The position numbers and the translations under genes were made by a program. From a virus: a stretch of 47,003 nt of DNA. Location of the stretch: positions 1 to 47,003 of IMG/VR virus record IMGVR_UViG_3300042474_000227. One strand, given 5' to 3'. The notes beneath the pieces were generated by a model, which did no database searches, was not told the origin of the DNA, and saw nothing but the letters and a program-made list of their open reading frames with translations. Shown here in pieces: positions 1-47,003 of this stretch (positions are counted from its first letter, which is position 1; each line of letters opens with the position of its first letter).

Positions 1-3000
1 AGGGTGTTGATTACGCTAAAGCATTAGCTAAAGCAATCGTTCAAAATATAAAATTAAATTCTCCAACACTAACAACAAATACTGATGGAAATATTAAAGT
101 AACTAATACTACACAATATACATCATCAATATCAGCATCAATAATTGAAGTAAATCAAATTAGTTCATCATTTGGTTTAGTAACTGGAATTATAACTGAT
201 GGAGTAAAATCATTCACTCCAACTACGGCAACATACAATCCGGCTAATGGAGATTTTGTAATTACTATTCCAAGTCATACATTGACAAAATATAATAGTA
301 TTTACATTAAACCTGAATCATTTGTGTTCACTTGTGATATGGATGGTAATAGAACGGAACATAAGTTACCTTCAATTGGACAATACGCATATTCTAACAA
401 ATTACAAATACAATCAGTAACAACTAATACAATAACTGTTAATGTTGGAGCATCAGGACCTAATGTAGAGTTTACACCTACTAACGCAACTTATGACCCA
501 GCTACTGGAGATTTTGTAATGACAGTAGGAACACATAGTTTAAGTATTGGTGAAGGAATTCTAATTTCAACGGGTTCAATCGCATTTACTTGTGATATGG
601 ACAACAATCAATCGGTTAAATCATATCCTAGATTTGGTATAGACCCATACGCTGGCCGTTCTATGATGATAACTAATACTACACCAACTACATTGACGGT
701 TAGTGTTGGAGCATCTGCGGCTAACAAATATTTTACACCATCTGCAGCTAATTACAATGCACTTACGGGCGATATGTCTGTAACTGTTGGACAGCATGGC
801 TTAGGTGTTGGTAGAAGTGTTATTTTAGCAACTGGTTCAATGGCATTTACTTGTGACCAAGACGGAAATGCAACAACACATAGTTATCCTAGAAGTGGAA
901 GTGGTGACCCGTATCTTGGAAAATCAATTGAGATAAAATCAGTTGGATTTACTCAACACACAGTAACTAATGCACCATATAACGCTGAAACTGGAGATGT
1001 TACTTTAACAATAGCATCTCATGGATTTAGTAATGGAGATTATATTAAACTTTCTGATAATTCATTAACTTACAATTGTGTATTAGATGATAATGTGGTT
1101 TCAAAATCTTACCCTAGGGCTGGATACGATTATCCAAGCGGAAGATGGTTAAGTATATCTGGTGTAACTACAAATACGTTTAACATCAATATAGGTGCAT
1201 CATCATATACAAACTCACATACATTTGTGACAGCAAGTATTAATGGATTACAAAGACAGAATGGTATCTTTACAATCAATGTAGGCGATGCTGGAAGTGC
1301 TTCTGGTTCAATACATACATTTGTATCAGCATCAGCAAACGCTATAAAACATCTACCTCAATCAATTCACACATTTGTATCAGCATCAGCTGGGGCAATT
1401 AAACATTTACCACAAGCAGCTCATACATTTGTTAGAACTACTAAAAATTCAATAAGTACTATACCTGTATTGGTTCAAAATGGTGATAGTTTAATTAAAG
1501 TAACAAACACAACTCAATACTCATCATCAATATCGGCAAGTGGAGCTGAATTAGATATTATTACATCATCATTTAAGCATGTGGCTGATATTATTGAAAA
1601 TGGTGTTGCGTTTGTACCGGATTCATTGGCAAGAAACTATGATTATGGATTTGAATTATCTACACCAACTTTATTACATATAAGTTCTAAAGAGCAAACA
1701 ATTGGTACGGGTTCATATAACTTATCAACTCAAATTACAAATGTAAGTTCTTCTTATGGTACTGTTGTAAACATTGTTAAAAACGGATTAAGTGTATTAC
1801 CTACATTGGTAGCAAGTACATCATCATCTTTAAAAGTAACAAACGCAAATCCTATAAAACAATCAATATCCGCATCATCTTTTGATACTAATAAGATTGC
1901 AAGTGGATTTGATTTGATATTAAATGTAATTGAAAATGGAACATCGGTTCTACCAACAATTATATCAAATACATCGGCAAGTATTAAAGTAACCGATACG
2001 CCACAATTGATAAGTGGAAGTGCAGCCGGAAGATTGCAGGGTAAATTAATATCATCATCTTTATCTTTGGTAATTGATGTGTTATTAAGTAATGGTACAA
2101 GCTCAATTACATATAGACCATCAACATATCCGATAGCAAATTCAAATGCAAAGATAAATTCAGCATATAATCTATTGGTAAGTAACTCTAAATTTATAGT
2201 TGATGAAACTATTGCTTATATGAGTTCATCTTGGAGTGGATTTGAATATACACAAAGTAAATGTGAAAGAGATTTGACAGGAATCCTTAGTGGTTCAGCA
2301 TTTGACCTTTTATATGGTGGTAACTCAGCATCTTTGTTTAATGGTAAGTTCTATTTTGATTTCCCATCTCAAGCTACTGGTTCACAATTAGACCAAACAA
2401 TTACGGCAATCAAATACGCAAGTGGATTGGCTGAAAAGGTTGTATTGAATACTCCGTTTACACATATATCGGCATCAATTAACCAACCAACATCAGCATC
2501 TTGGAATTCATTAAGAAATAACAAAGCATTTATACAAAGTGAATCAATTGCATATCTATCTTCTTCTTGGGATGAATTTGAATATACCGAAAGTACTTGT
2601 AGGAGAGATATTGGATACATTATAGATGCAGTGGCAACCGATTTGCTATATGGTGGTAACGAAAGAAGTGTTGTAGCTGGAAGATACTATTATGATTTCC
2701 CATCTCAAGCTACAAACGCACAATTAGAACCAACATTGACTGGTGTAAGATACGCAAAAGGAACGGCTATGAACGTAGTTGTTAATAAGCAGATATTTAC
2801 AGCATCTTTGGAAGTTCAATACGCATACGATTTAATAAAAGCTAACAAATTATTCATACAAAGTGAAAGTATTGCATTTGTAAATGTTAAATACCCTAAC
2901 TTAGATTATAGTGAAAGTAAATGTTATAGAGATTTAGGATATATCATTGATGGAGTAGCAACTGATTTATTATATGGTGGAAACGAAAGAAGTAGAAAGA

Positions 3001-5651
3001 ATGGGGATTACTATTATGAGTTCCCATCTCAAGCTAATGGTTCTGGTTCGCAAGTTGTAGAAACGGTAGAGGCAATTAAGTACGCAGCTAGAATAACAAC
3101 GGCATCTATTAGTAGTACATTAATATCAATACCACAAATTATACCTAATACGTTAGCAAATATTAAAGTAACAAACGCTAACCAATATATTTCAGCATCA
3201 TCGGCAACTTCTACTGAAGCAACAATACTATCCGCATCAATTGCTATCGTAACAAACATAGTTGCTAACGGAACTGGTTCGGTAATAGTATCGGCATCAT
3301 TAAGTTTACCAACATCATCTTATACAATTGCGGTAAGTGATGATAATAGATGGATTGCATACGGAATATTAAAAAATAACATTTCATTCATACAGGATGA
3401 GACTATTGCATATCTATCATCATCTTGGTCAACGGCATCTTATGATGAAAGTAAGTGTAGACGTGATGTGGGCTTGATTATAAGTGGGGCAGCTGAAGAT
3501 TTGATATTTAACTCAAATTCAGCATCATTATTTAATGGTATATTCTATTATGAATATCCATCACAAGCGCAAGGAGCACAATTGAATCAAACGCTTGATG
3601 GAATAAACTACGCAAGTAAGTTAGCACAAAAAGTAATTCAAAATGTAACTTATGTAACTGCATCAGCAGTTGTATCTGCATCATACGCATTAATAAGAAA
3701 AAATAGAGAGTTTATACAAAATGAAACTATCGCTTACCTATCTTCTTCTTGGAGTACAGCATCTTATATTGAATCAACTTGTAAAAGAGATGTTGGTCAT
3801 ATTATAGATGCGGTTTCTACGGATTTATTATATGGTGGAAATGAAAGAAGTACAAACGCTGGGGTATTCTATTATTTATATCCATCACAAGCTCAAGGTT
3901 CACAATTACAACCAACATTGACAGGTGTTAATTACGCAGGACAACTTTCTAAGAATGTTGCGGCATCATTAACATTTGTGACAGCATCACAATTGGTATC
4001 AGCATCGGTTAATTTGTTGAGAAAGAATAGAGAGTTTATACAAACGGAAACACTAGCTTACTTAACTGCTAGTTGGAGTACATTTGAGTATGATAAAGAT
4101 AAGTGTAAGAGAGATGTTGGTTATATATTAGATGGTGTTACTACCGATTTATTATATGGTGGTAATGAAAGAACTGTATTGAATGGTAAATTCTATTACG
4201 AATATCCATCTTTAGCAATCGTTGAAGGTGATGGTGATGGTGTTGGTCAATTAGGACAAACAATTGATGGTATAAACTACGCAGGTAGAATAGCACAAAA
4301 GATTGCACAAAATATACAATTTGTAACGGCATCAGTAGAGGCATCCGCATCATTTGATTTATTAAGAAAGAATAAAGCATTTATTGCAGATGAAACTATC
4401 GCTTATGTTAGTTCTTCTTGGAGTGGTGTGTATTATAACGAAACAACTTGTAAGAGAGATGTTGGATATCTAATAGATGCGGCAGCAACGGATGTATTAT
4501 ATGGTGGACAAGAAAGAAGTGTAATAGCAGGACAGTATTATTACTTATATCCTTCTAACGCAATCAATAAAGGTGTACCATCAACTCTAAACCAATTAGA
4601 CCCAACTCTTACTGGTATCAGATATGCTGGAAAGGTAGCTAAAAAAGTGATAATTAATCCAACATATTTAGTACCATCTGCATCTTTATTAACAACAGCA
4701 AAATTGTTGACAGATAATAAACAATTGATACAAAAAGAAACTATAACATTCTTAAGTTCTTCTTGGAGCAATTTGAAATACAATGAAGTAAGTTGTTCTA
4801 GAGATTTAGGATTTATCATAGATGCAATCAGAACTGACTTAGTTTATGGTGGTAATGAAAGAAGTATTGAGGCAGGTTCTTACTACTATAAATTCCCATC
4901 AGTAGCAATATTAGATAGTTATGGTGATAATAATGGACAAAAGAAGCAAACAATAGACGGTATTAACTTCGCAAGAGGAATATCTGAAAAAATTGTAGCA
5001 AACACTTTATTAACTTATTTAGCACCATCAACTAAGAGAAGACAAGCAGCTGAAAGATTGAAAGCTGGTAAGGATGAATTAAAACAAAGAGCAATTGGAT
5101 ATACAAATGGAGCATTTCCATATTTAACATATAATGAGGCAAGTTGTTCACGTGATACTGGATTTATTGTAGATGCAGCTGTAACTGATTTATTATATGG
5201 TGGAAATGAGAGAGGAATCAGAGCAGCATCTTCATACTATGATGGTCAATACGGAAGTGCAATAGCTGTAACTAGAGACCAGTTATTAGAAACATTGGAA
5301 ACAAATCGTTATCTAAGAACTAGAGCAGAGTTTATAGCAGCAGGAGCGCCATTGGAATCATTTGGTTCTCTAATTGTGGCAACTGGTATTGACTACTCTT
5401 ATAATGGTAGTGGTGTGACATTTAAAGCACTTCCTCCAAATCAGGGTGGTAGTGGTGTTGCAAATCCGGCATTTGAAATTACGGAATTGGGTGGTGGTAG
5501 AATCTACTTCACATCCGGTAATGAAACTGGTGACTTTAGAATTGGTACGGGTTTAAGTATTAATCAGGCAACTGGTACTCTTGTGGGTAGAACATTTAGT
5601 AAATCTCTATTCTCATTAGTAACTCCGTTCTCATTGGCACTACAAATATAA
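1..5651 (+). CDS. Giant tail-fibre/adhesin-like structural protein, 5' end missing
   Basis: The reading frame is already open at base 3, so the gene starts upstream of the window; the TTG at 282 is internal because the same repeat pattern continues before it. At least 1882 residues are visible. The first third is beta-rich, with repeats of the type 'FTCD-D-N...YPR...DP..G' (about 300-1150). A middle part has short repeats ending in SISAS. From about 2160 to 5340 there are nine helical modules, each with one Cys in a C-x-RD motif followed by DLLYGGNE and YYY-FPS. Similar modules are known to me from very large virion proteins of T4-like environmental phages. No enzyme motif is visible. Its place at the head of a fibre block suggests a tail fibre or baseplate decoration; the exact role is unknown. 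It ends in TAA, 25 bases before the next gene. Confidence 0.75.
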   Translation, partial: GVDYAKALAKAIVQNIKLNSPTLTTNTDGNIKVTNTTQYTSSISASIIEVNQISSSFGLVTGIITDGVKSFTPTTATYNPANGDFVITIPSHTLTKYNSIYIKPESFVFTCDMDGNRTEHKLPSIGQYAYSNKLQIQSVTTNTITVNVGASGPNVEFTPTNATYDPATGDFVMTVGTHSLSIGEGILISTGSIAFTCDMDNNQSVKSYPRFGIDPYAGRSMMITNTTPTTLTVSVGASAANKYFTPSAANYNALTGDMSVTVGQHGLGVGRSVILATGSMAFTCDQDGNATTHSYPRSGSGDPYLGKSIEIKSVGFTQHTVTNAPYNAETGDVTLTIASHGFSNGDYIKLSDNSLTYNCVLDDNVVSKSYPRAGYDYPSGRWLSISGVTTNTFNINIGASSYTNSHTFVTASINGLQRQNGIFTINVGDAGSASGSIHTFVSASANAIKHLPQSIHTFVSASAGAIKHLPQAAHTFVRTTKNSISTIPVLVQNGDSLIKVTNTTQYSSSISASGAELDIITSSFKHVADIIENGVAFVPDSLARNYDYGFELSTPTLLHISSKEQTIGTGSYNLSTQITNVSSSYGTVVNIVKNGLSVLPTLVASTSSSLKVTNANPIKQSISASSFDTNKIASGFDLILNVIENGTSVLPTIISNTSASIKVTDTPQLISGSAAGRLQGKLISSSLSLVIDVLLSNGTSSITYRPSTYPIANSNAKINSAYNLLVSNSKFIVDETIAYMSSSWSGFEYTQSKCERDLTGILSGSAFDLLYGGNSASLFNGKFYFDFPSQATGSQLDQTITAIKYASGLAEKVVLNTPFTHISASINQPTSASWNSLRNNKAFIQSESIAYLSSSWDEFEYTESTCRRDIGYIIDAVATDLLYGGNERSVVAGRYYYDFPSQATNAQLEPTLTGVRYAKGTAMNVVVNKQIFTASLEVQYAYDLIKANKLFIQSESIAFVNVKYPNLDYSESKCYRDLGYIIDGVATDLLYGGNERSRKNGDYYYEFPSQANGSGSQVVETVEAIKYAARITTASISSTLISIPQIIPNTLANIKVTNANQYISASSATSTEATILSASIAIVTNIVANGTGSVIVSASLSLPTSSYTIAVSDDNRWIAYGILKNNISFIQDETIAYLSSSWSTASYDESKCRRDVGLIISGAAEDLIFNSNSASLFNGIFYYEYPSQAQGAQLNQTLDGINYASKLAQKVIQNVTYVTASAVVSASYALIRKNREFIQNETIAYLSSSWSTASYIESTCKRDVGHIIDAVSTDLLYGGNERSTNAGVFYYLYPSQAQGSQLQPTLTGVNYAGQLSKNVAASLTFVTASQLVSASVNLLRKNREFIQTETLAYLTASWSTFEYDKDKCKRDVGYILDGVTTDLLYGGNERTVLNGKFYYEYPSLAIVEGDGDGVGQLGQTIDGINYAGRIAQKIAQNIQFVTASVEASASFDLLRKNKAFIADETIAYVSSSWSGVYYNETTCKRDVGYLIDAAATDVLYGGQERSVIAGQYYYLYPSNAINKGVPSTLNQLDPTLTGIRYAGKVAKKVIINPTYLVPSASLLTTAKLLTDNKQLIQKETITFLSSSWSNLKYNEVSCSRDLGFIIDAIRTDLVYGGNERSIEAGSYYYKFPSVAILDSYGDNNGQKKQTIDGINFARGISEKIVANTLLTYLAPSTKRRQAAERLKAGKDELKQRAIGYTNGAFPYLTYNEASCSRDTGFIVDAAVTDLLYGGNERGIRAASSYYDGQYGSAIAVTRDQLLETLETNRYLRTRAEFIAAGAPLESFGSLIVATGIDYSYNGSGVTFKALPPNQGGSGVANPAFEITELGGGRIYFTSGNETGDFRIGTGLSINQATGTLVGRTFSKSLFSLVTPFSLALQI
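2160..5340 (+). repeat. Nine tandem ~110-aa helical modules inside the giant protein
   Basis: Each module runs helix (N-K/R-x-F-I-Q-x-E-T-I-A-Y), SSSWS, a tyrosine, then C-x-RD-x-G-x-I-I-D, a DLLYGGNERS loop, YYY-[FY]-PSQA, and a final helix ending in Y-A. One Cys per module is conserved in all nine. Modules 1 and 4 share a variant loop with SASLFNG instead of ERS. Module 9 is the most divergent and lacks the FPSQA part. The copies are clearly diverged in both DNA and protein, so this is an old array held by protein function. Confidence 0.8.
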
Positions 5652-5676
5652 AAAAGAAAAATAAAAAAATAAAAAA

Positions 5677-6594
5677 ATGGCAGAAGTTTTTGTACCCTTA
5701 AATCGGTTTCAGTCAGTAGTAACAGGATTGACTGGAGAGCCGGATGAAATATATACAACACCCGCGGGTGTATCATCAATTGTGTTATCTTGTCAAATTA
5801 CAAATAATAGTTTGGTAACACAACCTGTAACTATTTTTGTAACATCAAACAAAGAAATACCTGTACCTCAATTTACGGATATATATAGTGGTAGTGCTTT
5901 TGTTAGTTCTTCTGTATCTTTATTGAATTTTAGTGGAAGTTTTTCTAGCGCATCTTTATTATTAAATGCAAATAGACAATTTTTAAGAAAAGAGATAGCA
6001 GCATATACATCTAATCAAAATAATTTATCGGAAACTCCATTTACTTTTATATCATCATACTTTGAGCAAAATACATTAGATGATGTTGATGCAATAAAAT
6101 ATGATATTGTAAATAATACGACAATTAGAACAAGTAAAGCAGCAAAAGCTTATTTTGACAAAAATGGAGTATCATTAATTGATGAAACAGAATATTCAGC
6201 ATCTATATTTGCTTTAGATTATTTAAAAGTATTATCAAACCAAATTATAAAAAATCAATCAACAACTGGTTCTGATGCATCTCCATTATTATTTCAAGCT
6301 GGAGTTACTCAATCTGTGTTAGATGGATTTGTGAATGGAACGCAATCTGGTATATCAGCATCTATATATGTGGTAAATTCTTTAGTTGATGTTATTAAAG
6401 CTACAATTGAATCTCCTGTGGTTGTTGAACAAGAAGCTGTGAGGTTGGTAACAAACGTAACAATACCACCAGCAGATTCTTTATCTCCTGTTGTTTCTGG
6501 TAAATTAGTATTAGAAGAAACATACGGATTTATTGTTTCTGGTTCAACTGAATTAACTGTGGTTCTTTCTTTGTTAGAAAGTGCGAATGAATAA
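5677..6594 (+). CDS. Virion structural protein: beta-sandwich with helical insert
   Basis: A 305-residue protein starting at an ATG preceded by an almost pure A leader, as is usual in Bacteroidota. The first ~70 residues (RFQSVVTGLTG...TTPAGVSSIVLSCQITN) and last ~55 (VSGKLVLEETYGFIVSG...VVLSLLE) together look like one beta-sandwich domain found in small virion proteins of T4-like phages. Between them lies a helical insert whose first helix (SASLLLNANRQFLRKEIAAY) closely resembles the module helix of the preceding giant protein (LLRKNKAFI-DETIAY). This suggests an exchange of modules or a direct contact between the two. No catalytic motif is seen. Probably a tail or fibre component; the role is inferred. 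Confidence 0.65.
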   Translation: MAEVFVPLNRFQSVVTGLTGEPDEIYTTPAGVSSIVLSCQITNNSLVTQPVTIFVTSNKEIPVPQFTDIYSGSAFVSSSVSLLNFSGSFSSASLLLNANRQFLRKEIAAYTSNQNNLSETPFTFISSYFEQNTLDDVDAIKYDIVNNTTIRTSKAAKAYFDKNGVSLIDETEYSASIFALDYLKVLSNQIIKNQSTTGSDASPLLFQAGVTQSVLDGFVNGTQSGISASIYVVNSLVDVIKATIESPVVVEQEAVRLVTNVTIPPADSLSPVVSGKLVLEETYGFIVSGSTELTVVLSLLESANE

Positions 6595-6631
6595 CAATAA
6601 TATCATTGATTGATATTTATAAGGGATTCTC

Positions 6632-6641
6632 TATATTTATA
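6632..6641 (+). promoter_or_regulatory. Recurrent phage promoter motif TATATTTATA
   Basis: TATATTTATA ends 20 bases before the ATG of the 3419-aa fibre gene. A TTG lies 19 bases upstream of it (6610-6612), close to the host -33 spacing. A second, weaker copy (GATATTTATA) is at 6612-6621. The same motif precedes many other genes in this window. Confidence 0.55.
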
Positions 6642-6661
6642 ACAAAGCTGGAAAGTAACGC

Positions 6662-9600
6662 ATGGCAATTAGTAATCTATTAACGGGTAGGGTAAGGGTA
6701 GTAAGCCCGAAAAATGTAACGGCAGACAGATATCAATTTATTGATTTATCTCAAGTTGAACCAAATTTAGGGGTTCCTGATTTTTCTGCGTCATTATTAA
6801 CAAATCCTGCGTTAGTAGTTTCTGATAGTGATGGTAATAGAGGATTTGCAAGAACAATTAGTTTAGACCAAATTTCAGGTTCTTTTTCTGGTTCATTTCA
6901 AGGAGATGGTTCTAATTTAACAGGTGTAAAAGCTGATGTATCTCCACAAATATCAAGTGGTTCGGCAACAGCATCGATTTCTCCTGATAGAGGATTGCAA
7001 ATAAATGTAGATACTACCATTTTAGGTAATTTATATGTATCTCAGTCAATTATAGCTGACCAACTAATTGTAAATATAATTTCATCTTCTGTAATTTATT
7101 CATCTGGTTCAAATATTTTTGGTGATGCAGAAAATGATAAGCAAGAGTTTACTGGTTCTGTACAAATACAATCGGAATTAATAGTTAATACTGTTACTGG
7201 TTCATCATTTAGTGGTTCTTTTACTGGTTCGTTTTTTGGAGACGGTAGAAATTTATTTAATTTACCAGAAGCAACAAAATTAGCTAGTGGTAGTGTAACC
7301 GCATCGGTATCACCAAATACGGGATTTGTTGTAACATCAATAGCTAGTGGTTCTACTTTCACTGGTTCTCTTTTTGTAAGTGGAAACGTTGTAATACCAT
7401 CTGGTAGTGGATTCTTTAGTGGTAGTGGTGCTGGGTTGTTTAACATCCCGTTATCGGCGCTTAATATTGAATCATTAGTATCAAATAGAATAGCTAGTGG
7501 TTCAGCAACAGCATCAATTTCTCCAAATAGAGGATTGGTGGTAAATACAACCATTACCGCCTCAATGTATTCTGGTTCTGGTAAAGGATTATTTGATATT
7601 CCTATTTCTGCATTATCACAAGAAGTATTTAGAATTGCAAGTGGTAGTGTTACAGCATCAGCATCTCCTAACTTTGGTTTTAGAGTACAATCATCTACAG
7701 TCGGTTCTCAAATAACTGGTAGCTTGTTTGTTACTGGAAATATAGAATTAGGTGTGGGTGCGTATTATAGTGGTAGTGGTGAGAAATTATTTAACATACC
7801 TCGTTCAGCTTTAACTCCTGATGCGTTAGTAGCAACATTAATAGGAAGTGGTAGTGTAACAGCTTCAACTTCTCCTGATTTTGGATTTAGAGTAGAATCA
7901 TTTCAAAGTGGTTCGCAATTTACTGGTTCTCTTTTTGTAAGTGGAGCTAGAGGTATTGAAATAGTATCCGGTTCATCTTTCTCTGGAAGTGGAGCTAGAT
8001 TATTTGATATACCCGTTTCCGCTCTTAGAGATTTAGACCTTACAAGAATTAGAAGTGGTTCGGCAACAGCATCAATTTCTCCAAATAACGGATTGGAGGT
8101 AAATATATTTTCTTCATTTACTGGAAGTATGATAGTATCCGCATCTGTAAAATACTTACCTTCCCAATCAATTCAAACTGTATTTAATGTAACTAATACT
8201 GGAGTTAATTTTTATACTTTTAGTGGAGCAGCTGAAGGTAACAATCCTACTTTAACTTTAGTAAGAGGTATAACATATACATTTAATTTAAACGCATCGG
8301 GTCATCCATTTTATATAAAAACAGCACCTGGTACTGGTACTGGAAATCAATATACAACAGGCGTAACTAATAATGGAGATGATGTAGGAGTTATAACATT
8401 CGCAGTTCCTGCAAACGCACCATCGATGTTATATTATCAGTGCCAATTGCATTCAGCTATGGTTGGTACTATTAATATAGTTGATGCAATAGTTCAGAGA
8501 GATAGTGGTGTTCTTATATATGGTGATGAAGTTATTAGTGGAAGTTTAAATGTAAAAGATGTTGTAAGAGCAAGAGAGTTTACAGGTTCAATAAGTTCAT
8601 CGTTTATTCAAGGTGATGGTAGTGGTTTATACAATATTCCTCGTTCAGCTTTCACCGGCGATTCGTTTAGAATAGCAAGTGGTAGTGTAACAGCTTCTGT
8701 ATCTCCAATTGTTGGATTTAAAGTAGAAACATCAGTAACTGGTTCTGAAATAGGTTCTCAGTTTACTGGTTCAGTTGCAGTAAGTGGTAGTGTAACCGCA
8801 TCATTCTTTATTGGAGATGGTAGTAGATTAATTAATATAACTGTTCCACCGCAAGTAGCAACTAGAATAACAACTGGGTCTATAACAGCATCTGTGGATA
8901 TAAACAGAGGTTTTAGAGTTGAAGCTACTACTATTGGTTCTGAATTTACTGGAAGTATTAGAGTTTCTGGAAGCGTTGAAATTAGTTCTGGTTCATCTTT
9001 CTCTGGTAGTGGTGCTAGGTTATTTGATATTCCTAGAACTGCATTAACTCCGGATGCACTATTAACAACATTTATAGCATCTGGTTCTGTAACAGCATCG
9101 GTATCACCTAATGTTGGATTTGATGTAAAATCATCTTTATTAGGTTCTAGATTTAGTGGAAGTATATTTGCTAATAACGGAATCCGTTTAATGTCTGGCT
9201 CGTTTAGTGGTAGTGGTAGAGAATTATTTGATATACCTGTAGCAGCTCTTTCGGATTTAGATACATCAAAAATATTTAGTGGTTCGGCAACAGCATCAGT
9301 TTCTCCAAATAGGGGATTTGAAGTATTTACAGCAACATCTAGATTCTATGGTTCAGTATCAGCTTCTGTATTTAGTGGTAGTGGTGCTGGATTAACAAAT
9401 ATACCATTCTCAGCACTTTCGCAAGAATTATTTAGAATTGTAAGTGGTAGTGTAACGGCATCGGTATCACCTGAAGATGGATTTAAAGTAGTATCTACAC
9501 TAAGTGGTTCTCAGTTTACTGGTTCGTTATTTGTAACTGGTGGATTTATTAGAGTTGCAACTGGTTCATTCTTTAGTGGTAGTGGTGCTGGATTATTAAA

Positions 9601-12600
9601 CATCCCTCGTTCTGCCTTAAATGATGATGCACTTACAGCAACAGAAATCAAATCAGGTTCAGTAACCGCATCGGTATCTCCAAATTTTGGATTTAGAGTA
9701 CAATCACAAATAAGTGGTTCTGAATTTACTGGTAGTGTTTCAATTAGTGGTAGTTTAGAAATAATAGCAACATCTGGCTCTTTAATATTAGCATCATCAT
9801 CCGCATACTATGGAGAAGGTACTTATTTAAGAAACATACCTCGTTCAGCTTTAACACCGGATGCATTACTTTCTACGCTTATAGCTAGTGGTAGTGTAAC
9901 CGCATCGGTAGCACCTAATACTGGATTTGTAGTAAATTCATATTCTACAATTAGTGGTAGCCTTATTGTATCATCATCAGCAAGAGCAATGCCTAATTCT
10001 GATATAGATACTGTATTTATTGTAACAAATGAGGGTAGTGGTCTTTATAATATAAGTAATAAATTAGTAAGTGGTTCGAATCCAACATTAACTTTAGTTA
10101 GAAATGTAGAATATACTTTTAATGTTAATGCTAGTGGACATCCGTTTTGGATTAAAGAAACACCTGGTACTGGTACTGGAAACTCATATGATTATTGGGT
10201 AACTAATAATGGTGAAGACACTGGTGTAATAACATTTTTAGTTTCAGGAAGTGCACCTGATACATTATATTACAACTGTCAATTACATTTATCAATGGCA
10301 GGTACAATCGATGTAGTAGATGCATTGTATGTACCAGCTGAAATAACATTAATTGGTGATACAAAAGTAGTTGGAGTAGTAACAGCATCTGTATTTAGCG
10401 GTAGTGGTAAAGGTTTATTTGATATACCTCGTTCAGCATTATCGGAAGAAGTATTCCGTATTGCAAGTGGTAGTGTAAGTGCATCTGTATCTCCTGATTT
10501 TGGATTTAGAGTAGAATCATTTGAGAGTGGTTCTGATTTTAGTGGAAGTATTAGAATTGATTCATCTTCATTCTTATATGCCGTAGGTACTTACTTAAGA
10601 CAAATTCCTAGAGCAGCATTAACCGAAGATGCATTAATATCAGCTGAAATTAAATCTGGTTCAGTAACAGCATCAGTTTCTCCTGATTATGGATTTAGAG
10701 TTATTACTCCATTTACATCTTCAATTGATGAGAACGGATATTTTACTACACAAATTGGTTCTCAATTTACTGGTTCTATTGATGTTAGTGGAAGTTTATT
10801 TATAAATGACGTAAGTGGGGGTGTGTATATTGCATCATCTTCATTCTTATATTCAGATGGTACTTATTTAAGAAATATACCTCGTTCAGCATTAACCGAA
10901 GATGCATTAGTTTCAACCGAAATTAAATCTGGTTCAGTAACAGCATCTGTTTCTCCTGATTATGGATTTAGAGTAATAACTGATAAAACAGGTTCACAAG
11001 TAGCAGCTCAAATTACTGGCTCGGTTGATATTAGTGGTTCATTAACTGTTAAAGATTTTATATTTGGTGATGGTAGATTTATTACAAATGTACAAGCCGC
11101 AGCGGCTCCATTTATTGGTAGTGGTTCTGCAACGGCATCGGTAGCAGATGGTGAACGATTTGTAGTAACAACTGCAAAGACTGGTTCTGAAATAGGTTCT
11201 GAATTTACTGGTTCTGTTGAAATTAGTGGTTCATTAATTGTATCTAACTTTTTAATTGGTGACGGTACTTTTATTACAAATGTAGTAGCTGCAGCATCTC
11301 CTAAAATTGCTAGTGGAAGTGTAACCGCATCCGTATCTCCTAATTTTGGATTTAAAGTAGAAACACAAGCAACTGGTTCTGGGATTGGTTCTCAATTTAC
11401 TGGTTCTATTTCAGTTAGTGGAAGTATTCAAGCATTTACATATTTTGGAGATGGTTCTAATTTAACAAATGTAGCTGCAGCAGCTGCACCAAGAATAGCA
11501 TCTGGTTCTGTAACTGCATCGGTAGCACCTAACACTGGATTATTAGTAAACTCATATGTAAACATAAGTCAAACTGTTCCATCATCATCTGCTGGTTTAA
11601 TTGTAAGTGGAGCAGTTTACATAAGTGGTTCAATAACAGCTTCTCGTTATGATGGAGATGGTGGGGGATTATTTAATATCCCAGCATCAGCACTTAAAGA
11701 TTTACAATTAGATAAAATACAATCTGGTTCTGCTAGAGCAATAATAGACCCAACAAAATTAGATGTAAACGTACCAATTACGGCAGCACTTTATATAGGT
11801 GATGGTGGTGGTTTGTTTAACATTCCTGCAAATGCATTGGAAGATTTGCAATTAGATAGAATTAAATCTGGTTCTGTTGAAGCTGTGATTTCTCCTAATT
11901 TGGGTTTAGTAGTAAATACAAAAGCAAGTATATCACAATCATTAGCGGTTAGTGGCGGATTATTTGTAACTGGTGGTAATATTATATTGAACGGAAGTGG
12001 TTCTACCTTCGTTGGTGATGGTAGTGGATTATATAATATTACAATTGCTAATTTAGCATTTGAAACATCTATAATGAAATCGGGCTCATTTACGGCATCA
12101 ATTTCACCTGATAAAGGATTTGTTGTAAATACATCCGCATCTATTTGGGGAAATCTTTATGTTGGTGATAATTTAAGAGCAACAACTATAACTGGTAGTA
12201 CTCAAATATATTCTCCAATAGTAAGTGGTGGTTTATTGGGTACATACACATATCAAGGAAATGGACCAACTGCATCTGCGGAATATGATATTTTGAGATT
12301 TGATGAAAATAGAGGACATTATATTCCTCAACCTGAAACTTCATTAACTGAAACTGTATCGTTTAATAATGTAAGTAGTTTAACTATTGTACATAATTTA
12401 GGGATTAGATATCCAATGGTACAGGTTTACGCCACTGGTTCGGAAGACCAAATTTTACCAGGTACAATAAAATCAATTGATGATGATACTATTCAAATTG
12501 TATTTAGTGGATTGACAAGTGGGCATGTGGTAATTGGTAGTGGTGGTTCTTTGATTAGTGGTACAATAGAAGGTGGTAGAGTTATTGGTACGGTATTATC

Positions 12601-15600
12601 AGCATCATTTGCACAGGTTGCTGGAACTGCTAATAGTCTTGTTGGATTTGATTCTGCATCATTATCCGCATTAGGTGATTTACAAAACTTTGTAAGAAAT
12701 TCACAAACATCATCAATGGCGGTGTTTAGTGCAGTAAGTTCTTCTTACGCATTAACCGCATCATACGCATTAAACGCAGGTGTAGGTAGTGGTACTGAAT
12801 TATTTATATATCAAACAAGTTCATTAGTAAAAGCACAAGTAGGAAAAATTCATTTTACTGGTTCTGGTGTTGATGTAATATCATCTGGTTCGGATGGTGT
12901 ATTGGTAACGATATTAGGTGGTGGTGGTGGAGTAACATCATTAACCGCATCGTATGTTGCATCATCTGATGTTGATGGGCCTTTGGGAATGGATAGTATA
13001 ACCTTTGCAAGAACTGCATCTTATGCATTATTTGCATTAAATACTCCATCATCTGATACATCATCATTCTTACAAATTAACACAGACCAAACAATAAACG
13101 CATCACTTACAATTAGTGGTAGCTTGGGTGTTACTGGTAGTAGTTTTTTAACTGGACCGGTTATAGCAAATAGTTCTATACAATTAAATAACTTACCAAC
13201 AGGTTCATCGGAAGAAGTTGTAATTTGGAATAGTGTAACAAAACGATTAGAAAGAAGAAATATAGCAGCAGCAGTTGGTTCTTCTGGTACAGGTGGTAGT
13301 AGTGGTACTACTGGTTCATCTGGTTCATCTGGAAGTAGTGGAACTTCTGGAACATCTGGTTCATCTGGTTCATCTGGAAGTAGCGGAACATCTGGTACTT
13401 CTGGTTTAGATGGTACATCAGGAACTTCTGGTTCATCTGGTACATCTGGAAGTAGCGGAACATCTGGTACATCCGGTTCATCTGGAACTTCTGGCACATC
13501 TGGAAGTAGTGGTACATCGGGAACATCTGGTTCATCTGGTACGTCTGGAACATCTGGTTCTTCTGGTACATCTGGAAGTTCTGGTTCATCTGGAACGTCT
13601 GGTACAAGTGGTAGTAGTGGAACTTCGGGAACATCTGGAACATCTGGGTCAACTGGTTCATCTGGAACATCTGGGTCATCTGGTACATCGGGTTCTTCTG
13701 GAACATCTGGTACATCCGGTTCTTCTGGTACATCAGGTACATCAGGATCATCTGGTTCATCGGGAACATCTGGTACATCTGGAACTTCTGGTTCAGCTGG
13801 TTCGTCTGGTACATCTGGAACTTCTGGTTCTACGGGTTCATCTGGTAGTAGCGGTTCGTCTGGAACTTCTGGTACATCTGGAACGTCTGGTTCATCCGGC
13901 TCTGCTGGTAGTGGTGGTTCTGCTGGTTCTTCTGGTTCAAGTGGTTCTGGTGGTACTACTGGTACAGGTGGTAGTGGTGGTTCATCTGGTACATCGGGAA
14001 CTTCTGGAACATCTGGAACTTCTGGTACTAGTGGTACAAGCGGTAGTAGTGGTACATCTGGTTCGGATGGACAATCTGGTACATCTGGTACATCTGGTAC
14101 GTCTGGAGAAGATGGCACATCTGGTAGTAGTGGAACTTCAGGAACTTCTGGTTCAACTGGTTCAGCTGGTTCTTCTGGTACGTCTGGTATAGATGGAACT
14201 TCTGGTACATCGGGAACTTCTGGTTCAGCTGGTTCATCTGGAACTTCTGGTACATCTGGTTCTACTGGTTCATCTGGAACTTCTGGCACATCCGGAACTT
14301 CTGGTTCGGCTGGTTCATCTGGTTCATCTGGAACTTCAGGAACATCTGGTACTGATGGTTCTGCTGGTACAACGGGTTCATCTGGAACTTCGGGAACATC
14401 TGGCACAAGCGGAAGTGGTGGTACATCGGGAACTTCTGGAAGTAGTGGTACTTCGGGAACATCTGGTACTGATGGTTCTGCTGGTACAACGGGTTCTTCT
14501 GGAACATCTGGAACTTCTGGTACATCGGGAACTTCTGGAACTAATGGAACTTCTGGTTCAGCAGGTTCTTCTGGAACATCTGGTACTGATGGTTCTGCTG
14601 GTACAACGGGTTCATTTGGAACTTCTGGTTCTTCTGGAACTTCCGGAACTAATGGTTCATCGGGAACATCTGGTACGGACGGAACATCTGGAACGAGTGG
14701 AACATCTGGAACTGATGGCTCGGCAGGTACATCTGGTTCATCGGGAACTTCTGGAACATCTGGAACTAATGGTACATCTGGAACATCTGGCTCAGCAGGT
14801 TCTGCGGGTTCGTCTGGTTCAGCAGGTTCGTCTGGTTCTACTGGTTCATCTGGAACTTCTGGTACAAGCGGTACATCTGGTTTAGATGGTACATACTTCG
14901 GTTCATCCGGAACATCGGGAACATCTGGTACAAGCGGTACATCTGGAACAAGCGGTACATCTGGTACATCTGGTACATCTGGTGTTGATGGCACATTTAA
15001 TGGTAGTAGTGGAACGTCTGGAACATCAGGAACATCGGGTACATCGGGAACTTCTGGTTCTAATGGTACGGCTGGTTCATCTGGAACATCTGGAACATCT
15101 GGACAAGATGGTACATTATTTGGTAGTAGTGGAACAAGTGGTATATCTGGTACGTCTGGAACTTCAGGTACTTCGGGAACTTCTGGAAGTAGTGGAACGT
15201 CTGGCACATCTGGTGTTGATGGTACATTTAATGGAAGTAGTGGAACGTCTGGAACATCAGGAACATCTGGCTCAGCTGGTTCGGCTGGAACTTCTGGCAC
15301 ATCGGGTTCATCTGGAACATCTGGAACATCTGGACAAGATGGAACTTTATTTGGTAGTAGTGGTACAAGCGGACAAAGTGGAACATCTGGTTCAGCTGGT
15401 TCATCGGGAACGTCTGGAGCGTCTGGTACTAACGGCTCTGCTGGAACGTCTGGAACATCTGGTTTAGACGGAACTTTATTTGGTAGTAGTGGTACATCTG
15501 GAACATCTGGGACATCGGGAACTTCTGGTTCAAGTGGTACATCAGGAACATCTGGTACATCTGGACAGGATGGTACATTATTTGGAAGTAGTGGTACAAG

Positions 15601-16921
15601 CGGAGAAAGTGGTTCATCTGGGTCATCTGGCTCAGCTGGTTCATCTGGAAGTGGAGGTTCGTCTGGAACATCTGGAACATCAGGTACTTCCGGATTAAAT
15701 GGTACATTCTTTGGAAGTAGTGGAACTTCTGGTTCTTCTGGAACATCAGGTACATCTGGTTCGACGGGTTCATCTGGAACATCGGGTAGCGGTGGTTCTT
15801 CTGGTAGTGGTGGTTCATCTGGTACATCGGGAACTTCTGGTCTTAATGGAACTTTCTTTGGTAGTAGTGGTACATCTGGTACATCGGGAACTTCTGGAGT
15901 AAGTGGTAGTAGCGGTACATCAGGAACAACCGGTTCAGCAGGTACAACAGGTTCATCTGGTACAACGGGTTCATCTGGTGTTAATGGTACAATGTTTGGA
16001 AGTAGTGGTACAAGCGGAACGTCTGGTGTTTCTGGTTCAAGTGGTGTAAGTGGTTCATCTGGAGTAAGCGGTTCGTCTGGTACAACGGGTTCATCGGGAA
16101 CATCTGGCGTAAATGGTACAATGTTTGGAAGTAGTGGTACTTCGGGAACTTCTGGTACAGGTATATCTGGTACATCTGGTACATCGGGTGTAACTCCTCC
16201 TGGTATGACTTCGGGAACATCTGGACAAGATGGAACTTTATTTGGTAGTAGTGGTACATCTGGGAATAGTGGAACTTCTGGTACAACACCTCCTGGTATG
16301 ACTTCGGGAACATCTGGATTGGATGGTACATTATTTGGAACATCTGGTACATCTGGGCTAGCTGGTACATCTGGTACAACGCCAGCAGGTATGACATCTG
16401 GAACGTCTGGTACATCTCAATTCCCAATAGCTGGAAATACTGATAATGGTTTATTAACATATGATGTAGCAACTGTTGGAGCAAACGTAGAAGCTAATAT
16501 TACATTTAATGGTTCTACTTTAACAATCATAGGAAGTACAACTCAAACTGGCGATGTAAATGTAACAGGAGCAGTAACAGCAACTACATATGTAGGTTCA
16601 ACAACATTTAGAGAAACATTTAGTGATTTGGGAGCTGGTGGTAGTGCTACTTTAGACCTATCAACCGCTAATAACTTTAGAAGACAATTCAATGCAACCG
16701 CAACAGTAACATTTAGTAATCCACCAGCATCAAACGCATTTGGATTTACTTTAGTAGCTGTAAATGCTGGAGCATATGCAATAACATGGCCGGCATCGGT
16801 AGATTGGGCTGGTGGAACTGCCCCAATATTAACTGGAGCTGGTGTAGATGTTTTGGTATTCTATACTTATAATGGTGGAACTACATACTACGGATTTGTA
16901 ACGGGTAAAAATTTAAGTTAA
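6662..16921 (+). CDS. Giant collagen-like tail fibre with cupredoxin-like domains
   Basis: 3419 residues. Residues ~1-1830 contain 22 copies of a beta module with consensus SGSVTASVSPN-GF-V, usually followed by GSQFTGSLFVSG and by FSGSGAGLFNIPRSAL. Two inserted domains (residues ~502-610 and ~1110-1225) have a cupredoxin look, with ligand sets H548/C594/H597/M600 and H1160/C1206/H1209/M1212. Residues ~2205-3252 are an almost unbroken Gly-X-Y repeat (SGT, SGS). The last ~165 residues form a beta-rich tip domain with TYVGSTTFRETFSD and a VDWAGGTAP segment. The protein has the layout of a very long trimeric fibre: shaft, collagen-like rod, tip. It is expected at the tail or baseplate, binding host surface or moderating attachment. 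The motif at residues ~138-165 (VIYSSGSNIFGDAENDKQEF) is nearly repeated in the second giant fibre. Its function as a fibre is inferred from composition and position. Confidence 0.8.
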   Translation: MAISNLLTGRVRVVSPKNVTADRYQFIDLSQVEPNLGVPDFSASLLTNPALVVSDSDGNRGFARTISLDQISGSFSGSFQGDGSNLTGVKADVSPQISSGSATASISPDRGLQINVDTTILGNLYVSQSIIADQLIVNIISSSVIYSSGSNIFGDAENDKQEFTGSVQIQSELIVNTVTGSSFSGSFTGSFFGDGRNLFNLPEATKLASGSVTASVSPNTGFVVTSIASGSTFTGSLFVSGNVVIPSGSGFFSGSGAGLFNIPLSALNIESLVSNRIASGSATASISPNRGLVVNTTITASMYSGSGKGLFDIPISALSQEVFRIASGSVTASASPNFGFRVQSSTVGSQITGSLFVTGNIELGVGAYYSGSGEKLFNIPRSALTPDALVATLIGSGSVTASTSPDFGFRVESFQSGSQFTGSLFVSGARGIEIVSGSSFSGSGARLFDIPVSALRDLDLTRIRSGSATASISPNNGLEVNIFSSFTGSMIVSASVKYLPSQSIQTVFNVTNTGVNFYTFSGAAEGNNPTLTLVRGITYTFNLNASGHPFYIKTAPGTGTGNQYTTGVTNNGDDVGVITFAVPANAPSMLYYQCQLHSAMVGTINIVDAIVQRDSGVLIYGDEVISGSLNVKDVVRAREFTGSISSSFIQGDGSGLYNIPRSAFTGDSFRIASGSVTASVSPIVGFKVETSVTGSEIGSQFTGSVAVSGSVTASFFIGDGSRLINITVPPQVATRITTGSITASVDINRGFRVEATTIGSEFTGSIRVSGSVEISSGSSFSGSGARLFDIPRTALTPDALLTTFIASGSVTASVSPNVGFDVKSSLLGSRFSGSIFANNGIRLMSGSFSGSGRELFDIPVAALSDLDTSKIFSGSATASVSPNRGFEVFTATSRFYGSVSASVFSGSGAGLTNIPFSALSQELFRIVSGSVTASVSPEDGFKVVSTLSGSQFTGSLFVTGGFIRVATGSFFSGSGAGLLNIPRSALNDDALTATEIKSGSVTASVSPNFGFRVQSQISGSEFTGSVSISGSLEIIATSGSLILASSSAYYGEGTYLRNIPRSALTPDALLSTLIASGSVTASVAPNTGFVVNSYSTISGSLIVSSSARAMPNSDIDTVFIVTNEGSGLYNISNKLVSGSNPTLTLVRNVEYTFNVNASGHPFWIKETPGTGTGNSYDYWVTNNGEDTGVITFLVSGSAPDTLYYNCQLHLSMAGTIDVVDALYVPAEITLIGDTKVVGVVTASVFSGSGKGLFDIPRSALSEEVFRIASGSVSASVSPDFGFRVESFESGSDFSGSIRIDSSSFLYAVGTYLRQIPRAALTEDALISAEIKSGSVTASVSPDYGFRVITPFTSSIDENGYFTTQIGSQFTGSIDVSGSLFINDVSGGVYIASSSFLYSDGTYLRNIPRSALTEDALVSTEIKSGSVTASVSPDYGFRVITDKTGSQVAAQITGSVDISGSLTVKDFIFGDGRFITNVQAAAAPFIGSGSATASVADGERFVVTTAKTGSEIGSEFTGSVEISGSLIVSNFLIGDGTFITNVVAAASPKIASGSVTASVSPNFGFKVETQATGSGIGSQFTGSISVSGSIQAFTYFGDGSNLTNVAAAAAPRIASGSVTASVAPNTGLLVNSYVNISQTVPSSSAGLIVSGAVYISGSITASRYDGDGGGLFNIPASALKDLQLDKIQSGSARAIIDPTKLDVNVPITAALYIGDGGGLFNIPANALEDLQLDRIKSGSVEAVISPNLGLVVNTKASISQSLAVSGGLFVTGGNIILNGSGSTFVGDGSGLYNITIANLAFETSIMKSGSFTASISPDKGFVVNTSASIWGNLYVGDNLRATTITGSTQIYSPIVSGGLLGTYTYQGNGPTASAEYDILRFDENRGHYIPQPETSLTETVSFNNVSSLTIVHNLGIRYPMVQVYATGSEDQILPGTIKSIDDDTIQIVFSGLTSGHVVIGSGGSLISGTIEGGRVIGTVLSASFAQVAGTANSLVGFDSASLSALGDLQNFVRNSQTSSMAVFSAVSSSYALTASYALNAGVGSGTELFIYQTSSLVKAQVGKIHFTGSGVDVISSGSDGVLVTILGGGGGVTSLTASYVASSDVDGPLGMDSITFARTASYALFALNTPSSDTSSFLQINTDQTINASLTISGSLGVTGSSFLTGPVIANSSIQLNNLPTGSSEEVVIWNSVTKRLERRNIAAAVGSSGTGGSSGTTGSSGSSGSSGTSGTSGSSGSSGSSGTSGTSGLDGTSGTSGSSGTSGSSGTSGTSGSSGTSGTSGSSGTSGTSGSSGTSGTSGSSGTSGSSGSSGTSGTSGSSGTSGTSGTSGSTGSSGTSGSSGTSGSSGTSGTSGSSGTSGTSGSSGSSGTSGTSGTSGSAGSSGTSGTSGSTGSSGSSGSSGTSGTSGTSGSSGSAGSGGSAGSSGSSGSGGTTGTGGSGGSSGTSGTSGTSGTSGTSGTSGSSGTSGSDGQSGTSGTSGTSGEDGTSGSSGTSGTSGSTGSAGSSGTSGIDGTSGTSGTSGSAGSSGTSGTSGSTGSSGTSGTSGTSGSAGSSGSSGTSGTSGTDGSAGTTGSSGTSGTSGTSGSGGTSGTSGSSGTSGTSGTDGSAGTTGSSGTSGTSGTSGTSGTNGTSGSAGSSGTSGTDGSAGTTGSFGTSGSSGTSGTNGSSGTSGTDGTSGTSGTSGTDGSAGTSGSSGTSGTSGTNGTSGTSGSAGSAGSSGSAGSSGSTGSSGTSGTSGTSGLDGTYFGSSGTSGTSGTSGTSGTSGTSGTSGTSGVDGTFNGSSGTSGTSGTSGTSGTSGSNGTAGSSGTSGTSGQDGTLFGSSGTSGISGTSGTSGTSGTSGSSGTSGTSGVDGTFNGSSGTSGTSGTSGSAGSAGTSGTSGSSGTSGTSGQDGTLFGSSGTSGQSGTSGSAGSSGTSGASGTNGSAGTSGTSGLDGTLFGSSGTSGTSGTSGTSGSSGTSGTSGTSGQDGTLFGSSGTSGESGSSGSSGSAGSSGSGGSSGTSGTSGTSGLNGTFFGSSGTSGSSGTSGTSGSTGSSGTSGSGGSSGSGGSSGTSGTSGLNGTFFGSSGTSGTSGTSGVSGSSGTSGTTGSAGTTGSSGTTGSSGVNGTMFGSSGTSGTSGVSGSSGVSGSSGVSGSSGTTGSSGTSGVNGTMFGSSGTSGTSGTGISGTSGTSGVTPPGMTSGTSGQDGTLFGSSGTSGNSGTSGTTPPGMTSGTSGLDGTLFGTSGTSGLAGTSGTTPAGMTSGTSGTSQFPIAGNTDNGLLTYDVATVGANVEANITFNGSTLTIIGSTTQTGDVNVTGAVTATTYVGSTTFRETFSDLGAGGSATLDLSTANNFRRQFNATATVTFSNPPASNAFGFTLVAVNAGAYAITWPASVDWAGGTAPILTGAGVDVLVFYTYNGGTTYYGFVTGKNLS
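6950..12130 (+). repeat. 22 beta modules (SGSVTASVSPN-GF) in fibre shaft
   Basis: Twenty-two copies of a short signature, SGS[AV]TAS[VI]SP-x-x-G[FL]-V, are spaced unevenly through the shaft, most followed by an NIPRSAL or NVAAAA turn. The most divergent copies are 8 (TTGSITASVDINRGFRV), 17 (SVADGERFVV) and 20 (SARAIIDPTKLDV). A 23rd copy lies at the start of the second giant fibre (about 19225). Two neighbouring copies (about 10650-10700 and 10930-10980) are nearly identical, which suggests a recent duplication. Confidence 0.8.
13276..16416 (+). repeat. Gly-X-Y (collagen-like) repeat coding region, ~1045 residues
   Basis: A 9-base unit encodes GTS/GSS triplets with glycine at every third residue. 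Proline is almost absent, so the geometry is collagen-like but there is no Pro/hydroxyproline stabilisation. Synonymous codons are freely mixed (gga/ggt, aca/act/acg, tct/tca/agt), so the copies are held at protein level. From ~14880 on, 13 interruptions of the form [LVQ]-[DN]-G-T-x-[FN]-G insert one extra residue and shift the glycine phase. Three T-P-[PA]-G-M-T-S-G breaks lie near the end. Confidence 0.9.
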
Positions 16922-16925
16922 TTAT

Positions 16926-17825
16926 ATGGGAATATTTAGAAGATTAGTAGAAACGGACACAGCACAAGTATATCCATTTGTATTTAAGATAACAACATCA
17001 TCGGCTAGTACACAATTTACTGTGCCATTAGCTAATTATTTAGGTTTAACTCCATCTGTAACAATAGATTGGGGAGATAGCACATCATCGCCATTAATAA
17101 CATCAACTACATCTCCGGATAGAATTCATACATACGCATCAGCTGGTACTTATGTAATAACTATTAGTGGATTTATGCCAGGTTTTGTAGTAAACAACAA
17201 TGCATCAATTAGAAGTTTAATTACTGAATTAGTACAATGGGGAATCGTTGGATTACGAACAGTTAATTTTTATGGATGTAATAATTTAACAGCTATTCCT
17301 GGTAGCGCTTCGTTAAGTGCGGTTGGTGGATATACTGGATTGGATGAAGTACTTAGTTTTGTATATTTTATGAGAGGTACTGGGATAACAGCTATTCCAG
17401 CTGACCTTTTTGATTATTCTCCAAACGCAACAATATTTACGGATGCATTTTCAAGTACACCAATTACAACAGTACCATCTGGTTTATTTGATGAAGTTAT
17501 AAATGCAACTACGTTTGCATCTTGTTTTTTCAACTGTACATCTTTAAGTTCTGTACCATCCACATTATTTGATAATTGTCCAAACGTAACATCCTTTTCA
17601 TCAACGTTTAGAAATTGTAGAGCATTAGGTAATGTTTTACAATTTACAAATAATTTAAGTGTATCTACATTTAATAATGTTTATAATATGAGTTCTACTA
17701 CAAACGCATTAGCTGGAACTGCTCCTGAATTGTGGAATAGAACTCCAACACCATCTGGAACTGATGCATTTAATAATTGTACCGGTTTATCAAATTTCGC
17801 ATCAATACCTCTAAATTTTAAATAA
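16926..17825 (+). CDS. PKD-like plus BspA-type leucine-rich repeat surface protein
   Basis: 299 residues, starting four bases after the stop of the giant fibre. Residues ~15-90 resemble a PKD/Ig-like domain (VTIDWGDS, then HTYASAGTYVITISG). Residues ~110-290 contain irregular leucine-rich repeats of the BspA/DUF285 kind (LTAIPADLF, ITTVPSGLFDEV, LSSVPSTLFDNCPNVTSFSSTF), a type common in bacterial surface adhesins. No signal peptide is visible, which fits a virion part rather than an exported protein. It is probably a fibre tip or adhesin that binds the host envelope, or an accessory to the preceding fibre. Such repeats spread readily between bacteria and phages, so transfer from a host adhesin is possible. 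Role inferred. Confidence 0.7.
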   Translation: MGIFRRLVETDTAQVYPFVFKITTSSASTQFTVPLANYLGLTPSVTIDWGDSTSSPLITSTTSPDRIHTYASAGTYVITISGFMPGFVVNNNASIRSLITELVQWGIVGLRTVNFYGCNNLTAIPGSASLSAVGGYTGLDEVLSFVYFMRGTGITAIPADLFDYSPNATIFTDAFSSTPITTVPSGLFDEVINATTFASCFFNCTSLSSVPSTLFDNCPNVTSFSSTFRNCRALGNVLQFTNNLSVSTFNNVYNMSSTTNALAGTAPELWNRTPTPSGTDAFNNCTGLSNFASIPLNFK

Positions 17826-17826
17826 T

Positions 17827-18270
17827 ATGTATTTACGAATTATAGATGAAACAATAAATTATCCATATAGTATTTCTCAATTAAGAGAAGGATATCCTAA
17901 TGTAAGTTTACCAGCGGAATTAACGGATATATCATTGGTAGAATGGGATATGTACGTTGTTACTCCAACGCCAAAACCAATTGATTACACAAAAAATATT
18001 TCAGAAGGAACTCCTAATTTAATTGATGGTATATATTATCAAAATTGGATTCAAACCAACGCATCTCAAAGTGAAATTGATTATAGATTGGAAAATCAAT
18101 GGGTAGAAGTCAGAGAAATACGAAATCAATTATTAACAGAGTGTGATTGGACTCAATTAGCTGATATTCCAACCGAAACAAAAGAATTGTGGACATCATA
18201 TAGAACACAATTAAGAGATATTACATCCCAACCCAATCCTTTTTCTATTAATTGGCCTGTGAAACCTTAA
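17827..18270 (+). CDS. Tail-fibre assembly chaperone-like protein
   Basis: 147 residues, starting one base after the previous stop, so translation is probably coupled. The C-terminal ~60 residues fit the phage tail assembly chaperone pattern: a basic helix with VREIRNQLLTECDWTQL, then W--YRTQLRDIT and a final INWPVKP. These residues match the known chaperone family that accompanies fibre genes in many tailed phages. The N-terminal half (RIIDETINYPYSISQLREGYPNVSLP) is also typical. It is expected to help fold or attach the neighbouring fibre proteins. It sits between two giant fibre genes, as such chaperones often do. Which fibre it serves cannot be told. Confidence 0.75.
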   Translation: MYLRIIDETINYPYSISQLREGYPNVSLPAELTDISLVEWDMYVVTPTPKPIDYTKNISEGTPNLIDGIYYQNWIQTNASQSEIDYRLENQWVEVREIRNQLLTECDWTQLADIPTETKELWTSYRTQLRDITSQPNPFSINWPVKP

Positions 18271-18282
18271 AAGGAAATTTTT

Positions 18283-18292
18283 TATATTTATA
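18283..18292 (+). promoter_or_regulatory. Recurrent phage promoter motif TATATTTATA
   Basis: TATATTTATA ends 26 bases before the ATG at 18319, just after the chaperone-like gene. No clear TTTG is seen 20 bases upstream, so if it is a promoter it relies on the motif itself. Confidence 0.5.
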
Positions 18293-18318
18293 CACATAAC
18301 AAACGTAGATAAATATAG

Positions 18319-18597
18319 ATGGTAATACACAGTCCCATATTTTCAGGCTCAATTTCACAAGCTTCAAATGCGTACGCAAATTTAAGTGGTTCATTTACTG
18401 GTTCATTTACTGGTTCATTTAAAGGTACAATCAATGTGTCACAAGCATCTTTTGATTACCTTGATGTAAATCAAAGATTATATGTAAGTGGTTCGCAAAT
18501 TATGTCTGGGTCTATTTATTTGACACAAGGTGGATATTTAGTAGATGGGGTAAACGTATTAGATTCAGCTATAGCATTTGCAATAGCATTAGGATAA
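18319..18597 (+). CDS. Small fibre-like virion protein
   Basis: 92 residues. It begins with a run of SGSFTGSFTGSFKG, the same Ser/Gly/Thr beta pattern as the shafts of the two giant fibres, followed by SGSQIMSGSIYLTQGGYLVDGVNV. It looks like a fragment or a minimal version of the fibre shaft. It may form a short fibre segment or a connector. No named family is recognised. It follows a candidate phage promoter and is 13 bases from the next gene. Confidence 0.6.
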   Translation: MVIHSPIFSGSISQASNAYANLSGSFTGSFTGSFKGTINVSQASFDYLDVNQRLYVSGSQIMSGSIYLTQGGYLVDGVNVLDSAIAFAIALG

Positions 18598-18610
18598 AAA
18601 TAAAAAAGAA

Positions 18611-18943
18611 ATGGCAAATACATTTAAAAATAGTATAACAAGTTTAGTAGGAACAACCGGTGTTAATGTATATCAAGCACCATCGGCAACATCAACAACA
18701 GTTATAGGAGTTAGTGTAGCTAATGTTAATACACAAAACATTTCAGTTAGTGTAATGATACATGATACTTCAACAGCTAAAGCTGTACATTTAGTTAAGA
18801 ACGCTTTAATTGTTCCTGGCGGTGCATCTGTTTTAGTAGGTGGTGAGCAAAAATTGGTTTTAGAATCTACGGATTTTCTATCGGTGACATCATCTTTAGC
18901 AAATTCAGCAGATGTAATTGTTTCGGTTTTGGAAATAACATAA
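18611..18943 (+). CDS. Small beta-rich virion protein
   Basis: 110 residues after an A-rich leader. Alternating hydrophobic and Ser/Thr/Val residues, the N-terminal MANTFKNSITSLVGTTGVNVY and a C-terminal LESTDFLSVTSSLANSADVIVSVLEI resemble small single-domain beta-sandwich virion proteins of T4-like environmental phages. Its C-terminal pattern is similar to the end of the 305-aa protein at 5677. Probably a structural part attached to a fibre or neck; not more can be said. Confidence 0.6.
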   Translation: MANTFKNSITSLVGTTGVNVYQAPSATSTTVIGVSVANVNTQNISVSVMIHDTSTAKAVHLVKNALIVPGGASVLVGGEQKLVLESTDFLSVTSSLANSADVIVSVLEIT

Positions 18944-18954
18944 AGTTTTAGATA

Positions 18955-21900
18955 ATGCAGAATTTAGGTAATAATCCTAATGGTTTAAATCAACTAAGCG
19001 CAAGTTTAGTTTCTTTGTTTGTAAGTGGAAGTAGAATAGCTAACTTTTCATCTGCATCTGGAATTCAGATTGATAAGGTTGGTACATTTTCCAATACAAC
19101 ACTTGAAATAACGGCTAATACAAAAATTAGTGGTTCTATTACCGCATCATTGTTTAATGGTGATGGTAGTGGATTGTTTAATATTAATGCCGCAGCAATT
19201 GGTGATTTAGATAGGATAAAGTCAGGTTCAGCAACAGCAATAATTTCTCCAAATAAAGGTTTAGTAGTAAATACCGATTTAACAGTAGCAGGTACAATAA
19301 ATGCAACCGAATTAAAAGTAACTTATATATCATCATCAATAATCTACGCAAGTGGTTCATCTAAATTTGGTGATGCACAAAATGATAAGCAAGAATTTAC
19401 TGGTAGTGTAAATATAACTGGTTCATTATTTTTTGGAACAGGTTCTTTAAGGCAAGATATAACAACTGAAGAAGTTTTAGTTTATAATGTAACAACTGGT
19501 AGGATTGGCATTAAAACTTCAGCAGCATCATCTGGAACATCTGGAACTTCTGGAACTTCTGGAACTTCTGGTACATCTGGCACTTCAGGAACTTCTGGCA
19601 CTTCAGGAACTTCTGGCACTTCAGGAACTTCTGGAAGTAGTGGTACGAGTGGTTCTTCTGGTACAAGCGGTACATCAGGAACTTCTGGCACATCTGGAAC
19701 TTCAGGAACTTCTGGAACATCTGGCACATCTGGTACAAGCGGTACATCAGGAACATCTGGAACTAGAGGTACATCAGGAACTTCTGGCACATCGGGAACT
19801 TCTGGAACATCTGGCACATCGGGAACATCTGGTGTGAGTGGTTCATCTGGAACATCTGGGTCATCTGGAACTTCTGGTACATCTGGAACTTCTGGAAGTA
19901 GTGGTACATCGGGAACATCTGGAACATCTGGATTAACAGGTACAAGTGGTACATCCGGATTGACAGGGACATCTGGAACATCGGGATTAAGTGGAACGAA
20001 TGGTACATCGGGAACTTCTGGAATAAGTGGAACGGCAGGTACATCAGGTACATCAGGAACATCTGGTACATCTGGTACAAGTGGTGTAACCGGTGCGGGT
20101 GGTGCAGGAGGTACATCTGGAACTTCTGGTTCTTCTGGAACATCTGGGTCTTCAGGAACATCTGGTACATCAGGCACATCAGGAACATCTGGAACATCGG
20201 GAATTAGTGGAGCTGGTGGTGTGAGTGGTACGGCTGGAACTTCTGGTACAAGCGGTACATCTGGCACATCGGGTACATCTGGGACATCTGGAACGCGTGG
20301 TACATCGGGAACTTCTGGAACATCTGGAGTAAGTGGTACGGGTGGTTCTTCTGGGACTTCAGGTACATCTGGAACATCTGGAATCAATGGAAGTAGTGGA
20401 ACAAGTGGTACATCTGGCACATCTGGAACATCGGGTACATCTGGAACATCTGGCACAAGTGGTACATCTGGTATAGGTAGTAGTGGTACATCGGGTACAT
20501 CTGGAACATCAGGAACAAGAGGTACATCCGGAACGTCAGGTACATCGGGAATAAATGGTAGTAGCGGTACATCTGGCACATCTGGAATAAATGGTAGTAG
20601 CGGTACATCTGGCACAAGTGGAACATCTGGCACAAGTGGCACATCTGGAATTAGTGGAAGTTCGGGAACATCTGGCACATCAGGTACATCGGGAACTTCT
20701 GGTACTTCTGGAACATCGGGAACATCTGGGATATCAGGAACATCTGGAACTTCTGGAACATCAGGTACATCCGGTACACGTGGAACTTCTGGAACATCGG
20801 GAACTTCTGGTACAAGTGGAACATCAGGCACATCGGGAAGCAGTGGAACTTCAGGAACTTCTGGTACATCCGGAACATCTGGTACATCTGGGGTTAATGG
20901 TAGTGATGGAACATCTGGCACATCAGGAACTTCTGGAACATCTGGCACATCGGGAACATCTGGAACTAGAGGTACATCCGGAACTTCTGGCACATCGGGA
21001 ACTTCTGGAACATCTGGCACATCCGGAACAAGAGGTACATCTGGGACATCAGGAACATCAGGTACATCTGGAACATCAGGAACTTCTGGAACATCTGGTT
21101 CATCAGGAACTTCTGGATTATTATCATTAACTGGTACAACTGATAATGGTGTAATCACATTAAACGGAACTGCACCAAATGCAACCGTTGAAGCAAATTT
21201 AAGATTCGATGGTACTACATTGGCAGTAACTGGTAACGCTACAATTAGTGGTGACCTTACTGTAAGTGGTACAACAACATATATTAATACAACAACTTTA
21301 AATGTAGGTGATAATATCATCACATTAAATGCAGATATTGGAGCATCAACCGCACCAACTGAAAATGCTGGTATAGAAGTTAAGAGAGGTAATGCAGCAA
21401 CAAAAGCATTTTATTGGGAAGAAGCAAATGATAGATGGTATGCTGAAGATGGATTGTATGTAGCTGGTAACGTAGTTCTTAGTGGAACTGTTGATACGGG
21501 ACAAGGTGCAACTGAAGTTTACTTAATGAATCAGAATGTTCGTACAACCGATTCGGTAACATTTGCAAACGTAACTTCAAACTTAACTGGTACTGCTGAT
21601 AGAGCAGAAGCTGTTGATTCAAATGATACTAGAAATGTAAACGATACTCCTTCAAGTAAAAATGCTGGAGTTTATTTTGATTTTAAAACAAATAGTGTAA
21701 ACGGATTAAGTGATGGTGGTACATATAACGGACAAATGTTTTGGCGAAGTTATGGTAGTAGTACTGATTTAAGTGGAGGATATCCAATACAAATAGCATA
21801 TACTGCAAATGGTAGAATATGGAGTAGATTGGGAACATCATCATCAGCATGGGCTTCTTGGCAACAAATATTAAATAGTGTTGACCAAATTTACGCTTAT

Positions 21901-24900
21901 AATATGAATCAGTATGTAAGAACTACTGATGCACCTACATTTGCTGGATTAAATTCAACTGATACTATAACGGTTAAGAGTAATGGTACTCCATCTGGTG
22001 TAAGAGCATTTAACGCAGATTCTGTTCTTAGACTTCAAAATACAAATAGTAATAACTATTTAGAATTTAGAAATCAAGCTGATACTGGAACTTATGGTGG
22101 TATTTTATTTACTGATAATAATGTTGGAGGTTATATCGCATTTAGAACATATGTAGGTAGTGGAGCTAACAATGGAACAAACGGAGATTATATGATATAT
22201 GGTACTTACACAGACCATATATTCCAAGCCGGCAGTTCTGAAACAGTAAATGGAAAGAGTGAAATATTTAGAATGTATGCTAATGGTGATGTAAGAGCAC
22301 AAGGTGGTATGTATGCAACTATATATTACGATTCCGCTGATACTACATATAGATTTAACGGAGATGGTTCATCTGTTTTAAATGAATTAACTACATTTGG
22401 TTCTACAACTATTAGAAACAATTATAATACAGGTCAAAATTTAAAACTCAATCTAAACGATTCTGGTGCATATGGTTTAGTTGATTTCCAAGAGAATGGT
22501 TCACATAAAGGATTTTTTGGATTGGGTGGAACTACACAATCATTTGGTACATATGCAGCATATACCGCTGATGGATTTAGCTGGAATCATGATGGTACTG
22601 GTAAAATAATTATTGCCAATAGAGGTACATCAAAACGAATTGATTTAAACACTGGTGCGGAGGGTAGTACCAATTTTACAACAATAAGAATGACGAATCA
22701 GAATGTGTATATAACACCTGATTCAAATACTGGTACTTTAGATGCACCTATATTTAGAGAATTAACAAGTACTGGATATTATTTAGACCCATCAAGTACT
22801 GGTACTTCATTAAATACGGCGGGTTCTATACGAGGTTCGTATTATGTAGCAAGTAATTATACCAGCACCGGATACACTCAATATAAAGGCTATGACAATA
22901 ATAACCATTTTATAATGATTAGAGGTAGGGTAACTGGCAACACAACATCTCCTACTTATACTGGTTATCATAGAACATCATTAGTAGAATACGCTGAAGG
23001 AAATGATGATACTGGATGGTTTTTTCAAACTGCGGCTACTGGTAATTATGATATTGTAGCTAGAATAACACGTTCATATTCTCAATTTGAATCAAGCCTT
23101 AGAGCACCTATATTTTATGATTCCGATAATACTGGTTTTAGAATAGACCCTACGGATTATTCATATGTAAGATATTTTAAAGTTAGAAGTAGTGGAAGTT
23201 CTTCTGGAACTAGAGCATTGACGGTACATGATGAATCTCAAGGTGAAATAAACTTTGGTACTTATCCTGGTGCTTGGACTTCCGCAGTTCAAATCCAATC
23301 TAATAACAACGCCACTTACATGTGGATGTCACCATTGACTGGATATAATGGTAGATTTTATATGGCTGGTGCTGGATTGGACATATATACTGAAGGCAAC
23401 GGATTGTCTGGACAATTTTACAATGGACAATTTAGAACTGGATTTATTTACGATTTCAATGATACGGGTACATACTTAGACCCTAATGGATTTAGTAATT
23501 TATATAATAGTGGTTTAGTTGCAACATTTACAAAATTAAGTACATCTCCAAATAGTAGAGCAGTTCAATTTGCAAATAATCAGGGTGATAACTCTTGGGG
23601 TATTGTTGGTGAATTTAGAGTTAATGGTTCTCCTGGTACGGATAGACCATCAATCTTATTCTCTAATGGATTTGATAGTAATACTTGGTCTTGTGGATTT
23701 GGTTACGCAGATTCTTCTTATTTTAGAATTAATCACGACCACGGCCATAGAAATGGTTCTTGGGGTACTACGGATTTCTATGTTGATAGAGGTGGTAACT
23801 CATATTCAAATGGTAGTTCTAGAGCACCAATATTTTATGACCAAAATGATACTGGTAGATATATGGACCCAACCGGTCAATCGTATATTGTTAATTTATG
23901 CGTTGGTACAAATAACTATAATCACGGATATCCTGGCGTACTTCAAATTGGTAGTACATCATACAACTATAACTTTAATAATGGTAGTTGGGCGGGTAGT
24001 ATTACAACTGGTATATTAGCAAACTGTGCAGATGAATGGGAGTTTTCAATACATGATAGTGGAACTTCGGTTGAATCTGTATTCATATACTCTGGTGGAA
24101 GAATATTAATGGGCAGAAGTATTGGTTGGGGTACAACTTATATAGAAGCAGCTGAATCGTTCAGAGCACCTATATTCTACGATTCCAACGATACCGGATA
24201 TTACACAAACCCCAATGGATATTCACAAATGTCAGCTGTATGGGCAAACAACTGGTTTAGACCTCAAGGATGTTGTGGATTGTATTTTGAATCATATGGA
24301 CAGGGTATTTGGAGTGTATTTTGTGAGGGTAGTCCTTATGGTCACACATCAACTTATGGTGGTGGTAGAAATGGATGGTATGGATACGCTATTAGTAGTA
24401 GATACTGTTTTATGAGTACAACGGGTGATAACTGTGGTGTACATGATACTGCTAGAGGTTGGATTTGGTATATGAGTGGAGCCGAACTAAACCTTTATTG
24501 GGCTGGAAACCGTAGAATTGTAACTACTAGTTGGGGTTCTTATTACGATGGATATACGGAAGTAGGTGGTTCTTCAAGAGCCCCAATATTCTACGATTCA
24601 AACGATACGGGATATTATTTAGACCAAAATACAACTTCAAATGATGCATTAAGAATTAGAGGTGGTGCGTTACATGGACCTAACCCATCTTGGGGAGCAT
24701 ATTTTAGAAGTGGATGTAATGGTAGAGTAGATGGTTGGGCATCCGTTGAAACAACCAATGGTAACCTACATATGGATTGTAGAGATGGATATGAAACTTA
24801 TATCAATCACTATAATGGTAATAGAACTTATTTGTATGAAATAAGAACAAACTTTATTTATGATAGAGATAATACTGGATATTATTCTGACCCGAATGGT

Positions 24901-25362
24901 ACATCTCGTATAAACTATGCTATACATGATAACGTTTATTCATATAGCTGGATTTTCTCTCAAAATAACATCATCGCTTATTACTCAGATGAAAGATTGA
25001 AAACTAATTTAGGACCAATTGAAAATCCATTAGATAAAGTGAATCAACTTAATGGATTCTACTATATTGAAAATGATTTAGCACGTTCATTTGGATATAC
25101 GGATGAGAAAGTTCAAGTGGGTTTATCAGCTCAGCAAGTTCAAGCAGTATTACCGCAAGTTGTAACTCTAGCTCCGTTTGATATGGATATAGATAACGAA
25201 ACTAAAGAGATTAAAGGTTCTAAAACTGGTGAAAACTATTTGACTGTTGATTACGAAAAGATAGTACCTCTATTAGTAGAAGCTATAAAAGAACTTAGTG
25301 AGGACTTAAATAAAACAAAAGCTGAAGTTAAGGAATTACGAAAATTGATAGAAGAAAAATAA
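18955..25362 (+). CDS. Second giant collagen-like fibre ending in S74 self-cleaving chaperone
   Basis: 2135 residues. The N-terminus (1-190) repeats shaft modules of the 3419-aa fibre, including SIIYASGSSKFGDAQNDKQEF. Residues ~193-721 are a Gly-X-Y repeat. Then follow beta segments (NVGDNIITLNADIG; residues ~770-860), a knob-like part with GYPIQIAYTANGRIWSR (~930-980), and seven or eight APIFYDSNDTGYYLDPNG repeats (~1120-1990). The C-terminus is a peptidase S74 intramolecular chaperone: SDERLKTN (S2011, K2016), then GLSAQQVQAVLPQ and TVDYEKIVPLLVEAIKEL with a coiled-coil tail. In this family the chaperone trimerises the fibre and cuts itself off at the serine, here leaving ~125 residues free. 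This is probably the main receptor-binding fibre. The S74 assignment is strong. Confidence 0.85.
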   Translation: MQNLGNNPNGLNQLSASLVSLFVSGSRIANFSSASGIQIDKVGTFSNTTLEITANTKISGSITASLFNGDGSGLFNINAAAIGDLDRIKSGSATAIISPNKGLVVNTDLTVAGTINATELKVTYISSSIIYASGSSKFGDAQNDKQEFTGSVNITGSLFFGTGSLRQDITTEEVLVYNVTTGRIGIKTSAASSGTSGTSGTSGTSGTSGTSGTSGTSGTSGTSGTSGSSGTSGSSGTSGTSGTSGTSGTSGTSGTSGTSGTSGTSGTSGTRGTSGTSGTSGTSGTSGTSGTSGVSGSSGTSGSSGTSGTSGTSGSSGTSGTSGTSGLTGTSGTSGLTGTSGTSGLSGTNGTSGTSGISGTAGTSGTSGTSGTSGTSGVTGAGGAGGTSGTSGSSGTSGSSGTSGTSGTSGTSGTSGISGAGGVSGTAGTSGTSGTSGTSGTSGTSGTRGTSGTSGTSGVSGTGGSSGTSGTSGTSGINGSSGTSGTSGTSGTSGTSGTSGTSGTSGIGSSGTSGTSGTSGTRGTSGTSGTSGINGSSGTSGTSGINGSSGTSGTSGTSGTSGTSGISGSSGTSGTSGTSGTSGTSGTSGTSGISGTSGTSGTSGTSGTRGTSGTSGTSGTSGTSGTSGSSGTSGTSGTSGTSGTSGVNGSDGTSGTSGTSGTSGTSGTSGTRGTSGTSGTSGTSGTSGTSGTRGTSGTSGTSGTSGTSGTSGTSGSSGTSGLLSLTGTTDNGVITLNGTAPNATVEANLRFDGTTLAVTGNATISGDLTVSGTTTYINTTTLNVGDNIITLNADIGASTAPTENAGIEVKRGNAATKAFYWEEANDRWYAEDGLYVAGNVVLSGTVDTGQGATEVYLMNQNVRTTDSVTFANVTSNLTGTADRAEAVDSNDTRNVNDTPSSKNAGVYFDFKTNSVNGLSDGGTYNGQMFWRSYGSSTDLSGGYPIQIAYTANGRIWSRLGTSSSAWASWQQILNSVDQIYAYNMNQYVRTTDAPTFAGLNSTDTITVKSNGTPSGVRAFNADSVLRLQNTNSNNYLEFRNQADTGTYGGILFTDNNVGGYIAFRTYVGSGANNGTNGDYMIYGTYTDHIFQAGSSETVNGKSEIFRMYANGDVRAQGGMYATIYYDSADTTYRFNGDGSSVLNELTTFGSTTIRNNYNTGQNLKLNLNDSGAYGLVDFQENGSHKGFFGLGGTTQSFGTYAAYTADGFSWNHDGTGKIIIANRGTSKRIDLNTGAEGSTNFTTIRMTNQNVYITPDSNTGTLDAPIFRELTSTGYYLDPSSTGTSLNTAGSIRGSYYVASNYTSTGYTQYKGYDNNNHFIMIRGRVTGNTTSPTYTGYHRTSLVEYAEGNDDTGWFFQTAATGNYDIVARITRSYSQFESSLRAPIFYDSDNTGFRIDPTDYSYVRYFKVRSSGSSSGTRALTVHDESQGEINFGTYPGAWTSAVQIQSNNNATYMWMSPLTGYNGRFYMAGAGLDIYTEGNGLSGQFYNGQFRTGFIYDFNDTGTYLDPNGFSNLYNSGLVATFTKLSTSPNSRAVQFANNQGDNSWGIVGEFRVNGSPGTDRPSILFSNGFDSNTWSCGFGYADSSYFRINHDHGHRNGSWGTTDFYVDRGGNSYSNGSSRAPIFYDQNDTGRYMDPTGQSYIVNLCVGTNNYNHGYPGVLQIGSTSYNYNFNNGSWAGSITTGILANCADEWEFSIHDSGTSVESVFIYSGGRILMGRSIGWGTTYIEAAESFRAPIFYDSNDTGYYTNPNGYSQMSAVWANNWFRPQGCCGLYFESYGQGIWSVFCEGSPYGHTSTYGGGRNGWYGYAISSRYCFMSTTGDNCGVHDTARGWIWYMSGAELNLYWAGNRRIVTTSWGSYYDGYTEVGGSSRAPIFYDSNDTGYYLDQNTTSNDALRIRGGALHGPNPSWGAYFRSGCNGRVDGWASVETTNGNLHMDCRDGYETYINHYNGNRTYLYEIRTNFIYDRDNTGYYSDPNGTSRINYAIHDNVYSYSWIFSQNNIIAYYSDERLKTNLGPIENPLDKVNQLNGFYYIENDLARSFGYTDEKVQVGLSAQQVQAVLPQVVTLAPFDMDIDNETKEIKGSKTGENYLTVDYEKIVPLLVEAIKELSEDLNKTKAEVKELRKLIEEK
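19531..21117 (+). repeat. Gly-X-Y repeat coding region, ~529 residues
   Basis: The same GTS triplet rod as in the first fibre, but more uniform. Variation is limited to substitutions such as GTR, GIN, GLT, GVS and GIS that keep the glycine phase. The one-residue DGT-x-[FN]-G interruptions of the first fibre are absent, except for a single GIGSSG break near 20470. Confidence 0.88.
22740..24910 (+). repeat. FYD-N-DTGYY-DPNG tandem fibre repeats
   Basis: Seven clear copies of [AF]-x-I-[FY]-Y-D-x-[ND]-[ND]-T-G-x-Y-x-[DN]-P within the second giant fibre, spaced roughly 250-500 bases apart, plus a diverged one near 22330 (YYDSADTTYRF). The stretches between them are variable, rich in aromatic residues, Gly and Cys, and probably carry the binding surfaces. 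Confidence 0.8.
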
Positions 25363-25369
25363 AAAATTA

Positions 25370-25379
25370 TATATTTATT
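25370..25379 (+). promoter_or_regulatory. Recurrent phage promoter motif (TATATTTATT)
   Basis: One base different from TATATTTATA, ending 23 bases before the ATG at 25403. A TTG lies at 25345-25347, 22 bases upstream of it. Confidence 0.45.
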
Positions 25380-25402
25380 AAAAAGAATTAAATAATTTAA
25401 TT

Positions 25403-25798
25403 ATGGGATATACATACGAATGGTCTTTAGTAGGACTTAGAAAACAAAATACAGATACTCTAAGCGATGTTGTAGTTGGTACAAACTGGAAAGTAGTTGC
25501 AACCGATGCTAATGGTAATGTAGGAACTTTTGTTGGAGCAACTCCATTTACACCACAAGACCTTAATGGTGATGGGTTTGTAGATTATAGAGATTTAACC
25601 GAAGAATTAGTATTAAATTGGGTTAAAAATGTAGTAAGTGGTTCTGGACCTCAAGCATATTGGGACCATATTAACAGTCAAATCACAAAAGAAATAGATG
25701 TTAAGAAATATAACAGAGTAACTGTTAGTGATGTTGATTTACCTTGGGCGGCTACATCTGGTAGTAATTTATACGGAGTAGACCCTCAACCGGCGTAA
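25403..25798 (+). CDS. Small virion-associated protein with EF-hand/dockerin-like loop
   Basis: 131 residues. The overall pattern (YEWSLVGL, VVVGTNWKVVATD, EDLTEE-VL-WV, Q-TKEI) resembles a small conserved protein of T4-like environmental phages found next to the tail genes. Residues 53-64 spell a textbook calcium-binding loop, D-L-N-G-D-G-F-V-D-Y-R-D, with acidic or Asn residues at positions 1, 3, 5, 9 and 12 and glycine at 6. As I remember the family, this loop is not usual. It probably binds Ca2+ and may dock to another virion part. It stands alone between two candidate promoters, before the tail sheath gene. Function unknown. Confidence 0.6.
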   Translation: MGYTYEWSLVGLRKQNTDTLSDVVVGTNWKVVATDANGNVGTFVGATPFTPQDLNGDGFVDYRDLTEELVLNWVKNVVSGSGPQAYWDHINSQITKEIDVKKYNRVTVSDVDLPWAATSGSNLYGVDPQPA

Positions 25799-25821
25799 CT
25801 ACTACAAACGATTTTATATAC

Positions 25822-25867
25822 AATGTTCAAAATGCAGATTTATAAACAAATTTGTGTTTTGAACATT
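25822..25867 (+). terminator. 11-bp perfect inverted repeat, possible terminator
   Basis: AATGTTCAAAA (25822-25832) pairs perfectly with TTTTGAACATT (25857-25867) across a 24-base loop that itself contains the palindrome CAAATTTG. It is followed by a T-rich stretch. The stem is AT-rich and the loop is long, so it could equally be a protein-binding site or mRNA leader structure before the sheath gene. Confidence 0.35.
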
Positions 25868-25872
25868 TTCTT

Positions 25873-25882
25873 TATATTTATA
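25873..25882 (+). promoter_or_regulatory. Recurrent phage promoter motif TATATTTATA before tail sheath
   Basis: TATATTTATA lies 58 bases before the sheath ATG, giving a longer leader than usual. A TTTG at 25851-25854 sits 18 bases upstream, inside the inverted repeat. Confidence 0.5.
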
Positions 25883-25940
25883 TGAGTATTAATGTAACTA
25901 TTTACAAACATACATTCAAAACACAAATCGGAGAAATAAA

Positions 25941-28262
25941 ATGGCAGAAAGAATCGTATCACCTGGCGTATTCACAAGAGAAAATGACCTTTCCTTCCTA
26001 GCGCAAGGAATTGGTGAAATTGGGGCAGCATTTATAGGACCTTTTAAACAAGGACCTGCATTCATCCCAACTATTGTGAGAACTCAATCAGAATTCGAAG
26101 AAATATTCGGAACACCTGATGGAACTTATTATACTGAATATGCAGTACAAAACTATTTAAGAGAAGCTGGTACAGCAACAATCGTAAGGGTTGGTGGTAT
26201 CGGTGGTTATGAGCAGATAGCACCTTTAGCAATATTTGCATCTGGTTCATCCCTTCAATCAGTAGGCACTAAATTAATTGGTGTATTACATTCAACTAAA
26301 TTAGGTGATGAGAAAGTTGGATTTGCAGGAGCAACTGTAGCAAGTGATAGTGTTAATGATGGTTCATTCTTAGCATTGCATGCAGATTTAAATGTATCAG
26401 CATCTATCTTACCATCTTCTGTAAACGATTTATCAGATGTATTTGGTGAATCTCCATTTGGAGCTAAAAAAGCATACGCATATTCTTACTTTGAAAGTGC
26501 AGCTGGATACTATACTGGTTCTGCTGGAAACAACATTGTAATAACTTCTGTTGTATTACCTCCACAGGACTTTACTTACGATGCACAAGCAGCTGAAACT
26601 CCAATGGTTAAATCTCAATTGATTAGTGGTGAAAGATATGATTTATTTAAGTTCGTAACAACTGGACATGGTACAACATATAATACTAAATTTAAAGTTG
26701 GTATTTCAAATGTAAAGGCAGCTGGTGAAGATGGTGGAACTGATTACTCAACATTTACTGTAACGATTCGTTCATTTGATGATACTGATAAGAGAAAGAG
26801 TGTTGTAGAAACATTTAATAATGTAAACTTAGACCCTGCTTCTCCAAACTATATAGCTAGAAGAATTGGTGATAGATATTTTACAATTGATAACAATGGT
26901 AAACTTACTGAATTTGGTGATTATACAAATCAATCAAAATATGTCAGAGTAGTAGTATCTACTCCTGGCTCATTCCCAATATCAGCAGCACCATTCGGAC
27001 ATGGAGCATATACAAACCCAATTACAGCAACAAATAACGCTGAATCACTTTTAGTACCAGCGGTAGTATATCAAACAAACTCAGCAAATAATACATCATC
27101 ATCTCCAATCTATTATAGTGGATTTGATTTTGAAACTACTGGTGTTAAGTTAGATAACTTACAATATTTGAAACCACTTCCAATAGGAGCTCAAACTGGT
27201 TCTAACGTATCTTTTGCATTTGATGCAAATGGTTTAACGTATCAAATGACCGGTTCTGCATCTACTGATATGGTTAAGAGACAATTCGTATTAGCATTCC
27301 AAGATGGATTTGATGGTATGAACCCAACTACAACAATAGCTAAAGCTGGTGATACTGATTGGAGTAATGCAAATACGCAAGGATTCAATTGTGCAACATC
27401 TGTATCTTCTGGTTCAGTAGCATACAATAAAGCACTTAACGCAATTTCAAATCCTGATGAGTATGATATCAATATGTTAGTAACTCCTGGTATTGTAAGA
27501 GGATTACACCCAGCAATTACTACTAAAGCAATTGATATTTGTGAGGAAAGACAAGACGCATTTTATATCGCTGATTTCAACGATTTTGATGATACAATAA
27601 CTGAGGCAACTGAAGCAGCTAACGCAGTTGATACAAACTACGCAGCAACTTACTACCCTTGGGTTAAGACAATAGATACTAATACAAACAAATTAGTAAC
27701 TGTACCACCTTCAGTACTATTACCAGCAGTATTTGCTAGTAACGATAGATTAGCAGCAGAATGGTTCGCACCTGCTGGTTTGAATAGAGGTGGTATTACT
27801 GGAGCAGTTTCAGTATTGAATAGATTAACACATGCGGAGAGAGATACTCTATATGAGAACAAAGTAAACCCAATCGCAGCATTCCCTGGACAAGGTATTG
27901 TAGCATTTGGACAGAAGACATTGCAAGATAAAGCATCAGCATTAGATAGAATCAACGTAAGAAGATTACTTATCACTGTTAAGAAGTTTATCGCATCTAC
28001 TTCTCGTTTCTTAGTGTTCGAACAAAATACTACTCAAACTAGAGCAAGATTCATTAACACAGCAACTCCATACTTAGAGAGCATACAACAAAGACAAGGT
28101 TTGTACGCATTCAAAGTTGTAATGGATGAAAGTAACAACACACCTGATGTTATTGATAGAAACATATTAGCTGGACAAATTTTCTTACAACCTGCTAAGA
28201 CGGCTGAATTCATCGTAATTGATTTCAACATCTTACCAACTGGAGCAAGTTTCTCAGCATAA
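25941..28262 (+). CDS. gp18: Tail sheath protein (T4 gp18-like)
   Basis: 773 residues, longer than T4 gp18 (about 660). The N-terminus (residues 1-90: SPGVFTRENDLSFLAQG, then AAFIGPFKQGPAFIPTIV, FGTPDGTYYTEYAVQNYLREAGTATIVRVGG) is the classical sheath start. The C-terminal ~200 residues carry the conserved core: LNRLTHAERDTLYENKVNPI, FGQKTL, DRINVRRLLITVKKFI, FEQNT-TRARF and a final FIVIDFNILPTGA. It polymerises around the tail tube and contracts during injection. The middle domain, which varies among phages and lies on the outside, accounts for the extra length. It has its own promoter motif and A-rich leader and is followed by the tube gene. Very confident. Confidence 0.95.
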   Translation: MAERIVSPGVFTRENDLSFLAQGIGEIGAAFIGPFKQGPAFIPTIVRTQSEFEEIFGTPDGTYYTEYAVQNYLREAGTATIVRVGGIGGYEQIAPLAIFASGSSLQSVGTKLIGVLHSTKLGDEKVGFAGATVASDSVNDGSFLALHADLNVSASILPSSVNDLSDVFGESPFGAKKAYAYSYFESAAGYYTGSAGNNIVITSVVLPPQDFTYDAQAAETPMVKSQLISGERYDLFKFVTTGHGTTYNTKFKVGISNVKAAGEDGGTDYSTFTVTIRSFDDTDKRKSVVETFNNVNLDPASPNYIARRIGDRYFTIDNNGKLTEFGDYTNQSKYVRVVVSTPGSFPISAAPFGHGAYTNPITATNNAESLLVPAVVYQTNSANNTSSSPIYYSGFDFETTGVKLDNLQYLKPLPIGAQTGSNVSFAFDANGLTYQMTGSASTDMVKRQFVLAFQDGFDGMNPTTTIAKAGDTDWSNANTQGFNCATSVSSGSVAYNKALNAISNPDEYDINMLVTPGIVRGLHPAITTKAIDICEERQDAFYIADFNDFDDTITEATEAANAVDTNYAATYYPWVKTIDTNTNKLVTVPPSVLLPAVFASNDRLAAEWFAPAGLNRGGITGAVSVLNRLTHAERDTLYENKVNPIAAFPGQGIVAFGQKTLQDKASALDRINVRRLLITVKKFIASTSRFLVFEQNTTQTRARFINTATPYLESIQQRQGLYAFKVVMDESNNTPDVIDRNILAGQIFLQPAKTAEFIVIDFNILPTGASFSA

Positions 28263-28280
28263 TATAAAAAACAAAAAGTA

Positions 28281-28290
28281 GATATTTATT
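28281..28290 (+). promoter_or_regulatory. Recurrent phage promoter motif (GATATTTATT)
   Basis: A weaker form of the TATATTTATA motif, ending 24 bases before the ATG of the tail tube gene. Confidence 0.35.
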
Positions 28291-28314
28291 AATATAAAAT
28301 AAAAGGAAAAGAAA

Positions 28315-28803
28315 ATGGCACAAGTATTAGAATTCAACGATATGTTCTACAAAACCTGGGAACCAAAAACGAAAGCTCGTTTCAAAATGAGTATCGATGG
28401 TGTAGAAGCATATTTGATTAAAGCAGCTAGCAGACCTCAAATTAACTTTGAAGTTGTAACTTTAGACCACATTAACGTGAAAAGAAAGTTGCAAGGTAAA
28501 GGTGAATGGCAGGATATGACTATCACTCTTTATGACCCAATTGTACCATCTGGTGCACAACAAGTAATGGAGTGGGTTCGTTTAGGACACGAATCTATTA
28601 CTGGTAGAAAAGGATATTCTGAATTCTATAAGAAGACTATCAAAATCGAAATGTTAGGACCTGTTGGTGATATTGTTGAAACTTGGACTTTATATGGAGC
28701 ATTTCCATTGCAAGTAAACTTTGGTGAATTAGATATGACATCTAATGACCCAGCATCAATAGAACTACAAGTAGCATATGATTACGCTGTATTAGAATTC
28801 TAA
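28315..28803 (+). CDS. gp19: Tail tube protein (T4 gp19-like)
   Basis: 162 residues, the usual size for a gp19 tube subunit. It starts MAQVLEFNDMFYKTWEPKTKARF and continues with a core typical of the family: FKMSIDGVEAYLIKAASRP, LDHINVKRKLQGKGEWQDMTITLYDP, then WVRLGHESITGRKGYSEFYKK and a final FPLQVNFGELDMTSNDPASIELQVAYDYA. It stacks as rings to form the inner tube. It follows the sheath gene directly, as in T4, and is closed by a good terminator. The A-rich leader AAAAGGAAAAGAAA includes an AGGA that may act as a ribosome site. Confidence 0.95.
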   Translation: MAQVLEFNDMFYKTWEPKTKARFKMSIDGVEAYLIKAASRPQINFEVVTLDHINVKRKLQGKGEWQDMTITLYDPIVPSGAQQVMEWVRLGHESITGRKGYSEFYKKTIKIEMLGPVGDIVETWTLYGAFPLQVNFGELDMTSNDPASIELQVAYDYAVLEF

Positions 28804-28821
28804 TCTAAAACATATAAAATT

Positions 28822-28850
28822 AAAGGGGATACTAAAATATCCCCTTTTTT
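28822..28850 (+). terminator. Rho-independent terminator after tail tube
   Basis: AAAGGGGATA (28822-28831) pairs with TATCCCCTTT (28838-28847) over a 6-base loop and runs into six T. It ends the sheath-tube unit. Confidence 0.85.
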
Positions 28851-28875
28851 GTGCTTTCTAATTTTTTTAAAATGA

Positions 28876-28885
28876 TGTATTTATA
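28876..28885 (+). promoter_or_regulatory. Recurrent phage promoter motif (TGTATTTATA)
   Basis: A variant of the TATATTTATA motif, ending 26 bases before the ATG of the gp26-like gene, just after the terminator. Confidence 0.4.
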
Positions 28886-28911
28886 TATACAAACTTAAAC
28901 AAAGTAAAGTT

Positions 28912-29673
28912 ATGAATCAAAAACAATATGATTTTCCAACGGAAGTTATTAGTTTACCATCGGAAGGTAAATTATATCCAAAAGAGAACCCATTATCATC
29001 GGGTCAAATAACAATTAAACATATGACCGCAAAGGAAGAGGATATCCTTTCTTCACAAAACCTTATCAAAAAAGGTATTGTATTAGATAAACTATTTGAA
29101 TCGGTTATTGTTGATAATGTTAATATAGATGATATTCTTATAGGTGATAAAAACGCAATTATCTTAGCAACTCGTTTATTAGGATACGGTCCTAAGTATG
29201 AAGCATCTGCATATTCTTCTGTAACGGGAGATGTTATCAATTTATCTGTTGATTTAACAAAAATTGAAACAAAAAAGGTAGATACTTCTAAATTTGAAAA
29301 TAAAAATGAATTTGAATTTATTACTCCAAATAGTAAAAACAAATTAACATTTAAATTATTAACGCATGGTGATGAAAAGGCTATTGATAGAGATATTACC
29401 GCATTAGAAAAGGTTAATAAAGATACTTCGCATGATATTACTACTAGATTTAGACATATGATTAGAGCCGTAGATGGTGATAATAGTATAGGAGCTATTA
29501 ATAAATTCGTAAATGGATTTTTAGCAAGAGATAGTAGAGCATTTAGAGATTACATTAAAACAATTCAGCCGGACATGGATATGAGAATTACATATACACA
29601 TGAAGACGGACAAGAGGAGGTACTGCCCATAGTAATGGGCGTAGGGTTTTTTTGGCCTAGCTCCGAATCATAG
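28912..29673 (+). CDS. gp26: Baseplate/tail assembly protein, T4 gp26-like; zero-frame product
   Basis: 253 residues. The first ~110 carry the signature of the T4 baseplate gp26 family (Pfam T4_baseplate): LPSEGKLYP, then GQITIKHMTAKEEDILSSQNLIKKG, LDKLFESVI, DDILIGDKNAIILATRLLGYG. The C-terminal part has a helical stretch and ends in PIVMGVGFFWPSSES. It lies between tail tube and tape measure, the slot used in most tailed phages for the tail assembly chaperone pair. Its last codons overlap a second open frame at a run of seven T (29647-29653), so a fraction of ribosomes may make a longer product of ~315 residues. Strong for family, moderate for chaperone role. Confidence 0.85.
   Translation: MNQKQYDFPTEVISLPSEGKLYPKENPLSSGQITIKHMTAKEEDILSSQNLIKKGIVLDKLFESVIVDNVNIDDILIGDKNAIILATRLLGYGPKYEASAYSSVTGDVINLSVDLTKIETKKVDTSKFENKNEFEFITPNSKNKLTFKLLTHGDEKAIDRDITALEKVNKDTSHDITTRFRHMIRAVDGDNSIGAINKFVNGFLARDSRAFRDYIKTIQPDMDMRITYTHEDGQEEVLPIVMGVGFFWPSSES
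29644..29655 (+). other. Candidate programmed frameshift site (GGG TTT TTT TGG)
   Basis: In the zero frame the codons are GGG TTT TTT TGG. The +1 (equivalently -2) frame has a TAG at 29642-29644 and is open from 29645, only two bases before the T run. The zero frame stops at 29671. Only the 26 bases 29645-29670 are open in both frames, and the slippery run lies at their start. Slippage by +1 joins ...GVGFF to GLAPNHS...; slippage by -2 would add one more Phe. Confidence 0.7.
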
Positions 29674-29860
29674 TATTCAACTCCATACTCAAATTTTTGA
29701 GATGGTAAACTATGGTAATGGGTTCACTGTAATGGATTTGTATAGAATGCCAACCTATCTTAGAATGTTTTACTACCAACAATTAGTAGATGCTAAGAAA
29801 AAGGAAAATGAGCAAATAAAGCAAGCAAATAATCAATCAAAAGTTAGGGTTAATAGATAA
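29645..29860 (+). CDS. Frameshifted C-terminal extension of gp26-like protein
   Basis: An open frame of 71 codons with no ATG until 29702, in frame +1 relative to the gp26-like gene. Translation reads GLAPNHSIQLHTQIFEMVNY, then FTVMDLYRMPTYLRMFYYQQLVDAKKKE and a Lys/Asn/Gln-rich tail, ending in TAA. The content (helical, with a conserved-looking MPTYLRMFYYQQL segment) is clearly coding-like. If expressed by frameshifting it gives a gp26-T fusion comparable in logic to lambda gpG-gpGT. An alternative is separate initiation at ATG 29702 (52 residues), but no good leader precedes it. Homology of this tail is not known to me. Confidence 0.65.
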   Translation, partial: GFFGLAPNHSIQLHTQIFEMVNYGNGFTVMDLYRMPTYLRMFYYQQLVDAKKKENEQIKQANNQSKVRVNR

Positions 29861-29872
29861 TCCTAACTTTTT
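29839..29872 (+). terminator. Rho-independent terminator after gp26 unit
   Basis: AAAGTTAGG (29840-29848) pairs with CCTAACTTT (29862-29870), with one further A-T pair and a run of T. The stop codon of the frameshifted extension (29858-29860) lies in the loop, so the hairpin is part of the coding end, which supports that the extension is really translated. Confidence 0.75.
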
Positions 29873-29881
29873 TGTTTATAC

Positions 29882-29891
29882 CATATTTATA
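29882..29891 (+). promoter_or_regulatory. Recurrent phage promoter motif (CATATTTATA)
   Basis: CATATTTATAG ends about 25 bases before the ATG at 29917, the same arrangement as at 39563. Confidence 0.45.
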
Positions 29892-29916
29892 GTTGTATTA
29901 TTATAAATAACCGCAT

Positions 29917-30150
29917 ATGGGAAAGAAGTATAAAATAAAAAAATCAAATTTAAAGGAGTTTTTTGGTTTATTTTCAAAAAAACCAACTCCGGATAGAATT
30001 CAAAAGTTAATTGATGATGATCCTGAATTGAAAAAAATTCAATCAAAAATAGATGCCTTAAATAAAACTGCCGCTCCTCATATGGAAAAGCTTAAAAAAG
30101 AAGACCCTTCTTTGTATAAAAAATTACAAGATGCGGGGTTTGCACCATAA
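29917..30150 (+). CDS. Small conserved tail-region protein, function unknown
   Basis: 77 residues, very basic at the start (MGKKYKIKKSNLKEFFGLFSKK), then a helical pattern with LIDDDPELKKIQSKIDALNKTAAPHMEKLKKEDPSLYKKLQDAG. Similar small proteins are common next to the tape measure gene of T4-like environmental phages as far as I recall. The two charged helices suggest a small assembly factor or a partner of the tape measure. No known domain. It is 18 bases from the tape-measure-like gene and shares its promoter. Confidence 0.65.
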   Translation: MGKKYKIKKSNLKEFFGLFSKKPTPDRIQKLIDDDPELKKIQSKIDALNKTAAPHMEKLKKEDPSLYKKLQDAGFAP

Positions 30151-30168
30151 TAAATTTTTTCTATATAA

Positions 30169-32583
30169 ATGGCTAATGTAATCCAGCAAGAACAAGAAAG
30201 GTTAAGACTCTTAGAGGAGATTGAACTGGCAGAAAAACGAATTAATGCCCAGAATGAAAAAGCTGCGGTTTCCAAAGCCAAAGAAGCAAAACGTTTAACT
30301 ACTCAATTAGAGCAAGAAAAAAAGAGTCTTACAAAGTTAAAAGAAGAATTAGTTCTTGTTGAGAAAATATTAACTGCTGAAACTAAAAGAAAAGACACAG
30401 CAAAAAAAAGAAGGGAACTTCAAGAAGAAGCGGCGGAATATGAAGAGGACCAATTAAAATCTATTACTAAGTTATCACCAGCAGTTAAATCATTATTAAA
30501 TGACCAAGTAACAAAATCAGGAGTAGTTTCTGATATTACTAAAGAAATTATAACCCTTAAAAGACAAGAATTAGGTATTAATCTTAAGAGAGGTGAAGAA
30601 AAATATACAGAAGAACAAAGAGCCCAATTTAAACTAACCAGAGAGGAATTGGAAAAACAAAAAGCTTTATTAATAGATTCCGCTACCGAATCTGCATTTG
30701 CTAAAATGACAGATGACCAAAAAGAATCAGCAATAATTCAAGCCGAAACAAATGGAATGACTGAGGAAGGTGTTAGGTTGTATAAAAAAGCACTAGAACA
30801 AAGAAAATTATTTAAACAGCAAGAACAAAGAATTAAAGAAATTCAAGAGCAGCAGAGCAAAATGTATGATGCAATACCAGATGGAATAAAATCTATAATA
30901 GAGGGTGCTGGTAAATTTCTTAAAGTATCAAGTGGTATAGTACTTGCTTGGGCTGTTGTTGCGGCGGTGTTTGCATTAGGAGTTAAAGCAATGACAGATA
31001 TGTCAGAAGCAGCTAAAAAGTTTAAACAAGAGACGGGAATAATAAATTCCCAAATGAAAGATGTTAAAACAATAGCAGCATCGGTAACTTCTGAAATGGC
31101 TCAATTGGGTGTTGAATTTGAAGGAGTATTTGACACAGTAGCTGAGATTAAAAAACAATTTGGTGATGTAGCAAATTTATCAAAAGATACGGTAAGAGCA
31201 TTAACTGTATTAAGTACAAACTTTGGAATTGCGGCGGAAGATTCAGCTGAATTTGTAGGTCAATTGGAAGCAATGACTGGATTGAGTGAAGATACCGCAG
31301 TAAATTACGCATTACAAGTTACTAATGTAGCTAAATTATCTAAAATAGCACCTAAGCAGTTGTTTAAAGATATTGCGGAAGCAGCTAAAGATAGTGCAGA
31401 ATATTTTGGTAGTGGATTTGATAATATGGCTAAGACGGCAATTGAAGCTAGAAGACTTGGTGCTACTTTAAAAGATGTGATGGGTGTTAGTGAAAAACTT
31501 TTAGATTTTGAAAGTGGTATAGAACAAGAATTAAAAGCTGCAGCATTTGCACAAGGCCAATTTAATTTAACGCAAGCAAGAATATTAGCAGCAAATAAAG
31601 ATTACTCTGGTGCATTGGATGAGGTGTTAAATCAAATGGAAAGAAATGGTAGATTTGCTGACAAAGACCTTTTTACACAAAGAGAATTAGCAAAGGCAAT
31701 AGGTAGTACACCAGCAACTGTTCAAAGATTAATTGCACAAAGAGAAAGATTGGTTCATTTGGGAGTGGAAGATAAAAAGCTAGCAGAACAGGCAATAGCA
31801 AATGGATTGGATATTACAAATACAAGTAAAGAGGATTTAGATTTAACTATTCAAAAATTGAAAGCTGACCAGCAAATGCAAGGTGAGTTGAGTAAAATAA
31901 AAAATACATTTACCGGTATTGGGGTACAAATAGGTACAGCGGTATTACCTTTATTAGAATTAATGTTAAAACCAATATCAATGTTAGCTAAAGCATTTGG
32001 ATATATATCAGATACAATGGCTGGTATGGTTGGGTTTGGTTTAACACTAGGAACGATATTTGCATTTATATACCGTACTAAATTAAAAACATTAGCAACA
32101 GACATTGCCAGCGCTTATGTAAAACGTAGAGAAGCTGGAGCAAGTATTGTTGGTGCAATTGCTGGTATTTTTGGTGGACAGGGTAAAATACCAATCGTAG
32201 GTGCCATATTGGCAGCAACGATGGTTGGTGCACTATTTAGCGCAATATCTAAAGCATCTAGCGCAGTACCTACCGGAGATATGAATTCACCTGCTGGTGG
32301 TGAAACAATGGTATCAACTAAAGAAGGTGGATTATTCAAATTAAGTAAAAATGATGATTTGATAGCAGCACCTGGAGCATCAACTGCATTAGCAAACGCA
32401 GCTAATGGTGGAGGTGGAGCTGGAATGCAAGCAATGGCTAATGTTATAGCAGCAAATACAAAAGCAATGGAACGATTAAACTCAGGTGGTATTCCTGTTA
32501 ATACTTATTTAGGTACATCTAAAGTAAACGATTTATTAACTGGTTACCAATCAAAGACTACTAGAAATAATTTTAATATATAG
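30169..32583 (+). CDS. Tape-measure-like tail protein
   Basis: 804 residues. Residues ~3-230 are highly charged coiled coil (EQERLRLLEEIELAEKR, LEQEKKSLTKLKEEL). A hydrophobic segment lies at ~250-275, a helical Ala-rich core follows, and two more hydrophobic regions are at ~594-636 and ~664-694. The C-terminus has GGETMVSTKEGGLFKLSKNDDLIAAPG, a motif found near the end of many tape measure proteins. This layout (coiled coil, membrane-active segments, small C-terminal motif) and the place after the tube/chaperone genes fit a tape measure that sets tail length and helps DNA pass the membrane. It is not visibly similar to T4 gp29. It ends with TAG, three bases before the next ATG. Confidence 0.75.
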   Translation: MANVIQQEQERLRLLEEIELAEKRINAQNEKAAVSKAKEAKRLTTQLEQEKKSLTKLKEELVLVEKILTAETKRKDTAKKRRELQEEAAEYEEDQLKSITKLSPAVKSLLNDQVTKSGVVSDITKEIITLKRQELGINLKRGEEKYTEEQRAQFKLTREELEKQKALLIDSATESAFAKMTDDQKESAIIQAETNGMTEEGVRLYKKALEQRKLFKQQEQRIKEIQEQQSKMYDAIPDGIKSIIEGAGKFLKVSSGIVLAWAVVAAVFALGVKAMTDMSEAAKKFKQETGIINSQMKDVKTIAASVTSEMAQLGVEFEGVFDTVAEIKKQFGDVANLSKDTVRALTVLSTNFGIAAEDSAEFVGQLEAMTGLSEDTAVNYALQVTNVAKLSKIAPKQLFKDIAEAAKDSAEYFGSGFDNMAKTAIEARRLGATLKDVMGVSEKLLDFESGIEQELKAAAFAQGQFNLTQARILAANKDYSGALDEVLNQMERNGRFADKDLFTQRELAKAIGSTPATVQRLIAQRERLVHLGVEDKKLAEQAIANGLDITNTSKEDLDLTIQKLKADQQMQGELSKIKNTFTGIGVQIGTAVLPLLELMLKPISMLAKAFGYISDTMAGMVGFGLTLGTIFAFIYRTKLKTLATDIASAYVKRREAGASIVGAIAGIFGGQGKIPIVGAILAATMVGALFSAISKASSAVPTGDMNSPAGGETMVSTKEGGLFKLSKNDDLIAAPGASTALANAANGGGGAGMQAMANVIAANTKAMERLNSGGIPVNTYLGTSKVNDLLTGYQSKTTRNNFNI

Positions 32584-32586
32584 CAA

Positions 32587-34374
32587 ATGCCTAAGTTAGA
32601 AGATTTATTTAAACAAAAGGTTTTAGAAAGTAGTGGTAAGACTGCAAAGGAAACATTTGCTCCTCAAAATAGTAAAAGAATTCCAATACGAAGTTCTAAT
32701 GTTATTATAAATAAATTTGCAGAACCTTTAAATAAAGTTAGATTAGGTAGAGCATCTGTAACGGAAGGTGAAACTCGTTTAGAAGAAACTTTGACTGGAT
32801 TAAGACCATTGAGATTTCTTTCACAACCTGCTTTATACGGAACTAACATAGTAAGATTAACTACACAAACTACGGTTGATGTAGATTCTATGAAAGATGC
32901 AAGGGGTGGTAGTGGTAGAGGATTAATTGGCGGTGTGTTAGCAAAAGCAAGAGCAGCAATTACAAGCGCTGTAAACTCAATAGGATTATTTCCATACGCA
33001 GCATATCCAACAACAGTAACTAATGATTTAAGATATAAATTAACTTCAAGTGGATTTGCTTCAGATTATAGACGTCGTTCTATACTTTCCGATAGTAAAG
33101 GTACTGGATTGGGAGCACTTATAAAATCTGCAGTTACCGCACCTATGGGTGGTGAAGACCAAGGTGAACAAATTGGAGGTTCTGCCGTATCTGCTATAAA
33201 AAAGGCTGGAAGAAAACTTTTACTAGGCGATGGTTCATTACAAGACCCTCAAGTAAAATGGGATCCTGAAAAAATGAAATATTCTAATTTATTTAAATAT
33301 AGTGATTCCATAAAGTTTGCTAAAGACCCACAAACCCCTCAACAAAGTAGAAATGATTTATCATCTGTTTTATATGATTATGATACAATAGATATACAAG
33401 ATATAACAAAATTCCTTATACAAGGAATCAGACCACCATTTCCATTATCAATATCCCCTGATTTAAATGGATATAGTGGGAATAATAAATTTGGAAAAGC
33501 GCAAAAATTAGAAATAGATAATGTAAACCTTATTAAAAGATTACAAAAATCAGCTCCACCAAAAGATGCAGCAGATACTTCTAGAAACTTTTCAAATTTG
33601 CAAGTAAACTATGCAAATCAAAAAAATTCTGATAAAGGACTCTCATATGTAGATACGATGAATACGCAATTGCCTTATATGGGCGATGCTCCTAAAATTG
33701 AGGATAAATCAATTGAAGATTTAGATTTTATAAGATTAAAATTTTCATCCCCATCTAGAGCTAAGAAAAAAGGAATGAGTGCCTTATTTAGAGCAACTAT
33801 AACAGGATTGACTGAAACATTTAGTCCAACTTGGGACCCTAATAAATTCATAGGTAATCCATTTAGTTTTTACACATATACAGGTATAGAAAAAACATTA
33901 GGATTTAGCTTTAAAGTATATTCTTCAAATCAAAAAGAACATATAGCAGTGTGGGAAAGATTGAATTTTTTAACATCATTAGTATATCCACAAGGATATG
34001 TAGATGGTGCAATTGTTCCACCTTTCATAAAGTTTAGTATGGGTGATTTGTATAAAGATAAAGATTGTTTTATAGAATCACTTACATATACTATTCCAGA
34101 TGATACAACTTGGGAAATTGGTATTGACCAATTACAACGAAATGAAGCACAAGATTGGATACGAAGCGGAAATGGTGATAGAGTGGTATTTTCAGCAACT
34201 AATGATGCTGGTGAGGAAGATTATACATCAAAAGATATTAAAAAATATAAATTACCATCTGTAATTGAAGTGGCTATAAGTTTAAAAATAGTAGATGATA
34301 GAAAAAGTATAGAAGGATACAAGTTTTATTCAGACTCGCCTATTATGCAAAAAACGGCACAAACATCAGAATAA
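32587..34374 (+). CDS. Baseplate/tail-tube cap protein (gp48/gp54-like domain)
   Basis: 595 residues. The C-terminal ~220 residues are the clearest part: LDFIRLKFSSP, FRATITGLTETFSPTWDPNKFIGNP, FYTYTGIEKTLGFSFKVYS, EHIAVWERLNFLTSLVYPQGY, PPFIKFSMGDLYKDKDCFIESLTYTI. This is the fold pattern of tube-initiator/baseplate proteins such as gp48 and gp54 in T4 and their analogues elsewhere. The N-terminal ~380 residues are longer than in T4 and contain a low-complexity, basic part. Probably sits at the junction of baseplate and tube. It follows the tape-measure-like gene almost without a gap. Confidence 0.65.
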   Translation: MPKLEDLFKQKVLESSGKTAKETFAPQNSKRIPIRSSNVIINKFAEPLNKVRLGRASVTEGETRLEETLTGLRPLRFLSQPALYGTNIVRLTTQTTVDVDSMKDARGGSGRGLIGGVLAKARAAITSAVNSIGLFPYAAYPTTVTNDLRYKLTSSGFASDYRRRSILSDSKGTGLGALIKSAVTAPMGGEDQGEQIGGSAVSAIKKAGRKLLLGDGSLQDPQVKWDPEKMKYSNLFKYSDSIKFAKDPQTPQQSRNDLSSVLYDYDTIDIQDITKFLIQGIRPPFPLSISPDLNGYSGNNKFGKAQKLEIDNVNLIKRLQKSAPPKDAADTSRNFSNLQVNYANQKNSDKGLSYVDTMNTQLPYMGDAPKIEDKSIEDLDFIRLKFSSPSRAKKKGMSALFRATITGLTETFSPTWDPNKFIGNPFSFYTYTGIEKTLGFSFKVYSSNQKEHIAVWERLNFLTSLVYPQGYVDGAIVPPFIKFSMGDLYKDKDCFIESLTYTIPDDTTWEIGIDQLQRNEAQDWIRSGNGDRVVFSATNDAGEEDYTSKDIKKYKLPSVIEVAISLKIVDDRKSIEGYKFYSDSPIMQKTAQTSE

Positions 34375-34414
34375 AAAAATAATATGACCCATATAAAATT
34401 AATTTATATAAAAT

Positions 34415-34702
34415 ATGAGTAGTAGATATGAAAATAACGCAGTAAAAAGAGCAACTAATGGTAGGATAGTATATCGTTCAAAGATATATCCAAATATTCC
34501 ATTAAAAGATTCTGATATATATGTTGCAACTGAAACTGGTGACAGACTTGATACATTGGCATATGAATATTATCAAGATTCATCTCTTTGGTGGATTATT
34601 GCATCTGCTAACAATATACACAATGCTGTATTTGCATTTGAAGATGGTACTGTATTAAGAATTCCAACAAATTATATAGAAATCGTTAATAATTTTTCTT
34701 AA
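34415..34702 (+). CDS. gp53: LysM-like baseplate protein (gp53-like)
   Basis: 95 residues. IYVATETGDRLDTLAYEYYQDSSLWWIIASANNI is a LysM-like segment of the tail-protein X / gp53 group, followed by a short FEDGTVLRIPTNY strand. T4 gp53 is about 196 residues, so this is a short form, as found in many environmental T4-like phages. It is expected in the baseplate wedge or hub, linking subunits, and not to bind peptidoglycan for lysis. The basic N-terminus (VKRATNGRIVYRSKIYP) is typical for the group. Flanked by two baseplate genes. Confidence 0.75.
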   Translation: MSSRYENNAVKRATNGRIVYRSKIYPNIPLKDSDIYVATETGDRLDTLAYEYYQDSSLWWIIASANNIHNAVFAFEDGTVLRIPTNYIEIVNNFS

Positions 34703-34723
34703 TAATATAAAATAAATAAGTTT

Positions 34724-37411
34724 ATGTATTTAACGCAGATTAACGATACGATTCATAAAAAAATTAGAGGTAGAAATAATAGTTCATTAAGTAACCTTAG
34801 TACATTTATACGTGTATTTTCGGGAGCTAATGATGGGTTAATTATAGAAAGTAATCCCGATTGGAAATTATTCAATGCGGCGGGAGTGAATACTGAAGCA
34901 TCTGTATATGGTTCGTATTCCGATGGTAGTGGTACTATTGGAGTTACATGGGCTAAAAAAACACCAATACAGGCAACAGCTGGAGCACCTGCAAAACCAA
35001 GACCAGTAATAACATTATTTAATGTAAAAGAAGGACAAGACCAAATATCAAAAGAAGCAAACTTAAATATTACTGCATTTTCAATAGAACAATTAGAATT
35101 AATTCAGCAGTATTTTATGGAGCCTGGTTATTCTCTTTTTGTAGAATGGGGGTGGAACACTGAAGATGGAGTTAAAGGATTAATTAGTGATAAAGATGTG
35201 GGTACTATTCAAGCTCAAGTTGGAAATAATGCATTAACCGATTCTGCATTGCAGGATAAACGAATAGCATCTAGAGGTGATTATGATTGCTTTTTTGGAT
35301 TTATTACTGGTGGGGAAGTTACTAGTGAAGGTAACTTATTTAATGTAAATGTACAAATGAGAGGAGTGCCATCATTACCTGCATTTCTACAATCGCACCA
35401 TTCTTTATATGCATACACAAAAGAAAATGGTCCATTAAATTCAAGAACATTTCCTTTATATGGACCTACTCAGTTAGAAAACCAAAGTACACTTACAGGG
35501 TTGGATGATGATAAAAATATACAGCCTGTTAAAGATAAGAGATTTAAAAACATGTTTAATAATTTACCTACTATAAAACAAACTCAAGAAGTAGCTAACT
35601 TAATTAACGATTGTAAATGGTATGATTTTATAGGATTTGACTTAGATGTTATAAAAAAATTAGAACAAGAATTTCAAGTAACTTGGTTGGAAAAAACAGC
35701 ATATTTTTTTGGAACTATTGATAATCCTAAAGAAGCATTAGTAAGTGAATTTGGCGTACCGGTTGAACGATTTGTTAGTAATCAACAATATATACGTTTT
35801 GGTCTTGCAGTAAATATATTAAATGCAAATGCTAAAACTGTCAAATATACTGTTAGCGGTAAGGAATTAAAATCTTATATTAATACAAAGGATACTAAAA
35901 TAGGCGCATTCCCTTTTATATTTTCAACAAAAAAAGAAAATCTATTAATACCAGGAAAACTTCCTGAATTTACTAAAATCATAGTAAATACACTGGGAGT
36001 AGATTATAGTGAATTAACATCTGGTGGTGGTATTGATTTGCGTATTCCAAGAGCTGGTAACAACGGTTTTATAAGTTTTGTACAAACTGGAGAAATTGGA
36101 TTTCCAACAAAAGATAAGGAGGGTAAGCCAGTCCCAGCCCCAGCAAATACATTTAAAGAAATAAGTGAACACTATGGTTTATTAGAAAATCTTTATATAA
36201 ATTTTGAATTTTTTAAAAATACAATAACGGCATCAAACAAAAATGTAAGAGAAATACTTAATGATTTATTAAACGGAATGTCCGCCGCTGTTAATGGATT
36301 TTGGAATTTTCAAATTATAGAAACTGTAGGAGATGATGGTTTATTATCTATTAAAGTATTTGATGAGCATTGGGTAGGTCAACAAAAAACACCTGAAAAT
36401 AAATTATTTCATCATTCGGGAGAAAATTCTGTATTTTTAGATGCATCTTTGAATATAAAAATACCCGCAGAGATGATGGGCCAAATAATTAATAGAAGAT
36501 TTAATATTGCATCTCAACCTGAACAGGCTATTATAAATGTAAATAAAGATAGAAAAGCAGATACATTTTTTGCACAAGGTGGTGATTTATTTTTGGATGT
36601 ACGAATTGGAGATACAAAACCTACGCAATCCGGAACCGAAGTTCCTAATAAGACTTATGACCCAAACACAAATTGGTTATCTAAAAGTCCAGATGATAAA
36701 CTATCCGATGCAATAAAAGCAGGGAATCAAGCTGCAGCAGAAAAGAGAACCGACATTGAAACAAAAGCAAATCAGGCGGAAAGTTTAAAGATTGTAAAAA
36801 AAGTGATTATAAATAGAGGAGATGCTACTGCAACTGAGTATTACGATAGTGCAGGTAACCTTGTTGCAATAAAAAATAAAGTAATAGGTGAAGACGCTAC
36901 TTGGAAGGGTAAAGAGGTAGAAAAAGCAAAAGCTTATGAGGAGCTAACAAAGTCAAAAGATGTTGTAGACGAATTAGATAAAAGATTACAAGCTAGAGAA
37001 ACTTCATTTGCTAAAAACTTGGATAAAATTGATTTTTTAGTAAGACCAAATAAATCATATGAAATTGAACCAAAGAAAAGTTCAGTTTTTACCGGTGGTA
37101 TCTTAGATGAATCATTTGGAGTATATTGTTATGATGACCCTATTTATTTTGACAAACTAAAAAATGACGCATTTTCAAATTATTTAAAAAAAGAGACTGG
37201 TAAGGGATTATTATCACCTTTGTTACCAATTACATATAAATTTAAAATATTAGGGTCTAGTGGACTTAGAAGATGGGATTGTTTTGTAGTTACAGGTATT
37301 CCTAAAAAATATTTATCAAATGGAGTTTGGCAGATTACTGAAATTGAACATGGATTATCTGGAATGCAATGGGTAACTGAAGTTACTGCCAATTATAGAC
37401 AACAACAATAA
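34724..37411 (+). CDS. Large baseplate hub-like structural protein
   Basis: 895 residues. The first ~270 residues include ITAFSIEQLELIQQYFMEPGYSLFVEWGWNT and GFITGGEVTSEGNLFNVNVQMRG, beta-rich stretches as in hub or spike-base proteins. Near residues 670-760 is a charged helical linker. The C-terminal ~110 residues read FGVYCYDDPIYFDKLK...RRWDCFVVTGIPKKYLSNGVWQITEIEHGLSGMQWVTEVTANY, a pattern common at the end of hub proteins (gp27/gpD type). Position after the gp53-like gene supports a baseplate role. I cannot match it to a particular T4 gene, so the hub call is an inference. Confidence 0.55.
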   Translation: MYLTQINDTIHKKIRGRNNSSLSNLSTFIRVFSGANDGLIIESNPDWKLFNAAGVNTEASVYGSYSDGSGTIGVTWAKKTPIQATAGAPAKPRPVITLFNVKEGQDQISKEANLNITAFSIEQLELIQQYFMEPGYSLFVEWGWNTEDGVKGLISDKDVGTIQAQVGNNALTDSALQDKRIASRGDYDCFFGFITGGEVTSEGNLFNVNVQMRGVPSLPAFLQSHHSLYAYTKENGPLNSRTFPLYGPTQLENQSTLTGLDDDKNIQPVKDKRFKNMFNNLPTIKQTQEVANLINDCKWYDFIGFDLDVIKKLEQEFQVTWLEKTAYFFGTIDNPKEALVSEFGVPVERFVSNQQYIRFGLAVNILNANAKTVKYTVSGKELKSYINTKDTKIGAFPFIFSTKKENLLIPGKLPEFTKIIVNTLGVDYSELTSGGGIDLRIPRAGNNGFISFVQTGEIGFPTKDKEGKPVPAPANTFKEISEHYGLLENLYINFEFFKNTITASNKNVREILNDLLNGMSAAVNGFWNFQIIETVGDDGLLSIKVFDEHWVGQQKTPENKLFHHSGENSVFLDASLNIKIPAEMMGQIINRRFNIASQPEQAIINVNKDRKADTFFAQGGDLFLDVRIGDTKPTQSGTEVPNKTYDPNTNWLSKSPDDKLSDAIKAGNQAAAEKRTDIETKANQAESLKIVKKVIINRGDATATEYYDSAGNLVAIKNKVIGEDATWKGKEVEKAKAYEELTKSKDVVDELDKRLQARETSFAKNLDKIDFLVRPNKSYEIEPKKSSVFTGGILDESFGVYCYDDPIYFDKLKNDAFSNYLKKETGKGLLSPLLPITYKFKILGSSGLRRWDCFVVTGIPKKYLSNGVWQITEIEHGLSGMQWVTEVTANYRQQQ

Positions 37412-37427
37412 ACCAAAAAAAATAGTA

Positions 37428-37784
37428 ATGGATATAAGTAAATATACGGTAATTCCAAGCGGAAGGGATGAGATTGATAATATTACTACTATAATTGTAC
37501 ATATACCAACTCCGGATGAGTTTGATTACAAAAGGGGTTTTATAGAAAGATATTTTGCTCAAAAAGTAAATGATCCTGACTCATTTATATATGAGATAGA
37601 TTCCACAATATATCAAAATGTTTTAATAAGTCCATTTTATAAATCAATAATATTAAAATGGAAAATAAGCGGAGATGCCGATAAAGCTAGAGAATCAAAT
37701 AAAGCATCAATAAGATTGGCTTCATCTGATATGAAAGCACTTATATTATATCTTCCAAATTATTTACAATTTCATCAACCTTAA
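37428..37784 (+). CDS. Hypothetical protein at end of baseplate operon
   Basis: 118 residues, 16 bases after the hub-like gene, so it is part of the same unit. The sequence has a beta-rich first half (YTVIPSGRDEIDNITTIIVHIPTPDEFDYKRGFIERYFAQK) and a helical Ala/Ser-rich part (DKARESNKASIRLASSDMKALILYLPNYL). Similar short proteins seem to be conserved in this phage group, but I recognise no domain. Position suggests a small baseplate or assembly protein. The tmRNA promoter begins right after its stop codon. Confidence 0.6.
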   Translation: MDISKYTVIPSGRDEIDNITTIIVHIPTPDEFDYKRGFIERYFAQKVNDPDSFIYEIDSTIYQNVLISPFYKSIILKWKISGDADKARESNKASIRLASSDMKALILYLPNYLQFHQP

Positions 37785-37816
37785 TTTGGTGGATTGGATT
37801 ATTTTTCGTATATTTA
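37785..37816 (+). promoter_or_regulatory. Bacteroidota-like promoter for tmRNA (TTTG-N20-TATATTTA)
   Basis: TTTG at 37785-37788, directly after the previous stop codon, is exactly 20 bases from TATATTTA at 37809-37816. This is the host consensus TTTG-N20-TAnnTTTG with the last G changed to A, the form shared with the phage's recurrent motif. It lies 14 bases before the mature tmRNA 5' end, so a short leader must be trimmed. Confidence 0.65.
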
Positions 37817-37830
37817 CATAAACAAACTTG

Positions 37831-38214
37831 GGGGGTGCCTTGGAATTGATTGTGATGAGAATGGTAGTATCACACGTAGACAGAAGTGCTAGATGTCTTT
37901 AAATCTGTACAAAACAATAACTGACGAAATGTCAACTATGACCTTTGATTCTATGATGGAATTCATTGGTGCATCTGAGTACGCATACGCTGCTTAGTTC
38001 ATTCCGCATCACTCGTGGAACATTTAAATAGAAGTGAATAAAACGGAGCTCTACCTATCGGCTCTTAAAAACTGATAGGTTGGTGGAAAGCTGTACTAAC
38101 CATACGGCCCCAATTATTTTGGAAAGTTAATAAGATTAAACTTTATCCTAAACGTGTAATTCGTTGGTATTACGATTACTTTGCAAGACATGGGTTCGAA
38201 TCCCATCACCTCCA
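37831..38214 (+). ncRNA. ssrA: Phage-encoded tmRNA (ssrA)
   Basis: A 384-base RNA with tRNA-like ends. The acceptor GGGGGTG (37831-37837) pairs with CACCTCC (38207-38213), giving G3-U70, the alanine identity pair, and A73 follows; CCA is not encoded. The T arm is ATGGG-TTCGAAT-CCCAT (38190-38206). A D-like segment TGGAATTGAT replaces the usual TGGATTCGAC. P2 is a long interrupted helix: 37850-37855 with 38181-38186, 37860-37869 with 38168-38177, and 37872-37877 with 38152-38157. A clear pseudoknot has GAGC/GCTC (38046-38049 with 38061-38064) and ACCTATC/GATAGGT (38053-38059 with 38074-38080); another uses 38080-38084/38095-38099 and 38090-38094/38104-38108. The tag frame ends in EFIGASEYAYAA with TAG at 37995-37997. 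It would rescue stalled ribosomes and tag their products for proteolysis. The resume codon is not fixed. Confidence 0.9.
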
Positions 38215-38219
38215 CAATA

Positions 38220-38259
38220 ATCCCATTCTACATTAATTTGGTAGTTTGGGATTTTTTTT
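38220..38259 (+). terminator. tmRNA terminator, interlocked with next promoter
   Basis: TCCCA (38221-38225) pairs with TGGGA (38247-38251) and CTAC (38228-38231) with GTAG (38241-38244), separated by a TT/TT internal loop, and the stem runs into eight T (38252-38259). The -33 element of the polymerase promoter (38237-38240) lies in the loop and the T run is inside that promoter's spacer. Confidence 0.8.
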
Positions 38260-38268
38260 GTATCTTTG
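38237..38268 (+). promoter_or_regulatory. Consensus Bacteroidota promoter for DNA polymerase gene
   Basis: TTTG (38237-38240), exactly 20 bases, TATCTTTG (38261-38268): a perfect match to TTTG-N20-TAnnTTTG. The ATG is only 6 bases downstream, so transcription probably starts at or next to the start codon, giving a leaderless or nearly leaderless mRNA. This suggests expression by unmodified host RNA polymerase, i.e. early. Confidence 0.85.
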
Positions 38269-38274
38269 TATCCT

Positions 38275-39558
38275 ATGATAATTGTTGAGTCTATTGATGA
38301 ATTAAACGAATTGAGTGTAAAGCTGGAGACCGAAGCTTCCATTTGGTATCCTATGTGGGTGGATAATGATAAGCACCCTAATAACACTCATATATCGTTT
38401 ATATTCGTTAGAACCCAATCGGACAAGTATATACTACCACAACAACATACAGACGCTCTATCACTCTCTAATGAGCAAATATGTGGGGTACTAAATACTA
38501 CCGGAGAAAAATGGGTATTTCAAAAGAAAAAGCTACTACAATCTTTTACGGATGTAAGGGAAGGCTTGAATGATGTTGACACTGCTTATTTCTTAAAGCA
38601 TGGTAAAACAATAGACTACTCTCAACCAATACAACACTTAGTGGCTCCCTTTATTCATAAGGGTTACAAAGAGGACATCATTCAATCCATTCCCATTCTC
38701 AAATTGTGTGAAGCAATTGAAAACGAACTTGGTAAATCAATCAATCAGAAATCTAAAACTTATAATTGGTATAACGATATTTTTATACCAACCTTAGCCC
38801 GAATTGAACAAATAGGAATCCGTGTCGATAGGGAAAAATTTATTGATAGATGGCCACAAGCTTCCAAACAGCTTTCACCCGATAATTTAGTGTTTACGGA
38901 ATATAATCCATTTACGGTGACAGGTAGACCATCTAATAGACATGGTGGTGTGAACTATGCCGCCCTCAACAAAACGGATGGTAGTAGAGAATGTTTTGTA
39001 TCGGATGGAATTTATCTACAAATGGATTATAACGCATATCACCCAAGACTAATTGGTAAGTTGATTAAGTTCCATATGCCGGAAGGAAATGTACATGAAT
39101 GGTTGGCTGAACAATATGGATGTGATGTGAACGAAGGAAAGGGAATTACGTTTCGTTTATTATATGGTGGTATTGATGATGATTTTCGCCAAATTCCATA
39201 TCTTAATTCGGTAGCTGATTACATTGATAACCTATGGATTGAAACACAAAAGAGTGGATTCCTACAAACACCACATAGAGAAATTCCGTTGGATTGGATT
39301 GAACAGCCTAACCCACAAAAAGTATTCAACTATCTACTTCAAGCGGTAGAAACTGAAATGAATGTGGATAAGATGAGAACGATATTGGATTATATTAAGG
39401 GAAGTGGAATTACATTGGATTTATATACCTATGATTCGTTTCTTTTTGATGTTCCTACTGATGTTGACCCGAATATGATTAAGGATTTGAAGGATATCAT
39501 TGAAGAAGGTGGTTTCCCGATAAAAGCAAGTTGGGGATTAGATTACGGAAAGTTATAA
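38275..39558 (+). CDS. Compact family A DNA polymerase
   Basis: 427 residues from ATG 38275; an upstream TTG at 38266 lies inside the -7 box and is rejected. Motifs of the Pol I family appear in order: a pre-palm segment PTLARIEQIGIRVDREKF (~175-200), the TGRPSN..GGVNYAAL region (~222-240), motif A DYNAYHPRLIG with catalytic D251, motif B K289 through F and Y297-GG, and motif C with YD (D387) where HD is usual. The N-terminal ~170 residues carry no recognisable exonuclease acidic residues. It is therefore a short polymerase that may depend on a separate proofreading protein. T4 itself uses a family B enzyme. Other Bacteroidota-related myoviruses such as RM378 are known to split these activities. 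Expressed from its own consensus promoter. Confidence 0.8.
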   Translation: MIIVESIDELNELSVKLETEASIWYPMWVDNDKHPNNTHISFIFVRTQSDKYILPQQHTDALSLSNEQICGVLNTTGEKWVFQKKKLLQSFTDVREGLNDVDTAYFLKHGKTIDYSQPIQHLVAPFIHKGYKEDIIQSIPILKLCEAIENELGKSINQKSKTYNWYNDIFIPTLARIEQIGIRVDREKFIDRWPQASKQLSPDNLVFTEYNPFTVTGRPSNRHGGVNYAALNKTDGSRECFVSDGIYLQMDYNAYHPRLIGKLIKFHMPEGNVHEWLAEQYGCDVNEGKGITFRLLYGGIDDDFRQIPYLNSVADYIDNLWIETQKSGFLQTPHREIPLDWIEQPNPQKVFNYLLQAVETEMNVDKMRTILDYIKGSGITLDLYTYDSFLFDVPTDVDPNMIKDLKDIIEEGGFPIKASWGLDYGKL

Positions 39559-39562
39559 CAAC

Positions 39563-39573
39563 CATATTTATAG
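39563..39573 (+). promoter_or_regulatory. Recurrent phage promoter motif (CATATTTATAG)
   Basis: CATATTTATAG directly after the polymerase stop codon, 23 bases before the nuclease ATG at 39597. Confidence 0.45.
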
Positions 39574-39596
39574 TATATACAAAAATGTGCTATAAT

Positions 39597-40241
39597 ATGA
39601 AGAAAATTTTAGTTTTATTTCCTTTCCTGTTTATTTTAATAAGTGGAGTAGCTCAAGATGTGGTGGTTTTAAAACATACCAATTACACATCGCACTATTC
39701 TAAATCAAAAAAATATCCAGTAATGGTGGAATGGTGGATTACAAAAGCTAAAGTAGGATGCCCAACTCCAATGGCTAGAAAGGATAATTTTAAACCAGAC
39801 CCATTGTTACCAAAAGAAACAAATTTGGGAGCTGATTATGTGGGAAGTGGAACTGATAGAGGACATATGATGCCAGCTGCAGAAAATCTTTGTCAAACGG
39901 CAGCAATACAGGACGAATCGTTCTATTATTCAAATATGGCTGCACAGTATCATAGATTAAATGCTGGTGATTGGAAATCGGTTGAAACAATGGAAAGAGA
40001 TTTAGCTAGACAACAAGATTCGGTAAAAATATGGTGTGGTAATATCGGAGTAGCAAAAACAATTGGTGTTGGTAAGGTAGCAGTTCCAAAACAATGTTGG
40101 AAAGTAATTTATATTGTAAAAAGTAAAGAATGGATGGCGTTTCTTTTTGATAACGATACATCTAAACCCGATGGGATACATAACAATCAAGTAGATGTAA
40201 TTGATATAGAAAAACTAACTGGATTTAAATTTAAAAAATAA
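39597..40241 (+). CDS. Secreted DNA/RNA non-specific endonuclease (DRGH/NUC family)
   Basis: 214 residues from ATG 39597 (ATG 39585 would add four). The start MKKILVLFPFLFILISGVAQ is a clear signal peptide with cleavage near residue 20. The nuclease core follows: D87-R88-G89-H90 (the catalytic His of the DRGH motif), MPAAENL, then FYYSNMAAQYHRLNAGDW with N122 as metal ligand and E130. All key residues of the Serratia-type family are present. The enzyme would act outside the cytoplasm or in the periplasm on DNA and RNA, for example on host debris, biofilm DNA or incoming phage DNA. A signal peptide on a phage nuclease is unusual. Its stop overlaps the next start (TAATG), so the two are probably co-translated. 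Confidence 0.85.
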   Translation: MKKILVLFPFLFILISGVAQDVVVLKHTNYTSHYSKSKKYPVMVEWWITKAKVGCPTPMARKDNFKPDPLLPKETNLGADYVGSGTDRGHMMPAAENLCQTAAIQDESFYYSNMAAQYHRLNAGDWKSVETMERDLARQQDSVKIWCGNIGVAKTIGVGKVAVPKQCWKVIYIVKSKEWMAFLFDNDTSKPDGIHNNQVDVIDIEKLTGFKFKK

Positions 40242-43200
40242 TGACTTTATCAGAATTAATTAATGAGATATTGGTAGAATGGGCATATAGAATAGATGAT
40301 GGCCAACCAAATCCAAATAACCCAAAGCATATTAATGAGTTATCAGCCGTTCTTTCCGAAATGGGATTGAATGAAATTAAACACGAATTAATACAAACTC
40401 TTACTGAAGCTGATGGTAAACAATTTACCAATCCAATTCTTAATAAATCAATTAAATATAAAAATGCCAAAGGTGAAGATGCCGAAGGTATTGTTGGTAA
40501 CTTATTGAGATTACCAAAAGACCATCCCGGTAGAATAGCAGCAGAGAAATTGTTACCAGCAGATGCAGCTGAGAAAGATGCAGCAATGCAGGATTTAGGA
40601 AGTGAGAAAGATGGTAAGAGTGGGGAGTTAGCAGGTCAAAAACCAAGTGGTAAAGAAGATGAAGCTCCTCAAGCGGGAGGTGAAGAAGATAAAATGAAAC
40701 AGGCAGCTGCCATGTTTGATCCTGAAGTGGACCCGGCTATGGCTGCTAGATTAGATAGAGAAAAAGCCGCAAGTGCTAAATTAGCAAAGACTGATAAAGA
40801 AGATGCGGCAGCAGATAAAAAAGCAGAAGATGAAACAAATCCATTAGATGCTAAGTTTAATCCAATAGAGGCACAAGACGTAGCAAAGGAAATGCCACAA
40901 GCTGACCCGAATGTGTTTGGCGGCGGTTCTGATATACCAGACGGAATAGATTCTGGAGATTTAGCTAAATTTAATACTGATATTCAAAAAGTTAAAAAAA
41001 TAGTTGATGATGCAAAAGCTAATGGTGAAAAAATACCAAACATTAATCTTTGTCAAATAACTGTACCGGGTACAAACTTATATTGTGATGATAACTTAGG
41101 AATTCCAAGAGAGGAAATGCCACAATTCAAAGGTAAAGCAATTGCTGGTAGTAGAGCAGCAGATATGCCGGTTAATAAAGATGGTGAGGTAGATACTGAA
41201 CCGGTATTTAAAGAAATGTTAAATCAAAAAGGTATTAAGGTTACTCAAACTGAAATACCAGCTGATAAATTAAAAGCAACTCAAAATGAATTAGTTGGTG
41301 CTAAAGTAGTTGGTATGTTAGGGACATTAGAAAAAGACCCAAAGAACCCAGACATTACCGCACCAATTTATGTAAGTAGAGATGGATATGTAGTAGATGG
41401 TCATCATCGTTGGGCAGCAATAGCAGCATATAACGCAGCAAATCCTGATTCTCAAATACAAATGAAGGTTAATGTAATTGATAGTGATATTAAGGATGTA
41501 ATACCAATGGCGAATAAGTTTGCAGAAGATATGGGTATTGCGGCTAAAAAAGCAGATGCTAATAAGCCTGAGACAACTCAACCAATGGCTGCAGAATTAA
41601 AACCATATAATGATAATCCTGAATCAAATATTAAAACATTTAAAGGTGAATCATCTGGTATTGATGTAAAAACAATTCAGTTTGATGGAGGTGGCCAACT
41701 TTATGGAGTACCACATAGAAACGAAAAAGCAATAGATGATATTGTAAATCAAGTTAAAGCAACTATACCAAAAGAAAGATGGAAAGATATTGTATTTGTA
41801 GGTGAAGGTGGTAGAACCGGTGATGGTGGTGAATTACAATTTAATGATGAACAAATACATGCATCAGAAGAATTTAAAAAATTAGGAGCAAAAATAGATA
41901 CTTGGGATGGTGATGAATTAGATGTACACACTCCGGAATCAAATTTATATAAGTCACAAGAAGAACAAACTGGTCTTTCACAAACTAAAATCAAAGCTGG
42001 TAATTGGGCTAGTATGATTGGACAGGGTGAAGGTACTGATACAATGAGTCCATCTAAATTTTTAGATGAGGAAGGAAAACAATTCTTACAAGATGCAGCT
42101 AAAGAAGCTGGATTCCCTCCAATAGAAAATTGGAATACTCCAACGGAGCAAGATAAAGATACATTATATAGATTGTCATTCCCAGACGATAATGGTGATA
42201 CTGAAACAGAGGTTAATGATGTTCAAGTTGCATTTAATAGAGCAAGAGATTTAAACATTATAAAAAAGCAAAACGAAATATCTTCTAATGGAAAGATACC
42301 GGTTGTAGTTGCTGGAGATGGGCATGCTGATTTAGTTGATGATATTATAAATGGTAAAAAAGAAAAACCATCAGAAAAATTACCTGAACCAGAGCCTGCA
42401 GATGAAAAGCCAGGTGGAGTGATATATCCTATTGGTGGAAATTATTATTCAGATACTCCAGATGGACCTGCACAATATGTTAAAACTGAAAGCATAGTAA
42501 ATGGATTTTTATTAGAGGGAGATGAAAAATGGTTGCACTTATTATTTGAAAAGACTGTAAATAAAACAACTCCAAGTGGTAAGAATGTTACTGTAAATGT
42601 AATTGAACCAAAAGACCAAACAAAAGCTACATCTAAAGCATCATCTAAGACTTCTAGTGTAAATTATGATGATAGATTGGAAGGAGATATATCAGCTAAA
42701 GTTGAACAAACATATAATACCGATTCTAAATTTAGTGAACCGGGTATGAAGCATGATGATAGAGTTAAGAGATTAAAAGCTATGAAAGCAAAGGAAATAA
42801 ACTCTGTTAAAGTTGATGACATATATAAAGCTATGGGTGTTACAAAAGGAAAGGTAAAGTTTCCATCAAAGTATATGTCAGTTTTAGCAAATGCATTAAA
42901 CTTTGCAAAAGGACCATTTACAATAACCGATTTAACTGATGCAGCTGGAGCTGGTACATTAGATTCTACATTAGGTGAATTAGTTACTTTAATGGGAGCT
43001 ACTATACAAGATGAAAATCAAAGAAATGCATTTTTTAATTATTTAAGAGAGCAAATTAAAGCTGGTGGTAATACATCCGCATTAACGGCAGCATGGGTAA
43101 ATTCGGCACAAGACTCTTGTGTAGCATTTCATAGAAAGATAGCAAAAGATTGTCCTGGTGGTCATGAAGTTAAAACAAACTTTTGGGATATACCATCTGA

Positions 43201-44392
43201 AGCCCAAGCAGCAGGTGTTAAAAACTATAAAAGAGATAAAGGTAAATCTACTGATATCAATACTATGGTTGATTGTATTAGTAAGGATGGTAGTAGAACT
43301 CAAAAGTGGCTTCAACCATCTTTGAAAAAAAGTAAAAAAGTAAACGCATTTAATTCAACAACAGGTAGAGTTTTTGCAACTACAGTATTGAGATGGGGTA
43401 CGCCGGAAGAAAAAGCACAATATGCTGGATTTGGTAATGAGTTGGATTCTTATAATGGTCTTGAAGATAACGCACCTGCAGGCGATTATAAAATTACCGA
43501 TAAAAGAGGTAATGAAAGACCTATGACTATCAAAGAAAGAAAAACTCAACTAAACAAAAGTATGAGAGAAATTGAAGATAGATATGAGGATAAGATACCA
43601 GCTGAAGCAAATCCAAAGCAAGCGGTAATTAGACAAGCTAAGTTACATAAAGAACTTATGGATAATCCGAAAGTTGTAGCTGAACGAGATGAGTTTTTAA
43701 CGAACTATTTAAATATGAAGCCTGCCGAAAGAAAGAAGGTATGTGCCCAAATTGCAAAAGATTTAAATCAGAAAGGTGACAAATATACAATGGAGTTAAT
43801 GAAAACTCTTGATACTTTAGCAGAATATGATTTATCAACTCCTGAAAACTACTCTGCGGCAATTGCTGAAATGGGTATTACTAGTTCAAAAGATGTTCAA
43901 AAATTGAATGTAGCTTTAATGAATGGTGTGATAAATACATTAGGAACTAACACAACTGTTGCTGGTTATAAGAAAAAACTGACTAAAAACTCACATGACC
44001 ATTCTAAGGCAGTATTGGAATATTTAATACGTGATAATGATAACAAAAAGGCTCTTTTAGAAAACATATCAACCCAATTTCCATTAAAAGACCTTATGGA
44101 AGGTAAAGAGTGGGCTATTTTAGGTGAAAAAGGTGGTGGTATTAACTTAGATAAAGACACTATTACTAAATGTTTAGGAGCTGAAAAATTTGAAGATGTT
44201 GTTGAAAAATTAATAATTGTTGATTATAAGGGTGAACCTACATTAGCTTACGCTACCGATAACGGCGAACGTACAATACCTATTGGTGAAATAAATTGTA
44301 GACCTGATGGTATTATGTATGGTGGTAGTTGGAAATTAGAGTTAAGTATTCACGACGGATTTGCTGATTGTTGTAAAGAACATGATAAATAA
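40241..44392 (+). CDS. 1383-aa multidomain protein with ParB-like motif
   Basis: It starts at the ATG overlapping the nuclease stop. The N-terminal ~60 residues (LSELINEILVEWAYRIDDGQPNPNNPKHINELSAVLSEMG) resemble a leader domain I recall from large proteins of T4-like environmental phages. A low-complexity Ala/Lys/Asp-rich linker follows (~80-300). Residues ~335-420 resemble a ParB/Srx-like fold, with VVDGHHRWAAI (D386 to R390). Residues ~465-720 form a globular part with FVGEGG and VVVAGDGHADLVDDII. The rest (~800-1383) is helical with many charged residues and ends in KLELSIHDGFADCCKEHDK. Size and modular build are reminiscent of virion-packaged polyvalent proteins that enter the cell with the DNA. 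I cannot name a function. Confidence 0.6.
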   Translation: MTLSELINEILVEWAYRIDDGQPNPNNPKHINELSAVLSEMGLNEIKHELIQTLTEADGKQFTNPILNKSIKYKNAKGEDAEGIVGNLLRLPKDHPGRIAAEKLLPADAAEKDAAMQDLGSEKDGKSGELAGQKPSGKEDEAPQAGGEEDKMKQAAAMFDPEVDPAMAARLDREKAASAKLAKTDKEDAAADKKAEDETNPLDAKFNPIEAQDVAKEMPQADPNVFGGGSDIPDGIDSGDLAKFNTDIQKVKKIVDDAKANGEKIPNINLCQITVPGTNLYCDDNLGIPREEMPQFKGKAIAGSRAADMPVNKDGEVDTEPVFKEMLNQKGIKVTQTEIPADKLKATQNELVGAKVVGMLGTLEKDPKNPDITAPIYVSRDGYVVDGHHRWAAIAAYNAANPDSQIQMKVNVIDSDIKDVIPMANKFAEDMGIAAKKADANKPETTQPMAAELKPYNDNPESNIKTFKGESSGIDVKTIQFDGGGQLYGVPHRNEKAIDDIVNQVKATIPKERWKDIVFVGEGGRTGDGGELQFNDEQIHASEEFKKLGAKIDTWDGDELDVHTPESNLYKSQEEQTGLSQTKIKAGNWASMIGQGEGTDTMSPSKFLDEEGKQFLQDAAKEAGFPPIENWNTPTEQDKDTLYRLSFPDDNGDTETEVNDVQVAFNRARDLNIIKKQNEISSNGKIPVVVAGDGHADLVDDIINGKKEKPSEKLPEPEPADEKPGGVIYPIGGNYYSDTPDGPAQYVKTESIVNGFLLEGDEKWLHLLFEKTVNKTTPSGKNVTVNVIEPKDQTKATSKASSKTSSVNYDDRLEGDISAKVEQTYNTDSKFSEPGMKHDDRVKRLKAMKAKEINSVKVDDIYKAMGVTKGKVKFPSKYMSVLANALNFAKGPFTITDLTDAAGAGTLDSTLGELVTLMGATIQDENQRNAFFNYLREQIKAGGNTSALTAAWVNSAQDSCVAFHRKIAKDCPGGHEVKTNFWDIPSEAQAAGVKNYKRDKGKSTDINTMVDCISKDGSRTQKWLQPSLKKSKKVNAFNSTTGRVFATTVLRWGTPEEKAQYAGFGNELDSYNGLEDNAPAGDYKITDKRGNERPMTIKERKTQLNKSMREIEDRYEDKIPAEANPKQAVIRQAKLHKELMDNPKVVAERDEFLTNYLNMKPAERKKVCAQIAKDLNQKGDKYTMELMKTLDTLAEYDLSTPENYSAAIAEMGITSSKDVQKLNVALMNGVINTLGTNTTVAGYKKKLTKNSHDHSKAVLEYLIRDNDNKKALLENISTQFPLKDLMEGKEWAILGEKGGGINLDKDTITKCLGAEKFEDVVEKLIIVDYKGEPTLAYATDNGERTIPIGEINCRPDGIMYGGSWKLELSIHDGFADCCKEHDK

Positions 44393-44419
44393 TGGTTTTT
44401 ACCCTTCCTTTTGATTTTT

Positions 44420-44430
44420 TATATTTATAG
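44420..44430 (+). promoter_or_regulatory. Recurrent phage promoter motif TATATTTATAG
   Basis: A perfect TATATTTATAG, 25 bases before the ATG at 44456. It is preceded by a T-rich stretch but no TTTG at the host spacing. Confidence 0.5.
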
Positions 44431-44455
44431 GTAATAAAAAGAAACAAGAGGAAGA

Positions 44456-44887
44456 ATGAAGACACAGTTACTTTGTACATTTACAACAAAAGAGGAGCTA
44501 CAAAACACTCTACAACAAATTAGAGAGACTTATCATATAGTCTACAATTATATATACATACTACAAAACAAGTCCAATTTAGAGGAATTATTTGTAACAT
44601 ATAATATAGATACCGCTTTCCAACCTGAAACTCCGTTGGAAAATACAATCCTAATACATAGAAAGAAAGAATCTAATTCACTTTACACTATAAATGCTCT
44701 TAACGAATTAGTTAAAGAGGAAAATGGTGGAGTGTTAGATACATCTTTTGTCATCAATTGGCAGAAGTTTAAAAATTCAATCATATTAACAAACGCCGAA
44801 GGAACTAAGAAAATTCAGACAAGAGTTTTTGAGGTAATTGATTTCGGTGAAGGAAATAAAGAAGTTACGGAAGGACAATCTAAATAA
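44456..44887 (+). CDS. Hypothetical protein upstream of endolysin
   Basis: 143 residues. Predicted alpha/beta pattern: an N-terminal strand and helix (QLLCTFTTKEELQNTLQQIRETYHIVYNYIYIL), a TYNI segment, then ILIHRKKESNSLYTINALNELVKEENGG and a C-terminal strand region. The HRKK...LYTINALN segment looks conserved in related phages as far as I remember, but no domain is named. It shares a promoter with the endolysin gene 8 bases downstream, which hints at late expression. Confidence 0.6.
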   Translation: MKTQLLCTFTTKEELQNTLQQIRETYHIVYNYIYILQNKSNLEELFVTYNIDTAFQPETPLENTILIHRKKESNSLYTINALNELVKEENGGVLDTSFVINWQKFKNSIILTNAEGTKKIQTRVFEVIDFGEGNKEVTEGQSK

Positions 44888-44895
44888 TTTTTATT

Positions 44896-45738
44896 ATGTT
44901 ATTAAAAAAAGGAGATAATAACGAAAACGTAAAGTTAATGCAACAAAAGCTGGGTATTGAGCCGGCTGTAACTAACTTTGGGCCTAAAACTGAAGCAGCT
45001 GTAAAAGAATGGCAGGCAAAGAATGGTTTAACTGCAGATGGTATCGTAGGACCATCAACTTGGGCAAAAATTATGGGTGAAACAACAACATCCGTACCAA
45101 CCCCAGTAGCAGCTGCACCAATAGCACCAGTAGGTGGATTGAAATTAGATAAATTAAAAGGACATATTCCTGATGCAGTAATCGCAATGATTCCTGATAC
45201 GGCAGCTAAGTTTCAAATCAATACTCCATTAAGATTGGCACACTTCTTAGCACAATGCGGACATGAGAGTGGCGGTTTTAGAGCAACACAAGAAAACTTA
45301 AACTATTCAGCAAAAGGTTTGAATGGTATCTTTAAGAAATACTTCCCAACTGAAGCAGCTGCAACTCCATATGCTAGACAACCACAAAAAATTGCATCTA
45401 AAGTATATGCAAATAGAATGGGTAACGGAACTGAAGCAAGTGGTGACGGTTATAAATTTAGAGGTAGAGGATATATTCAATTAACAGGTAAAGATAACTA
45501 CACTGCATTTGGTAAATCAATTGGTGAAGATATGACAGCAAACCCTGATAAGGTAGCATCATCTTACGCATTATTATCAGCAGCTTGGTTCTTCTCTAAA
45601 AATGGATTACACAAAATGGCTGATGGTGGTGCTACTGATGCAGTTGTAACATCTATTACTAAAAGAGTAAATGGTGGAACTATTGGATTGGCAGACAGAA
45701 TTAAACACTTTAAAGAATATTATCATTTATTAGCGTAA
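44896..45738 (+). CDS. Endolysin: peptidoglycan-binding domain plus GH19 lysozyme
   Basis: 280 residues. Residues 1-60 form a PG_binding_1 domain (KKGDNNENVKLMQQKLGI, FGPKTEAAVKEWQAKNGLTADGIVGPSTW). After a Pro/Ala linker, residues ~85-280 are a GH19 chitinase-like lysozyme: AHFLAQCGHESGGF with catalytic E124, a GNGTEASGDGYKFRGRGYIQLTG segment with E180 as second acid, and a C-terminal AAWFFSKNGL...ITKRVNGG. Both acids are intact. There is no signal peptide, so it probably needs a holin, none of which is recognised in this window. It cuts host peptidoglycan for lysis; a virion-associated role is also possible. Confidence 0.9.
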   Translation: MLLKKGDNNENVKLMQQKLGIEPAVTNFGPKTEAAVKEWQAKNGLTADGIVGPSTWAKIMGETTTSVPTPVAAAPIAPVGGLKLDKLKGHIPDAVIAMIPDTAAKFQINTPLRLAHFLAQCGHESGGFRATQENLNYSAKGLNGIFKKYFPTEAAATPYARQPQKIASKVYANRMGNGTEASGDGYKFRGRGYIQLTGKDNYTAFGKSIGEDMTANPDKVASSYALLSAAWFFSKNGLHKMADGGATDAVVTSITKRVNGGTIGLADRIKHFKEYYHLLA

Positions 45739-45740
45739 TA

Positions 45741-45775
45741 TTTGGTAAATTAATAAAAAAGTTGTATATTTATAG
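45741..45775 (+). promoter_or_regulatory. Promoter with both host-like spacing and phage motif
   Basis: TTTG (45741-45744), exactly 20 bases, then TATATTTATAG (45765-45775), ending 15 bases before the ATG at 45791. The -33 element fits the host consensus and the downstream box is the phage motif. Confidence 0.65.
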
Positions 45776-45790
45776 TATAAAGTAAAAAGA

Positions 45791-46585
45791 ATGGTAAACA
45801 TTAGATTAAAAGAGTTAGTAGAAGCTAACGTAGACCCTAAATTGGTAGCAAGAAGTAAAGAAACTGGAAAGTTGGTTTATTTCAAAAATGCACAAAACAA
45901 AGATGCGGCTATGAAAGCTGGTACTCACTTAGACCCTACAGATAAAAAAGGCGATGAACCTAAAGCAGATATAAAACCAAATGATATGTTTGGTGGAGAT
46001 TATGCAAAAGATAGAGGTGGTGATGCTCCTAAAGATAATGATACAGCAGATTTTAATGAACCAAAAGCACGAAAGCAAATTATCAAAGATAGAAATAAAT
46101 TAGTTCAGATGAATGTTGGCAAAGATGATAAATCTTTAGATTTTGCTATTAAGTTAATTGATATGTTATTGGATGGAGAATTACAAGCTCCCAAATCAGA
46201 ACCAACTCTAAACATTAATTCTAAAAATTGGAAAAAAACTGATGGCGATGGTAGAATGAGTTCGGAATCCGCAGATGATGTAAGAAATTATTTAAATGAT
46301 GTATTGGGTGTGGATGGTATGGCTGAAGTAGATTTTGGTAGTGGTAATATTCAGTATGGTTTAGCAGATGGTGAAAATAGTATATTTGTTGGCAATGATG
46401 GTGGTACATATAATGTATCATTTGAAGGACCTTCTATGGATTTAGATAAAATTGAACAATCATATAAATCATTCAAAAATCCAAAAGATGCATTATTATA
46501 TGCTGGTAAATTAGCAAAAGCAAATAGGAAAGGATTAGAACAAAAGCAAGAATCAACGAAACTAACATCAATGATTAAAAAATAA
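45791..46585 (+). CDS. Probable virion/core-associated protein, function unknown
   Basis: 264 residues. The start MVNIRLKELVEA and the segment ARSKETGKLVYFKNAQNKDAAMKAGTHLDP are of a kind I recall from several proteins of T4-like environmental phages. A charged linker rich in Asp/Lys (residues ~50-95) follows, then a compact domain with YLNDVLGVDGMAEVDFGSGNIQYGLADG and a basic C-terminus ending in SMIKK. It has its own promoter and terminator, so it is expressed as a single unit. A packaged or scaffold-related role is a guess. Confidence 0.55.
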   Translation: MVNIRLKELVEANVDPKLVARSKETGKLVYFKNAQNKDAAMKAGTHLDPTDKKGDEPKADIKPNDMFGGDYAKDRGGDAPKDNDTADFNEPKARKQIIKDRNKLVQMNVGKDDKSLDFAIKLIDMLLDGELQAPKSEPTLNINSKNWKKTDGDGRMSSESADDVRNYLNDVLGVDGMAEVDFGSGNIQYGLADGENSIFVGNDGGTYNVSFEGPSMDLDKIEQSYKSFKNPKDALLYAGKLAKANRKGLEQKQESTKLTSMIKK

Positions 46586-46587
46586 CT

Positions 46588-46619
46588 AAAAGGGAGAAAC
46601 TAAAAATTCTCCCTTTTTA
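46588..46619 (+). terminator. Rho-independent terminator
   Basis: AAAAGGGAGAA (46588-46598) pairs perfectly with TTCTCCCTTTT (46607-46617) across an 8-base loop, followed by T. It begins just after the stop of the 264-aa gene and directly touches the first gp32 promoter. Confidence 0.9.
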
Positions 46620-46651
46620 TTTGGTAATATCAGGAATATTTCGTATCTTTG
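46620..46651 (+). promoter_or_regulatory. gp32 promoter 1: consensus Bacteroidota promoter
   Basis: TTTG (46620-46623), exactly 20 bases, TATCTTTG (46644-46651). The -33 box begins right after the T run of the preceding terminator. It would give a leader of ~170 bases before the gp32-like ATG, containing only a 17-codon frame (46674-46727). Confidence 0.8.
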
Positions 46652-46710
46652 AGTAAATCTCAAACCCATATAAATGCGTAATTTGGTTATAAAATATACT
46701 TCAAAAAAGA

Positions 46711-46742
46711 TTTGGAAAGTCCAATAAATTGTTGTATATTTG
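46711..46742 (+). promoter_or_regulatory. gp32 promoter 2: consensus Bacteroidota promoter
   Basis: TTTG (46711-46714), exactly 20 bases, TATATTTG (46735-46742): a second perfect host-type promoter, ~85 bases before the start codon. Confidence 0.85.
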
Positions 46743-46761
46743 TAATCTCTTTATATTTATA
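46728..46761 (+). promoter_or_regulatory. gp32 promoter 3: phage motif TATATTTATA
   Basis: TATATTTATA (46752-46761) with ATTG (46728-46731) 20 bases upstream. It overlaps promoter 2, so only one can be used at a time; the leader between it and the start contains CTAGAGGGTGAAGGAAACT. Confidence 0.6.
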
Positions 46762-46828
46762 TACCTAGAGGGTGAAGGAAACTCACCTAAATAAAACCTT
46801 AAAACATAAACTCTTAAAACGTAAAACA

Positions 46829-47003
46829 ATGGCTATTAATTTAGACGCAATCAGAGGTAGACTGAACAAACTACAGAGCACAACTTCAAAGAAAGTAGAA
46901 CTTTGGAAACCAGCTCCGGGCAAACACACTATTCGTTTAGTCCCTTACAAATTCAACAAAGAGAATCCTTTTATTGAATTATTCTTTCACTACAACATTA
47001 ACA
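46829..47003 (+). CDS. gp32: Single-stranded-DNA-binding protein (T4 gp32-like), cut by window end
   Basis: 58 codons are visible from the ATG. The start MAINLDAIRGRLNKLQ and the segment VELWKPAPGKHTIRLVPYKFNKENPF match the N-terminal domain and start of the DNA-binding core of T4-like gp32 (compare the K-L-x-W-K-P-x-x-G x-x-x-I-R-x-x-P pattern). The zinc-binding part lies beyond the window. It coats single-stranded DNA in replication, repair and recombination. Three stacked promoters and a ~85-170 base leader suggest high expression at several times of infection, and in T4 the gp32 mRNA leader is the target of autoregulation. Confidence 0.85.
   Translation, partial: MAINLDAIRGRLNKLQSTTSKKVELWKPAPGKHTIRLVPYKFNKENPFIELFFHYNIN

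Follow-up and report, generated by a model that had tools for sequence, protein, structure and literature searches.

The window analysed here is a 47,003 nt stretch of viral DNA (IMG/VR record IMGVR_UViG_3300042474_000227) in which a gene similar to T4 gene 26 ends inside a second open reading frame, and the question is whether the two frames are joined during translation. Comparison with relatives makes it very probable that they are, by a real programmed frameshift through which this T4-like phage would make a short (about 253 aa) and a long (about 315 aa) tail assembly chaperone.

Layout of the putative chaperone locus

The main domain of the gp26-like protein is homologous to the T4-like tail assembly chaperones (gp26/gp51); it matches PF12322 with an E value of 9.8e-5 (22.6 bits, just under the curated cut-off of 24.5) and phrog_150 (baseplate hub) with an E value of 2e-7. 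As a sequence-only reading of this DNA had described, the gene (3′ end ...GGG TTT TTT TGG CCT AGC TCC GAA TCA TAG) finishes inside a frame that opens at 29645, two bases before a run of seven Ts (29647-29653), has no ATG, GTG or TTG for 57 bases from its opening (the first ATG is at 29702), and stops with TAA (29858-29860) in a terminator-like hairpin. This second frame is in +1 phase relative to the gp26-like gene. Six terminator-like sites are present in the 1.5-kb region, where 0.4 are expected. Because a TAG closes the +1 frame immediately before the seven Ts, any shift has to occur 3′ of that codon. The +1 product would be 315 aa long (247 residues up to and including the second UUU, and 68 beyond it), which agrees with the approximately 315 aa that had been predicted. 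The features of the locus are collected in Table 1.

Table 1. Features of the chaperone locus and adjoining tail genes, in window coordinates
Feature	Position	Strand	Basis or remark
Tail sheath	25941-28262		Upstream of the tail tube gene
Tail tube protein (gp19-like)	28315..28803	+	Upstream neighbour of the gp26-like gene; PF06841 E 3e-12; phrog_4542 E 1e-29
gp26-like ORF, short form of the putative tail assembly chaperone (TAC-N), 253 aa	28912..29673	+	
Hairpin	29624..29641	+	Lies 5 nt before the T run; weakly supported candidate stimulator
TAG that closes the +1 frame before the T run	29642..29644	+	Sequence; +1 frame opens this late in 16/75 loci
+1-frame extension (TAC-C), homologous to T4 gp51 C-terminus	29645..29860	+	phrog_634 E 0.024; profile comparisons; codon-position test
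Putative slip site, TTT TTT TGG CCT (0 frame); +1 reading TTT TTT GGC CTA	29647..29658	+	
0-frame stop TAG, end of short form	29671..29673	+	Sequence
ATG, the only one in the tail frame before the tail core	29702..29704	+	Coding constraint starts 5′ of it
Terminator-like hairpin at the tail end, with a T run 3′ of it	29839..29871	+	Contains the +1-frame stop
77-aa ORF between the chaperone and probable tape measure genes	29917-30150		Family not assigned
Probable tape measure protein, 804 aa	30169..32583	+	Position only

The pair also occupies a slot like that of the λ gpG/gpGT chaperones, between tail tube and tape measure, as the same reading had pointed out. The tube gene upstream is recognizable by its profile matches, and the tape measure downstream is assigned by synteny; its ORF has no match in family profile searches and occupies the slot of the annotated tape measure gene in Flavobacterium phage immuto. 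Further points in common with gpG/gpGT are an overlap at the 3′ end of the short gene, a slip site there, a conserved phase and a tail without its own start, such that a 3′-end frameshift would give a rarer long form. The λ shift is −1 on GGGAAAG. The window differs in direction and site, since the shift would be +1 on UUUUUUU and the sequence reads G TTT TTT instead of a canonical −1 heptamer (X XXY YYZ), and the two systems are likened by slot and layout.

Two other observations concern the surrounding genes. Microcystis phage Mel-JY01 has a small ORF in the slot that matches the window's 77-aa ORF, and positions 6662-16921 and 18955-25362 of the window encode two giant proteins of virion type (3419 and 2135 aa). 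Both contain collagen triple-helix repeats, and the 2135-aa protein has a C-terminal S74 chaperone domain.

Conservation of the second frame

A search with the single protein found 47 related IMG/VR loci, and an 11-row alignment found 80 more. A tail profile was used to score the phase in the 129 virus loci whose 3′ end is complete (six come from annotated phage records), and 128 of them have the tail in the +1 frame. The lone exception (L053, in the 595 kb phage LR756511) has a weak tail match in the −1 frame; its short form extends beyond the FFFP motif, and the weak tail match has a possible ATG. Six contigs (L001-L006) that encode a gp26 with 100% identity to the window's have the T run and phase as well, as do many divergent contigs, so the T run and second frame are conserved among homologues, a check that the sequence-only reading had proposed. 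The same layout is found in phages immuto and Mel-JY01 and, more weakly, in SP-15 (Bacillus) and vB_SagM-GXN1 (Streptococcus). Metagenome-assembled genome contigs that hold the junction have the tail in +1 in 7/7 cases, and as these are mostly Flavobacteriales they suggest a Bacteroidota host for the window's phage.

Over about 144 nt from the slip site, the +1 frame is free of stops in all 75 non-redundant loci, and the other two frames contain a stop in 143 of 150 readings. A codon-position test was applied to 29 disjoint locus pairs, over the stretch from the 0-frame stop to the first ATG, GTG or TTG. Substitutions there fall at positions 1, 2 and 3 of the +1 codons 104, 49 and 173 times (p = 4e-16), and changed codons are 114 synonymous and 111 nonsynonymous in the +1 frame, compared to 27/196 and 4/213 in the other two. 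This bears out the earlier description of the tail as coding-like, and +1-frame coding reaches 5′ of the only ATG in the window. In 23 loci there is no ATG, GTG or TTG for at least 75 nt past the 0-frame stop, and one locus (L077) has no start codon within 300 nt of the site.

Two loci depart from this arrangement in an informative way. In L041 and L046 (positions 3766-4388 in both) an endonuclease-like ORF that resembles a GIY-YIG homing endonuclease lies between the short chaperone gene and the tail. The run there has decayed to GAA TTT TTC TTC CCA, where sister loci read GAA TTC TTT TTT CCC. The tail, for its part, has acquired an ATG that overlaps the endonuclease stop codon. The slip site has been lost here, where it would be of no use. 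An independent start for the tail had been named in advance as a finding that would speak against frameshifting; here it is seen only after insertion and loss of the slip site, and so it counts as support for frameshifting. An intron around the endonuclease was considered and rejected, as no Rfam match was found.

The putative slip site

The site was examined in the 75 non-redundant loci (77 sites when SP-15 and GXN1 are included). The first 0-frame codon is TTT in 71 loci and TTC in 4; the second is TTT in 70, CTT in 4 and CTA in 1; the third is TGG, TAC, TAT, TTT or TTC; and the fourth is CCT in 67, CCC in 4 and CCA in 4. When the second codon specifies Phe it is always TTT (70/70 compared to 82% expected, p = 7e-7). 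The preference for CCT at the fourth position (67/75 against a 35% background, p = 9e-23) may come from the +1 Leu codon rather than from slippage. The shift is confined to TTTTTTTGGCCT and about one codon by the loci in which the +1 frame opens latest (L067 and others) and the locus in which the 0 frame stops earliest (L049). The T run is broken in seven sites, where the longest stretch is 3 or 4, and the phase is kept.

No strong stimulatory RNA structure was found near the site in the window (z = −1.45), and the relatives show a weak signal (mean z −0.7 to −0.8 around the site compared to −0.3 in controls). The hairpin upstream of the T run is a weak candidate for a stimulator because its stem derives from Pro and Gly codons.

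Proposed mechanism and its alternatives

The sequence comparisons suggest that most ribosomes would terminate at the TAG at 29671 and release the short gp26-like form, and that some would slip +1 when tRNA-Phe on a UUU of TTT TTT T re-pairs with the overlapping UUU; these would continue in the +1 frame to give the 315-aa long form with its gp51-type tail. If the pair acts as gpG/gpGT do, the tape measure protein would be coated by a large number of short copies and a small number of long ones, which would recruit tail-tube subunits and then depart. The ATG at 29702 could in addition give some free tail besides the long form. The overlap and its phase, the coding character of the tail, the constraint on the site and the homology are observed in the sequences; slippage, its direction, the ratio of the two forms and their chaperone function are inferred from them.

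The same frame would be reached by a −2 shift, and the earlier reading had left the choice between +1 and −2 open while calling the shift programmed. A codon able to re-pair after +1 (UUU/CUU type) is present at 77/77 sites; UUU can re-pair two bases back at 70/77, and the other seven (for example TTT CTT TGG and TTC TTT TAC) keep the tail in the same frame, which favours +1. A further point against −2 is that CUU-U is the classic forward slip of prfB. Given a frameshift, we therefore hold with fair assurance that the direction is +1, most likely at UUU-U/C, and consider it unlikely that the P-site tRNA moves back two bases along the run, the −2 shift documented for phage Mu (PMC5009743). Slippage of RNA polymerase on the run, giving transcripts one T shorter, is suggested by the presence of T7 in most loci, but the seven loci with a broken run keep the phase, and this reading is highly unlikely. 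Seven Ts are also few for polymerase slippage.

A separate small gene translated from the ATG at 29702 and coupled to the upstream stop would be in keeping with the presence of that ATG, with the annotation of such genes in GenBank (immuto 233, SP-15 046 and cyanophage gp51) and with the tail's own start in L041 and L046. It fails as an explanation because coding constraint reaches 5′ of the ATG and many loci have no start in the stretch; moreover, coupling would fix neither the phase in 128/129 loci nor the T run, and the starts in L041 and L046 arose after the insertion, with the slip site lost. A free-standing gene is accordingly hard to credit. Homopolymers are error-prone, and a T missing or added in the window had been named as a possible artefact; both an error of this kind, in sequencing or in assembly, and decay of the gene into a pseudogene are in practice refuted by a phase common to well over 100 independent contigs as well as complete phages (immuto, Mel-JY01 and SP-15) and by constraint on both frames. 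A +1 ribosomal frameshift is thus the explanation that we carry forward.

Relationship to T4 genes 26 and 51 and to the −1 phages

Frameshifting is reportedly conserved in several T4-like groups, and T4 itself is said to use genes 26 and 51. Vladimirov, Gautam and Davidson 2022 (Virology 566:9-15; pmid 34826709) are reported to have named the T4-like tail chaperone genes, with T4 gp26 as TAC-N, gp51 as TAC-NC and other groups having frameshifted forms. The sequence-only reading had put forward a link between T4 gp26 and the chaperone family as possibly new; the link holds but cannot be claimed as new, having been published there in 2022, and the reading missed the counterpart of its tail in gp51. 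Some T4-like phages are described as having, in place of a frameshift, one short gene and a second, long one (PMC10885494), and −1 signals on poly-T have been reported from TAC-N genes of this phage group (PMC12846349); the window's branch differs from the first in having one gene and from the second in that its shift would be +1. For T4, both gp26 and gp51 have been classed as chaperones of hub assembly; the particle lacks gp51, although some genetic studies assign gp26 to the hub (PMC3004832).

Both T4 proteins match PF12322 (E values of 9e-64 and 4e-52 for gp26 and gp51), and gp51 consists of a gp26 domain plus a tail. By sequence they are paralogues, and the window's long form would correspond to gp51 and its short form to gp26. 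In phage KP15 (L138) genes 51 and 26 lie in tandem. T4 gp26 (L054) also has a weak match to the gp28 family phrog_1140 (E = 9e-4).

The cyanophages have the same two parts in another phase. In Syn9 (L140:6478-7391) an annotated gp51-like gene of 47 aa with a TTG start lies directly 3′ of gene 26 in the −1 frame, and gene 26 ends GCT TCT TTT TTC GGG TAG, which contains the canonical −1 heptamer T TTT TTC. This heptamer with a −1 tail is present in 79/79 cyanophage-type loci, Syn9 included. A −1 tail after NNT TTT TTN is also found in Aeromonas CC2 and Vibrio VH7D (both Straboviridae), Stenotrophomonas BUCT608, Rhizobium I34, Ochrobactrum OC and Methylophilales Melnitz-1. Since cyanophages, VH7D and CC2 have −1 at T TTT TTC at the aligned position, the annotated "gp51" there would be only the frameshift tail. 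Cyanophage gp51 was found to be only about 20% of the length of T4 gp51 (Sullivan et al. 2010, PMC3037559), a published puzzle that is accounted for if its N-terminal part is supplied by gp26 through the frameshift. Two side observations belong here: GenBank assigns artificial starts to cyanophage "gp51" genes (L140 and L141-L220), and Vibrio phage D493 (L226:1342-2298) has a −1 tail at a site (TCA CTT TTC AAG TAA) with no canonical −1 heptamer.

Profiles of the +1 and −1 long forms align end to end with the slip sites opposite each other (97.7% probability, E = 2.5e-12), and their tails alone match at E = 4e-6. The −1 profile in turn matches T4-type gp51 (99.4%, E = 2.5e-21; tails alone 97.4%, E = 1.6e-11), and reversed controls for these comparisons were negative (under 1%). 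The +1 profile has no direct match to T4 gp51 (0.4% probability), so the link from the window to T4 gp51 runs through the −1 cyanophage forms; with that link and the phrog_634 match in Table 1, the long form would carry a gp51-type C-terminal tail. In a maximum-likelihood tree of the main domain all +1 rows lie on one side of a branch (support 100/99), T4 gp26 and gp51 group with the −1 phages (98/93), and the four labels need three changes, which is the minimum; some branches are long and finer placement is unsure.

AlphaFold2 predicts the short form confidently, with a pLDDT of 89.6 and a pTM of 0.85. In a PDB search with this model the HK97 tail assembly chaperone (2OB9) ranks first, a weak match to the HK97 gp13-type fold that is not significant (E = 0.73, prob 0.51, TM-score 0.47 by target length), and YqbN (3KLU) ranks 27th. 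Matches among predicted viral structures are T4-like baseplate hub proteins, including those of SP-15, VH7D and Rhizobium AF3, and a sequence search found no relevant solved structures.

The base before the T run

In the +1 branch the codon before the run ends in T in 0/75 loci, against 45.7 expected when the same genes are used as background for each amino acid (log10 P = −36). The cyanophage-type −1 set has T there in 79/79, with 49.2 expected (log10 P = −16.5); these P values take loci as independent and so overstate the case. A T at this position would complete a −1 heptamer, and the bias is therefore read as selection on the direction of slippage. The balance tips modestly toward a single homologous slip site that is used in the +1 direction in the window's deep branch and −1 in cyanophages and their relatives, with the flanking base helping to set the direction, and from which the T4 group escaped by duplicating the gene into 26 and 51. 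The T4 group obtains its two proteins from duplicated genes, 26 (short) and 51 (long), and the cyanophages and several others would obtain theirs from one gene by a −1 shift at the aligned place.

Comparison with known frameshifts and significance

Besides λ, several known systems resemble this one in part. The prfB (RF2) gene shares the forward slip of a YUU-U codon, but its post-slip codon is UGA and that of the window's group is a sense codon (UGG, UAC or UAU); no Shine-Dalgarno-type stimulator like that of prfB was identified at the group's site. SPP1 gp17.5/gp17.5* is a tail chaperone frameshift on a T-rich heptamer, with a −1 shift on UUUUUUC (PMC6316719), and the tail chaperone frameshift of Mu is −2.

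Frameshifted tail chaperones are already known in most tailed phages and have been reported in T4-like ones. In the open-access literature searched no account of a +1 group of T4-like chaperones was found, an absence that is weak evidence; the deep +1 branch and the flanking-base rule (never T in +1, always T in the −1 cyanophages) may be new. The findings would extend frameshifted tail chaperones to a large, mostly uncultured T4-like branch (Flavobacteriales-type and others), in which the shift would be opposite to that reported for its relatives. They also open the way to a clean test of how slip direction is set by the single base that precedes the run. Many of the genes annotated in the chaperone-tail slot would be artefacts, and should be joined to the short gene upstream.

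Follow-up and report, generated by a model that had tools for sequence, protein, structure and literature searches.

Introduction

Alanyl-tmRNA and SmpB together enter stalled ribosomes, where a tag is attached; the AA end of this tag is read by ClpX. The G3-U70 pair in the P1 stem is the alanine identity determinant of tmRNA, and the ssrA tag of Mycoplasma and Mesoplasma is long. When moved to E. coli, the tag of Mesoplasma florum was reported to be read specifically by its own Lon (PMC9097571). This parallel of mechanism, in which determinants of the tag itself would switch the protease, comes from a gene on a bacterial chromosome, not on a phage.

ssrA/tmRNA genes are also known on phage genomes (PMC4131195, PMC9004378, PMC7162821, PMC8776804, PMC11590407). 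The carriers include mycobacteriophages, Bacillus phage G, Melnitz and other marine phages, huge phages, Cellulophaga phage Calle and Maribacter phage Panino. The tag of the phage G tmRNA has 13 residues, compared with 24 for the gene described here. A 2022 count gave tmRNA in 402 of 18,146 phage genomes (PMC9004378), so an earlier sequence-only reading of our locus, which had called phage tmRNA genes known but rare, was right on the first point and overstated the second. tmRNA genes are used as integration sites, which is how the copy in the Maribacter phage has been explained (PMC11590407). In the papers examined, phage tmRNAs are mostly counted or listed, and reading their tags could provide evidence on how phages handle stalled proteins. 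No conserved family of long phage tags was described in the literature searched, which covered few subscription journals or preprints. Thus phage tmRNAs as such are already known, and the conserved long-tag family reported here appears to be a new variant.

The chromosomal ssrA genes of Bacteroidota resemble the phage gene in matching RF00023, in the resume region, in the start of the tag frame and in the tRNA-like ends. They differ from it in their tags, which have 9-10 residues as opposed to 23-26 in the phage genes, lack the S[ST]xT module described below and stop earlier.

A full-length tmRNA gene in the window

The analysed window consists of positions 1 to 47,003 (47,003 bases) of the IMG/VR virus record IMGVR_UViG_3300042474_000227. 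The sole gene called in it by ARAGORN was a tmRNA (Table 1). In a cmscan of the whole window against 4,227 Rfam families, only RF00023 (tmRNA) reached its gathering score, matching at 37831-38217 over the full model length with 79.4 bits against a gathering score of 47 (E 2.8e-29). The discriminator A, at which the sequence-only reading had ended the gene (38214), is followed by CAA instead of CCA. Both programs thus called a full-length tmRNA, which bears out the earlier view that this is a real phage tmRNA and not a tRNA fragment. The gene had also been placed correctly between baseplate and DNA polymerase genes, with a baseplate wedge gene (PHROGs) upstream and a phrog_17 polymerase-like gene downstream. 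As judged from its sequence, it is very probably a working phage tmRNA that uses the SmpB of its host.

Table 1. Features in and around the phage tmRNA gene (window coordinates)
Feature	Position	Strand	Basis
118-aa gene adjoining the baseplate genes	37428..37784	+	homologue upstream of tmRNA in 48/161 loci
Possible Bacteroidota-type promoter TTTG-N20-TATATTTA	37785..37816	+	one mismatch to TAnnTTTG
One-piece tmRNA gene, CCA tail not encoded	37831..38215	+	ARAGORN; RF00023
P1 acceptor stem, 5' side GGGGGUG, contains G3	37831..37837	+	Rfam match; alignment of 38
Innermost P2 helix, 5' side	37871..37877	+	99.2% of cells paired; partner 38152-38158
Pseudoknot PK1	37878..37910	+	stems 37878-37882/37894-37898 and 37886-37889/37907-37910, read from the sequence
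Tag reading frame, 24 codons + TAG: DEMSTMTFDSMMEFIGASEYAYAA	37923..37997	+	ARAGORN; resume region aligned
Conserved tag module STMTFDSMMEFIG	37932..37970	+	family comparison; absent from host tags read
C-terminal degron-like tag end ASEYAYAA	37971..37994	+	family comparison
Small hairpin GCA-UACGC-UGC in the last tag codons	37983..37993	+	kept in relatives, synonymous paired changes
Innermost P2 helix, 3' side	38152..38158	+	covariation in alignment of 38
T arm AUGGG-UUCGAAU-CCCAU	38190..38206	+	100% of cells paired; 4/5 pairs change on both sides
P1 acceptor stem, 3' side CACCUCC, then discriminator A 38214	38207..38213	+	Rfam match; alignment
DNA-polymerase-like gene, downstream	38266..39558	+	phrog_17, E 1.4e-8; immuto DNA polymerase A, 25.4% identity

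The tmRNA fold is conserved in related phages

We aligned 38 phage genes, including that of the window, taken from 45 representatives (~82% identity) of 154 genes. Four representatives were excluded for outlying length (L079, L111, L162 and L258) and three with no stated criterion (L127, L149 and L251). The structure tested comprised P1, the inner P2 helix, PK1 and the T arm, and was partly read from the window. Standard pairs filled 91.0% of cells, compared with a shuffled mean of 75.4%, and changes on both sides of a pair were seen in 160 cells, compared with a shuffled mean of 50.5; neither value was reached by any of 500 shuffles. Versions of the same structure with slid partners paired only 34-60% of cells, an excess that is partly built in because the structure was partly read from the window, whereas the compensating changes are not built in. 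One of the five measures, further pair types, was not above chance (43 versus 41.5 in shuffles, reached by 163 of 500). Without guidance, RNAalifold predicted P1, the inner P2 helix, the T arm and small hairpins in the tag from the 38 genes, with changes on both sides in 15 of 29 pairs.

The tRNA-like ends, P1, the T arm, P2 and PK1, all of which had been proposed from the window by itself, therefore hold in the alignment, and the paired positions are conserved in related phages. The G3-U70 pair was GU in all 38 genes. PK1 forms in the window and was the weakest element: 72% of cells were paired in stem 1, and stem 2 reached 95% in one piece and 66% in the other. Gaps in this part of the alignment, numerous in stem 2, account for some of this weakness. 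The hairpin in the last tag codons (GCA...UGC or GCU...AGC, alignment columns 177-187) showed changes on both sides in 13 of the 38 genes, and one of its pairs was AU in 22, UA in 12, GC in 1 and something else in 3. This shows that the nucleotide conservation of the tag is partly structural.

The sequence-only reading had made no mention of a long conserved tag and had placed the interest of the gene in its odd D segment, seen as a divergence that might suit phage conditions. This could not be upheld: relatives vary at this place (TTGAT, TTGAC, TCGAC and TCGAT), some host genes likewise read TTTGAC, and the segment looks like ordinary drift. The pseudoknot region between the tag and P2 (alignment columns 200-400) appeared mosaic by eye, with identical blocks in otherwise dissimilar genes, which suggests recombination among phage tmRNAs.

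A family of long, two-part phage tags

The resume region of the window, CAAUAACU^GAC, aligned with those of relatives and hosts, and the frame following it remains open for 24 residues, ending in ...EYAYAA before a TAG stop. Across the family, a module of roughly S[ST][MWF]T[FWY][ED][DS]xMx[FW][VIM]G is followed by an ordinary ...YAxAA end (DYAVAA, EYAYAA or similar). Tags of this family had 23-26 residues in all 154 genes that were directly framed by ARAGORN. These genes, at least 154 before de-duplication, fell into 62, 40 and 27 clusters at 90, 80 and 70% identity, respectively, and at least 134 distinct genes with a window-type tag were present in IMG/VR after removal of identical ones. 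Even a relative whose neighbouring protein is only 46% identical (L009) has the tag ADVELSTMTFGDAMAWMESFDYAVAA at the same place.

Scans of viral sequences with the back half and the front half of the tag returned at least 120 and at least 119 stretches, respectively. Over all loci, a window-type tag was found in 207 of 209 places among the matches listed, the other two, L271 and L291 from the front-half scan, being chance reading frames that were dropped. A tag-blind scan was run with the last 25 tmRNA bases of the window as query, and so favours relatives. It returned 51 stretches in which ARAGORN called 37 one-piece and 7 two-piece tmRNAs, and 36 of the 37 one-piece genes carried a window-type tag, the remaining one having a different tag of 25 residues. 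The VN-type tags that ARAGORN gave at ten tag-blind loci were misplaced frames, since the five that were aligned (L028, L030, L034, L035 and L050) have the long tag at the resume site. Six of the ten frames were corrected by script and four, in which the script frame was shifted on the same DNA, by eye. Similarly, ADYAVAA in L168 turned out to be the end of a long tag.

The long tag was not found in bacterial genomes

RF00023 matched in 294 of 296 genomes from the phylum of a Bacteroides genome, with 277 over the cut-off. We read the tags of the 30 best of these loci and three others, a sample in which divergent host tmRNAs are under-represented because the best-scoring Rfam matches were taken. 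ARAGORN gave host tags of 9 or 10 residues (GENNYALAA, GEYNYALAA, DNNYSYSLAA and similar) in 32 of the 33 Bacteroidota loci and made no call in the remaining one; the window, with its 24 residues, falls outside this host type. Phage and host genes share the position of the resume codon, and the stop codon is shifted by ~44 nt, from ~123 nt into the host gene to ~167 nt into the phage gene. With the resume codon shared, the phage tag resembles a host tag into which a module has been inserted rather than a displaced frame.

The pattern ED-x-M-x-F-x-GAD[YF]A, which fits 83 of 122 phage places and leaves DD and DS variants outside, had no match in 84,980 prokaryote genomes. Relaxing it to the end ADYAVAA* gave six places in prokaryote genomes, one of them a tmRNA, namely a Spirochaetales gene with the 11-residue tag ANNNADYAVAA. 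The front half, ST..[DE][DE], had no match in 395 Bacteroidota genomes. In 50,697 phage records, neither DNA similarity to the tmRNA nor, at E up to 10, two variants of the window-family tag peptide were found, and one variant gave no match in 72,556 plasmids at the same limit. As a positive control, the 36-residue frame of the phage LR756508 was recovered at E 3e-17, showing that short tags are detectable by peptide search. The long tag is therefore conserved among phages, and the searches of bacterial genomes did not recover it, a contrast suggesting that phages rewrite the labelling of half-made proteins.

The tag is conserved as a peptide

The pN/pS ratio of the tag was about 0.3-0.5 overall. 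Among the matches listed, it was 0.30 for 84 distinct 21-codon tag cores and 0.36 for 13 distinct cores of a longer class that includes the window; these codon counts omit seven places whose sequence stops short of the module start. Positions 1, 4, 9 and 11 were S, T, M and F in all 84 distinct cores, position 8 was A, L, V or M and the last residue was A in all 84, and position 7 was D in 80 (among the matches listed). Across the same cores, the codons of conserved residues that have degenerate codons varied.

The scan patterns fixed some of the residues described, and we therefore repeated the analysis on the half of the tag that each scan had left unsearched. Among the matches listed, the free front halves from the back-half scan (8 codons, 37 distinct) gave a pN/pS of 0.39. 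In these, position 4 was T in all 37, position 3 was M, W or F in all 37, and position 7 was D in 35 and S in 2. The free back halves from the front-half scan gave 0.36 (26 sequences) and 0.52 (only 12), again among the matches listed. Of 72 places found by the front-half scan alone (among the matches listed), 69 stop after 11-12 further codons, two are chance frames and one runs off its contig; the tag ends in AA in 67 of the 71 that have a frame, and two of the rest are the chance frames. Taken together, these results showed that the tag is conserved as a peptide and is under constraint.

T at position 4, D at position 7 and the flanking hydrophobic residues fit a capping box and a hydrophobic staple. 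The module looks like the start of a short, capped amphipathic helix, with T (rarely N or S) as N-cap and mostly D three residues on. This cap is not uniform across window-type tags. The window itself carries S at position 7 in place of the usual D, and so do 5 of the 13 distinct longer-class cores. At position 4, the tag-blind sample has N or S at three directly read loci and at four that the script read out of frame; these exceptions lie in the group of L030 and L034.

Other phage tags and a second long-tag family

A generality scan, likewise tag-blind, for tmRNA-like 3' ends returned at least 117 new loci with at least 86 tmRNAs, 40 one-piece and 46 two-piece. Among the matches listed, 32 of the 40 one-piece tags had 16 residues or fewer and 8 had 21 or more, so short phage tags predominate, with long ones in the minority. 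Among the tags of at least 21 residues, that of L341 belongs to the window's family, those of L373, L377 and L392 to a second family, and that of L323 is probably spurious.

The second family has the module QxxANM[NS]KV[FY]SL followed by an AVAA-type or similar end, mostly in tags of 24-33 residues. Scanning for this family returned 72 stretches, of which 49 lie in loci where a tmRNA was called; 38 distinct genes are represented. One tag of this family matched 29 records of cultured Flavobacterium phages with 60-80% identity (tblastn), and the other tag tried gave no match in phage records. In Flavobacterium phage Fpv20 (Fipvunavirus, KU599886), an unannotated tmRNA missed by ARAGORN lies at L496:2375-2789 with 58.2 bits against the Rfam threshold of 47, and its frame ends in ...NAQVEANMNMAFSLIREDVAVAA, the second long-tag type; the other 28 records were matched by tblastn only. 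The second family thus shares with the window an inner module and an AVAA-type or similar end, and its module, compared by eye, is unlike that of the window. At least two unlike modules therefore precede the same kind of tag end in phages.

A candidate third long-tag type was seen in GNTTIWDLINGTAVAESVDELALVA (L063:1229-1635) and GNTNFWSLVNAGVSTPVTEELLAA (L395:2223-2591), both over the Rfam cut-off. In the 484-kb phage LR756508, the tmRNA at L185:1501-1947 has at the usual place the 36-residue frame, which is unrelated to the window's tag, where ARAGORN gives a different tag of 8 residues. A second RF00023 match in this phage, of only 112 bases (L187:1501-1612, 58.2 bits), may be a copy of the tRNA-like domain only.

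Host and genomic neighbourhood

The tail and baseplate genes near the tmRNA encode sheath, tube and baseplate wedge (PHROGs), and the order upstream is the wedge gene, an 895-aa gene and the 118-aa gene, the latter two without a family. The nearest named relatives of the sheath protein belong to three phages, one recorded from Microcystis (48.5%), an uncultured huge one (44.1%) and Flavobacterium phage immuto (39.9%), and the only named relatives of the polymerase-like protein come from the same three. The named phages whose sheath proteins match best have genomes of 160-484 kb, so the window is probably part of a larger genome. The closest named sheath relative was thus recorded from Microcystis, which is not a Bacteroidota host. 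The motif TTTG-N15-23-TAnnTTTG, which we take to be a Bacteroidota-type promoter, stood upstream of 21 of 123 family members, compared with a mean of 0.35 and a maximum of 3 in base-shuffled sequences; the window has a near match only. The Flavobacterium phage relatives of sheath and polymerase, together with this enrichment, make the earlier assignment of the window phage to a Bacteroidota host likely. A scan for intrinsic terminators and sigma-70 promoters around the tmRNA gene gave nothing above chance.

The gap between the homologue of the 118-aa gene and the tmRNA was mostly 24-51 bases (28 of 29 measurable loci). Of 17 loci with this gene or a relative of it, 15 have no tmRNA and 27-114 bases to the next frame, and two have a tmRNA and 455 and 481 bases. 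With short gaps where the tmRNA is absent and long ones where it is present, the tmRNA is gained and lost behind the same 118-aa neighbour in related phages.

Proposed role of the tag and alternatives

We propose that, when phages degrade host messages, stalled ribosomes would accumulate and a phage copy of tmRNA would help. A host enzyme would charge this tmRNA with alanine through G3-U70, host SmpB would load it, and it would free ribosomes stalled on broken messages during infection. It would add the 23-26-residue tag, in which the conserved module precedes an ordinary ssrA-like end. The module would most likely dock a host or phage partner, which could be an adaptor or an unfoldase of the Clp or Lon type, and would thereby alter the route or rate by which tagged proteins are disposed of; a docking site is proposed because a helix before a degron is what would be expected of a site for an adaptor or unfoldase. 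As a whole, the probable reading on balance is that this tmRNA works with the SmpB of the host and appends a tag in two parts, probably a docking helix and a degron, which alters the place or speed of degradation of tagged proteins. That tagged proteins would actually be rerouted through the module is plausible but stops short of probable. More speculatively, Bacteroidota phages might repeatedly have evolved their own trans-translation label, in which a lineage-specific module leads to a phage-chosen partner and to disposal separate from host ssrA; we regard this as rather unlikely. Such a partner may be a phage ClpP, a re-targeted protease of the host, or the small phage protein whose gene adjoins the tmRNA.

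Conversely, the tag could serve to rescue ribosomes while being degraded poorly or slowly by the host, with V or Y before the AA and the module shielding the end. V precedes the terminal AA in 65 of the 84 distinct cores (among the matches listed) and Y does so in 6 of the 13 longer ones, where most of the host tags read have L. This explanation is nevertheless improbable, as the terminal AA is kept in the free halves (67 of 71 framed places, among the matches listed), several family members end in YALAA, and selection only against proteolysis need not preserve an inner peptide. That the long frame acts as RNA, replacing P5 and spacing the pseudoknots on the ribosome while the peptide has no role, would fit the shifted stop codon and the hairpin with its compensating synonymous changes. 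However, differences are two to three times as frequent at synonymous as at nonsynonymous sites, module residues stay constant while their codons vary, and two phage families preserve two different modules, all of which make a role in RNA alone quite improbable.

A change of protease in the manner of Mycoplasma and Mesoplasma, with the long tag read by Lon and not by ClpXP, has an analogue in the M. florum tag described above, and aromatic and hydrophobic residues abound in the phage module. Its probability is equally low, given that the phage tag retains a ClpX-like end and that Bacteroidota keep ClpXP. The gene could also be a captured host ssrA without any special role, either cargo or the remnant of an integration site, as has been put forward for the Maribacter phage copy, and the presence or absence of tmRNA after the same neighbour is consistent with this. 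We consider it very improbable: no integrase was found among the window proteins scanned (10 with PHROGs and 9 with Pfam; the window probably represents only part of a genome), the gene is complete, is kept across 27 clusters at 70% identity and has a constrained peptide, and no host gene with a window-type tag was found in the genomes searched.

If, as in the docking-module reading, the module redirects tagged proteins, viruses would control the fate of rescue products besides translation rescue. Each module would then be a probe for a protease adaptor in Bacteroidota, and phage modules would be candidate orthogonal degradation tags. The question of long tags is testable now because the second family has relatives in cultured Flavobacterium phages.

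Candidate partners among phage genes

SmpB was found in none of 49 phage records, of which 46 are IMG/VR records of the window's family; most of the 49 are probably fragments, and none of them showed a self-sufficient phage tmRNA-SmpB pair. ClpP was present in 3 of 21 IMG/VR records of the window's family, or in 5 of 24 when the three named phages are added, and the two named phages that have ClpP lack a window-type tag. Phage ClpP was therefore discarded as a universal partner of the module. The ClpP-like peptidases (L493:3362-3904, L494:3144-3686 and L495:8434-8976) lie 3.6-3.8 kb upstream of a long-tag tmRNA on the same strand, and similar small genes stand between the two in all three contigs. 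In one of these contigs, the tmRNA was missed by ARAGORN and detected by Rfam.

The small protein of ~105 aa encoded beside the tmRNA in another subgroup gave a confident structure model (pLDDT 85.6). An SmpB- or adaptor-like fold found no support, as no solved structure matched at E up to 0.001; the matches within this limit were six uncharacterised phage proteins, and hints of a UvrB/C motif were weak and below the cut-off. The gene of this protein (L493:7168-7542, L495:4601-4939 and homologues) stops exactly 5 bases short of the tmRNA at 11 of 17 loci, and relatives of it occur near phage ClpP. Elsewhere in the window, a very long reading frame of 3,419 codons lies at 6662-16921, and another of 2,135 codons with long GTSGTSGTS repeats lies at 18955-25362.
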